Shown here in pieces: positions 1-38,477 of a DNA stretch of 38,477 nucleotides. The notes under the pieces are model-generated. The model was not told where the DNA came from. It worked only from the letters and a program-made list of their open reading frames with translations, and did no database searches. The stretch is from a virus: positions 1-38,477 of the IMG/VR virus record IMGVR_UViG_3300030450_000479, one strand, 5' to 3'. How positions within the stretch are numbered: the stretch's first letter is position 1; each line of letters starts with the position of its first letter. The translations under genes were made by a program, and so were the position numbers.

Positions 1-180
1 GTCTAAATGTCCCATTGTTCCTGCTGTTACTCCAGAGCTACTCATTGAATAAGTTGAACCTATTCTTTTTGCATGAGAGTACGATCCATCAACAGAAGCT
101 TGTGCTGTAGCGGTAATCTTATGTACTGTCCCTGCATGAACTGGAGCAGCTAATAAAAGCAGAAAGAGAAAGTGTTTCAT
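1..180 (-). CDS. Exported protein, N-terminal part (cut by window edge)
   Basis: This reading frame starts at 180 and runs off the left edge after 60 codons. It opens with a clear Sec signal peptide, MKHFLFLLLLAAPVHA, with an A-x-A-type cleavage site before GTV. The mature part is rich in Ser, Gly and Thr. Its start overlaps the stop of the upstream gene (177-386) by four bases (ATGA), so the two are probably translationally coupled. It may be the front half of the fragment at 38237-38477: that piece has similar composition, lies on the same strand, and is next in the operon if the window closes into a circle. The frames disagree by one base at the seam. Function is unknown; export to the periplasm or cell surface is inferred from the signal peptide. 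Confidence 0.75.
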   Translation of the reverse strand, partial: MKHFLFLLLLAAPVHAGTVHKITATAQASVDGSYSHAKRIGSTYSMSSSGVTAGTMGHLD

Positions 181-386
181 AAATAAGCCTTGCTGATCTG
201 CGCTAATAATCCTAATAATGCCAGAGCTGCGCTAACAACTGCTGCTGCTGCGAAAACTCTTCTTTCTAACACTCTCACTCTATCTTCTAAATCTGAGTTA
301 CGTTCTTCTAGACGCTTCAATTTCATTTCCATTACTACAATGGCTGTTTGTTGATTCGCATCTAGAGAGAGAGCTTCATTATTCAT
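177..386 (-). CDS. Small coiled-coil membrane protein
   Basis: This 69-residue protein has a charged heptad-like helix at about residues 20-45 (KLKRLEERNSDLEDRVRVLE). A C-terminal hydrophobic segment follows at about 45-66 (FAAAAVVSAALALLGLLAQI). The start overlaps the stop of 383-841 by four bases, and the stop overlaps the start of the exported protein at 180 by four. A coiled coil joined to a single membrane helix fits a small lysis accessory or envelope protein, and T7-like phages keep lysis genes near the terminase. I recognise no family, so a lysis role is only a suggestion. Confidence 0.7.
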   Translation of the reverse strand: MNNEALSLDANQQTAIVVMEMKLKRLEERNSDLEDRVRVLERRVFAAAAVVSAALALLGLLAQISKAYL

Positions 387-841
387 GTTAATTTTCCTGA
401 TTGTGGATCGACTGGCCTATTCGTTATGGGGTCAATCCTTGGTTTGTCTGGTACTAATTTAATTGGAGTCTCAACCCTGATAATTGTATAAGGAACTCCA
501 CCTTCAAAACCTGCCGCTTCTGCTTTCTTTTTCTCTTCATCAGCTTTATAAGTTCCATCTCCTCTTTTCTTTGCAGTTTCGAGCCCGAAGGAAGCCAGGG
601 CACCAGTAAACACGCTAGCTATGAACGTGGGGTCGATCCTTTCTTGTTTACCTAAACCAGGCAATTCTACATAGTTTAAAGTTAAGATAAACCCACTCCA
701 AACAACTACACCCAACCTCACAAAAGTAGAAAGAACTTGAAGCTGTTCTTCCTTATCATCAAGGCCTTCCTTTAACCTTTGTATTGGATTTTTTTTGTTT
801 TCTTTTTTGTCTTTGGTTTCGTTTGTGGTTTCGTCATTCAT
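383..841 (-). CDS. Putative holin-like protein with two membrane segments
   Basis: The frame is open upstream to 916, but I choose the ATG at 841 (MNDETTNETKDK, 152 residues). The longer version would overlap the divergent gene that starts at 894. Upstream of 841 lies an A/T tract without a clear ribosome site. The N-terminus is very charged (Lys, Glu, Asn). Two hydrophobic stretches follow, about residues 43-62 (VRLGVVVWSGFILTLNYVEL) and 70-88 (PTFIASVFTGALASFGLETA). A hydrophilic Pro-rich tail ends the protein. Two membrane helices with charged ends, next to the terminase region, fit a holin that permeabilises the inner membrane. It is the first gene of the minus-strand operon. The holin call is inference from topology and position. 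Confidence 0.6.
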   Translation of the reverse strand: MNDETTNETKDKKENKKNPIQRLKEGLDDKEEQLQVLSTFVRLGVVVWSGFILTLNYVELPGLGKQERIDPTFIASVFTGALASFGLETAKKRGDGTYKADEEKKKAEAAGFEGGVPYTIIRVETPIKLVPDKPRIDPITNRPVDPQSGKLT

Positions 842-893
842 AAAAAAAAGAAAGCTGACCAAACTAAGATAAGACAAATTCTCTATTTCGTCA

Positions 894-1061
894 GTGCCTG
901 AAATAACTGCTGCCATTATCGGTGCTATTGCAAGTATCGTTTTAATGACCTTTGGTAGTATTAATAGACGCAGAGAAAAAGATATTACTGAAATATTTAG
1001 ACGCTTAAATCAATTAGAAAAATCTGTTGTCAGATTAGAAGAATCTAAAAAATATTATTGA
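894..1061 (+). CDS. 55-residue membrane-anchored coiled-coil protein
   Basis: A GTG at 894 opens a 55-codon frame ending in TGA at 1059-1061. Residues 4-20 are hydrophobic (ITAAIIGAIASIVLMTF). The Arg-rich stop-transfer GSINRRREK follows, then a charged helix (ITEIFRRLNQLEKSVVRLEE) with heptad spacing. An N-terminal anchor plus an amphipathic helix is a common layout for small phage lysis or envelope proteins. It is divergent from 383-841 (52 bases between starts) and overlaps the convergent gene at 1055-1219 by seven bases. No family recognised. The frame is short, but its amino-acid pattern is far from random. Confidence 0.6.
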   Translation: MPEITAAIIGAIASIVLMTFGSINRRREKDITEIFRRLNQLEKSVVRLEESKKYY

Positions 1062-1219
1062 CTCATAATCCTTCTGATTAATTCTGTTTTTGCATAATGA
1101 GTCCTTGTTCCAGCTAATTCTCCTAACTGTCTAGACGTTAAATATCTTAAAAAACGTGCATAACCTTGCCTTGGTTTAGGACTTTTATAAACAAATAATG
1201 ATCCGATAGCTTTAAACAT
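1055..1219 (-). CDS. 54-residue basic protein of unknown function
   Basis: The frame starts with ATG at 1219 and ends with TAA at 1055-1057. The product is MFKAIGSLFVYKSPKPRQG followed by a mixed basic and hydrophobic sequence. It contains ARFLRYLTSRQLGELAGTRT and ends IRRIMSQ. It is rich in Arg and Lys with Leu/Ile spacing typical of a small helical protein, perhaps nucleic-acid binding. It is convergent with 894-1061. It does not belong to the minus operon that starts at 841, since the two are separated by the plus-strand gene. A perfect 12-bp hairpin lies just upstream at 1243-1278. I recognise no family. Confidence 0.55.
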   Translation of the reverse strand: MFKAIGSLFVYKSPKPRQGYARFLRYLTSRQLGELAGTRTHYAKTELIRRIMSQ

Positions 1220-1242
1220 AGTAGAATCATGTGTATAGAAAT

Positions 1243-1278
1243 AGCAAAGCCTCCCTTATGACCACAGGAGGCTTTGCT
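1243..1278. other. Perfect 12-bp inverted repeat (hairpin)
   Basis: AGCAAAGCCTCC at 1243-1254 pairs perfectly with GGAGGCTTTGCT at 1267-1278 around a 12-base loop. Neither side carries a strong T tract: rightward it is followed by TGGCTTAAATGG, leftward by ATTTCTATAC. A classic Rho-independent terminator is therefore only weakly supported. It sits between the mixed-strand small genes and the terminase block. It could stop or process transcripts entering the terminase genes, or mark a double-stranded RNase cleavage site. Confidence 0.6.
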
Positions 1279-1344
1279 TGGCTTAAATGGGGACTCTCAA
1301 GCCAATCTAAAACTAACAACATTTTATTAATTTGCAAATTACTA

Positions 1345-1512
1345 ATGATTAGTTATCAACCTGAGTGGAGAAAAGAAGATGAAGAACGTGGCTTAAGAAT
1401 GGAACGTTTATACATTCTTGACGGTAGACACAGACCTGATCATAAACTTCGTGGCCTTTATACAGGTCTTAATGCTAAAGGAGAAGAACTAGAAAACTAT
1501 ATAGCATCCTAA
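1345..1512 (+). CDS. Small protein of unknown function upstream of terminase
   Basis: The frame is open from 1231, but a longer start would lie before or inside the strong hairpin at 1243-1278. I therefore prefer the ATG at 1345, giving 55 residues that begin MISYQPEWRKEDEERG. Another ATG lies at 1399 (MERLYILDGRHRPDH). No start has a convincing ribosome site. The C-terminal half, with YILDGRHRPDHKLRGLYTGL, looks like a compact conserved module rather than random sequence. It precedes the terminase small subunit by 39 bases and is probably cotranscribed with it. Function unknown; the exact start is uncertain. Confidence 0.5.
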   Translation: MISYQPEWRKEDEERGLRMERLYILDGRHRPDHKLRGLYTGLNAKGEELENYIAS

Positions 1513-1551
1513 TTAACGCTATCCTTTTAACTAAATACACTTAAGGAACCT

Positions 1552-1773
1552 ATGGAAGATAATCAAAAAGCCTTAGAAAGCCTTCATACAGTACTAATAC
1601 AAGAACTTTTAAACAGAATTAGAACAGGTGAAGCTGCACCTTCTGACCTAAACGTAGCTAGACAATTATTGAAAGATAATGGGATTGAATGTATTCCTGT
1701 TGAAGCTTCTCCTTTTGGTGATTTAATGGCATCTCTTCCTGATTTAGAAGCTGTTCATCCTCTAGAGCGCTAG
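1552..1773 (+). CDS. Terminase small subunit (T7 gp18-like)
   Basis: This 73-residue protein sits directly before the large terminase, with the next start (GTG at 1775) one base past its stop. That is the usual gp18-gp19 arrangement in T7-like phages. The N-terminal half is helical (QKALESLHTVLIQELLNRIR). TGEAAPSDLNVARQLLKDNGIE follows, which resembles the helix-turn-helix-like part of podovirus small terminases. The C-terminus is short and acidic. The product would bind the packaging site on concatemeric phage DNA and direct the large subunit. The call rests on position, size and this motif; the T7 protein is slightly longer (about 89 residues). Confidence 0.75.
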   Translation: MEDNQKALESLHTVLIQELLNRIRTGEAAPSDLNVARQLLKDNGIECIPVEASPFGDLMASLPDLEAVHPLER

Positions 1774-1774
1774 T

Positions 1775-3484
1775 GTGCAACCTTTACCAGAGAAATTACA
1801 AGACTTTAGATACTTTCTAATTCTTACTTGGAGGCATCTAAATCTCCCAGACCCAACACCAGTACAACTAGAAATAGCTGAATACCTTCAACACGGCCCT
1901 AGAAGAAAAATAATTCAAGCTTTTAGAGGTGTAGGTAAATCTTGGATTACTTCTGCTTATGTAGTTTGGAAACTACGCATGGATCCACAATTAAAGTTCC
2001 TTGTGGTTTCAGCTTCTAAAGATAGAGCAGATAACTTCTCTACTTTCACTATGAGACTAATTAGTGAAATGGATGTATTAGCTCCTTTACGTCCAGATGC
2101 TTCCCAAAGAAACTCTAAAATAAGCTTTGATGTAAGACCTGCTAGAGCTGACCATGCTCCCTCAGTTAAATCTGTAGGTGTATTAGGTCAAATGGCAGGT
2201 TCTAGAGCAGATGAAGTTGTAGCTGATGACGTAGAAGTTCCAAACAACTCCTTCACTCAACCTATGAGAGACAAACTCTCTGAAGCTGTTAAAGAATTTG
2301 ACGCAATCCTTAAACCTAATGGCAAAATTTGTTTCCTAGGTACTCCGCAAACTGAGCAAAGTTTGTACTTAACCCTAGAAGAAAGAGGATATGAAACTTG
2401 CATTTGGCCTGCTAGATATCCAAACCTTAAAAACAACTATGGAGACAGACTTGCTCCTAAAGTTCATAAAAGGCTCCTAGATGAGGTTGTAAGCCCTAAA
2501 GATCCTGTTGATCCAGATAGGTTTAACTCTATAGACCTAATGGAAAGAGAAGCTTCCTACGGGCGTTCTGGCTTTGCTCTCCAGTTTATGCTGGATACTT
2601 CTCTCTCAGATCAAGATAGATATCCTCTTAAACTTTCTGACCTAATAATTTCTTCAATTAACCCTGATCATGCTCCAGAAAAAATAATATGGTCTAACTC
2701 TCCTGAATATTCCTTACAAGATCTTCCTTGCGTAGGTTTTAACGGAGACAGATATTACAGACCTGCACAAGAGTTCGGAGATTGGATCGAATACACAGGC
2801 TCAGTTATGTCTATTGACCCCTCAGGGAAAGGCAAGGACGCTACAGGTTACGCAATTGTCAAGATGTTGAATGGAAACTTATTTGTTTCTGATGCTGGTG
2901 GCCTAACAGGTGGTTATGACGAACCTGTTTTAGAAAAACTTTCTCGTCTTGCTAAAAAACACAACGTTAACCAAATAATTGTTGAAGAAAACTTCGGTGG
3001 TGGAATGTTTGCTGAACTTCTAAAACCCTACTTAATGCGTATTCACCCTTGTGCTGTAGAAAACGTACGAAATAACAAAACCAAAGAGTTCAGAATCATT
3101 GACACCCTTGAACCTGTAATGAACTCTCACCGATTAATCATTGATAGGAAAGTCGTAGAAAAAGACTACAGATCCAATACAAATGAGGCACCAGAACGAA
3201 AGCTAAAACTTCAACTCTTTTATCAGATGAGTCGCATAACACGTCACAAAGGATCCTTAGTCCATGATGACATCCTAGATGCTCTATCTGGTGCTGTCTC
3301 TTACTGGACTGAATACATGTCTGCTGATGAAGACCGCAACATTAAATCTAGACAAGATGAACTTCTTCGTATCCACCTAGATGATTGGGGTGACTCCATG
3401 AATAACACCATCACACAAACAGCTATGGGTATGTCCCTTGACCAAATAAGACAAACTTCTTCCTCCTCTAATTCAATGTTCTAA
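1775..3484 (+). CDS. Terminase large subunit, packaging ATPase and nuclease (T7 gp19-like)
   Basis: This 569-residue protein has a GTG start. The ATPase P-loop is FRGVGKSW with Lys55. The Walker B-like acidic stretch VVADDVE follows at 148-154 (Asp151, Asp152, Glu154), with coupling segment CFLGTPQ at about 186-192. The C-terminal nuclease domain shows MSIDPSGKGKDATGYAI (Asp348), IIVEENFGGGMF (Glu404/405) and a late HDDILDALSGAV acidic motif, as in RNase H-fold terminase nucleases. The length is close to T7 gp19 (586). It pumps DNA into the prohead at the portal and cuts concatemers. In T7-like genomes this gene lies at the right physical end, which agrees with the repeat-rich gap that follows. 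Confidence 0.95.
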   Translation: MQPLPEKLQDFRYFLILTWRHLNLPDPTPVQLEIAEYLQHGPRRKIIQAFRGVGKSWITSAYVVWKLRMDPQLKFLVVSASKDRADNFSTFTMRLISEMDVLAPLRPDASQRNSKISFDVRPARADHAPSVKSVGVLGQMAGSRADEVVADDVEVPNNSFTQPMRDKLSEAVKEFDAILKPNGKICFLGTPQTEQSLYLTLEERGYETCIWPARYPNLKNNYGDRLAPKVHKRLLDEVVSPKDPVDPDRFNSIDLMEREASYGRSGFALQFMLDTSLSDQDRYPLKLSDLIISSINPDHAPEKIIWSNSPEYSLQDLPCVGFNGDRYYRPAQEFGDWIEYTGSVMSIDPSGKGKDATGYAIVKMLNGNLFVSDAGGLTGGYDEPVLEKLSRLAKKHNVNQIIVEENFGGGMFAELLKPYLMRIHPCAVENVRNNKTKEFRIIDTLEPVMNSHRLIIDRKVVEKDYRSNTNEAPERKLKLQLFYQMSRITRHKGSLVHDDILDALSGAVSYWTEYMSADEDRNIKSRQDELLRIHLDDWGDSMNNTITQTAMGMSLDQIRQTSSSSNSMF

Positions 3485-3486
3485 TA

Positions 3487-3593
3487 ATTAGGGTCACTCA
3501 TATTTCCCTATTAGGTACACTCATGAATTCTATTTAGGGACACACATAAAATACCTATTAGGGTCACTCATAAATTGATTTAGGGGCCCATCT
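3487..3593 (+). repeat. Five phased direct repeats, core ATTAGGGTCACTCAT
   Basis: Copies start at 3487 (ATTAGGGTCACTCAT), 3510 (ATTAGGTACACTCAT), 3533 (TTTAGGGACACACAT), 3557 (identical to the first) and 3579 (TTTAGGGGCCCATC, degenerate). Spacing is 23, 23, 24 and 22 bases, so the copies lie on nearly the same face of the helix. They begin three bases after the terminase stop. The core resembles the promoter recalled for the RNA polymerase of cyanophage Syn5 (ATTGGGCACCCGTAA). The repeats could be phage promoters, binding sites for packaging proteins, or the counterpart of the short repeats beside T7 ends. Function is inferred. Confidence 0.75.
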
Positions 3594-3620
3594 ACGGAGT
3601 AGACCTCGAAGAGGGATACA

Positions 3621-3660
3621 ACAAAGAAAAAAGAAAAGTAACAAAAGAAAAAAGAAAGGT
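3621..3660 (+). repeat. Tandem 20-bp polypurine repeat
   Basis: ACAAAGAAAAAAGAAAAGTA at 3621-3640 is followed directly by ACAAAAGAAAAAAGAAAGGT at 3641-3660. The two nearly identical units are A/G-only apart from C and T at the edges. Such strand-asymmetric A-tracts bend or soften DNA and are common near phage ends and origins. No coding potential is visible. Confidence 0.55.
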
Positions 3661-3748
3661 TCCCACACAGGACTCCAAAAGTCTTCAAAGGTTTCTAACA
3701 AAAGAAGAAGCTGCTACAGATTCTTCCTTCTCTTCCTAACCAAAAGCC

Positions 3749-3803
3749 CTCTATAAACACTCCTATAACAATCCAATGATCTCTTATAGCTAACTCCTAT
3801 AAC
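3749..3803 (+). repeat. Four CTC(C/T)TATAAC-like repeats
   Basis: Units are CTCTATAAAC (3749-3758), CTCCTATAAC (3760-3769), CTCTTATAGC (3781-3790) and CTCCTATAAC (3794-3803). The second and fourth share the 11-mer ACTCCTATAAC, 34 bases apart. A near match, TAACTCTTATAA, occurs at 7101-7112 in front of the RNA polymerase gene. TATAAC is close to a bacterial -10 box, so tandem host promoters are possible, but no good -35 boxes are visible. Confidence 0.5.
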
Positions 3804-3839
3804 GTCCCATTGGGATCATCTGGGCGATCCCTCTGGGAC
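3804..3839. other. Strong interrupted hairpin
   Basis: GTCCCA (3804-3809) pairs with TGGGAC (3834-3839). Inside it, GGGATC (3812-3817) pairs with GATCCC (3826-3831). The two stems are separated by a 2x2 internal loop, and an 8-base loop closes the inner one. There are twelve GC-rich base pairs in an otherwise AT-rich gap. It could be an RNA stem, a terminator without a T tract, or a protein-binding palindrome near the genome end. Confidence 0.65.
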
Positions 3840-3884
3840 ACCCTCTTACAACCTTTAACCTCTTTCCTTTGGGGCACCCTTGGT
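3833..3884 (+). promoter_or_regulatory. Two Syn5-promoter-like motifs
   Basis: TCTGGGACACCCTCTTA (3833-3849) and CTTTGGGGCACCCTTGG (3867-3883) each contain TGGG, one base, then CACCC. The promoter recalled for the Syn5 cyanophage RNA polymerase is ATTGGGCACCCGTAA, so each site differs in the core by one inserted base. They also resemble the five repeats at 3487-3593. The first overlaps the 3' arm of the hairpin at 3804-3839. Promoter activity is inferred only. Confidence 0.4.
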
Positions 3885-4205
3885 TTACTCGCAAAAATCT
3901 GAAGGGGTATACGAATATGTGAAATCCAGAAATTCCCCCCATATGGTCAGTTTTCCAGGGCAAAAAGAGATTCTTTCAGACAAATCATTGATATAACTAG
4001 GAATCCATCAGACTATTTATCTGATTACGGGCATATCTGGGTCTAAATATTATCTTTTAGTACATTTGTATCTGTTTTTGTATTTTATCGATGGCCTATC
4101 CTTCAGCCAAGTATTAATACCTAAATACCCAAAGGTTAACAAAGTGAAACAAAAGAAATAACCAAGTGATACCAAGAGATAATCAATCAGAGGCCACTAG
4201 AAGAG

Positions 4206-4264
4206 TTTAAAAAGCGCTAGATAATGTTAGAATGAAATTAGATAGCAGCTTTACTTGTTATCTA
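4206..4264 (+). promoter_or_regulatory. Candidate host promoter for early genes, with a 5' hairpin
   Basis: TTTAAA (4206-4211) and TAGAAT (4228-4233, five of six bases of TATAAT) are separated by 16 bases, a reasonable sigma-70 layout. The expected transcript start is near 4240. There TAGATAGCA (4239-4247) pairs with TGTTATCTA (4256-4264), with one G-U, around an 8-base loop, so the early RNA would start with a stem-loop. It is followed by CCCAGAACCTATTCA just before the ATG at 4287. That block is related to the one at 5188-5204. The -35 box is poor. Confidence 0.45.
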
Positions 4265-4286
4265 GTCCCAGAACCTATTCAATTAA

Positions 4287-4505
4287 ATGAACATCTTCCA
4301 AGAGATCTCAGCAACTGTCTTAGACATTCCAGTTCATCTAGATGATTGGAGTTACAACAGGAAGAGAGATCTACACGAAGCATCAGCAAAGCTCTTAAAT
4401 AAACTCCCAGATGGTTTTATGTGGATCTTTCCTAATTCTGTAATCTTCAGAGCTATGGAATTAATGAGAGAGGAAGCAAGAGACCTATATGGAGAGGAGC
4501 TTTAA
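4287..4505 (+). CDS. First early gene, small protein of unknown function
   Basis: This 72-residue protein starts MNIFQEISATVLDIPVHLDDW. It is the first gene after the long control region, so it is probably expressed right after infection. No Shine-Dalgarno sequence is visible; instead CCCAGAACCTATTCA lies just upstream, as in two other early leaders of this window. The sequence is helical, with Trp and Phe scattered among charged residues (WSYNRKRDLHEASAKLLNKL, EARDLYGEEL) and no membrane segment. It looks like a small soluble protein, perhaps a host-takeover factor. No family recognised. Confidence 0.65.
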   Translation: MNIFQEISATVLDIPVHLDDWSYNRKRDLHEASAKLLNKLPDGFMWIFPNSVIFRAMELMREEARDLYGEEL

Positions 4506-4531
4506 TATCCCTGGCGGGATAATTTGATGAT

Positions 4532-4597
4532 CCTATGGAGCCTCTTAGGAGGTTCCACAGGCTCTTCTAATGAGCCTTTTACAACAGCCCAGAACAA
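4532..4597 (+). promoter_or_regulatory. RNA element A: alternative hairpins before the second early gene
   Basis: Hairpin 1 pairs CCTATGGAGCCTC (4532-4544) with GAGGTTCCACAGG (4549-4561), with one A-C mismatch and one G-U. Hairpin 2 pairs AGGCTC (4559-4564) with GAGCCT (4572-4577) and is followed by TTT, like a small terminator. The two share 4559-4561, so they compete. CAGCCCAGAAC follows just before the ATG at 4598. A smaller stem, TATCCC/GGGATA, lies at 4507-4521. The element at 5105-5204 has the same plan with compensating changes in the stem. It looks like an attenuator or a translation-control leader. Confidence 0.65.
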
Positions 4598-4741
4598 ATG
4601 ACTGAACAAGAACTATTCGAGGCGTTTGGTATTCCTTATAGGAGTCCAAGAGAACTAGAAGAAGAGAAGTTAAAACAGTATCGGCAAGCGAAAGCAGCTG
4701 ATGATTGGTTATTTAATGACTCTGATTCTTTACCTGAATAA
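4598..4741 (+). CDS. 47-residue acidic early protein
   Basis: The ATG at 4598 opens a frame ending with TAA at 4739-4741. The product is MTEQELFEAFGIPYRSPREL followed by EEEKLKQYRQAKAADDWLFN and an acidic tail DSDSLPE. It lies between RNA element A and the next gene, which starts two bases after its stop. This tight spacing supports it as real. It is strongly helical and charged, without a membrane segment. Function unknown; small acidic early proteins of T7-like phages often inhibit host enzymes, but nothing here identifies a target. Confidence 0.6.
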   Translation: MTEQELFEAFGIPYRSPRELEEEKLKQYRQAKAADDWLFNDSDSLPE

Positions 4742-4743
4742 CT

Positions 4744-5103
4744 ATGGAATCCATCAGGACTTATTACACAGAATATGCGCCAAGTCTTATAGATCTTTGG
4801 TCTAAATATTTAGCTCATGAAGATGTAATGACAAGTCATTATGCAGGGCCACAAAAACAATCTAAGGATTATGACCCTGAAAAAGAAGCTCACTTTGGTT
4901 TTGAGGTAGAAGATCCTTGCATTAGTGATGATGAAAGGATTTTATTTGAATGCTTCAGAGACAAAGTAAAAGTAATTCATCTTTATTCTTCACCTGAAAG
5001 TAAAGAGCTTGAATATGGAGAAGAGCACATGATGACTCATGAAAACTGCTTAGCTTATTTAGCTCAATTACCAAGATCTTGGTATAGTTTCTGCTCCAAA
5101 TGA
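4744..5103 (+). CDS. Early protein of unknown function
   Basis: This 119-residue soluble protein begins MESIRTYYTEYAPSLIDLW. It starts two bases after the preceding stop and ends two bases before the left arm of RNA element B (5105). It is acidic and aromatic-rich, with several His (HEDVMTSHYAG, EEHMMTHENC) and three Cys. It has no membrane helix or recognisable motif. It is probably cotranscribed with 4598-4741. The element after it could stop transcription, since hairpin A there ends in CTTTTTAT. No family recognised. Confidence 0.65.
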   Translation: MESIRTYYTEYAPSLIDLWSKYLAHEDVMTSHYAGPQKQSKDYDPEKEAHFGFEVEDPCISDDERILFECFRDKVKVIHLYSSPESKELEYGEEHMMTHENCLAYLAQLPRSWYSFCSK

Positions 5104-5104
5104 T

Positions 5105-5204
5105 GAACCTATGGAGGGTCTTTTATGACCTTCCACAGGTTCCTTTTTATAAGGAGCCTACAAGTAGTGCTTTAGCGCTACACAAGCCCCAGAAATCTAT
5201 TCAC
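5105..5204 (+). promoter_or_regulatory. RNA element B: alternative hairpins, paralogue of element A
   Basis: Hairpin 1 pairs 5105-5120 (GAACCTATGGAGGGTC) with 5127-5142 (GACCTTCCACAGGTTC). Its single A-C mismatch and G-U pair fall in the same places as in element A. Its tip GGTC/GACC replaces CCTC/GAGG of element A, so pairing is kept while the sequence changes. Hairpin 2 pairs AGGTTCCTT (5137-5145) with AAGGAGCCT (5151-5159) and shares 5137-5142 with hairpin 1. A third stem, GTAGTGC/GCGCTAC, lies at 5164-5181. CCCCAGAAATCTATTCAC then leads to the ATG at 5205. Hairpin 1 plus CTTTTTAT could terminate transcription. Confidence 0.7.
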
Positions 5205-5387
5205 ATGTATTCAAACATCAGCATGTCTTCTAATAAGGAGACAATCGTTACTAGTGCCCTTGAGATTATTGATAGTCAAGAGGGGCAGATCAAAGCTCAA
5301 ACAGGAACAATTCAAGAGCTACGGGAAGAAAAGCAAGTCTTAGTATCCCTAGCTGGAATTTTATTTATTATCCAATTGCTTTTTTAA
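5205..5387 (+). CDS. 60-residue coiled-coil protein with C-terminal membrane anchor
   Basis: The frame is open from 5100, but the upstream part is RNA element B, so I choose the ATG at 5205 (MYSNISMSSNKET); 5223 is an alternative. Residues 15-45 form a charged helix (EIIDSQEGQIKAQTGTIQEL, REEKQ). The last 16 residues are hydrophobic (LVSLAGILFIIQLLF), a tail anchor in the inner membrane. Small tail-anchored proteins of early regions can act in superinfection exclusion or membrane takeover; this is only a suggestion. The next gene starts four bases after the stop. Confidence 0.6.
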   Translation: MYSNISMSSNKETIVTSALEIIDSQEGQIKAQTGTIQELREEKQVLVSLAGILFIIQLLF

Positions 5388-5390
5388 CTT

Positions 5391-5681
5391 ATGTTGAAGT
5401 GTCCATCCTGTGGAACAAGCAGTCTCTCCTCCTCTGGGGGAGATTCTGTTGTTTTGGAGTCACGCAATAGGGAAGAAACAACTCCTTATTTAAGACGTAG
5501 AAGAAAATGTACCTGTGGCCATCTATTCACTACAAGAGAATATGAAGTTGATGAACTTAAATCAATCTTCAGAGAGAAGAGCAGGAAGGCTAATAACCCA
5601 GAAGTAAAGACGGAAGAATTGGAAGATATTCTTCAAGATCTAAATGCATGGGTTGATCAACTAAACAAGGAGGATTCCTAG
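5391..5681 (+). CDS. NrdR-like zinc-ribbon protein
   Basis: The protein has 96 residues. Its N-terminus closely follows the zinc-ribbon module of NrdR, the bacterial repressor of ribonucleotide reductase genes. Cys4-x2-Cys7 is followed by VVLESRNREE (NrdR has V-I-D-S-R), RRRRKC at 35-40 and LFTTREYE at 45-52 (NrdR: RFTTYE). The second knuckle is Cys40-x-Cys42, one residue shorter than the usual C-x2-C. The ATP-cone domain of NrdR is missing; instead an acidic helical tail follows. Zinc and DNA binding are likely. It could mimic or compete with host NrdR to free nucleotide supply, but no target box was identified. Confidence 0.7.
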   Translation: MLKCPSCGTSSLSSSGGDSVVLESRNREETTPYLRRRRKCTCGHLFTTREYEVDELKSIFREKSRKANNPEVKTEELEDILQDLNAWVDQLNKEDS

Positions 5682-5872
5682 TGCCAATTAACAAAGAAGA
5701 CTTTAATGGCATCTCTAACAAGGTTAAGGAGTGTCTAAACATTCTTACTGAGCTACCAGACAGTGAGAAAAAGCAGTTAGCGATTCTTATGATTGCTCAA
5801 ACTGTGTCTCCTAAGTTTGCTGCTGAGACAGCTAACTTTATGCTTGAGTTAAATGAGTGGGAGAATATTTGA
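5681..5872 (+). CDS. 63-residue helical protein of unknown function
   Basis: The GTG at 5681 overlaps the upstream TAG by one base and has an excellent ribosome site, AAGGAGG, seven bases before it. The product (MPINKEDFNGISNKVKECLN...) is wholly helical in pattern, with amphipathic segments LNILTELPDSEKKQLAILMI and AAETANFMLELNEW. It has no membrane helix of usual length and no known motif. It is embedded in a tight early operon between the zinc-ribbon protein and 5872-6066. No family recognised. Confidence 0.65.
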   Translation: MPINKEDFNGISNKVKECLNILTELPDSEKKQLAILMIAQTVSPKFAAETANFMLELNEWENI

Positions 5873-6066
5873 TGTACTATCATTCTTTTTCTAGTGCTTT
5901 GTCTAAGAAACTATTTGTAATTAAGATCTCTGATTCTAATTACGATCCAAGTGTCAGAACTGAACTAATCACTGCATCTTCTGCAAAGAAAGCAGTTGAA
6001 ATAGCAAGGGATAAATGGCCTGAAGCTGATGGGATGATGGTTGTTGATAGTAGGGAATTAATCTAA
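5872..6066 (+). CDS. 64-residue protein of unknown function
   Basis: I choose the ATG at 5872 (MYYHSFSSALSKKLFVIKIS). It overlaps the preceding stop as TGATG, typical of coupled translation. A longer frame from 5857 would lie inside the previous gene. The pattern suggests a small alpha/beta fold: strand KLFVIKIS, then ELITASSAKKAVEIARDKWP (helix), then GMMVVDSREL (strand). This resembles many small phage proteins in which a helix follows an 'S-x-x-x-A' turn. No specific family recognised. It is the last gene before the integrase. Confidence 0.6.
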   Translation: MYYHSFSSALSKKLFVIKISDSNYDPSVRTELITASSAKKAVEIARDKWPEADGMMVVDSRELI

Positions 6067-6082
6067 GACTAAGGTCTAATTG

Positions 6083-6115
6083 ATTTCTGTTAATAATAAT
6101 AATTATTATTTCTGT
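6083..6115. promoter_or_regulatory. 16-bp AT palindrome flanked by direct repeats, upstream of integrase
   Basis: AATAATAATTATTATT at 6095-6110 is a perfect palindrome. The octamer ATTTCTGT occurs on both sides, at 6083-6090 and 6108-6115. The block lies 21 bases before the integrase start. A perfect palindrome with flanking repeats fits an operator or recombinase arm-type site, but AT-only palindromes also arise by chance in a genome of this composition. Confidence 0.35.
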
Positions 6116-6136
6116 CCACAAAAAAGGAGGACTTCT

Positions 6137-7027
6137 ATGCCCAGAAGCAAAGTCCAAAGCTTGAGTGATTGCCCATGTTTATCTCAGGCTATAAGGACTG
6201 TCTACAACAGACGAAAACGTGGTAAAGCAGATGGTGATAACTGGTTAATAGCTATGGATCATATAAAAAAGATCCTTGGTGACATACCAGTTAATGAAAT
6301 CACTACTCAATCAGTGAATCAAATTGTTGATGCACTCCAGATCAGGCCATATCACAACAGCAATAAGACGATTAATAAAAAGGTTTCGGCCTTAAAAGTC
6401 TTGTTAATGGATATGGAAGATGATGGACATCTAAGCCTGATCAAACTTCCAAGACGATTAAAAGAAGAGAAAGGCCGTATTCATTTTCTTACTGAGGAAA
6501 TGGAAGATGACCTGTTAAATACTTTTCTTTCATGGAAGTTATATGTACACCATGATTTTGTTAAATGCTTAATAGATCTTGGTTGCAGAAGGGGTGAACT
6601 TCTTGGCTTGCAAAAAATGTATATTGATTTTCAATTGAATCAAATTACTTTTGCCAGGAGGAAATGTGATAATCCTGTCAGTGTTCCTATGACTGATACT
6701 GTTCAGCAGATATTACGTCCTTATTATTTAAGGTGTAAGCCTGCTGATAAGTTGTTTCCTTATAGTGAGGATTGGATTACTAAGACGTGGAATAAGGTTA
6801 GGGATTATCTAGGTTTTGCAGAAACAAAATGGTATGTACCGCATATATGCAGGCATACTTGTGCTACGAGGTTGGTTCAGCGTGGAGTTGAACTTGGAAT
6901 TGTTAGGGATTGGCTAGGCCACTCTAATATTTCTATGACCTGTCAGTATGCACACTTTGCACCTAAACAATTACATGGAGCAGTTCATGTACTAAATATA
7001 AAGAAAATAACGTCATCAGTGGCGTAA
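6137..7027 (+). CDS. int: Tyrosine-type integrase
   Basis: This is a site-specific recombinase that would insert phage DNA into the host chromosome and help excise it. I choose the ATG at 6137 (MPRSKVQSLSD, 296 residues), which has an AGGAGG site six bases upstream; the frame is open from 6080. An N-terminal core-binding helical domain (about 14-115) is followed by the catalytic domain. Arg151 lies in GCRRGEL. His236-x-x-Arg239 is in HICRHTCATR, His262 in LGHS, and the nucleophile Tyr271 in TCQYAHF. All key residues are present, so it should be active. In marine cyanopodoviruses such as P-SSP7 the integrase sits ahead of the RNA polymerase and the attachment site lies nearby; no tRNA-like match is visible here. 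Confidence 0.92.
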   Translation: MPRSKVQSLSDCPCLSQAIRTVYNRRKRGKADGDNWLIAMDHIKKILGDIPVNEITTQSVNQIVDALQIRPYHNSNKTINKKVSALKVLLMDMEDDGHLSLIKLPRRLKEEKGRIHFLTEEMEDDLLNTFLSWKLYVHHDFVKCLIDLGCRRGELLGLQKMYIDFQLNQITFARRKCDNPVSVPMTDTVQQILRPYYLRCKPADKLFPYSEDWITKTWNKVRDYLGFAETKWYVPHICRHTCATRLVQRGVELGIVRDWLGHSNISMTCQYAHFAPKQLHGAVHVLNIKKITSSVA

Positions 7028-7035
7028 ACACTACG

Positions 7036-7104
7036 GTTACTTAAGTCTTTGATTTGTAATGATTTCATTTAGACATCATATCTGATAGATAAGACTTAGG
7101 TAAC
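7036..7104 (+). promoter_or_regulatory. Long-range inverted repeat between integrase and RNA polymerase
   Basis: GTTACTTAAGTCTT (7036-7049) pairs with AAGACTTAGGTAAC (7091-7104) over 14 positions, one of them G-U in RNA. The loop is 41 bases and contains a smaller ATGAT/ATCAT stem. The right arm overlaps TTAGGTAACTCTTATAA, which resembles repeats in the 3487-3803 region. The polymerase ribosome site AAGGAG lies just downstream at 7116-7121. It could be an RNA processing site, a leader controlling RNA polymerase synthesis, or part of the phage attachment site. Confidence 0.5.
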
Positions 7105-7127
7105 TCTTATAAAACAAGGAGTTACTC

Positions 7128-9539
7128 ATGGATCAAGCCCAGATTCAAATCCAAATTGAGAATGAAATGGCGGGAAGAGGTTATGACTCTTACCGTAGAA
7201 AAGTACAAAACAACATAGAAAAAGGTAGAGAGTCAGATAATCCTTATGCCATCACCATGATGAAGGCAGGATTACAACCTTTTGTTGATGAGATTGGTAA
7301 GTTTATTGATAGAGCATGGAGAGCTAAGCCAGGAAGAAAAGCAAGAGCTGCTGTCTTACTTCAAAAGTTTAAAGACATAGATGTTGTTGCTTATATCGCT
7401 TTTAAAGCTGTGTTAGATAATGTTAGTCAACATAAAACTACAGCTGCTGCTGTAGCAGTAAAGATAGGGAACCTTTTAGAAGATGAGGTTAAGTTTTCAG
7501 CTTTTAATCAGGATGATCCTAAACATTTTGAAGCGCTAAAAGATCATATAAGTGATACAAAACACTATGGCTATAGAAGGTCTATGGTGCTTGGTCACAT
7601 GAGAAATAGAGGCTATACATTTGAACCTTGGAAGAAAGAAGACAAGCTTAGAGTAGGTCTGACTCTGATTGACCTGTTAATGAAGTCAGTTGGCTTGGTT
7701 AAGTTAGTGAATAAGGGGTATTTATTTAACAAGACAAAGAGAACTTATCTTGAATTTACTGAAGCTAGCTTGGCTTGGGTAAAGAGACAAAGAGTTAATA
7801 GATTAGCTGCTTATCCATTGTTAATGCCTTGTCTTATACAACCTAAAAACTGGTCTAACTTTGAAGATGGTGGCTTTTATACAGAAAGACTAAGGAATAT
7901 AAAAGCAGTTAAGACAAAAGGAAATGACTATTCAAAAGAGTTTGACGAAGAGAATCCAGAAATCTTTTATCAAGGATTAAATGCTTTACAAGGTACTGAG
8001 TATGGAATCAATGAAGTTGTTATAGAGACTGCTAACTACTGCTGGAATACAAATACAGAAGTTGGTGATCTTATAGACGCTGAACCAATACCTATACCTC
8101 CTAAACCATTTGATATAAATACAAATGATGATGCTAGAAAGAAATGGAGAAGAGAAGCCTCAATCACACATGACACTAACGCACATAACAGAGCTAAGAG
8201 ATTTCAAAATATATGTATTTTAGATACAGCAGAGAAATATAAAGACAAGTCATTTTTTCATGTTCATCAGGCAGATTTTACTGGACGCTTATATTCAGTA
8301 TCTGGGTCATTTAATCCACAGGGAACAGATCTAACAAGAGGACTGCATAAGTTTAAGAAAGGCGCTCCCATTAGAAATGAACAAGATAAGAATTGGCTTT
8401 GTATTGCTGGTGCAAATCATTGGGGTATGACTAAGGCCAGCTATAAGGAAAGAATTGAATGGGCTAATAACGAAGGTATTCATATAGCTAGGAACGTTGC
8501 TGGTAATCCTGAGAGTTATGTGAGTTTATGGAGTAAAGCAGAAGAACCTTGGCAATTCCTTAGTTGGTGTCTAGATATGAATGGTTTAGATGAGCAGGGT
8601 TATGGGTTTGTTAGTCATCATCCAGTCATGCTTGATGGAACCAATAATGGGTATCAACATTTTGCTGCAATGGTATTAGATAAAGATCTAGCTAACTCAG
8701 TTAATTTATGTAAGTCAGATGAACCACAAGATTTATATGAAAACATAAGAACTAATTTATTGTTTAATTTATCAGTTGACCAAGAATTATTAGCACAAGA
8801 TTGGTTTAATCATAGAGAATTTATAACAAGAAAGCTGATAAAGAAACCTATTATGATGATTCCTTATTCAGGTACATCCTTTGGTATTGCAACTAGTTTA
8901 AAGGAATATTTTGTTAAACATAGTATAGAAGTACCGTGGGGTACACAGACATTTAAACATTATCATTTCCTAGCAGAAAAGATCAAAGAATCTGTTGCTA
9001 ATGTATGTCCTTGTTCTACTGATGTAATGTCTTATTTAACAACATTAGCTAGGTGTTTTTCTAAAGAAGAGAAACAGATTGAATGGCTGACACCTTCTAA
9101 TTTTTTAGTCAGACAAAATTATTTAAAAGTAAAACGTAAAAAGATTAAAACCCAGATGGGTCACAGCACTATTAGGTTAACTCTTCAAGAAGATATAGAT
9201 GAGTTAGATAAAAGAAGAACAGTCAGAAGCTTTCCAAGTAACTTCGTTCATAGTCTAGATGCTGCCAATGTTCACTTAGCTTTAGAGAAAGCAAAGAGCA
9301 GGGGAATAGATCAAGTTTGTACGATTCACGATTGTTATGGAGCAGTTGCAGGACAAATAGAAGACTTTGTTACTTGTGCTAAGGAAAGTTTTGTAGAAAT
9401 TTATCAGAATAATGTATTAGATGATCTATATGATCAAGCTTCTACTCAGTTAGATGATCCAAGTAAATTACCAGCACCACTAGAAATGGGAGATTTTGAT
9501 ATAAAAGAAGTTATGTCTGCTCCTTATGTCTTTAGTTAA
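7128..9539 (+). CDS. T7-like single-subunit RNA polymerase
   Basis: The 803-residue enzyme transcribes phage middle and late genes. Catalytic motifs match the T7 family. Motif A is QADFTGRLYS with Asp383 (T7 Asp537), followed by SFNPQGTDLTRGL as in T7. The DGTNNGYQH block follows. Motif B has Lys572 and Tyr580 (KKPIMMIPYSGTSFG), spaced eight residues as in T7 Lys631 and Tyr639. Motif C is IHDCYG with His734 and Asp735 (T7 His811, Asp812). It is shorter than T7 (883), mainly in the N-terminal promoter and RNA-binding region. It is an RNA polymerase, not a DNA polymerase. The ATG has AAGGAG six bases upstream. The C-terminus YVFS ends near the position of the T7 'FA' tail. Confidence 0.95.
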   Translation: MDQAQIQIQIENEMAGRGYDSYRRKVQNNIEKGRESDNPYAITMMKAGLQPFVDEIGKFIDRAWRAKPGRKARAAVLLQKFKDIDVVAYIAFKAVLDNVSQHKTTAAAVAVKIGNLLEDEVKFSAFNQDDPKHFEALKDHISDTKHYGYRRSMVLGHMRNRGYTFEPWKKEDKLRVGLTLIDLLMKSVGLVKLVNKGYLFNKTKRTYLEFTEASLAWVKRQRVNRLAAYPLLMPCLIQPKNWSNFEDGGFYTERLRNIKAVKTKGNDYSKEFDEENPEIFYQGLNALQGTEYGINEVVIETANYCWNTNTEVGDLIDAEPIPIPPKPFDINTNDDARKKWRREASITHDTNAHNRAKRFQNICILDTAEKYKDKSFFHVHQADFTGRLYSVSGSFNPQGTDLTRGLHKFKKGAPIRNEQDKNWLCIAGANHWGMTKASYKERIEWANNEGIHIARNVAGNPESYVSLWSKAEEPWQFLSWCLDMNGLDEQGYGFVSHHPVMLDGTNNGYQHFAAMVLDKDLANSVNLCKSDEPQDLYENIRTNLLFNLSVDQELLAQDWFNHREFITRKLIKKPIMMIPYSGTSFGIATSLKEYFVKHSIEVPWGTQTFKHYHFLAEKIKESVANVCPCSTDVMSYLTTLARCFSKEEKQIEWLTPSNFLVRQNYLKVKRKKIKTQMGHSTIRLTLQEDIDELDKRRTVRSFPSNFVHSLDAANVHLALEKAKSRGIDQVCTIHDCYGAVAGQIEDFVTCAKESFVEIYQNNVLDDLYDQASTQLDDPSKLPAPLEMGDFDIKEVMSAPYVFS

Positions 9540-9560
9540 TAAAGGAGTGACAAGAGACTA

Positions 9561-10280
9561 ATGAACAGTAATATGCAATACGCGCATGATAGACCTTCTA
9601 GGCTTTCAAGCGATTACAACAGATCCACTAAACGATTTACACAAATGAATCTCAAATCTGAAATTCTTAACTGCACCACACCACTTTGTAAGTTTCAATT
9701 TGCATGGCTTGTAGAACCAGACACTAAGTTTGATCCTATGGGTGAATGGAGAATTACTTGCTTAATTGATCCAGAAGAATCACAGGAAATTGAACAACAA
9801 TTAACTGGTCTTCTTGATAGATGGAAGGCGCAACTAAAAACTGCTAATCCAAGTAAGAAATTTAAACTTGCTGCTTTGCCCTGGGGCTTTGAAGAAGTAA
9901 CTGATGGAGGAGAAACCAAAGGTTATTTTAAAGTTAGAGCAAAGATGAAGGTAGGTGGTAACAGACCTGACGGTACGCAATGGAAGAACAGACCACCAAC
10001 ACTATTTAATGCTGATGGTTCTGTGATGTCTGAGAGCCAAAAGGTTGTTGTTAACAAATGTGGTCCAGGTACTACAGGACAAGTCAACTTGCGTTGTAGC
10101 GGTTGGGAAACTCCTGCTTTTGGAGTTGGAATAAAGATTCAACCTGAAGCAGTAATGATTAAAAACCATGTTGAATACTCAAGGAGTGCAACTGGATATG
10201 GCTTTCAAACAGAAGAGCCACAGGAGCCAAGCCAAGAGTGCCCAATGCCAGCCTCAACAGTTGCAGCAGACGAGTTCTAA
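9561..10280 (+). CDS. Single-stranded DNA-binding protein (T7 gp2.5-like)
   Basis: This 239-residue protein lies between the RNA polymerase and endonuclease I, as gp2.5 does. An OB-fold core runs from about residue 38 (CKFQFAWLVEPDTKFDPMGE) to 205. It has the family pattern of an early 'P.G.W' block, a KLAALPWGFEEV segment and a late GFGIK-like strand (AFGVGIKIQPEAVM). The C-terminus ends ASTVAADEF: an acidic tail with terminal Phe, the feature by which gp2.5 contacts replication partners, though less acidic than in T7. AAAGGAG lies 13 bases before the start. An ATG at 9645 (MNLKSEIL) is an alternative. With no phage DNA polymerase, its partner may be a host polymerase. Confidence 0.85.
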   Translation: MNSNMQYAHDRPSRLSSDYNRSTKRFTQMNLKSEILNCTTPLCKFQFAWLVEPDTKFDPMGEWRITCLIDPEESQEIEQQLTGLLDRWKAQLKTANPSKKFKLAALPWGFEEVTDGGETKGYFKVRAKMKVGGNRPDGTQWKNRPPTLFNADGSVMSESQKVVVNKCGPGTTGQVNLRCSGWETPAFGVGIKIQPEAVMIKNHVEYSRSATGYGFQTEEPQEPSQECPMPASTVAADEF

Positions 10281-10635
10281 ACAAAAGTACAGAAGTAAAT
10301 TCGAAGCTGGAATTGCCGCTACCCTATACAAAAAGAAAGTTGCCTTTAGTTATGAATCCCTTGAGCTGGAGTACACCCTCAGTTGCTGTTACAAGCCTGA
10401 TTTTATCCTTAGCAACGGGGTCATTATTGAGACTAAAGGCTTCCTCTCAAAAGAGGACAGAAGAAAAATGGTTGCGGTTAAGGAGGCAAATCCCAGTTTA
10501 GATATACGTTTCTGCTTTCAGAACGCAAAGACAAAACTAAGTCGTGGCAAAAAGAGAAGCCTTTCTTATGGTCAATGGGCTACTAAGAATGGGTTTCTCT
10601 GGTGTCACAAAACAATTCCTGCTGATTGGTACTAA
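10198..10635 (+). CDS. Endonuclease I, Holliday-junction resolvase (T7 gp3-like)
   Basis: I choose the ATG at 10198 (MAFKQKSHRS, 145 residues), with AAGGAG about 11 bases before it; the frame is open from 10168. It overlaps the SSB gene by 83 bases. Active-site residues of the T7 enzyme are all present: Glu36 in YRSKFEAG, Glu53 in FSYESLE, Asp68 in YKPDFIL, Glu78 and Lys80 in IIETKGF. Downstream, LDIRFCFQNAKTKLSRGKK and SYGQWATKNGF also follow T7. It resolves branched DNA during recombination and packaging and helps degrade host DNA. The first 28 or so residues are Gln/Ser-rich and overlap the SSB coding tail, so a later non-ATG start is possible. Confidence 0.9.
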   Translation: MAFKQKSHRSQAKSAQCQPQQLQQTSSKQKYRSKFEAGIAATLYKKKVAFSYESLELEYTLSCCYKPDFILSNGVIIETKGFLSKEDRRKMVAVKEANPSLDIRFCFQNAKTKLSRGKKRSLSYGQWATKNGFLWCHKTIPADWY

Positions 10636-10757
10636 TGGACAACAAACAACGCATCGAGTATGCGGAAAAAAGAATTAAAGAACTCCAAGATCTAATCGAA
10701 CATTGGAAAGCTAATGACAGAAAACAACAAGTACGTCAAGAAAAGCCCCTGTCCTAA
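10635..10757 (+). CDS. 40-residue charged helical protein
   Basis: The ATG at 10635 overlaps the endonuclease stop (TAATG), and the frame ends at TAA 10755-10757, 44 bases inside the primase-helicase gene. The product begins MDNKQRIEYAEKRIKELQDL and continues as one charged helix. The stop-start overlap at the front argues that it is translated. Short helical proteins in this position of T7-like phages are common and unassigned. It could also serve only to couple translation of the primase-helicase. Confidence 0.5.
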   Translation: MDNKQRIEYAEKRIKELQDLIEHWKANDRKQQVRQEKPLS

Positions 10758-12333
10758 CTGCAACAGTAAAGACAATCTTGCTGTGTATTCAGACGGTCAT
10801 GCTTTTTGCTTTGGCTGTAGTTACAGAGTGCCTGCTCCTACTGAAACAAAACACAAACGCAAATCTTATTACTCATCTACAAAAGTGACTTCACCATTAA
10901 TAAAATTCGTCACACCAAAAGAACTTCCTAAACGTGGTATTACAGAAGAAACTGCCAAGTTTTTTAACTATGGAATAGCTGATTACAATGGCTCTCCTGT
11001 ACAAGTAGCTACCTATGAAGATCAACTAGGCAGACAATCAGCACAACATATAAGGTTTAAAGATAAACGTTTTATATGGGTTGGTGACTGTAAAAACGTA
11101 CAACTATGGGGTCAAAGACTTTGGAGAAACCACGGTAACTATGGAAATGTTTTTGCTGTAGTTACTGAAGGTGAAATTGATGCAATGAGTATTAGTCAGG
11201 TCCAAGGTAACAAGTTTCCTGTAGTATCTCTGCCATCAGGTGCTCAGTCTGCAAATAAGTATCTAGCAGCAAATTTAAAATGGTTAGCACAGTTCTCCAG
11301 AATTGTTCTTTGTTTTGACAGTGACGACCCTGGCATGGTTGCTGCCGAAAAAGCAATTGAAATATTACCTGCTGGTAAAGCAGCTATATGTCGACTCCCA
11401 AGAAAGGATGCTAATGAAATGCTCCTCGCAGGAGAGGGGGAAGAACTTAAGAACTTACTTTGGAGAGCAACTCCCTGCAGACCAGATTCAATACTTAATG
11501 CAAGTGACCTATGGGAAGAACTAACTAAAGAAGGAGCAAGTTCTGTTTGTCCTTTTCCTTATCCAATTCTGGATCAATTCACGAGGGGTTTTCGTAAATC
11601 CCAAATGATTACTATTTGTGCTGGGTCAGGAACAGGGAAATCAAGTTTGTGTAGAGAGTTAGCCCATCATTTTTTAAAGAATAAATTGACTGTTGGATAC
11701 ATTGCTTTAGAAGAGTCAGTCCAAAGAACTATGCAGGGCATATTGGGAATAGAACTTAATAAGCCGCTGCATTTAGAAGAGCAGATTGAAGAAGTTGAAG
11801 GATTAAAATCAGCTTTTGATAAATTATTTGGTACAGAAAAATTATTCCTTTATGACCATTTCGGTTCAATGGAACCAGATAGGTTAATAGAACAGATTCA
11901 ATACATGGCTACAGCAGAAGGAGTTGATGTAGTTATTCTTGACCATCTAACTATTGTCATTTCTGGATTAGCTGATGTAGATGAGAGAAGAGCTATTGAT
12001 ATTACTTGTACAAAACTTAGACAGGTAGTTGAAAGTACTGGTGTCGCTATCATTCTTGTCTCTCATTTAAGAAGACCACAAGGTGTATCACATGAGCAGG
12101 GCTCACAGGTTTCCACCTCAGATTTAAGAGGAAGTTCAGCAATTCTTCAGTTATCAGATTTATGTATTTCTGCTGAAAGAAATCAACAGGGAGATGCTGC
12201 TGAAAGATCTGAAATGCAACTAAGGATTTTAAAGAACAGACATACTGGATCTACTGGACCAATAGATAAGCTTCTGTATGACGAAAATACTGGTCGTCTT
12301 TCTATTCCTATGTCCACCTATTTCGGTTCTTAA
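10714..12333 (+). CDS. Primase-helicase (T7 gp4-like)
   Basis: This 539-residue bifunctional replication protein has an N-terminal zinc ribbon: Cys13-x2-Cys16 and Cys32-x2-Cys35 (CPNCNSKDN, HAFCFGC). The Toprim primase domain shows VVTEGEIDAMSI near residue 150 and LCFDSDDPG near 200. The RecA-like helicase has Walker A CAGSGTGKSS (about 301-311) and VDVVILDHLTIVISG as Walker B (about 408-422). ILVSHLRRP and a STSDLRGSSAI motif follow, as in T7 gp4. It is close to full length (T7: 566). It unwinds DNA and makes primers for lagging-strand synthesis. In T7 it binds the phage polymerase gp5; here the gp5 gene is absent, so it would have to work with a host enzyme. Confidence 0.95.
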   Translation: MTENNKYVKKSPCPNCNSKDNLAVYSDGHAFCFGCSYRVPAPTETKHKRKSYYSSTKVTSPLIKFVTPKELPKRGITEETAKFFNYGIADYNGSPVQVATYEDQLGRQSAQHIRFKDKRFIWVGDCKNVQLWGQRLWRNHGNYGNVFAVVTEGEIDAMSISQVQGNKFPVVSLPSGAQSANKYLAANLKWLAQFSRIVLCFDSDDPGMVAAEKAIEILPAGKAAICRLPRKDANEMLLAGEGEELKNLLWRATPCRPDSILNASDLWEELTKEGASSVCPFPYPILDQFTRGFRKSQMITICAGSGTGKSSLCRELAHHFLKNKLTVGYIALEESVQRTMQGILGIELNKPLHLEEQIEEVEGLKSAFDKLFGTEKLFLYDHFGSMEPDRLIEQIQYMATAEGVDVVILDHLTIVISGLADVDERRAIDITCTKLRQVVESTGVAIILVSHLRRPQGVSHEQGSQVSTSDLRGSSAILQLSDLCISAERNQQGDAAERSEMQLRILKNRHTGSTGPIDKLLYDENTGRLSIPMSTYFGS

Positions 12334-12335
12334 CC

Positions 12336-13067
12336 ATGACCTTATTAATTGATTCTGACTGGTTGATTTATTCTTCTTGTTGCAGCTGTGAGCAAGACAT
12401 CAAGTGGGATAAAAACCTACATACTCTTCATTGTGACGAAAGAGATATACATGAAATGATTGATAGTCGAATTGAGTATTACCAAACCATTGCTGATGAT
12501 AAGACTGATGTGGTTATGTGTTTCACTGAGTATCCAACATTTAGACACCAAATATTCTCTGACTACAAAGCTAATAGAAAGAACAAACGTAAACCATTAG
12601 CTTTATACGCAATGGTTGAACAGATAAAACAAAGATATGAGTCAGTTTCTTATACAGGTTTAGAAGGTGATGATGTCTTAGGTCTTCTTGCTACATCAAA
12701 AAGATATTCAAATCCTATTGTTGTTTCTCCTGATAAAGATATGAAAACTGTTCCTTGTACTCTTATTGCTAGTGATGATATGGAACTAATAACTAAGAAG
12801 AAAGCTGATAGACATTGGATGATTCAATCTTTAACTGGAGACAGTACAGATAATTTTAAAGGGTTGATTGGTTGTGGTCCTGTTACCGCAGATAAGATTT
12901 TAGGTGATGCTAAAACTTTGCCTGACATGTGGGACAAAGTAGTAGAAGCATACGAAAAAAAGAAACAAACTTTCGCTGATGCAATCCTTACTGCTCGTCT
13001 TTCTCGCATTTTACGAGAAGGAGATTTTAACTACAAAACTAAGGAGGTAGAACTATGGACCCCATAG
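12336..13067 (+). CDS. 5'-3' exonuclease (T7 gp6-like, FEN family)
   Basis: This 243-residue flap-endonuclease-type nuclease starts two bases after the helicase stop. Metal-binding acidic residues are in order: MTLLIDSDWLIY (Asp6, Asp8), SDYKANRK (arch region), YTGLEGDDVLGLLA (Glu and two Asp near 110-112), VVSPDKDMKT (about 131). A helix-hairpin-helix DNA-binding segment follows, LTGDSTDNFKGLIGCGPVTADKIL. It removes RNA primers and degrades host DNA. It is somewhat shorter than T7 gp6 (about 300). In T7 the DNA polymerase gene lies between gp4 and gp6; here the two are adjacent. Confidence 0.9.
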   Translation: MTLLIDSDWLIYSSCCSCEQDIKWDKNLHTLHCDERDIHEMIDSRIEYYQTIADDKTDVVMCFTEYPTFRHQIFSDYKANRKNKRKPLALYAMVEQIKQRYESVSYTGLEGDDVLGLLATSKRYSNPIVVSPDKDMKTVPCTLIASDDMELITKKKADRHWMIQSLTGDSTDNFKGLIGCGPVTADKILGDAKTLPDMWDKVVEAYEKKKQTFADAILTARLSRILREGDFNYKTKEVELWTP

Positions 13068-13246
13068 ATCCTGATCATTACAAGTTTCCAATTCCACCCA
13101 TTGAATACATATTGAAAAATAATATGGGTTACTGTGAAGGCAACGTCATTAAATACATTTCACGTTGGTATAAAAAAGGAGGCAAAGAGGACTTGAGAAA
13201 AGCTAAAATGTACATAGATTATCTAATAGCGAGTGAAGATTCATAA
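13055..13246 (+). CDS. DUF3310 protein
   Basis: This 63-residue protein shows the DUF3310 pattern: DPDHYKF, PPIEYI, GYCEGNVIKYISRW, KGGKEDLRKAKMYIDYLI. The same module forms the C-terminal part of T7 gp1.7, a nucleotide kinase, and occurs alone in many phages. The stand-alone version probably binds nucleotides or supports nucleotide supply, but its activity is not established. The ATG has AAGGAGG eight bases upstream and overlaps the exonuclease end by 13 bases, so the two are coupled. Confidence 0.85.
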   Translation: MDPIDPDHYKFPIPPIEYILKNNMGYCEGNVIKYISRWYKKGGKEDLRKAKMYIDYLIASEDS

Positions 13247-13468
13247 GTGGACTACAATACTTCTGAACCCCTTCCTTTTCCTTTCTTGACTAAAGAGCTA
13301 TTACAAGCTCTAGAAAGTCATTATCCCCAGAGACACCCAGACCTATCTTTATCTGATAGAGAAATATGGTTTAGGGCTGGTCAAAGATCTGTTGTTGATT
13401 TCTTGATTGAACATCAAAATAGACAAAAGGAAAACATGTTAAACAACGTCTTGGAGAATCAAATCTAA
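13247..13468 (+). CDS. 73-residue protein of unknown function
   Basis: A GTG start directly follows the upstream TAA with no gap. The sequence begins MDYNTSEPLPFPFLTKELLQ and carries PQRHPDLSLSDREIWFRAGQ, then RSVVDFLIEH. This looks like a small helical domain with a conserved 'R-x-IWFRAGQ' centre, a pattern I associate with small proteins in the middle region of cyanopodoviruses, though I cannot name a family. No membrane segment. It ends with a one-base overlap with the next gene. Function unknown. Confidence 0.65.
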   Translation: MDYNTSEPLPFPFLTKELLQALESHYPQRHPDLSLSDREIWFRAGQRSVVDFLIEHQNRQKENMLNNVLENQI

Positions 13469-13689
13469 TGTGTGTTGGACCTCTAAAACCACCCAAGCTT
13501 CCACCTTTACCTGAACCAAGACCTACTGCACCAGCACCAGAGAAAACTGCTGGAGGTGTAGTAACTGGTAAAAAAAGATCTAAGAAAGGTACTACCTTAA
13601 GTTCTTTAGGAGGCAAAAAAGGAGCTAACACAGGTATTGGTTCTTTAAGAATCCCACTACAAAACAACCGTGGTGATCTGCGGTATTAA
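13468..13689 (+). CDS. Pro/Gly-rich protein before portal (T7 gp7.3-like position)
   Basis: This 73-residue, low-complexity, basic protein has MCVGPLKPPKLPPLPEPRPT at the N-terminus. A Lys/Gly-rich middle (TGKKRSKKGTTLSSLGGKKG) follows, and the C-terminal GIGSLRIPLQNNRGDLRY. Many podoviruses have, directly before the portal gene, a short disordered protein ending in a 'SLRI-P-L' motif. T7 gp7.3 (tail assembly or host range) occupies that place and ends similarly. The role is therefore probably virion or tail assembly. The stop is two bases from the portal start. Confidence 0.65.
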   Translation: MCVGPLKPPKLPPLPEPRPTAPAPEKTAGGVVTGKKRSKKGTTLSSLGGKKGANTGIGSLRIPLQNNRGDLRY

Positions 13690-13691
13690 TT

Positions 13692-15275
13692 ATGGAACTT
13701 GCTTTGAATCAAACAGCTGTTGCTAGATATGAGCAACTAGAAAGTAATCGTTCTACTTTTTTAAGGAGAGCTAGAGATGCTTCAAAGTTAACTCTTCCAG
13801 CATTAATACCAGAATCAACTACTGGTAATGCAGCTAAATTAAAAACTCCTTACCAAGCAGTAGGAGCTAGAGGATGTAATTCCTTAGCAAGTAAATTGTT
13901 AATTGCTTTACTTCCTCCTTCTACCCCCTTCTTCAAGTTAAGTATTGATAGTCTTGCTTTAATGCAAGAAGGACAAGAAGGATTAGAGACTGAAATAGAT
14001 AAAGGTTTAAGGGTTATAGAAAATGCCCTAATGAATGAGATAGAAGTTAGTAATGACAGGGTTGCAATGTTTGAAGCACTCAAGCATTTAATTGTTGGTG
14101 GTAATGTTCTTCTCTATCTGACTGATAAAGGATTAAAGGTCTATCACTTCGATAGGTATGTTTGTAAACGTGATGATGTAGGAAATATTTTAGAGATCAT
14201 TACAAAGGAAACTATTCATCCTCAAGCTTTACCAGCAGAATTTTTAGAGAAATTAAAAACAAAACAAAACTATGACGCTGAAGATTTTGATGAAGATTTA
14301 GATATCTATACCTGCATAAAAAGATATGGTGATGAGTTCACATGGCATCAAGAATGTCAAGGAGAGAGAATCCCAGGTACTGACGGTAAATCTAAAATTG
14401 ATGTCTCACCTTGGATTTGTTTACGTTGGACACGGATTGATGGAGAAGATTATGGAAGAGGATATGTAGAAGAATATCAAGGAGATTTGATTAGTCTTGA
14501 AGCATTGATGCAAGCCATCATTGAAGGTGCAGCTGCTAGTGCTAAGACCTTATTCCTTGTTAATCCTAATGGTGTTACTAGAGCAGCAACTTTAGCTAAA
14601 GCTCCTAATGGTGCAATACGAGAAGGATCTGCTAATGATGTTTCTGTTCTGCAAGTAAATAAAGGAGCAGATTTCCAAGTATCTTTCTCTGCTATTCAAC
14701 GTATAGAAGGAAGACTTGAATATGCTTTCTTAATGGCTAGGTCAGTACAAAGAGATGCAGAAAGAGTGACTGCTGCCGAAGTGTCAATGATGGCAAATGA
14801 ATTAGAAAATAGTTTGGGTGGAATATATTCAATACTGACTCAAGAGTTTCAGCTTCCTTATTTAAAGAGAAGGATGCACATGCTTACTCGTAGTGGTAAG
14901 GCTCCTAAATTACCAGAAAAGATAGTCAAACCTAAGATAGTAACTGGTCTTCAAGGACTTGGTAGAGGTAACGATAGAAACAAACTCATTGAATTTATCG
15001 GTACAGTTTCGCAAGCATTAGGTCCAGATATTATGAGGCAATACATGAATGTGGATGAAGCAATTAAACGTTTAGCTAATTCAATTGGTATAGATACAGC
15101 TAATCTGGTTAAGACCCAGGAACAAATTCAACAAGAGCTACAAGCACAACAACAACAACAGCTGATTCAACATCTTGGACCAGCTGCTTTAGGGTCTCCT
15201 TTAATGGATCCTAAAAACAATGCCCAAGCACAACAACTAACGGAGCAAACTGATGCCAACCAAGAAACCAGCTGA
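13692..15275 (+). CDS. Portal protein, head-tail connector (T7 gp8-like)
   Basis: The 527-residue protein is close to T7 gp8 (536). The N-terminus (MELALNQTAVARYEQLESNR...) runs into SLASKLLIALLPPSTPFFKL, a hallmark block of the podovirus head-to-tail joining protein. It is followed by the central wing and stem segments (WICLRWTRIDGEDYGRGYVEEY) and the late AERVTAAEVSMMANELENSLGGIYS. The C-terminus is Gln-rich. It forms the twelve-subunit ring through which the terminase packages DNA and to which the tail attaches. It starts the structural block and overlaps the following small gene by 23 bases. Confidence 0.93.
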   Translation: MELALNQTAVARYEQLESNRSTFLRRARDASKLTLPALIPESTTGNAAKLKTPYQAVGARGCNSLASKLLIALLPPSTPFFKLSIDSLALMQEGQEGLETEIDKGLRVIENALMNEIEVSNDRVAMFEALKHLIVGGNVLLYLTDKGLKVYHFDRYVCKRDDVGNILEIITKETIHPQALPAEFLEKLKTKQNYDAEDFDEDLDIYTCIKRYGDEFTWHQECQGERIPGTDGKSKIDVSPWICLRWTRIDGEDYGRGYVEEYQGDLISLEALMQAIIEGAAASAKTLFLVNPNGVTRAATLAKAPNGAIREGSANDVSVLQVNKGADFQVSFSAIQRIEGRLEYAFLMARSVQRDAERVTAAEVSMMANELENSLGGIYSILTQEFQLPYLKRRMHMLTRSGKAPKLPEKIVKPKIVTGLQGLGRGNDRNKLIEFIGTVSQALGPDIMRQYMNVDEAIKRLANSIGIDTANLVKTQEQIQQELQAQQQQQLIQHLGPAALGSPLMDPKNNAQAQQLTEQTDANQETS

Positions 15276-15465
15276 AACAGCTGAACAAATTAAAACACCA
15301 AAACCAAAGCCAGTAAAGATAGAAACTGCTACCCCTAGCAGTGTTGAAGATACTTCTGCTAATGCTGTGGTTAGTAGACTTTCTCCTGAAGCTAATACTG
15401 AAACAGCTCAAAGGATTGAAATTACTACTAGAAAAGGAAACACAATTACAACTTCTAAAGGTTAA
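15253..15465 (+). CDS. 70-residue Lys/Pro/Thr-rich protein between portal and scaffold
   Basis: The ATG at 15253 lies 8 bases after a GGAG and overlaps the portal end in another frame. The product is MPTKKPAETAEQIKTPKPKP followed by a Thr/Ser-rich segment and a C-terminal stretch RIEITTRKGNTITTSKG with beta character. It ends three bases before the scaffold start. The disordered composition and the location suggest a minor assembly protein. No family recognised. The tight packing supports expression. Confidence 0.55.
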   Translation: MPTKKPAETAEQIKTPKPKPVKIETATPSSVEDTSANAVVSRLSPEANTETAQRIEITTRKGNTITTSKG

Positions 15466-15468
15466 TTT

Positions 15469-16287
15469 ATGGCTGAATCACAAGTAGCTACACAAGAAAC
15501 TCCTCCTATGTCTAGGGAGGATTTAGAAACTCTTGCTAAAAATGAGACTGATGATGATGGTCTGATTCTTGGTAAGTTTAAATCGGTAGAAGATCTTGCT
15601 GCTTCTTACAAAGAACTAGAAGGGAAGCTAGGTCAAAAGGAAGAAACACCTGAATCTTCTACTGAAGAAAAGACAGAAGAAACTAAAGCAGAAGAGACTA
15701 CTGAATTTAATGCAGTTGAAGCCTATGGTGAAAACATTGCTGGCATCCTTGATGAAGCTGGTATTGATGCAGCAGAGTTAAACAATAGGTTTGCAGAATC
15801 AGGTGAACTTTCTGAAGAAGACTATTCCAAATTAGAAAGCAAAGGTCTACCTAAAAGTTTGGTTGATACTTATGTTGCTGGTCTTCAAGCACAAAACAAT
15901 CAAACTACTCAAAGTACTGAAGGTCTTATTAAAGAGATTAAAGATTCAGTAGGTGGTGATGCTGAGTATTCCAAGATGAGAACTTGGGCACAACAAAATT
16001 TATCTGCTACAGAATTTGATGATTTCAATTCTTTATTTGATGAAGGTACTAAACCTTCAAATATCAAATGGGGAGTCCAAGGTCTTTATTCTAAATACAA
16101 AAATGCTATGGGAACTGAACCTGAATTAGTAAGTGGTAAGTCTGGTCAAAGTGGACCAGCACCATTTAGATCAACAGCTGAAGTAGTAACTGCTATGAAA
16201 GATCCTAGATATGGAAAGGATGTAACTTACACAGAAGCTGTTCAAACTCGTCTAGGTAACTCTGATGTTTTTAATGTAAAAGGATAA
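15469..16287 (+). CDS. Capsid scaffolding protein (T7 gp9-like)
   Basis: This 272-residue, very acidic protein has a Glu/Thr-rich stretch at about 60-85 (QKEETPESSTEEKTEETKAE). Helical repeats and a C-terminal domain (KSGQSGPAPFRSTAEVVTAM, DPRYGKDVTYTEAVQTRLGN) follow, the latter common at the end of podovirus scaffolds. Position between portal and major capsid is exactly that of T7 gp9 (307). It guides prohead assembly and leaves before packaging. The early EDLAASYKELEGKLGQKEE segment is typical of the family. High confidence from composition, position and the C-terminal motif. Confidence 0.88.
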   Translation: MAESQVATQETPPMSREDLETLAKNETDDDGLILGKFKSVEDLAASYKELEGKLGQKEETPESSTEEKTEETKAEETTEFNAVEAYGENIAGILDEAGIDAAELNNRFAESGELSEEDYSKLESKGLPKSLVDTYVAGLQAQNNQTTQSTEGLIKEIKDSVGGDAEYSKMRTWAQQNLSATEFDDFNSLFDEGTKPSNIKWGVQGLYSKYKNAMGTEPELVSGKSGQSGPAPFRSTAEVVTAMKDPRYGKDVTYTEAVQTRLGNSDVFNVKG

Positions 16288-16323
16288 AGTTGCAATAACT
16301 GTTATTATTCAATTACTTCTAAG

Positions 16324-16374
16324 TTTTTCTCAATATTAAGTTGCCCCTTGCGAGGGATAACACCTTGAGAAAGG
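16324..16374 (+). promoter_or_regulatory. Structured leader upstream of major capsid gene
   Basis: TTCTCAA (16327-16333) pairs with TTGAGAA (16365-16371), extendable by one pair plus two G-U. Inside it GTT/AAC (16340-16342 and 16359-16361) and CCCT/AGGG (16345-16348 and 16353-16356, loop TGCG) form a second stem. The 137-base gap 16288-16424 that contains it has no gene. T7 also has promoter and processing sites before gene 10. The capsid ribosome site is AAGGAA, seven bases before 16425. Confidence 0.5.
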
Positions 16375-16424
16375 AAAGGCAGTTGAAGTGCTAATCAATT
16401 TTCAATTAACACAAGGAACAAATT

Positions 16425-17429
16425 ATGGCTAACGCCACAGTTTCACGCCTTGGTCTGGTTAACAATACTGGTACTTCCTATGATGCCTTGTTTCTCAAGG
16501 TTTTCAGTGGAGAAGTTCTGACTGCGTTCTCTGAGAACAATGTGTTCAACGAGAGAATGCAAACTGTAAGAACTATTTCTTCAGGTAAGTCAGCACAGTT
16601 TCCAGTCCTCGGTACAGCTACAGCGGCCTACCACACAGTAGGAACTCCTCTAGTTGGTGCTAACCAAATCAAGGCAAACGAAAAGATTATCTCCATAGAT
16701 GATCTACTTATCTCACAAGCTTTTGTGAGCAACCTTGATGAGCTTAAAAACCATTACGATGTCAGAGCTACATACGCTTCTGAACTAGGTAAGGCTTTAG
16801 CTCAGCGATACGACAAAAACGTTGCCAAGGTAATTGCTAATGCTTCAAGAGCTTCAGCAACTATCTCTGGTGGTAGTGGTGGTACTGTTCTAACTCTTGC
16901 CAACGGTAATACTGCATCTGCAAACGTTACTGGTGATGAGTTAGCAGGAGCTATCTATGATATCGCTCAAGCATTTGACGAGCGAGACATTCCTCCTACA
17001 GACAGATTTGTTGTACTTCCTCCAGCGGAATATTACAAATTACCTGAGTCAGCTACTCGTACTATCGATACTGATTTCAACCCAGGTGGTAATGGTTCAT
17101 TTGCTTCAGGTCGTGTTCAGCAGATTGCAGGTATGCCTGTAATTATGAGCAACAACATTTCACAGGAGAACAAACCTCCAGGTGGAGCTGATGCTAATGA
17201 ATTAGGTGGATCTAACAACACCTATGCTGGTGACGATAGTAAGACTATTGGTTTAGTCTTCCATAAGTCAGCAGTTGGTACAGTAAAACTCATGGACATG
17301 ACTACTGAAATCAGTGGAAGTGACTATGGAATTATGTATCAAGGTACGTTGATGGTTGCGAAATATGCTCTTGGTCATGGAATCCTAAGACCAGAAGCAG
17401 CAGCTACAATTAAGTTGTCTGCATCTTAA
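16425..17429 (+). CDS. Major capsid protein (T7 gp10-like)
   Basis: The 334-residue protein, close to T7 gp10A (345), carries family features. The N-terminal arm (MANATVSRLGLVNNTGTSYD) leads to LFLKVFSGEVLTAFSENNVF and the SGKSAQFPVLGTATAAYHTV block. The spine segment DLLISQAFVSNLDELKNHYDV follows, then the RQ..G.PVIMSNNI-like strand and a C-terminal ATLMVAKYALGHGILRPEAA-type end. It builds the HK97-fold icosahedral shell. Many Gly and small residues fit high expression. It is flanked by a structured leader and by a strong terminator at 17438, as expected for the most abundant late product. Confidence 0.95.
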   Translation: MANATVSRLGLVNNTGTSYDALFLKVFSGEVLTAFSENNVFNERMQTVRTISSGKSAQFPVLGTATAAYHTVGTPLVGANQIKANEKIISIDDLLISQAFVSNLDELKNHYDVRATYASELGKALAQRYDKNVAKVIANASRASATISGGSGGTVLTLANGNTASANVTGDELAGAIYDIAQAFDERDIPPTDRFVVLPPAEYYKLPESATRTIDTDFNPGGNGSFASGRVQQIAGMPVIMSNNISQENKPPGGADANELGGSNNTYAGDDSKTIGLVFHKSAVGTVKLMDMTTEISGSDYGIMYQGTLMVAKYALGHGILRPEAAATIKLSAS

Positions 17430-17437
17430 GTACATAT

Positions 17438-17481
17438 GGGGAGTATCAATCTGGGATGGGTTGGTACTTCCCTATTTTTTT
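17438..17481 (+). terminator. Rho-independent terminator after major capsid gene
   Basis: GGGGAGTATCAA (17438-17449) pairs with TTGGTACTTCCC (17461-17472), 12 pairs including two G-U, around an 11-base loop. TATTTTTTT follows at 17473-17481. T7 has its T-phi terminator at the same place, after gene 10, where it lowers expression of tail and ejection genes relative to capsid. Confidence 0.88.
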
Positions 17482-17492
17482 AGGCACAAAGA

Positions 17493-18098
17493 ATGGCTAC
17501 AGCAACTACTGAGTTAGAAGCAGTCAATGTAATGTTGGCAGCTATTGGTGAGGCTCCTATTAATAGTCTTACTGGTACATTGCCTGTTGACGCTCGCATA
17601 GCTCAAACAACTTTGAATGAGATTAATAAAGATGTTCAATCAGAAGGATGGCATTTTAATACAGAGATAGATGTTGTCTTAACTAGAGATTCTTCTGACC
17701 ATGTTGCATTAGCTAGTAATGTTTTAAGAGTTGACACTAATATTTATCAGCATCCTTCTATTGATGCAGTACAAATTGGTTCAAAGCTTTATGACAGACA
17801 AAACCATAAGTATGAATTTGATGAAGATCTAACTTGTATTGTTGTTTACTTCAGAACTTTTGAAGAGATACCTGAACCAGCTAGACGTTATGTAATGATC
17901 AAATCTGCAAGAATCTTTGTTGATCGTTTAGTAGGAGATGAAGGATTAAGAAGCTATACCCAACAAGATGAAGTAAGAGCAAGAGCAATATTAATGGAAA
18001 CAGATTTCTCTAATGCAGATCACAATATCTTGAGAGGAGATCCATCTTTAACTAATGTCTTTAATACATACTTACCTGCTAACGGTTTAATTCGTTAA
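17493..18098 (+). CDS. Tail tubular protein A (T7 gp11-like)
   Basis: This 201-residue protein is close to T7 gp11 (196). It begins TELEAVNVMLAAIGEAPINS, the characteristic start of this family. It continues with LNEINKDVQSEGWHFNTEID and VRLRY-like strand segments (RQNHKYEFDEDLTCIVVYFR). EIPEPARRYVMIKSARIFVD and a C-terminal helix region follow. It forms the adaptor ring joining the portal to the nozzle. It follows the capsid terminator and lies two bases before the next gene. Confidence 0.93.
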   Translation: MATATTELEAVNVMLAAIGEAPINSLTGTLPVDARIAQTTLNEINKDVQSEGWHFNTEIDVVLTRDSSDHVALASNVLRVDTNIYQHPSIDAVQIGSKLYDRQNHKYEFDEDLTCIVVYFRTFEEIPEPARRYVMIKSARIFVDRLVGDEGLRSYTQQDEVRARAILMETDFSNADHNILRGDPSLTNVFNTYLPANGLIR

Positions 18099-18100
18099 TT

Positions 18101-20572
18101 ATGGGTGTTATCTCCAGAGCTATTCCTACTCTTTTAAGAGGGGTATCGCAAACAGCTGACTCAACTAAACAAGCTGATCATGCTGATATACAAGAAAATG
18201 CTACAAGTAGTCCTACTCAAGGATTAAAGAAAAGATCAGGTGTTCAGTATCTAGCTAATTTACAGTCTTCTACGATAGGTAATGTCCATATACGAACGAT
18301 TAATAGAGATACAAATGAAAGATATATAGCTGTATTTGGTGATGAAACAATTAAGGTATATGACATTAATGGAGTAGAGAAAACTGTTACTACACCTGAT
18401 GGATTGACATACTTAGATTCATCTAATCCAAGAGCAGATTTTAGAACAGTTACTATTGCTGATTATACATTTGTTGTTAATACAACTAAGACAGTAGCAA
18501 TGTCTACTGCTACAAGTTCAGGAACAGATGTAAATGCAATAGTCTTTGTTAATCAAGTTACAGATAATACTGAATATATTGTTGATGTAAATGGTACTGT
18601 TGCTATACATAATTCATCAAGTGACAACCCTTTAAGCACAACAACAGTAGCTACTAAATTAAAAAATAAATTATTAGGAGCTAGTGGAGAAACTCCTAGT
18701 AGTGGTAGTGCTTTATCAGGTTTTACTATTGAACAGAATGGACCTGTTTTACATATAAGTAAGGATGATGATTCTAACTTTACTATTGATGTAAGTGACA
18801 CTCAAGGTAATACACAACTTACATTAGTAAAAAATAGTATTCAAAGATTTACTGATCTTCCTACAGTTGCACCTAATAATTTTGTAGTAGAAGTTAAAGG
18901 AGATAATGCTACTAATTTTGATAATTACTACGTCAAATTTAAAACTAATAACGGCGGTACTTTTGAAGAAGGTCAATGGGAAGAGACTTTAAAGGCTGGT
19001 ATTACTTATAAGTTTGACGATGCAACAATGCCTCATGTCTTGATTAGGAAGGCAGATGGTAATTTTATTTTTGCTAAGGCTGATGGTGGTACTTATGCAG
19101 TCAGTGGTACAACTTATACCTTGCCTGTATGGGGAGAAAGAACTGTTGGTGATTTAGATAGTGCTCCTAATCCATCTTTTGTAGGAGCAAAAATAAATAA
19201 CGTTTTATTCTTTAGGAATAGATTAGGCTTCTTAGCTGATGATGATGTAATACTTTCCAGAGTTTCAGAGTTCTTTAATTTCTTTCCTGAAACTGCTACT
19301 GCTGTTATTGATAGTGACCCTATAGATGTAGGTGCATCACATACAAAGGTATCAATATTAAAACATGCAGTAACAATGGGAGAGCAGTTAATCTTGTTCT
19401 CTGATCAAACACAATTTGTACTAAGTGCTTCTGATGATGCGTTAACACCTAAGACAGCAAACATACTTGTAGCTACAGAGTTTGAAAATAGTAGTGATGC
19501 TGCTCCTGTAGGTGCTGGAAGTAGTATTTATTATTTAACTAAGAAAGGTTCTTTTGCTGGTATTAGAGAATATATAACACAAGCAGATGTAGCTATTAAA
19601 GATGCTAGTGATATTACTATTCATATCCCTAGATACATTCCATCTAATGTTTTTAAATTAGCAGTTTCTACAAATGAAGACGTTCTAGTGTTACTAGGGA
19701 CAGACAACCCTAATAAATTATATATTAATCGTTGGTTATATGGTGAGTCATTTAAGAAGGTACTTAATTCTTGGTCTACTTTTACTTTAAATCCAGCTAA
19801 GTCAATAAGAAATATAGATTTTATTGGTACTGATTTATATATGGTAATTGAAGAAGCAAATAATACAACATTAGAGAAGTTACCTTTTGAACCAGACTAT
19901 AAAGAAGCTAATACTGAATTTGAATATCACTTAGACCATAAAGCTACAGAAGCTCATTCTAATGTTTCAGTTACCTATAGCTCTGGTACTTCTACTTTTA
20001 CTCTTCCTTATCGTTTAAGAGGAGCAATGAAAATAATAGGAAGATATTTAGCTAATGGAGAAACAAGTACTTATGTAGATGAACAAGGTAATACAAAGAC
20101 TTTAAAACCTGGACAAGTTATACAAACTACTAACGCTACTAATGGTTCTACTACAACTGTTACTGCTACTGGAGATTATAGAAATAGTAAATTTATTGTT
20201 GGTGAACCTTATGAAATGCAATACAGGTTCTCAAAACAACGGATTACAGAAGATCCAGGTAAAGGGGAAATCATAGGTGGAAGACTACAACTACATCATT
20301 TCTATTTAAAGTATGAGTCTTCTGGATTCTTCAGAGTAGAAGTCACACCAGAGAATAGAGATACCAGTGTTCATAAATTTACGGGACGTTTATTAGGTTC
20401 ATCTTCTAGTGCTATTGGTGCAGTTAATTTAGAGACAGGTACATTTAGATTTCCAATAATGAGTAGAGCAGACAGAGTAGATATAGATGTAAAAAATGAC
20501 ACTTACCTGCCTACTAAATTGTCTAGTGCAGAGTTTGAGGCTATGTTCCACATGAGGTCTAGAAGAATTTAA
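18101..20572 (+). CDS. Tail tubular protein B, nozzle (T7 gp12-like)
   Basis: This 823-residue protein (T7 gp12: 794) begins MGVISRAIPTLLRGVSQTAD. It continues with QENATSSPTQGLKKRSGVQY, the standard N-terminus of this family. Large beta-rich domains follow, with the conserved FFRNRLGFLADDDVILSRVS and late RLQLHHFYLKYESSGFFRVE blocks. It forms the tail nozzle through which DNA leaves and where fibres attach. Its stop overlaps the start of the next gene as TAATG. Confidence 0.94.
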   Translation: MGVISRAIPTLLRGVSQTADSTKQADHADIQENATSSPTQGLKKRSGVQYLANLQSSTIGNVHIRTINRDTNERYIAVFGDETIKVYDINGVEKTVTTPDGLTYLDSSNPRADFRTVTIADYTFVVNTTKTVAMSTATSSGTDVNAIVFVNQVTDNTEYIVDVNGTVAIHNSSSDNPLSTTTVATKLKNKLLGASGETPSSGSALSGFTIEQNGPVLHISKDDDSNFTIDVSDTQGNTQLTLVKNSIQRFTDLPTVAPNNFVVEVKGDNATNFDNYYVKFKTNNGGTFEEGQWEETLKAGITYKFDDATMPHVLIRKADGNFIFAKADGGTYAVSGTTYTLPVWGERTVGDLDSAPNPSFVGAKINNVLFFRNRLGFLADDDVILSRVSEFFNFFPETATAVIDSDPIDVGASHTKVSILKHAVTMGEQLILFSDQTQFVLSASDDALTPKTANILVATEFENSSDAAPVGAGSSIYYLTKKGSFAGIREYITQADVAIKDASDITIHIPRYIPSNVFKLAVSTNEDVLVLLGTDNPNKLYINRWLYGESFKKVLNSWSTFTLNPAKSIRNIDFIGTDLYMVIEEANNTTLEKLPFEPDYKEANTEFEYHLDHKATEAHSNVSVTYSSGTSTFTLPYRLRGAMKIIGRYLANGETSTYVDEQGNTKTLKPGQVIQTTNATNGSTTTVTATGDYRNSKFIVGEPYEMQYRFSKQRITEDPGKGEIIGGRLQLHHFYLKYESSGFFRVEVTPENRDTSVHKFTGRLLGSSSSAIGAVNLETGTFRFPIMSRADRVDIDVKNDTYLPTKLSSAEFEAMFHMRSRRI

Positions 20573-21024
20573 TGGGGTATTTAAGGAAAGCAAATCTATC
20601 TGACTTAAATTATGTATCTAATCATTTAAGAATTTTAGACAAGATAGAAGCTTGGTATCAAACAGGTCAACAACCAGAAGAAGCAGTCAAGCTTACATAT
20701 TTAGCAGCAGATAGAAACTTAGCTATTGCTGGAGATAATGATCAACCAATGGGTTTATGTGGTGTATTAAAGGATGGAATTATATGGATGGTGGCTACTG
20801 ACGAATTAATGAGTAAGAGAAGTTATAGGATTCAATTAATAAGAGAAGGAAGAAAGTGGGTAGATAGCTTATTAAAAACTTATGAGGTCTTATATAATTA
20901 TGTGTATGCGGAGAATACTTCTGCTATTAAATGGTTAAAGGCTTTAGGGTTTACATTTATTAATTTGCACCCTAAATACGGCCACTTGAATAAACCATTT
21001 TATGAGTTTGTGAGGATTGCCTAA
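20572..21024 (+). CDS. Internal virion protein A, acetyltransferase-like (T7 gp13-like)
   Basis: This 150-residue protein is close to T7 gp13 (138) and in the same place. The fold pattern is that of a GNAT acetyltransferase: an N-terminal RKANLSDLNYVSNHLRILDK helix, central strands LAIAGDNDQPMGLCGVLKDG and IIWMVATDEL, then the YVYAENTSAIKWLKALGFTF segment near the end, typical of GNAT proteins. The acetyl-CoA loop is poorly kept, so catalysis is doubtful; T7 gp13 is a minor assembly factor for the internal core. It is translationally coupled to gp12. Confidence 0.8.
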   Translation: MGYLRKANLSDLNYVSNHLRILDKIEAWYQTGQQPEEAVKLTYLAADRNLAIAGDNDQPMGLCGVLKDGIIWMVATDELMSKRSYRIQLIREGRKWVDSLLKTYEVLYNYVYAENTSAIKWLKALGFTFINLHPKYGHLNKPFYEFVRIA

Positions 21025-21624
21025 ATGTGTGTTTTTGCCGTCCCTGCTGCTGGTGCCGCTGCTGGAGCAGGTGCTGGTATTTTTGGTTTAGGTGCTGGTG
21101 CTTCTAACTTGTTTCTTGCACAGCTAGGTTTGACTGCTGTGACATCAGTCATGCAGATGCAGCAAGCCAATAGAATGGCACAGTATCAAGGACAAGCAGC
21201 AGTAAGAGCAGCTGAATCAGCTAATAAAGCTTTTGCTATACAACAAGAAGGTTTAGCTTCTAGGCTCAGAGAAGAGAGGCAGAAGTCAGCACAAGAAAGA
21301 CAGGAAGTTGGAAAGAAAAGATTACAAGCAGAAGGAGCAATAAGAGCTAGTGAAAGAACAGGTTTGACTATTGATTTATTACTAGCTGATGCAGATAGAC
21401 AAGCAGCTAATTGGCAAGATGCTTTAACTCAAACAATGCAGTCAGCCACACAACAATATGGAAGAGATGTCAAAGGACTAGAAGCACAAAGAGACGATAG
21501 AACTAATCAAGCAATAGATACTAGAAATCAAGCAATGGCTAATCAAAGAAGTTTATTAGATGTCATTGCACAAACAGCCAGTACTGGCCTTTCCAGCTAT
21601 AGCAACCTTTATCAGAAAGCATAA
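21025..21624 (+). CDS. Internal virion protein B (T7 gp14-like)
   Basis: This 199-residue protein is close to T7 gp14 (196). A Gly/Ala-rich hydrophobic N-terminus (VPAAGAAAGAGAGIFGLGAG) leads into a long helical region (LTAVTSVMQMQQANRMAQYQ, then Arg/Gln/Glu-rich repeats). In T7, gp14 inserts in the outer membrane during DNA ejection and forms a pore with gp15 and gp16. The hydrophobic start, Ala/Gln helices and position support the same role. The start directly follows the gp13-like stop, and the stop overlaps the gp15-like start. Confidence 0.85.
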   Translation: MCVFAVPAAGAAAGAGAGIFGLGAGASNLFLAQLGLTAVTSVMQMQQANRMAQYQGQAAVRAAESANKAFAIQQEGLASRLREERQKSAQERQEVGKKRLQAEGAIRASERTGLTIDLLLADADRQAANWQDALTQTMQSATQQYGRDVKGLEAQRDDRTNQAIDTRNQAMANQRSLLDVIAQTASTGLSSYSNLYQKA

Positions 21625-24032
21625 TGACTTCTAGTTTTCAGCCACAAGCAAGACCAGTAGATACTTTTGTAAATCCTAGTACGGTTGCTCCTACAACTGC
21701 ATTAGATCAATTAACAAGAGCATTGCAGACAGTTAATCCAGGTATTAATGATTTTATCAACGTTAAATTTGAGGAGGCTATTGAAGATGCACAAGCGATA
21801 GGTGAAGACATAGCAAGAGAAGAAGAAGAAGAAAAAGGTTTAAAAAAAGTTAGTCAGATAATAAAAAAGAAAGATGGTGAAGAAGCTGCTAAACAATTAA
21901 TTGGTGGAAGTATTTTTTCTCAAAGAGCGTATGAAAGAACTAAAGCAAAATTAACAGGTCAAAGTTTTGGTAGAGAGATGAGCAGTCTTTACTCATCTAA
22001 AACTTTTACTGTCATAGAAAATGGCAACGAAGTTACAAAACCTATTCATCATTTTGATGCAAGTTCACCACAGTATCAAAGTTTTTTAAAAGAAGCTTTT
22101 GCTCTTAAGTCAGAAGCATTAGAAGGAATAAGCCCTAAATATATCAATCAATTTTTTCAACCTTATCAAGATAAAGCAATAGAGGTAGTTACAGCAGAAC
22201 ATATAAAAAACCACAATATATTTAAAATAGATAGAAGAAAAGGACAATTATCAGAAACATTATTAACCAACTTTCAAGAGTATGAAGATGGGAATGAAGA
22301 TCAAGCAGTTCTAAACATTCAAGAATTTATAGAAGACACTGTAAATTTAGGTTTAAGTGATGCTGTTAAACCTAATGACATATTAAAAATAGCAAAGAAT
22401 CAAGCTTCAAGAATATTTGAAATTAACGAACAATCAGGTGGTAATGGATATAACGCAGCCATGAGATATTTAGAGATGATAGGAAAACTTAAACATGGAC
22501 CAAAAGAAAAACAAAAAGATGGAACATATAAACAACGTTTATTAGCAGATTCTTTTGGAGAAGATATTCTTAAATTTAAAGTAGAACTAGGAGATACAGA
22601 AGATAAATTAGTAGCAAGAGAAGTTGCAAAAAAACAAGCTGCTGAGGAAGCTGACATTATAAAAAGGATTACAGAAAACCCTAATAACTATTCTGTTGCA
22701 GATGAATTATTAAAGGAATATCCAAATAGAAGAGAGTTTTTATTTGACCAAATTGAAATTTATGCTGGTGACAGAGATGAATTATTTAATGACTTTAATT
22801 ACAGAGTTGGAACTGGTTACTACGGTAATGATCGCATCAGAATGTTTAATGATTTAGATGCTATAAAAGATCAAATAGGTGAAACATGGACAGATGAAGA
22901 TGAACAACGTTATAAACTATCAGCAAAAATAGCAAGAGAAAGTGTTTCTAAAAGAAATATTGGAAGTTTTGAACCAAGAATTAAAGATATGCACCGTGAT
23001 GTAAGAGCATTATTAGGAGGTACTGGAGAAGATAATTCATATTTTGGTCCAGATAAACAAAAAATTACTGCTCAATATATTGATTTGAAAAATAATGTCA
23101 ACAGACGAATTATGGATGAAATAACACTTGTTCCTGAATTAACTCCAAAAGAAAGAGAAGATAGATTTAGAGAAATACAAGCACAATATTTTAAGGATGC
23201 ACAAGCAATTAATGATGGATCGTATATATCAAAAGACACTCTTCTGACTACAGAACAAAAAGAAGCAAAGGCTAAAGAAGCAGAAAGACAATCTGGAATA
23301 CAAAAGATTGTAGATGAGTATGGATTTGGAATAGAAGATGCTACAAAAATCTATGATGAACAATTAAACCCACAAGAATTTAAAGATTCACAAGAAGAAG
23401 AGAAAAAGGAAGAGCCAGAAAAGAAAGAAGAATCTTCTGACAAAGAAAAAAGCTGGCTTGATTTATTCCTTAACAGATCATCTAGCCTTAAAGAAGAAGA
23501 GAAAGACACACTTATTGGTCAATTAAATAATGCAAAAGAAAATTTAGATGAGTCAGGAACAAATATTATTGATTCAGTTTTAAATCTTTTGATGGGATCA
23601 GCCTCCGCTGAACAATTAACAAATAGAAGTGTTTTAGAAGAGATAGATGTTACTAAACCTTTTACCTTTAATTCTTTAGAAAGACTTGCACAAGAAGTAG
23701 GCTTCTCACCAGAAGACGCTAGAATTGCTGCTGCCATAGCATTAGCTGAATCTAGTGGTAGAGCAGGTATTGATACCGTTCAGTCTGGATTAGACCCTCA
23801 GAAGAAGAATGAGTTTTCGTTAGGTCTATGGCAGATTGACATGCAAGATAGTCCTGGTTATATGCTAGGAACAGATCGAAGACGAAAATTTGGAATACAA
23901 TCAAATGAAGAACTTTATAACCCTCTTACAAATGCTAAGGCTGCCAAAATGATTTTTGATACCTTTGGTTTTGAACCTTGGGCAACTTACACCAGCGGAA
24001 AATACAAAGATTTTTTACCAAAAACTGATTAG
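21624..24032 (+). CDS. Internal virion protein C with C-terminal transglycosylase domain (T7 gp15-like)
   Basis: The 802-residue protein is close to T7 gp15 (747). Most of it is charged and helical, as in T7, with Glu/Lys repeats near residues 590-610. The last 120 residues look like a lytic transglycosylase/lysozyme-like fold. GFSPEDARIAAAIALAESSG (catalytic Glu709) is followed by EFSLGLWQIDMQDSPGY and a C-terminal NAKAAKMIFDTFGFEPWATY block. Such a domain cuts peptidoglycan so that DNA can cross the cell wall. In T7 this activity is at the N-terminus of gp16, so the domain appears to sit on a different ejection protein here. Confidence 0.85.
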   Translation: MTSSFQPQARPVDTFVNPSTVAPTTALDQLTRALQTVNPGINDFINVKFEEAIEDAQAIGEDIAREEEEEKGLKKVSQIIKKKDGEEAAKQLIGGSIFSQRAYERTKAKLTGQSFGREMSSLYSSKTFTVIENGNEVTKPIHHFDASSPQYQSFLKEAFALKSEALEGISPKYINQFFQPYQDKAIEVVTAEHIKNHNIFKIDRRKGQLSETLLTNFQEYEDGNEDQAVLNIQEFIEDTVNLGLSDAVKPNDILKIAKNQASRIFEINEQSGGNGYNAAMRYLEMIGKLKHGPKEKQKDGTYKQRLLADSFGEDILKFKVELGDTEDKLVAREVAKKQAAEEADIIKRITENPNNYSVADELLKEYPNRREFLFDQIEIYAGDRDELFNDFNYRVGTGYYGNDRIRMFNDLDAIKDQIGETWTDEDEQRYKLSAKIARESVSKRNIGSFEPRIKDMHRDVRALLGGTGEDNSYFGPDKQKITAQYIDLKNNVNRRIMDEITLVPELTPKEREDRFREIQAQYFKDAQAINDGSYISKDTLLTTEQKEAKAKEAERQSGIQKIVDEYGFGIEDATKIYDEQLNPQEFKDSQEEEKKEEPEKKEESSDKEKSWLDLFLNRSSSLKEEEKDTLIGQLNNAKENLDESGTNIIDSVLNLLMGSASAEQLTNRSVLEEIDVTKPFTFNSLERLAQEVGFSPEDARIAAAIALAESSGRAGIDTVQSGLDPQKKNEFSLGLWQIDMQDSPGYMLGTDRRRKFGIQSNEELYNPLTNAKAAKMIFDTFGFEPWATYTSGKYKDFLPKTD

Positions 24033-24034
24033 TT

Positions 24035-27000
24035 ATGACTGATTCCAACTTAACTCTTGAAAAAGATTCTTCTCAAGAAGAGGAACTTTATTCTTTTGAA
24101 GGGCTTTATAAAAATATGCCTGCTGATATTTATGCAAATACATCAAGTTCTCTTGATTGGAATCAACTTGTAAATAAAGAAGATTCAATTAATAGATTTT
24201 ATTTAAATGATAATGATGAAGCTTATGTAGACGAAAATAATAATAATGCACTAAGACAAGTAGCTGGTATCAGTACTGAAATAGGTACAGGAATAGCTAC
24301 AGATTATGCAACTGCTCCTTTATTGCTAGGTGGACCTTTGGGTTGGGGTGCTTATGGAGTTATTAATTTTGGTTCTGGATATTCCAGCAATGTAGCTGCA
24401 CAGAAAATTAGAGGTGAAAAAGATTTTAGTTATGGAGAAGCAATAGCAGCTGGATTCTTCCAGATGATTCCTTATGGATCTACAGGTAAAGGAGTCAAAG
24501 GTTTAGTTGGTGCAGGTCTTCAAGGTGCTACTACAGCAACAGGAGAACTAACAGTTAGAACAGCAATTGACGAAAAAAGATTACCAACAAAAGAAGAGTA
24601 TGCAGTTTCAGGAACAATTGGAACTGTATTTGGTACTGGTTTCAAAGGAACATTAGATGGTTTGTCATCTATTTATAAAAAATACAATGGAAAATCAGCA
24701 GCAGAAATAGATAAGGTTATTACAAAAAAAGAAAAGAATTTAATTGATAAATTATTAACAGATACAGCTGATATTGTTCATGCAGCAGATGACAAATTAG
24801 ATGACCTTGGTGATGAAATAATTCCTAATGTTCCTTTAACTCAAAGGCAAATACGAGATCGTTTGGCAGATTTTGATATTGAACAAGCAAAGATTGCTAA
24901 AAAACTAAGTCAGATTGGTCCAAGCATTGAAGATGCAAGAAAACTTGGAAAACAAGAAGAATTTAGAGAACTTGCACAAAGAAATTTTGATATAGGTAAT
25001 GAAAGAACTTTATTAAAGAAACAACAAGCCACAGCACCAACTGGAAAGATAGCTGAACGGTTAAGACAGAATTTAAAGAACGTAGCAGCATCAGATGCTA
25101 AAGCTTTAAGAGAAACAGATCAAGTCCTTAAAGATGCTACTAAAACAACAGGAAGACAAAAGATATTACCTGGTACACCTCATCCAACTGATGCAAAGAA
25201 AGTTAGAGGATATGACGGTAGATGGGTAACTAAAAAACACTTTAAGCAAGTTACTGAATCAAGAAAAGGTGCTAATGAAATTAGAGCACAATTTGATCAG
25301 CCAGTAAAAGAAGTAGCAGAACTATCACAAGATAAAGCTATTGATTTGCGTCTATTTAAAGAAGGAAAATATGATGTTTATAGAGATGGTCCTGTAGTTG
25401 TTGAAAGGATTCCTGAAGATCCTTCACTAATGCCCAGTATAAATGTTAAAGCAATAGAAGATCTAGGGGATATAGAATTAAAAGAATTTGGATTAACAAA
25501 AAAAGAATTTTCAAACTTATCTACTCAGAAAAAAGTAAGTCTTTTAAAAAATAGTTTTGAAAGAACTAGAGAGGTTCTTCCTCCAGGGAAGTATGAACTT
25601 TTTGGATCTACTGAAAAGAAAAGATCTATATATGCAAGATGGTTTAAAAATGATCCTGATATTGAATGGCTTGATATAGAAACAAATAAACCAGCAAAAC
25701 CAAGCAAAGATTCTTACGCTGTTTTAATAGTTAAAGATCAAAAACCTCCGATCTCTCAAGGTGATGGACCCTTAGAAGGTACAAGTATTACTCCTCATCA
25801 AGTAAACCCAGAACAAGTTAGTAATACAAGTGAGCAATTTAATTTTATTGTCAACAGAATTAAACAGTTAAAAGAAGAAGGTGCTTTTTCTTCAGTAAAG
25901 ACAACAGAAGATACCATTGATGGTGGAATAAGGATGCTGGCTAATACAAATAAACTTAAAAGTCATGCACAAATGTATGCAAAGATATATGGCTTAGTTC
26001 CTACTGATGAACTTAATTATGCTTTAGCAGAAGCAGTAACTTTATCTACTCAAAAAACAGCAGATATAAATCAAAAACTAATTGATGCTATTAATGTTTC
26101 AAAAGATCCAGTTCTAATAGAGCAAAATATTAATGAAATAATTGAATCTATTGGTGAAATAGATGAATGGTTACGTTTAGGTATTCCTTTAAGAACTGAA
26201 CAGGGGCGTGGTCTTAGATCAATGCAAATACCAACTCAAGGTGTTAGCCCAGAAGAATTTGCAAAGATGACTCCAGCTGAAAAATATAAACTTAATCGTA
26301 CAGGTCAAAGTACTATTAGTATTAAAGAATCAGAACAAAGTTTAAAATTAGAAGAATTAAAAACTAATCTTTTAGATGCTTTTGAAGTAGCTAAACAAAC
26401 AGGTGACTATACCGCATTAAATAAACTTACTAATACAATTAAGAGGCCAGATGGAAATGTAGAAAAAATATCTGCTTTATATGAAACAACCTTATTACAT
26501 AAAACCTTATCTTCATTTAATAAAGCTAATCGAATTTTTAATGAAATAGGAATTAACGCTTTACTTTCTGCTCCTACAACAAACGAAATAAATTTCCTTT
26601 CAGGTGTTCTTGAAACTTATATGTCTTCTTATGAATTAATAAGAGGAGCAGGTAGCAGAGTAGAATTAGATGCAGCTATTAGACATTTAATAGCATTAAA
26701 GTCTAATACTAGTTTTGCTCGTAAAGCCTTTACACAATCATTTAAAACGTCTGACAACTGGATTAACAGAGGTGCTTTAAAAGCTGATTATCAAGAAAAA
26801 TTTGTTATATCTTCAGAAGGAAAAGACATACTCTCAAGAGTTTATGACGGTTCTGGAAAAGTTATAAGATTCCCTAGTCAACTAATGACTTCTGTTGATG
26901 CTTTAGTTCAGGCTCCTAACTTAATAGCATCAATTCATTACCAAGGTCATATTGAAGGAGTAAAACTTGGTTATAAAGGAAAAGATTTAGATAATTATAT

Positions 27001-28633
27001 TAAAGGTCATTTAGATGCAATTCTTGAATATTACGCTTCTAATAGTGGTAAAGGAATAAAAGATAAAGTAACAGCAAGAATTTTAAAAAGATCTCAGGAG
27101 TTTGCAAAGAGAAGTACTTTTACAGAAGATATTCGTGCTGATGGATATTGGGATTTTGGTCACGCAGCAAAATTCATCAATAGTGCAGCTAATCAAATCC
27201 CTATGGTAAGGACATTGCTGTCATTTATTAGAGCACCTACCAACATCATCAAGAGACAACTAAGAAGAACACCAGTTTTAAATAAAGCATTAAAAGAACT
27301 TGCAGTTGATTTAGAAAGTACTGATCCAATTGTCAGAAATCAGGCAAGAGGTCAGATGAAAGTTGCAAAAGACTTAGGTCTAACAGTCGCAGCATTGACT
27401 GGTGCTGGAATTTTAATGCAACAAGATCCTAATTTTGTTCCTCCTGTAATTCTTACTGGTGGTGGTCCTAATTGGAAAACAAAAGAAGGAAGAGCCGTTT
27501 GGAAATCTATGCTTAAAAATGGTTGGTTGCCATATAGTGTTGGACATTTACAAAAGAATGAAGTTGGACAACCTTTAATTGGAGATGACGGTAAACCAGT
27601 ATATAAATATTATTCCTATGAAAGATTAGATCCTCTCTCTACTTGGATTGGTTTGATGGTTGATTTTTCTGTCTCCAATGGATATTTGACAGATGATGAA
27701 TATGATGATTTTACAGTTGGATGGATGGGAGCTTTTACTCGCAATCTTTTTGATAGGTCTTACTTACAGCAAGTAGATGATGCAATGAAGGCTTTTAGTG
27801 ATGAAAGAGGAGGAACAGAGAGAGAAAAATTCTGGTCTCAACAACTTGCATCTAGATTCTTTTTAGGAAATTTCACTAGATATGCAAAACAACTTCCAGG
27901 TGATTTATTAGATATGGTTGGTGTTTCAAAAGAAGATTCAGCAAGATTCCATCAAAAAAGAGATACAAGACTTAGAGCAGGAGATAAGCTTTTTGGTCGT
28001 TTTGATGTAAGTGGCAAAGACGAAGTAGAAGGAGCAAGTGAATTAAGAAGTTTATTAAACAGATATTCAGAAACTGTTCCTGGTATGGGTGGGAACCTTC
28101 CTTTCCTACATGAACATATAACTAATGAACCTATTCTTTATCCTCAAAGACCAGGACCAGATCTATTTAGTTGGATAAAAACAAGCACTAGCAAAAATCA
28201 TCCTCTTTGGACTGCATTAGGAACAATAGGAAAAGAACTTAGAGAACCTTCAGATGTTATTACTGGAAGTGCAAGCAGTAAGCGAGTAGAACCATTTAGA
28301 TTAACAACAACAGAATATGCAGAGTTAAAGGAAATTGTTAATACAATTGAATCAAGAGATGGCAAAAACATAGATCAAACCATAAGAGAATATCTTAAGA
28401 GTGACCACTACAAGAAGAATATAGCTTTAGTCAAAAAGAACGGAGCATTAAATGAAGTGATAGGAGTAAACGAAATTTATTCTAAATTACAAGAAATTAA
28501 CAATGCCTACATTTCAGCAGGTGAAGAAGAATGGATAAAAAAACAAGGAGGAGAAAGACAACAAGAACAAATAAACAAGAAAAAAGGCATAATAGATAAA
28601 TACATAGAAGAAATTAAGGCTCTACCTAATTAA
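24035..28633 (+). CDS. Internal virion protein D, ejection protein (T7 gp16-like)
   Basis: The largest gene, 1532 residues (T7 gp16: 1318). After an acidic N-terminus comes a Gly-rich, partly hydrophobic stretch (about 70-130, TAPLLLGGPLGWGAYGVINF). Long charged helical regions follow, with Lys/Glu and Ala/Gln repeats. The C-terminal third has conserved-looking blocks: GHAAKFINSAANQIPMVRTL, LLSFIRAPTNIIKRQL, and a YERLDPLSTWIGLMVDFS segment common in large podovirus internal proteins. I see no N-terminal transglycosylase motif, unlike T7. It is ejected into the cell and probably spans the envelope with the gp14- and gp15-like proteins. Confidence 0.85.
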   Translation: MTDSNLTLEKDSSQEEELYSFEGLYKNMPADIYANTSSSLDWNQLVNKEDSINRFYLNDNDEAYVDENNNNALRQVAGISTEIGTGIATDYATAPLLLGGPLGWGAYGVINFGSGYSSNVAAQKIRGEKDFSYGEAIAAGFFQMIPYGSTGKGVKGLVGAGLQGATTATGELTVRTAIDEKRLPTKEEYAVSGTIGTVFGTGFKGTLDGLSSIYKKYNGKSAAEIDKVITKKEKNLIDKLLTDTADIVHAADDKLDDLGDEIIPNVPLTQRQIRDRLADFDIEQAKIAKKLSQIGPSIEDARKLGKQEEFRELAQRNFDIGNERTLLKKQQATAPTGKIAERLRQNLKNVAASDAKALRETDQVLKDATKTTGRQKILPGTPHPTDAKKVRGYDGRWVTKKHFKQVTESRKGANEIRAQFDQPVKEVAELSQDKAIDLRLFKEGKYDVYRDGPVVVERIPEDPSLMPSINVKAIEDLGDIELKEFGLTKKEFSNLSTQKKVSLLKNSFERTREVLPPGKYELFGSTEKKRSIYARWFKNDPDIEWLDIETNKPAKPSKDSYAVLIVKDQKPPISQGDGPLEGTSITPHQVNPEQVSNTSEQFNFIVNRIKQLKEEGAFSSVKTTEDTIDGGIRMLANTNKLKSHAQMYAKIYGLVPTDELNYALAEAVTLSTQKTADINQKLIDAINVSKDPVLIEQNINEIIESIGEIDEWLRLGIPLRTEQGRGLRSMQIPTQGVSPEEFAKMTPAEKYKLNRTGQSTISIKESEQSLKLEELKTNLLDAFEVAKQTGDYTALNKLTNTIKRPDGNVEKISALYETTLLHKTLSSFNKANRIFNEIGINALLSAPTTNEINFLSGVLETYMSSYELIRGAGSRVELDAAIRHLIALKSNTSFARKAFTQSFKTSDNWINRGALKADYQEKFVISSEGKDILSRVYDGSGKVIRFPSQLMTSVDALVQAPNLIASIHYQGHIEGVKLGYKGKDLDNYIKGHLDAILEYYASNSGKGIKDKVTARILKRSQEFAKRSTFTEDIRADGYWDFGHAAKFINSAANQIPMVRTLLSFIRAPTNIIKRQLRRTPVLNKALKELAVDLESTDPIVRNQARGQMKVAKDLGLTVAALTGAGILMQQDPNFVPPVILTGGGPNWKTKEGRAVWKSMLKNGWLPYSVGHLQKNEVGQPLIGDDGKPVYKYYSYERLDPLSTWIGLMVDFSVSNGYLTDDEYDDFTVGWMGAFTRNLFDRSYLQQVDDAMKAFSDERGGTEREKFWSQQLASRFFLGNFTRYAKQLPGDLLDMVGVSKEDSARFHQKRDTRLRAGDKLFGRFDVSGKDEVEGASELRSLLNRYSETVPGMGGNLPFLHEHITNEPILYPQRPGPDLFSWIKTSTSKNHPLWTALGTIGKELREPSDVITGSASSKRVEPFRLTTTEYAELKEIVNTIESRDGKNIDQTIREYLKSDHYKKNIALVKKNGALNEVIGVNEIYSKLQEINNAYISAGEEEWIKKQGGERQQEQINKKKGIIDKYIEEIKALPN

Positions 28634-28635
28634 CT

Positions 28636-31482
28636 ATGGCAACTAACACTTCCTCTTCCTTTACTAGTCACACTGGTAATAATACAGCTGGTCCTTTTTC
28701 TATATCCTTTAGCTACCTTGCTGAAGCAGAAATAGATGTAACAGTTGATGGTGTATTAAAAACTTTAACCACCCATTACACTTTTCCATCAGCTACTACC
28801 ATTTCCTTTACTTCAGGGAATCATCCAGCTAACGGTGCAGCAATAAAATTCCAACGTGATACAGATATATCTAGTAAAAAGATAGATTTCCAAGATGGTT
28901 CTATTCTTACTGAAACTGATTTAGACACTAATACAGATCAACTACTTTATGGTCTACAAGAATTTACAGATGACCTAAATACTAACGTTGTCAGAAGAGA
29001 TGGAAGTACAAACCTTACAGCTAACTTAGATGCTAATAGTAAGAAAATTACTAACCTTGCTACACCTACAGCTAATGGTGATGCAGTCAATAAATCTTAT
29101 CTAACAAGTATTGTTCAAGGTTTATCTTCCACTGGTAATACCGCACCTAGTAGTCCAACAGCAGGAGATCGATGGTTTGATACTGATTTAGGTAGAAACT
29201 TTGTTTATCACACAGACTCTAGTGGTGATTCTTATTGGGTAGATTCTGCTCCACAATTACAAGGAACTGCTTTATCTGGTTCTGGTGGTGGTGTTACTGA
29301 CGGTGATAAAGGAGATATAACAGTTTCTAATAGTGGTGCTACTTGGAATATTGACAACGATACTGTTGGTGCAAATGAATTAGCTAATACCTCAGTTACA
29401 GCAGGAACTTATACAAGAGCTACTTTAACTGTTGACGCACAAGGAAGATTAACATCTGCATCAACTACACAAGATGTCTCTAATGGTGACAAAGGAGATA
29501 TAACAGTTTCTAATAATGGTGCTACTTGGACTATCGATGATGATGCTGTAGATCAAGCTACTATTGCAGATTCAGCTGTTAATGAAGCAAGATTACAAAT
29601 ATCTAATGCAGGTACTAATGGTCAATTTCTACAAAAACAATCAGGAAATACTGGTGGTTTAACTTGGGCTAGTCCTTCAGGTTCAGGTACTGTTACTAGT
29701 GTTACTCCTGGTAATGGATTAACACCAACGAGTGCTATCACAGGATCAGGTTCTTTTAGTGTTGATGCTACTCCTACTTTTGGAAACGATAGTGCAACTC
29801 CAGCTCATTCGAAAGTTTTAAGAACAATTAATGATGGTTCTGGTAATGCAAAATTACCAGCTTTAGATGGAAGTGCTTTAACAAAATTAAATGCAAGTGC
29901 CTTAACTTCTGGAACATTACCTAATGCAAGATTCCCTGCAACATTACCTTCTGCTAGTGGAGCTAATTTAACAAGTTTAAATGCTGCTCAACTAACAGGA
30001 TCTATAGATGATGCAAGACTGTCTAATAATGTTTTAAAAACAAGTAGCAATATAGAAAACTTAAATAACGTAACTCTTAGTTCACCTACTACTAACCAAG
30101 TTCTTAAATATAACGGTAGTGTCTGGACTAACCAAACTGATGCAACAGGTAGTGGTGGTGGTTCAGCAGATATGTCCTCTTCTGGATCTTGGATTAATGT
30201 AAAAGACTCTACTTATGGTGCTGTAGGTAATGGTAGTACTGATGATAAAGCAGCAATCCAAAGTGCTATTGATGCTTTAAGCGATGGAGGTACAGTTTAT
30301 TTCCCTCCTGGTACATACATTGTTAGTGCTGCTTTAGTTATTGGATCTGGTGATAAAAGTATTAAATTAGTTGGTGCTGGTGGTCACTTCCCTCTAGCTA
30401 CTCTTACTGGTGGTTCAATTATTAAAACCTCTAGTGCTTCAGCAAATATTATTGAAATTACTAATGCTAGGTCTATTGAAATTGCAAGTTTAGGTTTTGA
30501 TAGCTCTGCTACTTCTACTGGTAATGCTGCTATTAAGGCTGAATCTACTACTAACCTTCAAGCAATATCAATTAACGAGGTCTACATAAGAAATAAAACT
30601 ATTGGTATAGAAATTAAAGGATATAGCAATACTGATATAAGAGATCTAGAAATCAGAGATTTCCCTAACTCTACTGGTACTGTAGGTATCCTTATTGACC
30701 AAGGATCAGATACAAGAGTAGATCAAATCAGATTAGAAAATATTATTATTGATGGTGTTATTAGTAGTAATGCTCACTCACATGCTCTTGCTTTCCAATT
30801 TAAAAATTATGTCAATTCTATTTGGATGAAAGATTGTGCAGGATTACGTTGTAATAAAGGTCTTGTCTTTGATTCAACTTTAGGAAATGTTTCTAGTACT
30901 AACCCTGGTTCATTCTTTAGAGTAGATAACTGTGATTTTGATCAGAACGGAATAAATGGTATTTATGTTGCTGGTGGAAGTTACATCTGGATTACTAATA
31001 ACTATGTAAGTAGTAATTTGAACAGTGGTCTTATTACTACAAGTACTTTTGGTGGTGTCTTAAGAATAGATGGAAGTGACTTTAGAGGTAATCATTACCA
31101 CGGTATTTACATTAACGGTACTGATCACCATAAGATTCATATAACAAATGCTCATTGCGGTAAAAACAGTCAAAATACAAATAATACTTATCACGGTATT
31201 GTTGCTACTTCTAATGCAAACGATATAACCATTATTGGTGGCCAATGTGGTGGTGATGTTTTAGGTGCTACTTCAGGTGGTAATACCAATAGTTCTAATA
31301 GTCAAAGTTACGGAATTATGTTTGCTGGTGATACTCATTCAAGAATCAATATAAATGGTGTTGACTGTACAGATAATGTTACAGGAGGAATAGGATGGGA
31401 TAATGGGGGCAACTCAGCAGCTTCTAAGAATTTCATTCAAAACTGCCCAGGTTATTCCACTGGTCAAACTACATTCCCTTAA
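28636..31482 (+). CDS. Tail fibre with T7-type attachment domain and beta-helix domain
   Basis: 948 residues. Residues 1-115 match the T7 gp17 N-terminal domain that anchors fibres to the nozzle (GPFSISFSYLAEAEIDVTVD, FQRDTDISSKKIDFQDGSIL). A repeat region follows, with GDKGDITVSNSGATWNID and a second near copy 61 residues later. From about 515, WINVKDSTYGAVGNGSTDDK and GGTVYFPPGTYIVSAALVI start a pectate-lyase-type right-handed beta-helix running to near the end. This fold is used by phage depolymerases and receptor-binding fibres. The protein probably recognises, and may cut, a surface polysaccharide. No catalytic residues can be assigned. Confidence 0.88.
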   Translation: MATNTSSSFTSHTGNNTAGPFSISFSYLAEAEIDVTVDGVLKTLTTHYTFPSATTISFTSGNHPANGAAIKFQRDTDISSKKIDFQDGSILTETDLDTNTDQLLYGLQEFTDDLNTNVVRRDGSTNLTANLDANSKKITNLATPTANGDAVNKSYLTSIVQGLSSTGNTAPSSPTAGDRWFDTDLGRNFVYHTDSSGDSYWVDSAPQLQGTALSGSGGGVTDGDKGDITVSNSGATWNIDNDTVGANELANTSVTAGTYTRATLTVDAQGRLTSASTTQDVSNGDKGDITVSNNGATWTIDDDAVDQATIADSAVNEARLQISNAGTNGQFLQKQSGNTGGLTWASPSGSGTVTSVTPGNGLTPTSAITGSGSFSVDATPTFGNDSATPAHSKVLRTINDGSGNAKLPALDGSALTKLNASALTSGTLPNARFPATLPSASGANLTSLNAAQLTGSIDDARLSNNVLKTSSNIENLNNVTLSSPTTNQVLKYNGSVWTNQTDATGSGGGSADMSSSGSWINVKDSTYGAVGNGSTDDKAAIQSAIDALSDGGTVYFPPGTYIVSAALVIGSGDKSIKLVGAGGHFPLATLTGGSIIKTSSASANIIEITNARSIEIASLGFDSSATSTGNAAIKAESTTNLQAISINEVYIRNKTIGIEIKGYSNTDIRDLEIRDFPNSTGTVGILIDQGSDTRVDQIRLENIIIDGVISSNAHSHALAFQFKNYVNSIWMKDCAGLRCNKGLVFDSTLGNVSSTNPGSFFRVDNCDFDQNGINGIYVAGGSYIWITNNYVSSNLNSGLITTSTFGGVLRIDGSDFRGNHYHGIYINGTDHHKIHITNAHCGKNSQNTNNTYHGIVATSNANDITIIGGQCGGDVLGATSGGNTNSSNSQSYGIMFAGDTHSRININGVDCTDNVTGGIGWDNGGNSAASKNFIQNCPGYSTGQTTFP
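29302..29530 (+). repeat. 46-bp direct repeat in the tail-fibre gene
   Basis: The segment 29302-29347 (starting GGTGATAAAGGAGATATAAC) recurs at 29485-29530 with only a few differences, 183 bases (61 codons) apart and in frame. It encodes GDKGDITVSN-S/N-GATW. Recombination between the copies would add or remove 61 residues of fibre shaft without a frameshift. Confidence 0.7.
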
Positions 31483-31491
31483 GAAACTCTC

Positions 31492-33528
31492 ATGGCTTTA
31501 GATTTTCCCGCTAGTCCTAGCAATGGTGATACTCATCAATCAACTAATGGTATTCAATACGTTTTTGATTCCACTAAATCTCAATGGAGATCTCAAGGGG
31601 AGTTTTCTACTGGTGCAATAGAAGCTAAAAAAATAGATAATATCAGTGGAAGTTTTAACGGTAATACTGTTACCTTTACTTTAAATAGTGATGGTGCTGT
31701 TGTTAAGCCTCAAAATAGTCAGTCATTGCTTATAACTTTAAATGGTTTAGTTCAAGAACCTGGTACAGCTTATACAACTAGCATTACCACTGGTCAGATT
31801 ACTTTTACGTCAGCACCTACTTCTGGTACTACTTTTATAGGTGTTGTTTATTCAAGATTACCTATAAGTTCTTCTACTACGTTATCCACTACTGGTGGAT
31901 CAATGACAGGAGATATTGTTTTTAACAGTAGTCAAACCTTTGCTATTGGTGGAATACAAGATGGTAATACTTCTCAAAAAGGTGTTGTTCAATTAAGTAC
32001 TTCAACTACAAATACTAGTGAAACATTAGCTGCTACTGCTTCAGCAGTTAAATCTGTTAAAGATGCTATTCCTAGTAATCTTGGTGATTTAAGTAACGTA
32101 TCTTCTTCTTCTCCTTCTACTAACCATGTATTGAAATGGTCTGGTAGTGAATGGGCTCCTAGCGCAGAAAGTGGTGGTGCTTCTACCCTTGCTGCTTTAA
32201 CTGATGTTTCTTCTGCTACTCCTAGTAGTGGTCAAGTACTGAAATACAACACAGCTAGTAGTCAGTGGGAACCAGGTACAGATAATACAGGTGGAGGAAG
32301 TGGAGGAACAACAAACTTAGGTGCTGTAGCTAGTGGTGCTGCTTTAACGATTACTTCTAGTAGTGGTGATGATGCAAGTATTCCATCAGCTACTACTTCT
32401 AGTTGGGGAGTAATGACAGATGAAGATAAAACAAAATTAGATGGTATTGCTACTGGTGCTACTGCTAATGCAGGAACAGTTACAGCAGTAACAGGTACAA
32501 GTCCTATTGCTTCTAGTGGAGGAGCTACACCAGCTATTTCTATTACCGCAGCTTCTGGTAGTGCAGCTGGTTCAATGAGTTCTGCTCATTACACAAAATT
32601 AGAAGGTATAGCAGCATCAGCTAATAATTATGCAATATCTGCTGATCTATTAGATGAAGATGATCTTGCTACAAATAGTGCTACTAAAGTAGCTAGTCAA
32701 CAATCAATTAAAGCTTATGTAGATACTGCTGATGCTTTAAAAGCTAATCTTGCTGGTCCAGCTTTAACAGGTACAACAACAGCAGTTAACCTTACATTGT
32801 CAGGTAATTTAACTGTTAATGGTACTACAACTACAGTTTCTAGTACAAATACAACGATTACAGATAACTTATTAGAATTAAACAGTGGTGCTTCTAGTAA
32901 TGCTAATGATTCTGGAATAATTATTGAACGTGGTTCTACTGGTGATAATGCAATAATCGCTTGGGATGAAAGCGCTGATAAATTTACAGTTGGTACAACA
33001 ACAGGTACAGCAGATTCAACTGGTGATATATCAATAACAACTGGTACTTTGGTTGCAAATATAGAAGGTAATGTTACTGGTAATACTTCAGGATCATCTG
33101 GATCTTGTACTGGTAATGCTGCAACAGCAACAGTAGCAAGTGGACTCACTGGTTCACCTAACGTCACTGTTGGAACAATAGGTTGTGGTGCTATTACTGG
33201 TACTTCAACAGTCAGTGACAGCATAGGGAACCTTCGTACTATTGTTCAAAATACACAAGGTTCTGCTTATACATTAGTTGCTGCTGATGCTGGTAAACAT
33301 ATCTTAGCTAGTGGCAATATCACAGTCCCTGACAGTGTTTTTACAGCTGGTCAAGCTATTACTCTCATCAATAACAGTGGATCAGATATAACAATTACCA
33401 AAGGAACAACTATGTATAACACCGCAGATGCTGAGAATGCCAATCGCACACTTGCGGGAAGAGGAATGGCAACTCTATTATTTACAGCTGCTGATACCTG
33501 TTACATCTCAGGTGCAGGATTATCTTGA
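31492..33528 (+). CDS. Second fibre-like structural protein
   Basis: The 678-residue protein is rich in Ser, Thr, Gly and Ala. It begins MALDFPASPSNGDTHQSTNG and IQYVFDSTKSQWRSQG, a start I recall from marine phage fibre proteins. The ITLNGLVQEPGTAYTTSITT and ITFTSAPTSGTTF module follows (residues 80-110). Later come collagen-like or shaft-like repeats (LAALTDVSSATPSSGQVLKY) and a C-terminal region ending near ITLINNSGSDITITKGTTMY. The last part resembles a fibre tip. It probably forms an accessory fibre or extends the gp17-like one. The start has no clear ribosome site; the gap to the upstream gene is 9 bases. Confidence 0.75.
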   Translation: MALDFPASPSNGDTHQSTNGIQYVFDSTKSQWRSQGEFSTGAIEAKKIDNISGSFNGNTVTFTLNSDGAVVKPQNSQSLLITLNGLVQEPGTAYTTSITTGQITFTSAPTSGTTFIGVVYSRLPISSSTTLSTTGGSMTGDIVFNSSQTFAIGGIQDGNTSQKGVVQLSTSTTNTSETLAATASAVKSVKDAIPSNLGDLSNVSSSSPSTNHVLKWSGSEWAPSAESGGASTLAALTDVSSATPSSGQVLKYNTASSQWEPGTDNTGGGSGGTTNLGAVASGAALTITSSSGDDASIPSATTSSWGVMTDEDKTKLDGIATGATANAGTVTAVTGTSPIASSGGATPAISITAASGSAAGSMSSAHYTKLEGIAASANNYAISADLLDEDDLATNSATKVASQQSIKAYVDTADALKANLAGPALTGTTTAVNLTLSGNLTVNGTTTTVSSTNTTITDNLLELNSGASSNANDSGIIIERGSTGDNAIIAWDESADKFTVGTTTGTADSTGDISITTGTLVANIEGNVTGNTSGSSGSCTGNAATATVASGLTGSPNVTVGTIGCGAITGTSTVSDSIGNLRTIVQNTQGSAYTLVAADAGKHILASGNITVPDSVFTAGQAITLINNSGSDITITKGTTMYNTADAENANRTLAGRGMATLLFTAADTCYISGAGLS

Positions 33529-33566
33529 TGACTCATTTATTTATCACACAAACGGAGATTATCTAA

Positions 33567-34538
33567 ATGCCTATACAACAAATGCTCTTAGGTGTAAAAG
33601 GTGCAGCTGCTCTGGTTTATTGGTATGGAGATCGTGGACTATGGCTTGGAGGAAGAATAGATGAACCAACGAGATATTCTAATACAATTGATTACATTAA
33701 TATAGCTTCAACAGGTAATGCTACCGATTTTGGTAATTTAACTGGCGCGGTCCTGAGTGGAGCTGCCTGTTCCGATGCCTCCCGTGGAGTTAGAGCAGCT
33801 GGCGGAAAATCCTCTGGAAATTCTAACGTAATAGAGTATATAACAATCTCTTCGACAGGTAACGCTACTGACTTTGGTGATCTAACAGCCGCATTAAGTT
33901 CTTTAGGAGGAGCAGCTTCAAATGCAACCCGTGGACTTTTCTTCGGTGGATATGGAAATGCTGGTTGGCTTGACACGATTGACTATATAACAATACAAAC
34001 CACAGCTAACTCTTCCGATTTTGGTGATTTAACTTATAGCCAATATGGTGGGGCAGGGATGAATGATGGAACCCGTGGAGTAAGTGCTTCAGGAATGTCT
34101 ACAAATAATGTATGTGTACAACATATGTGTTATGTAACTATGGATACCACAGGTAATGCTACTGATTTTGGTGATAAAATTACACCTGTTTATGATACAT
34201 GTGGCTGCTCAGATCAAACTCGTGGAATAATGTTTGGTGGTTACACTTATAACGCTTCTGGATTCTCAAACGGAAAAATTAACAGCATGGAATATATAAC
34301 AATACAAACCACAGGTAATGCTACTGATTTTGGTGATTTATCAACAACATGGAATGGATCAGGAGCTTGTTCAAATGGAACACGCGGATGTGTTGGAGGT
34401 GGAGGAACAGCATCAAGTACAAGAGTTAATACTGTAGAATATATAACAATACAAACTACAGGTAATTCCTCAGATTTTGGTGATCTAACAGTAGCTAGAA
34501 ACCAAGGTGTACCTGCTTGTTCTGGAAATGCTTCTTAA
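33567..34538 (+). CDS. Repeat protein of six propeller-like units, fibre-associated
   Basis: 323 residues. After MPIQQMLLGVKGAAALVYWYGDRGLWLGGR come six repeats of about 45-50 residues. Each has the core (I/V)(D/E)YI-x-I-x-(S/T)TGN-x-(T/S)DFGDLT, then a small-residue stretch and (D/N)-x-(T/S)RG-x-x-x-GG. This resembles kelch or galactose-oxidase beta-propellers and is common in marine cyanophage fibre regions. The N-terminal GAAALVYW may anchor it to the preceding fibre. It could be the receptor-binding tip. GGAG lies nine bases before the start. It overlaps the next gene by one base. Confidence 0.75.
   Translation: MPIQQMLLGVKGAAALVYWYGDRGLWLGGRIDEPTRYSNTIDYINIASTGNATDFGNLTGAVLSGAACSDASRGVRAAGGKSSGNSNVIEYITISSTGNATDFGDLTAALSSLGGAASNATRGLFFGGYGNAGWLDTIDYITIQTTANSSDFGDLTYSQYGGAGMNDGTRGVSASGMSTNNVCVQHMCYVTMDTTGNATDFGDKITPVYDTCGCSDQTRGIMFGGYTYNASGFSNGKINSMEYITIQTTGNATDFGDLSTTWNGSGACSNGTRGCVGGGGTASSTRVNTVEYITIQTTGNSSDFGDLTVARNQGVPACSGNAS
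33984..34487 (+). repeat. Near-identical DNA repeats inside the propeller-like gene
   Basis: A 48-base segment starting TATATAACAATACAAACCAC occurs at 33984-34031, 34293-34340 and 34440-34487 with few changes. More diverged copies lie at about 33838 and 34135. DNA identity is higher than needed to keep the protein repeat, as expected from recent duplication or gene conversion among units. Confidence 0.65.
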
Positions 34539-35341
34539 TGTCTAATCCTAAAATTGTAAAACAAGACTCAATCGGATTTTCTATAGTAAGTGATAATATT
34601 AATTCTAAAGCAGTTGAAAAAGTAACAAAATATCTTCCTGAACTTGAAGAAAAAACAAAAGCTTTTAACAGTCAGAACAGTCAAACAACATTAACATTGA
34701 TGACTCTTACGATGCTTGGAGGACAATCTCCATATCGTATGTTACGTCAAATAATGGCAGAAGTTGAAAAAAGAAAAAATGCTCTTTGTGATGCTCAACT
34801 AAGCCATGCAAGATTACTACAAGATATCAAAAGACTTCAAGATAAAATTGATCCTGTTCATGCTGCTCAATATCGTCAAAAATGTATATCTATTACAATG
34901 CTAGAAAATAAAATTAATGGTTCTTTTAAAGATATTGCAACTTTAATTGATGCTTATCACAATATTAAAGAAAAAAATAACATCAAAGATTGGGATGAAG
35001 AGTCATTTGAGAAAGAAGAAAAAAGACATCATGTGCGTCGTGGTTTTGAAATGATGTATCGTAATTTACTTGAAAGTCAAAGAGTTAAAGCTTCTACGAT
35101 TGAATATCTTCAACAATATGGTATTCATCCTCAAGTATGCAATAAAGAAGTTTCTGGATATTTAATTTATACAGAACAAAAAATTGCAAAAGGTGATATT
35201 CCACATGCAAATGATTTAGAAGAATTCCTCGACCAAATGGGTGAAAAATATTATAAAAATGTTGATAAAACCTCTGAAAGACTTTTTGGAAAACCAGATA
35301 TTACCAATAAAGATTTTATGTATAAAACAGTTACAAAATAA
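34538..35341 (+). CDS. Coiled-coil protein following the fibre genes
   Basis: I choose the ATG at 34538 (MSNPKIVKQDSIGFSIVSDN, 267 residues), which overlaps the previous stop as TAATG; a longer frame begins at 34517. The core NSQTTLTLMTLTMLGGQSPY is followed by RMLRQIMAEVEKRKNALCDA and long charged helices. I recall similar coil-containing proteins beside fibre genes of marine cyanomyoviruses, but the function there is unknown. A virion-associated or fibre-assembly (chaperone) role is plausible. No membrane segment or signal peptide. Confidence 0.7.
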   Translation: MSNPKIVKQDSIGFSIVSDNINSKAVEKVTKYLPELEEKTKAFNSQNSQTTLTLMTLTMLGGQSPYRMLRQIMAEVEKRKNALCDAQLSHARLLQDIKRLQDKIDPVHAAQYRQKCISITMLENKINGSFKDIATLIDAYHNIKEKNNIKDWDEESFEKEEKRHHVRRGFEMMYRNLLESQRVKASTIEYLQQYGIHPQVCNKEVSGYLIYTEQKIAKGDIPHANDLEEFLDQMGEKYYKNVDKTSERLFGKPDITNKDFMYKTVTK

Positions 35342-35380
35342 ACAATTAACTTATAATCTGAAAACAATGCACCTTTCACT

Positions 35381-35566
35381 ATGGCTGATACTGCTGATTT
35401 AGCAAGACAACTCAAACTAAAAATTGCTGCTCAAAAAGCACTTATATCTCAAAATGATGGCTTTATAAAAGACATTCAATCATTGAATGAACAAATCATT
35501 AATGCTGCCTTAGATGAAATTAAAGAAGAGTCTGTATCACCTGATGATCTTAATTCACAGGTTTAG
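35381..35566 (+). CDS. 61-residue helical protein of unknown function
   Basis: The protein (MADTADLARQLKLKIAAQKA, then LISQNDGFIKDIQSLNEQII...) is one amphipathic, mostly acidic helix, probably a small coiled coil. The 39-base gap before it contains TTATAAT (35351-35357), close to a -10 box, though without a good -35. The next gene starts two bases after its stop. No family recognised. The tight packing and even amino-acid pattern support expression. Confidence 0.6.
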   Translation: MADTADLARQLKLKIAAQKALISQNDGFIKDIQSLNEQIINAALDEIKEESVSPDDLNSQV

Positions 35567-35568
35567 CC

Positions 35569-35772
35569 ATGCTTAAAATTCTTACCTATATAAACACTGC
35601 TGCTCTTGTAGTTGCAGTTGGTTGCGGTGGTTTTCTTTACATGAAGAGAACTGATTTTGTTAATGACATGCTTCTTACTATTCAAGATCAAGTCATTAAA
35701 AATATTCAGCACAGTATGAAAACACCTTCTCTTCCTAAATCAACTGGATCTGTTTTACCATTTAACAGATGA
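35569..35772 (+). CDS. 67-residue single-pass membrane protein
   Basis: Residues 5-24 are hydrophobic (LTYINTAALVVAVGCGGFLY), followed by KR and a hydrophilic helix, then a Ser/Pro-rich tail. The signal is an uncleaved N-terminal anchor, so the C-terminal part probably faces the periplasm. Its end overlaps the start of 35769-36326 by four bases (ATGA), so the two are coupled. It belongs to a run of membrane or exported proteins that ends at the convergent island. Function unknown. Confidence 0.65.
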   Translation: MLKILTYINTAALVVAVGCGGFLYMKRTDFVNDMLLTIQDQVIKNIQHSMKTPSLPKSTGSVLPFNR

Positions 35773-36326
35773 TCCAATTCAAATCATTTAATGGCCTAAC
35801 TTCTCTTGTGTTGGGTGGTGGATTAATAGCAACTAACTTTATGAGCTTAAATTTACTAGCTCGTAAAGATAGTGGCATTCCTGATATAGCCAAGCTTTCT
35901 AACACTCCTTACAGTTCAATTCAAATCAGAAGCGAAACTGGTGCTGATGGTGCAGAAGAGTGGAGTTTTAATTCTCGTCAACATGATCCAAAGACTATGT
36001 TGACTTATACCGATTCAGAACAACCTACCTTTAACGGAAAGATCAAGAAGAACTTCACTCACAAAGAATCTGTAGCTCAGTTCGTTATTTATCCAAAAGG
36101 TGAAGGAGGAACACTTACAGCAGAACAAATAGCTTGTATAGAGAAACAAGCCCAGGGAAGGAGTAATGGAATGATGATGGCTGATGCTGGATCAGTTCAA
36201 GTCACACCTGCCCTTGCTGGAATACCAATAGTCGGTCCAGTATTAGCTGGAATTTTCTTTGGACAAGCTAGAAAACAAGCAGGAAATGTTGCAAGTGATA
36301 TTGCTGGTCAATGGAATGATTGCTAA
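35769..36326 (+). CDS. Membrane-anchored protein of unknown function
   Basis: 185 residues. An N-terminal hydrophobic segment (about 9-29, GLTSLVLGGGLIATNFMSLN) is followed by a soluble middle: IQIRSETGADGAEEWSFNSR, QHDPKTMLTYTDSEQPTFNG. A second hydrophobic, Gly/Pro-rich segment lies near the end (about 145-166, VTPALAGIPIVGPVLAGIFF). Cys residues occur at EQIACIEK and at the very C-terminus (QWNDC). A periplasmic domain between two membrane segments is one possible layout. It is coupled to its neighbours on both sides. No family recognised. Confidence 0.65.
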   Translation: MIQFKSFNGLTSLVLGGGLIATNFMSLNLLARKDSGIPDIAKLSNTPYSSIQIRSETGADGAEEWSFNSRQHDPKTMLTYTDSEQPTFNGKIKKNFTHKESVAQFVIYPKGEGGTLTAEQIACIEKQAQGRSNGMMMADAGSVQVTPALAGIPIVGPVLAGIFFGQARKQAGNVASDIAGQWNDC

Positions 36327-37163
36327 GTGGAAATAAAAGCTCCATTTGTAGCTGAACCAAGAGTTAAAAATCTTCCAGAAATAGTCTTAGTACCACCTGC
36401 TGAAATAATTCCTCCTACAACATTAGGTGAATTACCTTTTGGTTTTGTTCCAATAATTGAACTTCCTTGTGTCTTGGCACGCAACAGAAATTCAGGGGTT
36501 GGAGATGAAATGTTTAATGTTGACCCTCAAAACAATTTAGCCCTTTGTGATCATGCTTCCGTTGTAGTTGTTGCAACGGATGACGGGGCAATTCCTCAAG
36601 ATATATCAGATATGATCCCCAAGCCAGAAACACCTTTTGAATTATTAAATGCTTTAAACCATGAGGGAGAGGAAATGAAAGAGAAGGATGGAGAAGAAAA
36701 CAACAAAGAAGATACCAACGTAAACCAAAATTTGACCCTCAATTTAAATACTGGACCTAATGATACGGGTTTTATTGCAGAAAGCCTGCCCTGTCCACCA
36801 CTTGATACACTTGCTAAAACTCCTATTGGTTCTTTAGGTAAAGGAGGACTTGCAAGAATTAAAGGATGGATAAGAAATGAAACTGATGGAAAATGTGAAA
36901 CAGTCTGGGAAGGTTTAAATCCGATAGAGATTGCTGGTAATTACGCTCCACAACCTACGGTTTTAGTCAATACAAGTGCTATTGCAGTAGCAAGTGTCCT
37001 TGCTGTTGGTACTTTGCAACCCTACATAAAAATCGTACAAAAACAGATACAAAAGCAAGTTAAAAAAAGATCAAAGGTGTTGGCTAAGAAATTCTTTAAG
37101 AAGAAGGAGAAGTTATTGTCCCTTTCTGAAAGGAGAAAGGCTCAGAGGGATCTTCGGAAATAG
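36327..37163 (+). CDS. Pro-rich protein with C-terminal membrane segment and basic tail
   Basis: The GTG start follows the previous stop directly. The 278-residue protein begins with a Pro/Val-rich stretch (about 8-45, PEIVLVPPAEIIPPTTLGEL). A domain with several Cys (ELPCVLARNRNS, LALCDHA) follows. A Glu/Asn-rich linker lies near 110-135, then a second domain with LPCPPLD and KGGLARIKGWIRNETDGKCE. A hydrophobic segment at about 211-233 precedes a 44-residue Lys/Arg-rich tail. The basic tail probably stays in the cytoplasm, with the large N-terminal part outside. The last 68 bases overlap the convergent gene at 37096-37818. I cannot name a family. Confidence 0.65.
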   Translation: MEIKAPFVAEPRVKNLPEIVLVPPAEIIPPTTLGELPFGFVPIIELPCVLARNRNSGVGDEMFNVDPQNNLALCDHASVVVVATDDGAIPQDISDMIPKPETPFELLNALNHEGEEMKEKDGEENNKEDTNVNQNLTLNLNTGPNDTGFIAESLPCPPLDTLAKTPIGSLGKGGLARIKGWIRNETDGKCETVWEGLNPIEIAGNYAPQPTVLVNTSAIAVASVLAVGTLQPYIKIVQKQIQKQVKKRSKVLAKKFFKKKEKLLSLSERRKAQRDLRK

Positions 37164-37818
37164 AGTGCGTATGATCGATAAGTGTTCCTGGTTTAGAAAC
37201 AAGTTCGATGTCGTTACAGAGAATTGCATATTTAGTTCCTTTCTTAAACCTGACTCCGTTTCCCATCAAATCTGCACAATGTTTTGCACGTCCTAATTCA
37301 TAGGATAAACGTGCATCTTCATGCTTTGCTTGTAGCAACTTAACTAGATACTGCTGACTTTTTCTGCAAGCTCTAACCGATTTTCTGTCTAAATTTACAT
37401 TCCAACTTAAGCTAATTCCTGGGCTTATTGCATAATTAGTCTTTTCAAATCTCTTCACTGATCTATACCCACGGATTAGAGTTGGATCGTCAACTTCTCC
37501 ATCTCCTATTTCATCTCCTTCGTCATTAAAAGCACCTCTTACGTCCTTAGTTGAATATATAGGCTCAAGATAGCTGTCTATTTTTGGCTGACCTCCTGAT
37601 ACGTTGCCTGTTAGGAAAGGTTGAATAACTAATGTGTCACCTTGGCATTGGACTTGATTTAATGACAATGTATTTGTAAATTGTTTAGATGGCATATTCA
37701 TCACGCCAAGATTGGTGACTGACCCGCTAGAATTGGATACTGGGTTATTGGTCATCGTAGTGTCTGCAAACACAGGGCTATTTGTTAACAATAGCGCTGC
37801 AAATATATACCGCTTCAT
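37096..37818 (-). CDS. Exported protein with four cysteines
   Basis: 240 residues with a signal peptide, MKRYIFAALLLTNSPVFA, and cleavage before DT. The mature protein begins with Asn/Ser-rich TTMTNNPVSNSSGSVTNLG, a pattern I associate with cyanophage exported proteins of unknown function. Four Cys (VQCQGD, RACRKS, KHCADL, ILCNDI) could form two disulphides in the periplasm. A helical hairpin (about 145-185) lies in the middle. It is the last gene of the minus operon; its start overlaps the upstream stop by four bases. The 3' end overlaps the plus-strand gene 36327-37163. Confidence 0.7.
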   Translation of the reverse strand: MKRYIFAALLLTNSPVFADTTMTNNPVSNSSGSVTNLGVMNMPSKQFTNTLSLNQVQCQGDTLVIQPFLTGNVSGGQPKIDSYLEPIYSTKDVRGAFNDEGDEIGDGEVDDPTLIRGYRSVKRFEKTNYAISPGISLSWNVNLDRKSVRACRKSQQYLVKLLQAKHEDARLSYELGRAKHCADLMGNGVRFKKGTKYAILCNDIELVSKPGTLIDHTHSISEDPSEPFSFQKGTITSPSS

Positions 37819-38237
37819 TGAGTGAATGTTGACATTGTGTCAGTGACAGATTCAGTCAGTATTGTTCTATTTATTCTGGTAAATGTTTTAAGCCCTGGCC
37901 CGTGATAAGCCTCTACTAGATTTGTTGCCGCCCCTTGCGTGTGCATATTGACTGTAGGTTTAGAGTTAAGGTCAATCCCATGATGAGTAGTAGTAATCCC
38001 ATCAACTGTGTGATTCCCTGTTTGAATAGTGTCTGGAATCATACTACCTGTTACTGATAGATTTGTTCCACCTAAACTATATTCATATCCTGTCGAATAC
38101 GTCCAAGATTCTATTAGTTCAGTTGTGTTTTGTTTGCTCTCTGTTCTTGCTGTTGTTGATCCAGAATTGAAACTAGGAATAACTGGAACCGCTTGTACTG
38201 GAAGCGATATAAAGGCTATTAACAATAGATAGCGCAT
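37815..38237 (-). CDS. Exported beta-rich protein of unknown function
   Basis: 140 residues, signal peptide MRYLLLIAFISLPVQA followed by VPVIPSFNSG. The mature part is rich in Thr, Ser, Asn and Gly, with alternating hydrophobic residues (YSLGGTNLSVTGSM, HTVDGITTTHHGIDL). This pattern suggests beta-strands or a beta-helix. No Cys. The start overlaps the upstream stop by one base (TAATG) and the stop overlaps the next start by four (ATGA). It is probably periplasmic, on the cell surface, or carried on the virion. Confidence 0.7.
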   Translation of the reverse strand: MRYLLLIAFISLPVQAVPVIPSFNSGSTTARTESKQNTTELIESWTYSTGYEYSLGGTNLSVTGSMIPDTIQTGNHTVDGITTTHHGIDLNSKPTVNMHTQGAATNLVEAYHGPGLKTFTRINRTILTESVTDTMSTFTQ

Positions 38238-38477
38238 TAATTTCCTATTTCTAATGCACTTGTAATAGATCCAGTTACGGAAGTACCAGATTTACCAGCA
38301 GTTAATCCAATAGTTCCACCAGATACGCTAGTAATTGTTGCAGCTAATCCAGTATTATCTCCACCAGTATATGTAATTGTATCTCCTAACATTGGAAGAC
38401 TTCCGACTGCTCCATGACTTATAGATGTTGCACTTGGAACATCATCACCCTGCAAAAATGTTTCTGAAAAAGTTGTA
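38237..38477 (-). CDS. C-terminal part of a gene cut by the right window edge
   Basis: The frame is open from the edge (first full codon at 38476) to a TAA at 38237-38239. The visible product starts TTFSETFLQGDDVPSATSIS and ends GKSGTSVTGSITSALEIGN. It is Gly/Thr/Ser-rich with beta-strand periodicity. Codon pattern, composition and overlap with the next gene show a real coding end rather than a short gene starting inside. If the window is circular, it continues the signal-peptide fragment at 1-180, giving a protein near 140 residues like its neighbour at 37815-38237. The frames would need a one-base correction at the seam. Confidence 0.65.
   Translation of the reverse strand, partial: TTFSETFLQGDDVPSATSISHGAVGSLPMLGDTITYTGGDNTGLAATITSVSGGTIGLTAGKSGTSVTGSITSALEIGN

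Follow-up and report, generated by a model that had tools for sequence, protein, structure and literature searches.

Evidence for a repeated two-state RNA leader at early gene junctions in relatives of MPP-C cyanopodoviruses

The early region and its two elements

The stretch of DNA analysed here, referred to as the window, is a single virus record of 38.5 kb. Its gene order is T7-like: the large terminase gene is followed by a group of small early genes, an integrase and the RNA polymerase (Table 1), and genes for SSB, endonuclease and primase/helicase lie 3' of the RNA polymerase. The primase is 60% identical to that of P-SCSP1 phages and the RNA polymerase 42% identical to that of P-SCSP2, both of which belong to the MPP-C cyanopodoviruses, where a DNA polymerase gene is absent (PMC9860041). 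By protein similarity, the phage clade of the window is a relative of these DNA-polymerase-less viruses of ocean cyanobacteria.

Just 5' of the first early gene, at positions 4206-4233, is a promoter-like sequence, TTTAAA-16-TAGAAT with an extended -10, and at the matching place in relatives, the leader of the first gene has a conserved TATAAT-like box and a hairpin. Five relatives (L098, L229, L235, L238 and L239) have an apparent strong intrinsic terminator, AGAGACCATATAAACCTATGGTCTCTCTCTTTTTTT, 5' of gene f1, and a second early promoter may lie in the conserved stretch that comes after it. A TATCCCTGGC/TATCCCTAGC block is found at 4506-4530, before the first element described below, and again at 5344-5365, within the coding sequence of f1, and has the appearance of a leftover from recombination with f1. 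The TATCCCTGGC block is not supported as a phage promoter, given its second occurrence within a coding sequence and its lack of enrichment in the window. Adjoining the array is the constant early gene f2 (5391-5681). In L063, the relative of this gene has a match to an NrdR-like zinc-ribbon domain (PF22811, E 3e-8), and f2 could encode a transcription regulator of the DNA-binding type.

A sequence-only reading of the window had described a pair of related RNA elements with a shared frame, and CCTATGGAG...TTCCACAGG is indeed present at 4532-4561 and 5108-5139, a number of matches (2, against a mean of 0.01 in shuffles) that is far beyond chance. As claimed, the tips of the two stems differ in sequence and keep their pairing (CCTC/GAGG in copy 1, GGTC/GACC in copy 2), and an A.C mismatch and a G.U pair are common to both. 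Each element consists of a core helix, P1, flanked by a strand x on its 5' side and a strand y on its 3' side, and y can pair either with x or with a further downstream strand z to form a second hairpin, P2. The alternative stems of the earlier description, AGGCTC/GAGCCT in copy 1 and AGGTTCCTT/AAGGAGCCT in copy 2, correspond to these y and z strands. Single-sequence folding of the full elements gave z-scores of -3.3 for copy 1 and -5.6 for copy 2. The CCCAGAA block lies before the start codon in both cases as reported, but the 7-mer by itself is not rare, with 7 occurrences in the window against 4 expected.

Table 1. Genes and element features of the early region, in window coordinates
Feature	Position	Strand	Remark
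Large terminase	1775-3484		
Small early genes	4287-6066		
Integrase	6137-7027		
RNA polymerase	7128-9539		
Element copy 1 (x, core helix P1, y, z)	4529-4577	+	covariance model match, 76.9 bits, E 4e-22
Copy 1 strand x, GATCCT	4529-4534	+	pairs with y and follows its changes among copies
Copy 1 core helix P1 (TGGAGCCTC / GAGGTTCCA)	4536-4557	+	mismatch A4535 with C4558; pairing and mismatch conserved
Copy 1 strand y, AGGCTC	4559-4564	+	common to both alternative stems
Copy 1 strand z, GAGCCT	4572-4577	+	3' arm of P2
Copy 1 start-associated motif CCCAGAA	4588-4594	+	before ATG 4598
Small early gene f3, behind copy 1	4598-4741	+	without Shine-Dalgarno
Element copy 2 (x, core helix P1, y, z)	5105-5159	+	covariance model match, 65.1 bits, E 2e-18
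Copy 2 strand x, GAACCT	5105-5110	+	begins 1 nt past TGA stop of upstream gene (5101-5103)
Copy 2 core helix P1	5112-5135	+	mismatch A5111 with C5136
Copy 2 strand y, AGGTTC	5137-5145	+	extended as AGGTTCCTT
Copy 2 strand z (AAGGAGCCT)	5151-5159	+	
Copy 2 optional extra hairpin, GTAGTGC/GCGCTAC	5164-5181	+	between P2 and start motif; absent in some relatives
Copy 2 start-associated motif CCCAGAA	5188-5194	+	before ATG 5205
Gene f1, behind copy 2	5205-5387	+	

The optional hairpin of copy 2 is expanded in L222 and absent in L063. An open reading frame drawn from 5100 reads through copy 2 because the loop length of that copy happens to preserve the frame. A leader peptide (ATGATCCTATGG, encoding MILW...) was rejected, as its start varies among copies (GACGAT, GTTAAT) and the frame is not kept by hairpins of 28-33 nt. 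A hidden Shine-Dalgarno sequence, GGAG, inside P1 was likewise rejected, the site changing to GAAG, AAAG or GCAG among copies.

A repeat family and the covariation of its pairings

Searching 2.9 million viral contigs (IMG/VR) with an exact pattern recovered about two dozen more copies with the same flanks, and a covariance model built from 27 copies found in this way identified 53 confident main-type copies on 21 viral contigs. A diverged type, with 11 copies, precedes gene f1 in about a dozen relatives (the f1-type leaders). The description of a duplicated pair was thus correct as to the two copies and understated the extent of repetition in related phages, where an early region can hold up to about five. 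All copies are on the coding strand of the early genes, minus-strand matches being weaker palindrome shadows, and the covariance model found no confident copy outside the early region of the larger records. In mapped loci, the elements precede small early genes upstream of the integrase and RNA polymerase, which bears out the position before start codons in the early region that was proposed from the window.

Matches in IMG/VR came only from the window phage's own clade. It was not found in P-SSP7, Syn5 or P-SCSP1u, a BLAST of the element region against phages returned nothing useful, and 1.5 Mb of control viral sequence gave 0 covariance-model matches at E<=1e-4. Rfam 15 produced no match in the window, with only chance-level matches far below the gathering threshold at the elements. 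A host origin was rejected: 86 exact-pattern matches in bacterial genomes look like chance, only two having even a few paired tip bases and none having P2 or the start-motif context. Degenerate patterns for lower-stem variants gave mostly chance matches, of which the covariance model confirmed none at E<=1e-4 in 1.5 Mb, and an architecture match at L229:2156 proved to be G-rich sequence with no relation to it.

Homologues in the related phages keep the pairing predicted from the window. The core helix P1 is paired in 99.8% of cells across the 53 copies, and P1 together with the outer x:y pairs (columns 7-9 with 39-41) in 99.7%, with two-sided changes at 7 of the 12 pairs; sliding the partner by one column reduces whole-structure pairing to about 60% or less. 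Two-sided changed cells number 122, compared to 36 in shuffles (0 of 500 shuffles reach the observed value), counts that do not stand for independent events, the family copies being related; the shuffles take no account of relatedness. Under a tree-based null, the best-scoring pairs are P1 or P2 pairs or direct neighbours of these. Furthermore, one position inside P1 is conserved as a mismatch. Column 10 with column 38 is A.C in 40 copies, C.U in 8, U.U in 3 and A-U in 1, and is therefore unpaired in 51 of 52 copies; a change of C38 to U is nearly always accompanied by a change of A10 to C or U. Pairing is avoided at this position (1.9%, versus 18.4% in shuffles), and the conserved 1x1 mismatch points to recognition of the core helix. 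Within stems, G.U cells greatly outnumber A.C cells (80 versus 3), so the plus-strand RNA appears to be the selected form.

The competing hairpins claimed for the window are also borne out by the family, as both partners of y follow its changes. For instance, AGGCUC as y is found with GAUCCU as x and GAGCCU as z, AGGUUC with GAACCU and GAGCCU, AGGGUA with UAUCCU and UACCCU, and AGGCUU with AAUCCU or GAUCCU and AAGCCU. In its variable half, x is paired with y in 121 of 159 cells, compared to 105 +/- 2.3 in shuffles (p=0.0002, in a permutation without phylogeny), and the corresponding value for distinct x/y/z combinations is p=0.0008. The variable cells of z are paired with y in 155 of 159 cases, a score biased upward by the choice of z as the best complement of y. 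RNAalifold, supplied with no structure, returns the x:y form, including a covarying pair between columns 4 and 45. Constrained folding favours y:z in 37 of the 53 copies (median 2.1 kcal/mol), the modelled energy gap between the two states being small and model-dependent. The x:y pairing has a second mismatch (U.C) in 30 of the 53 copies. In all 11 f1-type leaders, x:y and y:z are fully paired and the mismatch and G.U pair are kept, though the sequences of x, y and z differ. Because x and z both track changes in y, the competition between the hairpins is genuine; judged by covariation, one strand enters two exclusive pairings that both covary, as expected of an alternating-structure leader. 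These alignments are evidence for a two-state RNA whose folding has clearly been preserved by evolution.

Stop codons, start sites and cassette junctions

The last base of the upstream stop codon lies a median of 0 nt from the element (10-90%: -4 to +18), and the end of P2 a median of 21 nt from the next ATG, a tight spacing for which compaction alone could account. A long distance separates the f1-type leaders from any upstream stop codon. None of the 53 genes behind an element has a Shine-Dalgarno sequence (<= -5 kcal/mol), versus 44% of the other early genes (p=7e-6), and they begin in more open regions than other genes do (0.62 versus 0.50, p=2e-8); the integrase and RNA polymerase have AAGGAG-type Shine-Dalgarno sites. 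A CCCAGAA or CAACUGAA-type motif is located just 5' of the starts, and a different hairpin followed by such a motif precedes the array's first gene.

The genes on either side of an element vary among phages. The pairing of f9 and an element is followed by f17, f38, f33 or f3, that of f17 by f12, f13 or f35, that of f10 by f15, f26 or f3, and that of f19 by f3, f15 or f13, while the right end of the array is constant (f1, f2, f5, f6, integrase, RNA polymerase). Most of the cassette proteins tested are unknowns. Repeated throughout the clade, the elements form a family that sits where exchangeable early gene cassettes meet, and they border a rapidly changing repertoire of small early genes, the usual place for host-acting genes.

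In layout, the closest known system is SAS/ESAS of cluster K mycobacteriophages, where a 13-bp GGGATAGGAGCCC motif with ribosome-binding potential, of unknown function, is present in many copies per phage, only in the non-structural gene region, directly before start codons and with an inverted repeat 5' of the start motif, and is tied to varying gene families (PMC3203893). Like these, the cyanophage elements are repeats tied to the starts of a subset of non-structural genes. Unlike them, they lack a Shine-Dalgarno sequence, and their pairing and alternative pairing are backed by covariation, whereas the ESAS arms were judged by their authors not to pair as RNA (PMC3203893). The only match to GGGATAGGAGCCC in the window, with 2 mismatches, is at 32153, away from the elements.

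Possible roles of the alternating pairings

In our leading reading, held tentatively, the element acts as a bistable leader between cistrons and governs how each early cassette is translated or processed, with a trigger and an output that we infer. It would act in cis as a plus-strand RNA module between early genes, or in the f1 leader. The core helix with its 1x1 mismatch always forms, and y folds either back to x, giving a single long mismatched hairpin, or forward to z, giving P2 beside the core helix. About 21 nt past P2, the next gene begins at an AUG lacking a Shine-Dalgarno sequence, in an open region with the CCCAGAA or CAACUGAA-type motif. The exchange of x, y and z would decide use of this downstream start, cutting of the polycistronic early message there, or both, and each early cassette would be expressed as a unit on a host-transcribed early message. 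The core helix and mismatch may serve as a handle for a host or phage RNA-binding protein or a double-strand RNase. At intercistronic copies, x would be occluded by a ribosome halted on the upstream stop codon, tipping the balance to y:z. A ribosome trigger cannot be general or sole, given the long distance between the f1-type leaders and a stop codon. Of the translation switch suggested from the window, a role at the level of translation or processing fits the Shine-Dalgarno-less, open start sites, and attenuation by termination is not supported.

Alternating-stem leaders such as trp-type attenuators and the expression platforms of translational riboswitches rely on exclusive 1:2 versus 2:3 pairings, and the cyanophage element resembles them in this logic. 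It differs in that neither a terminator stem nor a hidden Shine-Dalgarno sequence was found, in having no known ligand, and in being repeated at several gene junctions of one genome. The family is apparently an undescribed cis-acting alternating RNA leader, unusual in its repetition at cassette junctions.

The first alternative, which we consider unlikely if still worth weighing, is an RNase processing site or mRNA stabiliser, in which a double-strand RNase cuts the long mismatched hairpin, or the hairpins shield early messages from RNase E, with the exchange only tuning cutting. In T7 early mRNA, RNase III sites are hairpins with an internal mismatch or loop between early genes, upstream of the RNA polymerase. 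The cyanophage elements also supply one hairpin at early gene junctions, with a conserved mismatch and fixed core pairs, and Prochlorococcus RNase E goes up during P-SSP7 infection and phage RNAs require protection (PMC9692554). However, at about 9-10 bp, or 15-17 with x:y, the core is on the short side for RNase III, and the helix is shorter than in the T7 sites, from which the element also differs in its three-strand exchange and strict core sequence. The T7 early region (first 9 kb) gave no covariance-model match, and plain cutting or shielding needs no two covarying alternatives.

Less probable again is an operator at which a phage or host RNA-binding regulator, seated on the core helix and mismatch, represses or activates all early cassettes jointly. 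The near-invariant core pairs, the mismatch kept unpaired and the many identical copies per genome would suit such a protein, but no candidate protein emerged, and the constant neighbour f2 is NrdR-like and would be of the DNA-binding type.

That the element acts on host RNA polymerase, as a transcription attenuator, intrinsic terminator or put-like antiterminator, we regard as improbable. Elements occur only in the host-transcribed early region, and many copies have TTTT after P2, in line with the T-runs noted earlier behind the stems of the window. The T-run is not conserved across the family, a terminator scan flags neither window copy, and the f1-type leaders continue into A-rich sequence (CAAAAG or AAAAAG); for these reasons terminator-type attenuation is disfavoured. 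The two adjacent hairpins recall HK022 putL and putR, which serve one early operon each and are RNAs of about 70 nt with bulges and a triplex that bind the zinc-binding domain of RNA polymerase (PMC9378689). The likeness is one of look only, early-region phage RNA with two stem-loops: the cyanophage element is present in up to about five copies per early region, and HK022 gave no convincing covariance-model match (best E 0.14, at a site matching only the outer letters).

The least probable reading is a DNA-level, attC-like site for cassette exchange by the nearby tyrosine integrase: gene order does change at elements and the integrase gene lies downstream, but the elements have a single orientation and keep G.U over A.C, the attC core (GTTRRRY/RYYYAAC) is absent, with GTTRRRY in 3 of 52 copies and at neither window element, and gene shuffling is sufficiently explained by ordinary homologous recombination at repeated sequence.

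Returning to the bistable leader, an extension that we offer as speculative and rather unlikely as a whole is that each exchangeable cassette carries its own copy of the switch, whereby new genes would be regulated at once, one host or phage factor or event would flip all copies in the early phase, and the regulatory linker would double as a recombination joint. If a regulatory RNA does travel with each cassette, it would show phages plugging in early genes without new control.

The family is a well-supported structured RNA in relatives of abundant marine cyanophages, and a possible diverged copy lies in a cultured phage. The covariance model did not find it. In P-SCSP2 (OM416780, L220; host Prochlorococcus MED4), a hairpin with a 2x2 internal loop is located at 36252-36336, between the early genes 42 and 43, starting a few nucleotides past a stop codon and followed by AGAACC and ATG. 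Its x, y and z strands are UCUUUC, GAAAGG and CCUUUC, the hairpin region has a z-score of -3.9, and each genome strand has 0-3 x:y:z-like arrangements, against mostly none in shuffles. These features are suggestive, and a true copy would make the question testable in a cultured phage.

Follow-up and report, generated by a model that had tools for sequence, protein, structure and literature searches.

The window, that is, the whole 38,477-nucleotide stretch of the IMG/VR record IMGVR_UViG_3300030450_000479, is a permuted and nearly whole phage genome without a DNA polymerase, and this absence is real and common to the whole surrounding lineage. The helper enzyme gp4 has lost its docking tail for the phage polymerase, and the four replication genes seem to behave as one cassette common to two separate backbones. 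Judged by its sequence, the virus is a T7-like phage (Autographiviridae) and probably a member of MPP-C, a group of cyanopodoviruses without a polymerase, with P-SCSP2 as the nearest phage. The lack of DNA polymerase in this group is already known from the work of Cai et al. (2022; PMC9860041), in which these phages are called MPP-C. The whole account, which joins a polymerase-less kit, use of a host polymerase, loss of the tail, and a cassette common to two backbones, seems to us quite probable.

Genome organization and lineage

In a close relative (G024), the two ends of the window fall 85 bp from each other; the ends of G024 itself overlap over 854 bp (90.6% identity). Thus only about 85 bp are missing, and no polymerase is hidden outside the window, a case that the original prediction had named as its possible refutation. 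At 38,477 bp plus about 85 bp, the genome is slightly over the published MPP-C range of 37.3-37.9 kb; this range describes 18 isolates and does not strictly define the group. The T7-like architecture is complete, with exonuclease, primase/helicase, capsid, scaffold, portal, tail tubes, TerL, and TerS recognized by Pfam and gp12 by identity to relatives. None of psbA, hli, mazG, rnr, talC, and thyX occurs among the Pfam matches of 40 ORFs, and rnr and thyX are also absent by phmmer over the fetched loci.

The original prediction had named polymerase-less marine cyanopodoviruses as possible kin, and the window is indeed related to them (P-SCSP2 capsid 83.5%, TerL 74.2%). In phylogenetic trees (84 rows thinned from 107; G003, with a broken match, omitted from the TerL and capsid trees), it groups with P-SCSP2 for gp4, exonuclease, and capsid, and also for the terminase and RNA polymerase, the two proteins originally proposed for placement. 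P-SCSP1 sits in a different lineage from the window for RNA polymerase and capsid, and MPP-C itself looks composite.

The host is probably to be sought among ocean cyanobacteria. The G+C content of the window is 36.1%; the virus is uncultured, and Prochlorococcus is hinted at solely by this value and by the nearest isolates. As host clues, tRNA genes (none found in the window) and Rfam families (no match) were sought, and a scan of genome contigs gave 11 loci, mostly on MAG contigs, none of which names a host confidently (two are 'bacterium TMED161', at 57-58%). Assignment from tRNA, Rfam, or prophage evidence yielded nothing usable.

The genes listed in this paragraph all lie on the + strand. 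The upstream edge of the cassette is formed by a single-subunit RNA polymerase of 803 aa (7128..9539), which is T7-type (PF00940, 9.1e-82); the original prediction had likewise called it an RNA polymerase. It is followed by the first cassette gene, a gp2.5-like SSB ending in ...AADEF (9561..10280; phrog_112, 8.3e-17), by a T7-type endonuclease I that overlaps the SSB end (10168..10635; PF05367, 5.1e-32), by the gp4-type primase-helicase (10714..12333; PF03796, PF13155, PF21268; phrog_239, 5.3e-170), and by the last cassette gene, a T7 gp6-like 5'-3' exonuclease (12336..13067; phrog_107, 5.7e-56). The four genes are intact, in agreement with the first reading of the sequence. The gp4 protein contains the primase zinc ribbon, Toprim, and DnaB_C helicase domains, and its catalytic residues are invariant among 30 polymerase-less rows. 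Beyond the downstream edge of the cassette, the first large gene encodes the portal (13692..15275; PF12236, 8.9e-84). The backbone markers are the terminase large subunit (1775..3484; PF22530, 9.3e-39) and the major capsid protein (16425..17429; PF21703, 4.2e-70). A protein of 96 aa (5391..5681; PF22811, 1.3e-6), which has a zinc ribbon of the NrdR type but lacks an ATP-cone, occurs only among polymerase-less phages in the present sample.

Absence of a DNA polymerase

The gp4 stop at 12333 and the exonuclease start at 12336 leave a junction of two bases (12334..12335), exactly as first read, at the site occupied by the DNA polymerase and small ORFs in polymerase-bearing relatives. The statement that T7 gp5 lies exactly here is only approximate, as genes 4.3, 4.5, and 4.7 separate gp4 from gp5 in T7. 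The family A profile PF00476 has no match anywhere in the record and matches 10 of 14 control genomes. Profile searches recognized no DNA polymerase in the record, in line with the prediction; Pfam covered 40 ORFs, all but gp12 (18101-20572) and a few ORFs shorter than 80 aa. The sole polymerase-named match, DNA_pol_B_thumb (E 0.02; 15.2 bits, cut-off 25), covers 18 residues within an ORF of 47 aa (4598-4741), which is far too small for a polymerase.

The same absence was observed throughout the neighborhood of the window. The polymerase is missing from the available DNA of all 80 nearest IMG/VR gp4 relatives, 73 of which have the exonuclease downstream, and among 44 whole records PF00476 is absent from 34 and matches the remaining ten, which are polymerase-bearing controls. 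Between the gp4 and exonuclease ORFs, the gap does not exceed 854 nt in any of 79 polymerase-less loci, whereas 95 polymerase-bearing ones have gaps from about 1690 nt upward (305 gp4 loci were reduced to 257 distinct, and 21 assigned to neither class were omitted from the counts).

Three readings would do away with the absence or its consequences. IMG/VR labels the record linear, which would allow for an assembly gap or fragment with the polymerase missing from the contig only; the position of the ends in G024 and the recurrence of the gp4-exonuclease junction, in isolates as well as in 79 distinct loci, make this extremely improbable. A polymerase too divergent for recognition was left possible for MPP-C by Cai et al. 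(PMC9860041), and the window has late unassigned ORFs that might encode it, at 34517-35341 (274 aa), 36327-37163 (278 aa), 37096-37818 (240 aa), and 24035-28633 (1532 aa). However, these four sit among tail and lysis genes, and they were rejected as candidates, having no Pfam, NCBIfam, or phage tblastn match of weight. Moreover, the early and replication region is free of any unassigned ORF longer than 120 aa, and the polymerase-docking tail of gp4 has been dropped throughout the clade, so we regard a divergent enzyme as very unlikely. Finally, the RNA polymerase, the only nucleic acid polymerase apart from the primase, might double as a DNA polymerase; both polymerase-less groups of this protein have in common a serine beside the selector tyrosine (T7 position 640; 20 of 24 rows). 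Yet all 24 polymerase-less rows, window included, retain the tyrosine at the position of T7 Y639, and the rare columns common to both groups number three, inside the 0-10 range of other clade pairs. The serine looked striking, but on these counts we rejected the dual role, which has next to no probability.

C-terminal tails of gp4 and SSB

In T7, the acidic C-terminal tail of gp4, with its terminal Phe, binds basic patches of gp5, and without it processivity falls to about 5 kb from 17 kb (PMC12593628 and PMC5997990). The window gp4 ends in ...TGRLSIPMSTYFGS and has no acidic ...DF tail. The comparison of gp4 C-termini suggested in the original prediction separates the two classes: a terminal F accompanied by D/E among the final five positions is present in 121 of 157 distinct gp4s from polymerase-bearing phages versus 0 of 79 from polymerase-less ones, and a net charge of -3 or below over the last 15 residues in 118/157 versus 0/79. 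Among the polymerase-bearing gp4s, 36 do not pass the strict tail test, and the net charge is above -3 in 39; this sample was collected by gp4 similarity, which if anything favors polymerase-bearing phages in gp4. Of the polymerase-less proteins, 45/79 end in the motif ...PMSxYFG, and 58/79 have [YFV]FG near the end. In the AlphaFold model of gp4, the tail is of low confidence (last block 61).

The phages with tailless gp4 form one clade in both the gp4 and exonuclease trees (support 100), and the tail loss on one branch is thus a single event and not a repeated correlation. The SSB tails are acidic in both groups, so that the 'weakly acidic' tail originally described belongs to the same acidic ...[DE]F type that polymerase-bearing relatives have. 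Hence, among the features of the T7 replisome, the window lacks gp5 and the acidic Phe tail of gp4 and has that of the gp2.5-type SSB.

A candidate replication cassette on two backbones

We denote by A the lineage with the backbone of the window and P-SCSP2, by B the other polymerase-less backbone, and by P the polymerase-bearing phages. The genes for SSB, endonuclease I, gp4, and exonuclease are common to polymerase-less phages, while RNA polymerase, capsid, and terminase split into two backbones, which are at least as far from each other as from polymerase-bearing phages. In particular, A-B identity is 14-20 points above A-P identity for the four replication proteins (confidence intervals: SSB, 14.7 to 22.7; endonuclease I, 9.3 to 19.3; gp4, 15.0 to 20.0; exonuclease, 16.1 to 23.6), but not for RNA polymerase and TerL, and the A-B identity of the portal is no better than that of A to the best polymerase-bearing phage.

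Similarly, when the identity of the window to lineage B is subtracted from that to P-SCSP2, the difference is strongly positive in seven genes of the backbone, near zero for endonuclease I and exonuclease, and negative for gp4 (57% vs 64%; interval -11.2 to -3.1) and SSB (30% vs 45%; -22.2 to -9.6). The window SSB and gp4 are therefore nearer to lineage B than to the backbone sister, which points to cassette exchange, and we infer a probable transfer between backbones. Of the 'clean loss' of the original prediction, the loss stands; it is better read as an older loss followed by cassette exchange.

The same pattern might arise without transfer, if one polymerase-less ancestor had cassette genes that evolved fast on the stem and then slowly, with the backbone diverging on. 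The AU tests are no proof of transfer: they reject neither a polymerase-less clade for RNA polymerase (p 0.393) nor lineage B as a clade for gp4 (p 0.361) and exonuclease (p 0.225). In the TerL tree, the polymerase-less rows lie on one side of a short branch (98/98). The gp4 branch of P-SCSP2 is long (0.79), and a faster cassette in this phage could account for part of the pattern. Nevertheless, the window and P-SCSP2 have a recent common backbone (TerL 75%, capsid 85%), yet gp4 and SSB are nearer to lineage B, and under a slow-down gp4 should be better conserved, not worse, within lineage A. We thus hold descent without transfer to be improbable, though by no means negligible, and prefer cassette exchange.

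The polymerase-less group includes phages at 58-63% G+C and is therefore wider than MPP-C, which suggests that the strategy extends beyond low-GC Prochlorococcus phages. Word searches of PMC9860041 found neither the gp4 tail difference nor the cassette pattern, the 58-63% G+C membership was likewise not found there, and none of the three was found in the other literature searched, which covered few subscription papers. Should the cassette pass from one backbone to another, dependence on a polymerase would be an exchangeable trait and not a clade marker, MPP-C as drawn would mix two structural lineages, and the marker genes for phage counts would need rethinking.

Possible replication by a host polymerase

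Isolates without the polymerase grow on Prochlorococcus MED4 (PMC9860041), and the working mode of a T7-like phage without its signature polymerase was left with three hypotheses by Cai et al. (PMC9860041). Most likely, the primase-helicase would open the fork and lay RNA primers, and a host DNA polymerase would extend them; recruitment of a host enzyme, a necessity in the original prediction, stands here as an inference. Without the acidic Phe-ended tail, coupling of gp4 to the host enzyme would have to use another surface or be loose. The gp4 tail result would thus locate where the old coupling was lost, with the last 15 residues as a defined target.

As the extending enzyme, we moderately favor the host Pol III holoenzyme. 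That the helicase of a phage can serve the replicase of its host has a precedent in G40P of SPP1, which recruits DnaG and DnaX (PMC5615212). Host Pol I, a family A enzyme that would replace the lost family A phage enzyme, is of the same polymerase family as T7 gp5 and one of the three options of Cai et al. (PMC9860041), and plant Twinkle, a T7-gp4-type primase-helicase, couples to organellar PolI via a re-charged C-terminal extension (PMC12230644). However, Pol I is mainly a repair enzyme (PMC9860041), and the lost gp5-docking tail does not suggest a gp5-like partner; Pol I is a possible but doubtful choice. Beta-clamp-binding motifs in 16 early and replication ORFs amounted to two loose matches, QLAIL (5681-5872) and QLRIL (gp4), nothing to build a host link on. 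A further, speculative and rather unlikely extension is that SSB, endonuclease I, gp4, and exonuclease form a self-contained transferable 'host-polymerase' cassette, in which the new gp4 C-terminal motif would dock the host replicase, and a single transfer would make a self-sufficient T7-like phage dependent on a host polymerase.

Comparison with known systems

The Prochlorococcus phage P-SCSP2 (OM416780, MPP-C) resembles the window in the gene order RNA polymerase-SSB-endonuclease I-gp4-exonuclease without a polymerase, in capsid (83.5%) and TerL (74.2%), in the NrdR-like zinc ribbon (29 bits), and in its small low-GC genome, but differs in gp4 (57%), SSB (30%), and RNA polymerase (42.5%). 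The Prochlorococcus phages P-SCSP1a-u (OM416763-79, MPP-C) similarly have no polymerase and a tailless gp4 (gp4 60%, exonuclease 60%), but another backbone (RNA polymerase 25%, TerL 54%, capsid 46%), with the terminase on the other strand. In the uncultured phage MedDCM-OCT-S08-C159 (genus Jalkavirus; GU943031, a fragment of only 10.3 kb), the exonuclease directly follows gp4, as in the window (gp4 58.6%, capsid 79.6%). Roseobacter phage CRP-125 and marine pelagiphages (Autographiviridae) have the T7-like order in common with the window (TerL about 60%, capsid about 50-55%), but carry a DNA polymerase between gp4 and exonuclease and an acidic ...DF tail on gp4. Bacillus phage SPP1 is no relative; like the proposed system, it combines a phage helicase, SSB, and exonuclease with the host replicase (PMC5615212), but differs in having an origin-binding protein and a helicase loader and in using the host primase.

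Absence of a DNA polymerase gene

The primase-helicase gene gp4 (10714-12333) and the gp6-like exonuclease gene (12336-13067) lie exactly where the original prediction placed them in this viral record, which spans 38477 bases and is classed as linear. Both Pfam and PHROGs bear out the predicted assignments of the RNA polymerase, SSB, endonuclease I, primase-helicase, and exonuclease. No DNA polymerase family was significant in a Pfam search of 40 ORFs, the lone sub-threshold match being DNA_pol_B_thumb (E 0.02) inside a 47-aa ORF, and the polymerase profile PF00476 had no match in the whole record. The observation is thus confirmed, and is of a kind already published.

Minus-strand ORFs at either end of the window continue past the record edge. 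The two ends map to adjacent sites, 85 bp apart, in the close relative G024 (38934 bp), a spacing seen at both ends of that contig, whose own ends overlap (854 bp, 90.6% identity) to give a full circle without PF00476. If laid out like G024, the window would be a permuted genome missing about 85 bp; therefore a polymerase outside the window, which the original prediction had considered, is unlikely. The window also has a tyrosine integrase (6080-7027) in a stretch lacking in G024, where the flanks 6066 and 7093 adjoin. An internal virion protein at the T7 gp15 position (21624-24032) has a C-terminal lysozyme-like SLT_3 domain, and a protein beside the tail-fibre genes (33567-34538), with no Pfam match, contains six repeats of ~49 residues with a TDFGDLT-like motif.

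Among named phages, those nearest to the window are the cyanopodoviruses without a polymerase described by Cai et al. 2022 (PMC9860041), in particular P-SCSP2 (capsid 83.5%, TerL 74.2%). As polymerase absence is already the main result of that paper, the window adds one more member to a published group, as had been guessed. The same paper reports no recognisable endonuclease in P-SCSP2. An unannotated endonuclease I-like frame at 5221-5622 of its genome (OM416780) overlaps the end of the SSB gene, as in the window, and corrects the paper on that point.

Breadth of the polymerase-less group

All of the best 80 IMG/VR relatives of gp4 lack a polymerase in the available DNA, and 73 have the downstream exonuclease. 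Wider scans gave 305 gp4 loci with 257 distinct gp4s: 157 with a polymerase, 79 without (defined as exonuclease present and no polymerase), and 21 of unknown status. The gap between the gp4 and exonuclease ORFs does not exceed 854 nt in the 79 polymerase-less loci (at most 20 nt in 55), and is from 1690 nt upward in polymerase-bearing ones (sampled quantiles, 95 loci). Among whole records, PF00476 was absent in 34 of 44, and all 10 polymerase-bearing controls matched. In both the gp4 and exonuclease trees, a branch with support 100 separates the 24 polymerase-less rows from all others; the group spans members of 58-63% G+C and marine ones of 34-45% G+C.

Some high-G+C members have a ThyX-matching gene in the polymerase's place between gp4 and the exonuclease (L064, 8350-8979), a match also seen there in L046, L054, L061, L062, L067, and L075. 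One relative (L018, 1911-2621) has an inserted gene at this position that reads as DNA methyltransferase-like.

The window encodes a zinc-ribbon protein (5391-5681) like the N-terminal domain of NrdR, without the ATP-cone; in the high-G+C group its gene often directly follows gp4, at the polymerase's expected place. Because most loci are partial genomes and only polymerase-less members went into the zinc-ribbon profile, the following counts are leads only: the zinc ribbon occurs in 28 of 79 polymerase-less versus 0 of 157 polymerase-bearing loci (13 of 19 versus 0 of 11 where the early region is available), and RNR genes in 0 of 79 versus 34 of 157, respectively. At a guess, the zinc ribbon could target host nucleotide-reductase control.

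Loss of the helicase tail

The acidic C-terminal tail of the T7 helicase gp4 binds basic patches on the polymerase gp5, and its removal reduces processivity from 17 to about 5 kb (PMC12593628, PMC5997990), and its terminal Phe is also important (PMC12230644). Comparison of the gp4 C-termini between lineages, suggested with the original prediction, separated them clearly. Polymerase-bearing gp4s end in Phe in 132 of 157 cases, 121 of these with Asp or Glu in the last five residues, and 118 of 157 carry a net charge of at most -3 across the last 15 residues; the polymerase-less values are 2, 0, and 0 of 79, respectively, and 58 of these 79 end in a [YFV]FG motif. The sole known polymerase-docking element of the helicase is thus lost in polymerase-less gp4s, while their catalytic residues stay invariant. 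With few exceptions, the SSB tails of both groups, proposed for the same comparison, remain acidic and Phe-terminated. The gp4 tail loss is a single evolutionary event, hence this sample holds no repeated correlation. This sharper account of the helicase change adds to the already known polymerase absence.

Probable exchange of the replication cassette

The window's RNA polymerase shares 42% identity with that of P-SCSP2 and 25% with that of P-SCSP1u, the latter value being below those to several polymerase-bearing phages. We compared identities gene by gene among lineage A (n=5: window, P-SCSP2, G024, and contigs G001 and G004), lineage B (n=11: P-SCSP1u and ten contigs), and polymerase-bearing phages (P, n=7), with gp12, portal, and DUF3310 compared over fewer rows. 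The excess of A-B over A-P identity (bootstrap intervals) is large for the SSB (14.7 to 22.7), endonuclease I (9.3 to 19.3), gp4 (15.0 to 20.0), and exonuclease (16.1 to 23.6), whereas in the backbone it is -4.8 to -1.5 for RNA polymerase, -3.8 to 1.9 for TerL, -3.3 to 5.1 for capsid, -3.1 to 6.6 for gp11, and -1.4 to 2.8 for gp12. Relative to the polymerase-bearing mean, portal (1.7 to 7.6) and scaffold (0.4 to 7.7) show a small positive excess, which is not seen when the best polymerase-bearing phage is taken as the reference. The cassette edges fall between RNA polymerase and SSB upstream and between exonuclease and portal downstream.

Against an exchange, AU tests do not reject a single vertical history, whether as a polymerase-less clade in the RNA polymerase (p 0.393) or as a clade of lineage B in gp4 (p 0.361) and exonuclease (p 0.225). 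Moreover, a short branch (98/98) divides the polymerase-less rows from the others in the TerL tree, and P-SCSP2 gp4 is a long branch. However, identities of the window to P-SCSP2 minus those to lineage B differ between the two gene sets: RNA polymerase +14 to +21, portal +20 to +28, scaffold +5 to +16, capsid +31 to +41, gp11 +24 to +39, gp12 +26 to +34, and TerL +16 to +25 in the backbone, and SSB -22 to -10, gp4 -11 to -3, endonuclease I -8 to +7, and exonuclease -4 to +5 in the cassette. The simplest reading of these identities is that the replication block has probably been exchanged among polymerase-less backbones; the evidence for such an exchangeable block is likewise an addition to the known polymerase absence.

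Possible mechanism of replication

The phage set for unwinding, priming, single-strand binding, resolution, and exonuclease activity is complete, with neither a polymerase nor a gp5-docking tail. A host polymerase would extend primers made by the phage primase-helicase; polymerase-less isolates of the same group (MPP-C) grow on Prochlorococcus MED4 (PMC9860041). The phage's own RNA polymerase is unlikely to fill this role. Host Pol I is a possible replicase, and plant Twinkle, a helicase of T7 type that has been adapted to another polymerase, offers a functionally similar case (PMC12230644). We favor host Pol III on two grounds: this enzyme is the host's processive replicase, and the helicase domain of gp4 is DnaB-like (PF03796). 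Use of a host replicase has a precedent in phage SPP1, whose helicase recruits DnaX as well as the host's primase and whose DNA is copied by the host replicase (PMC5615212).
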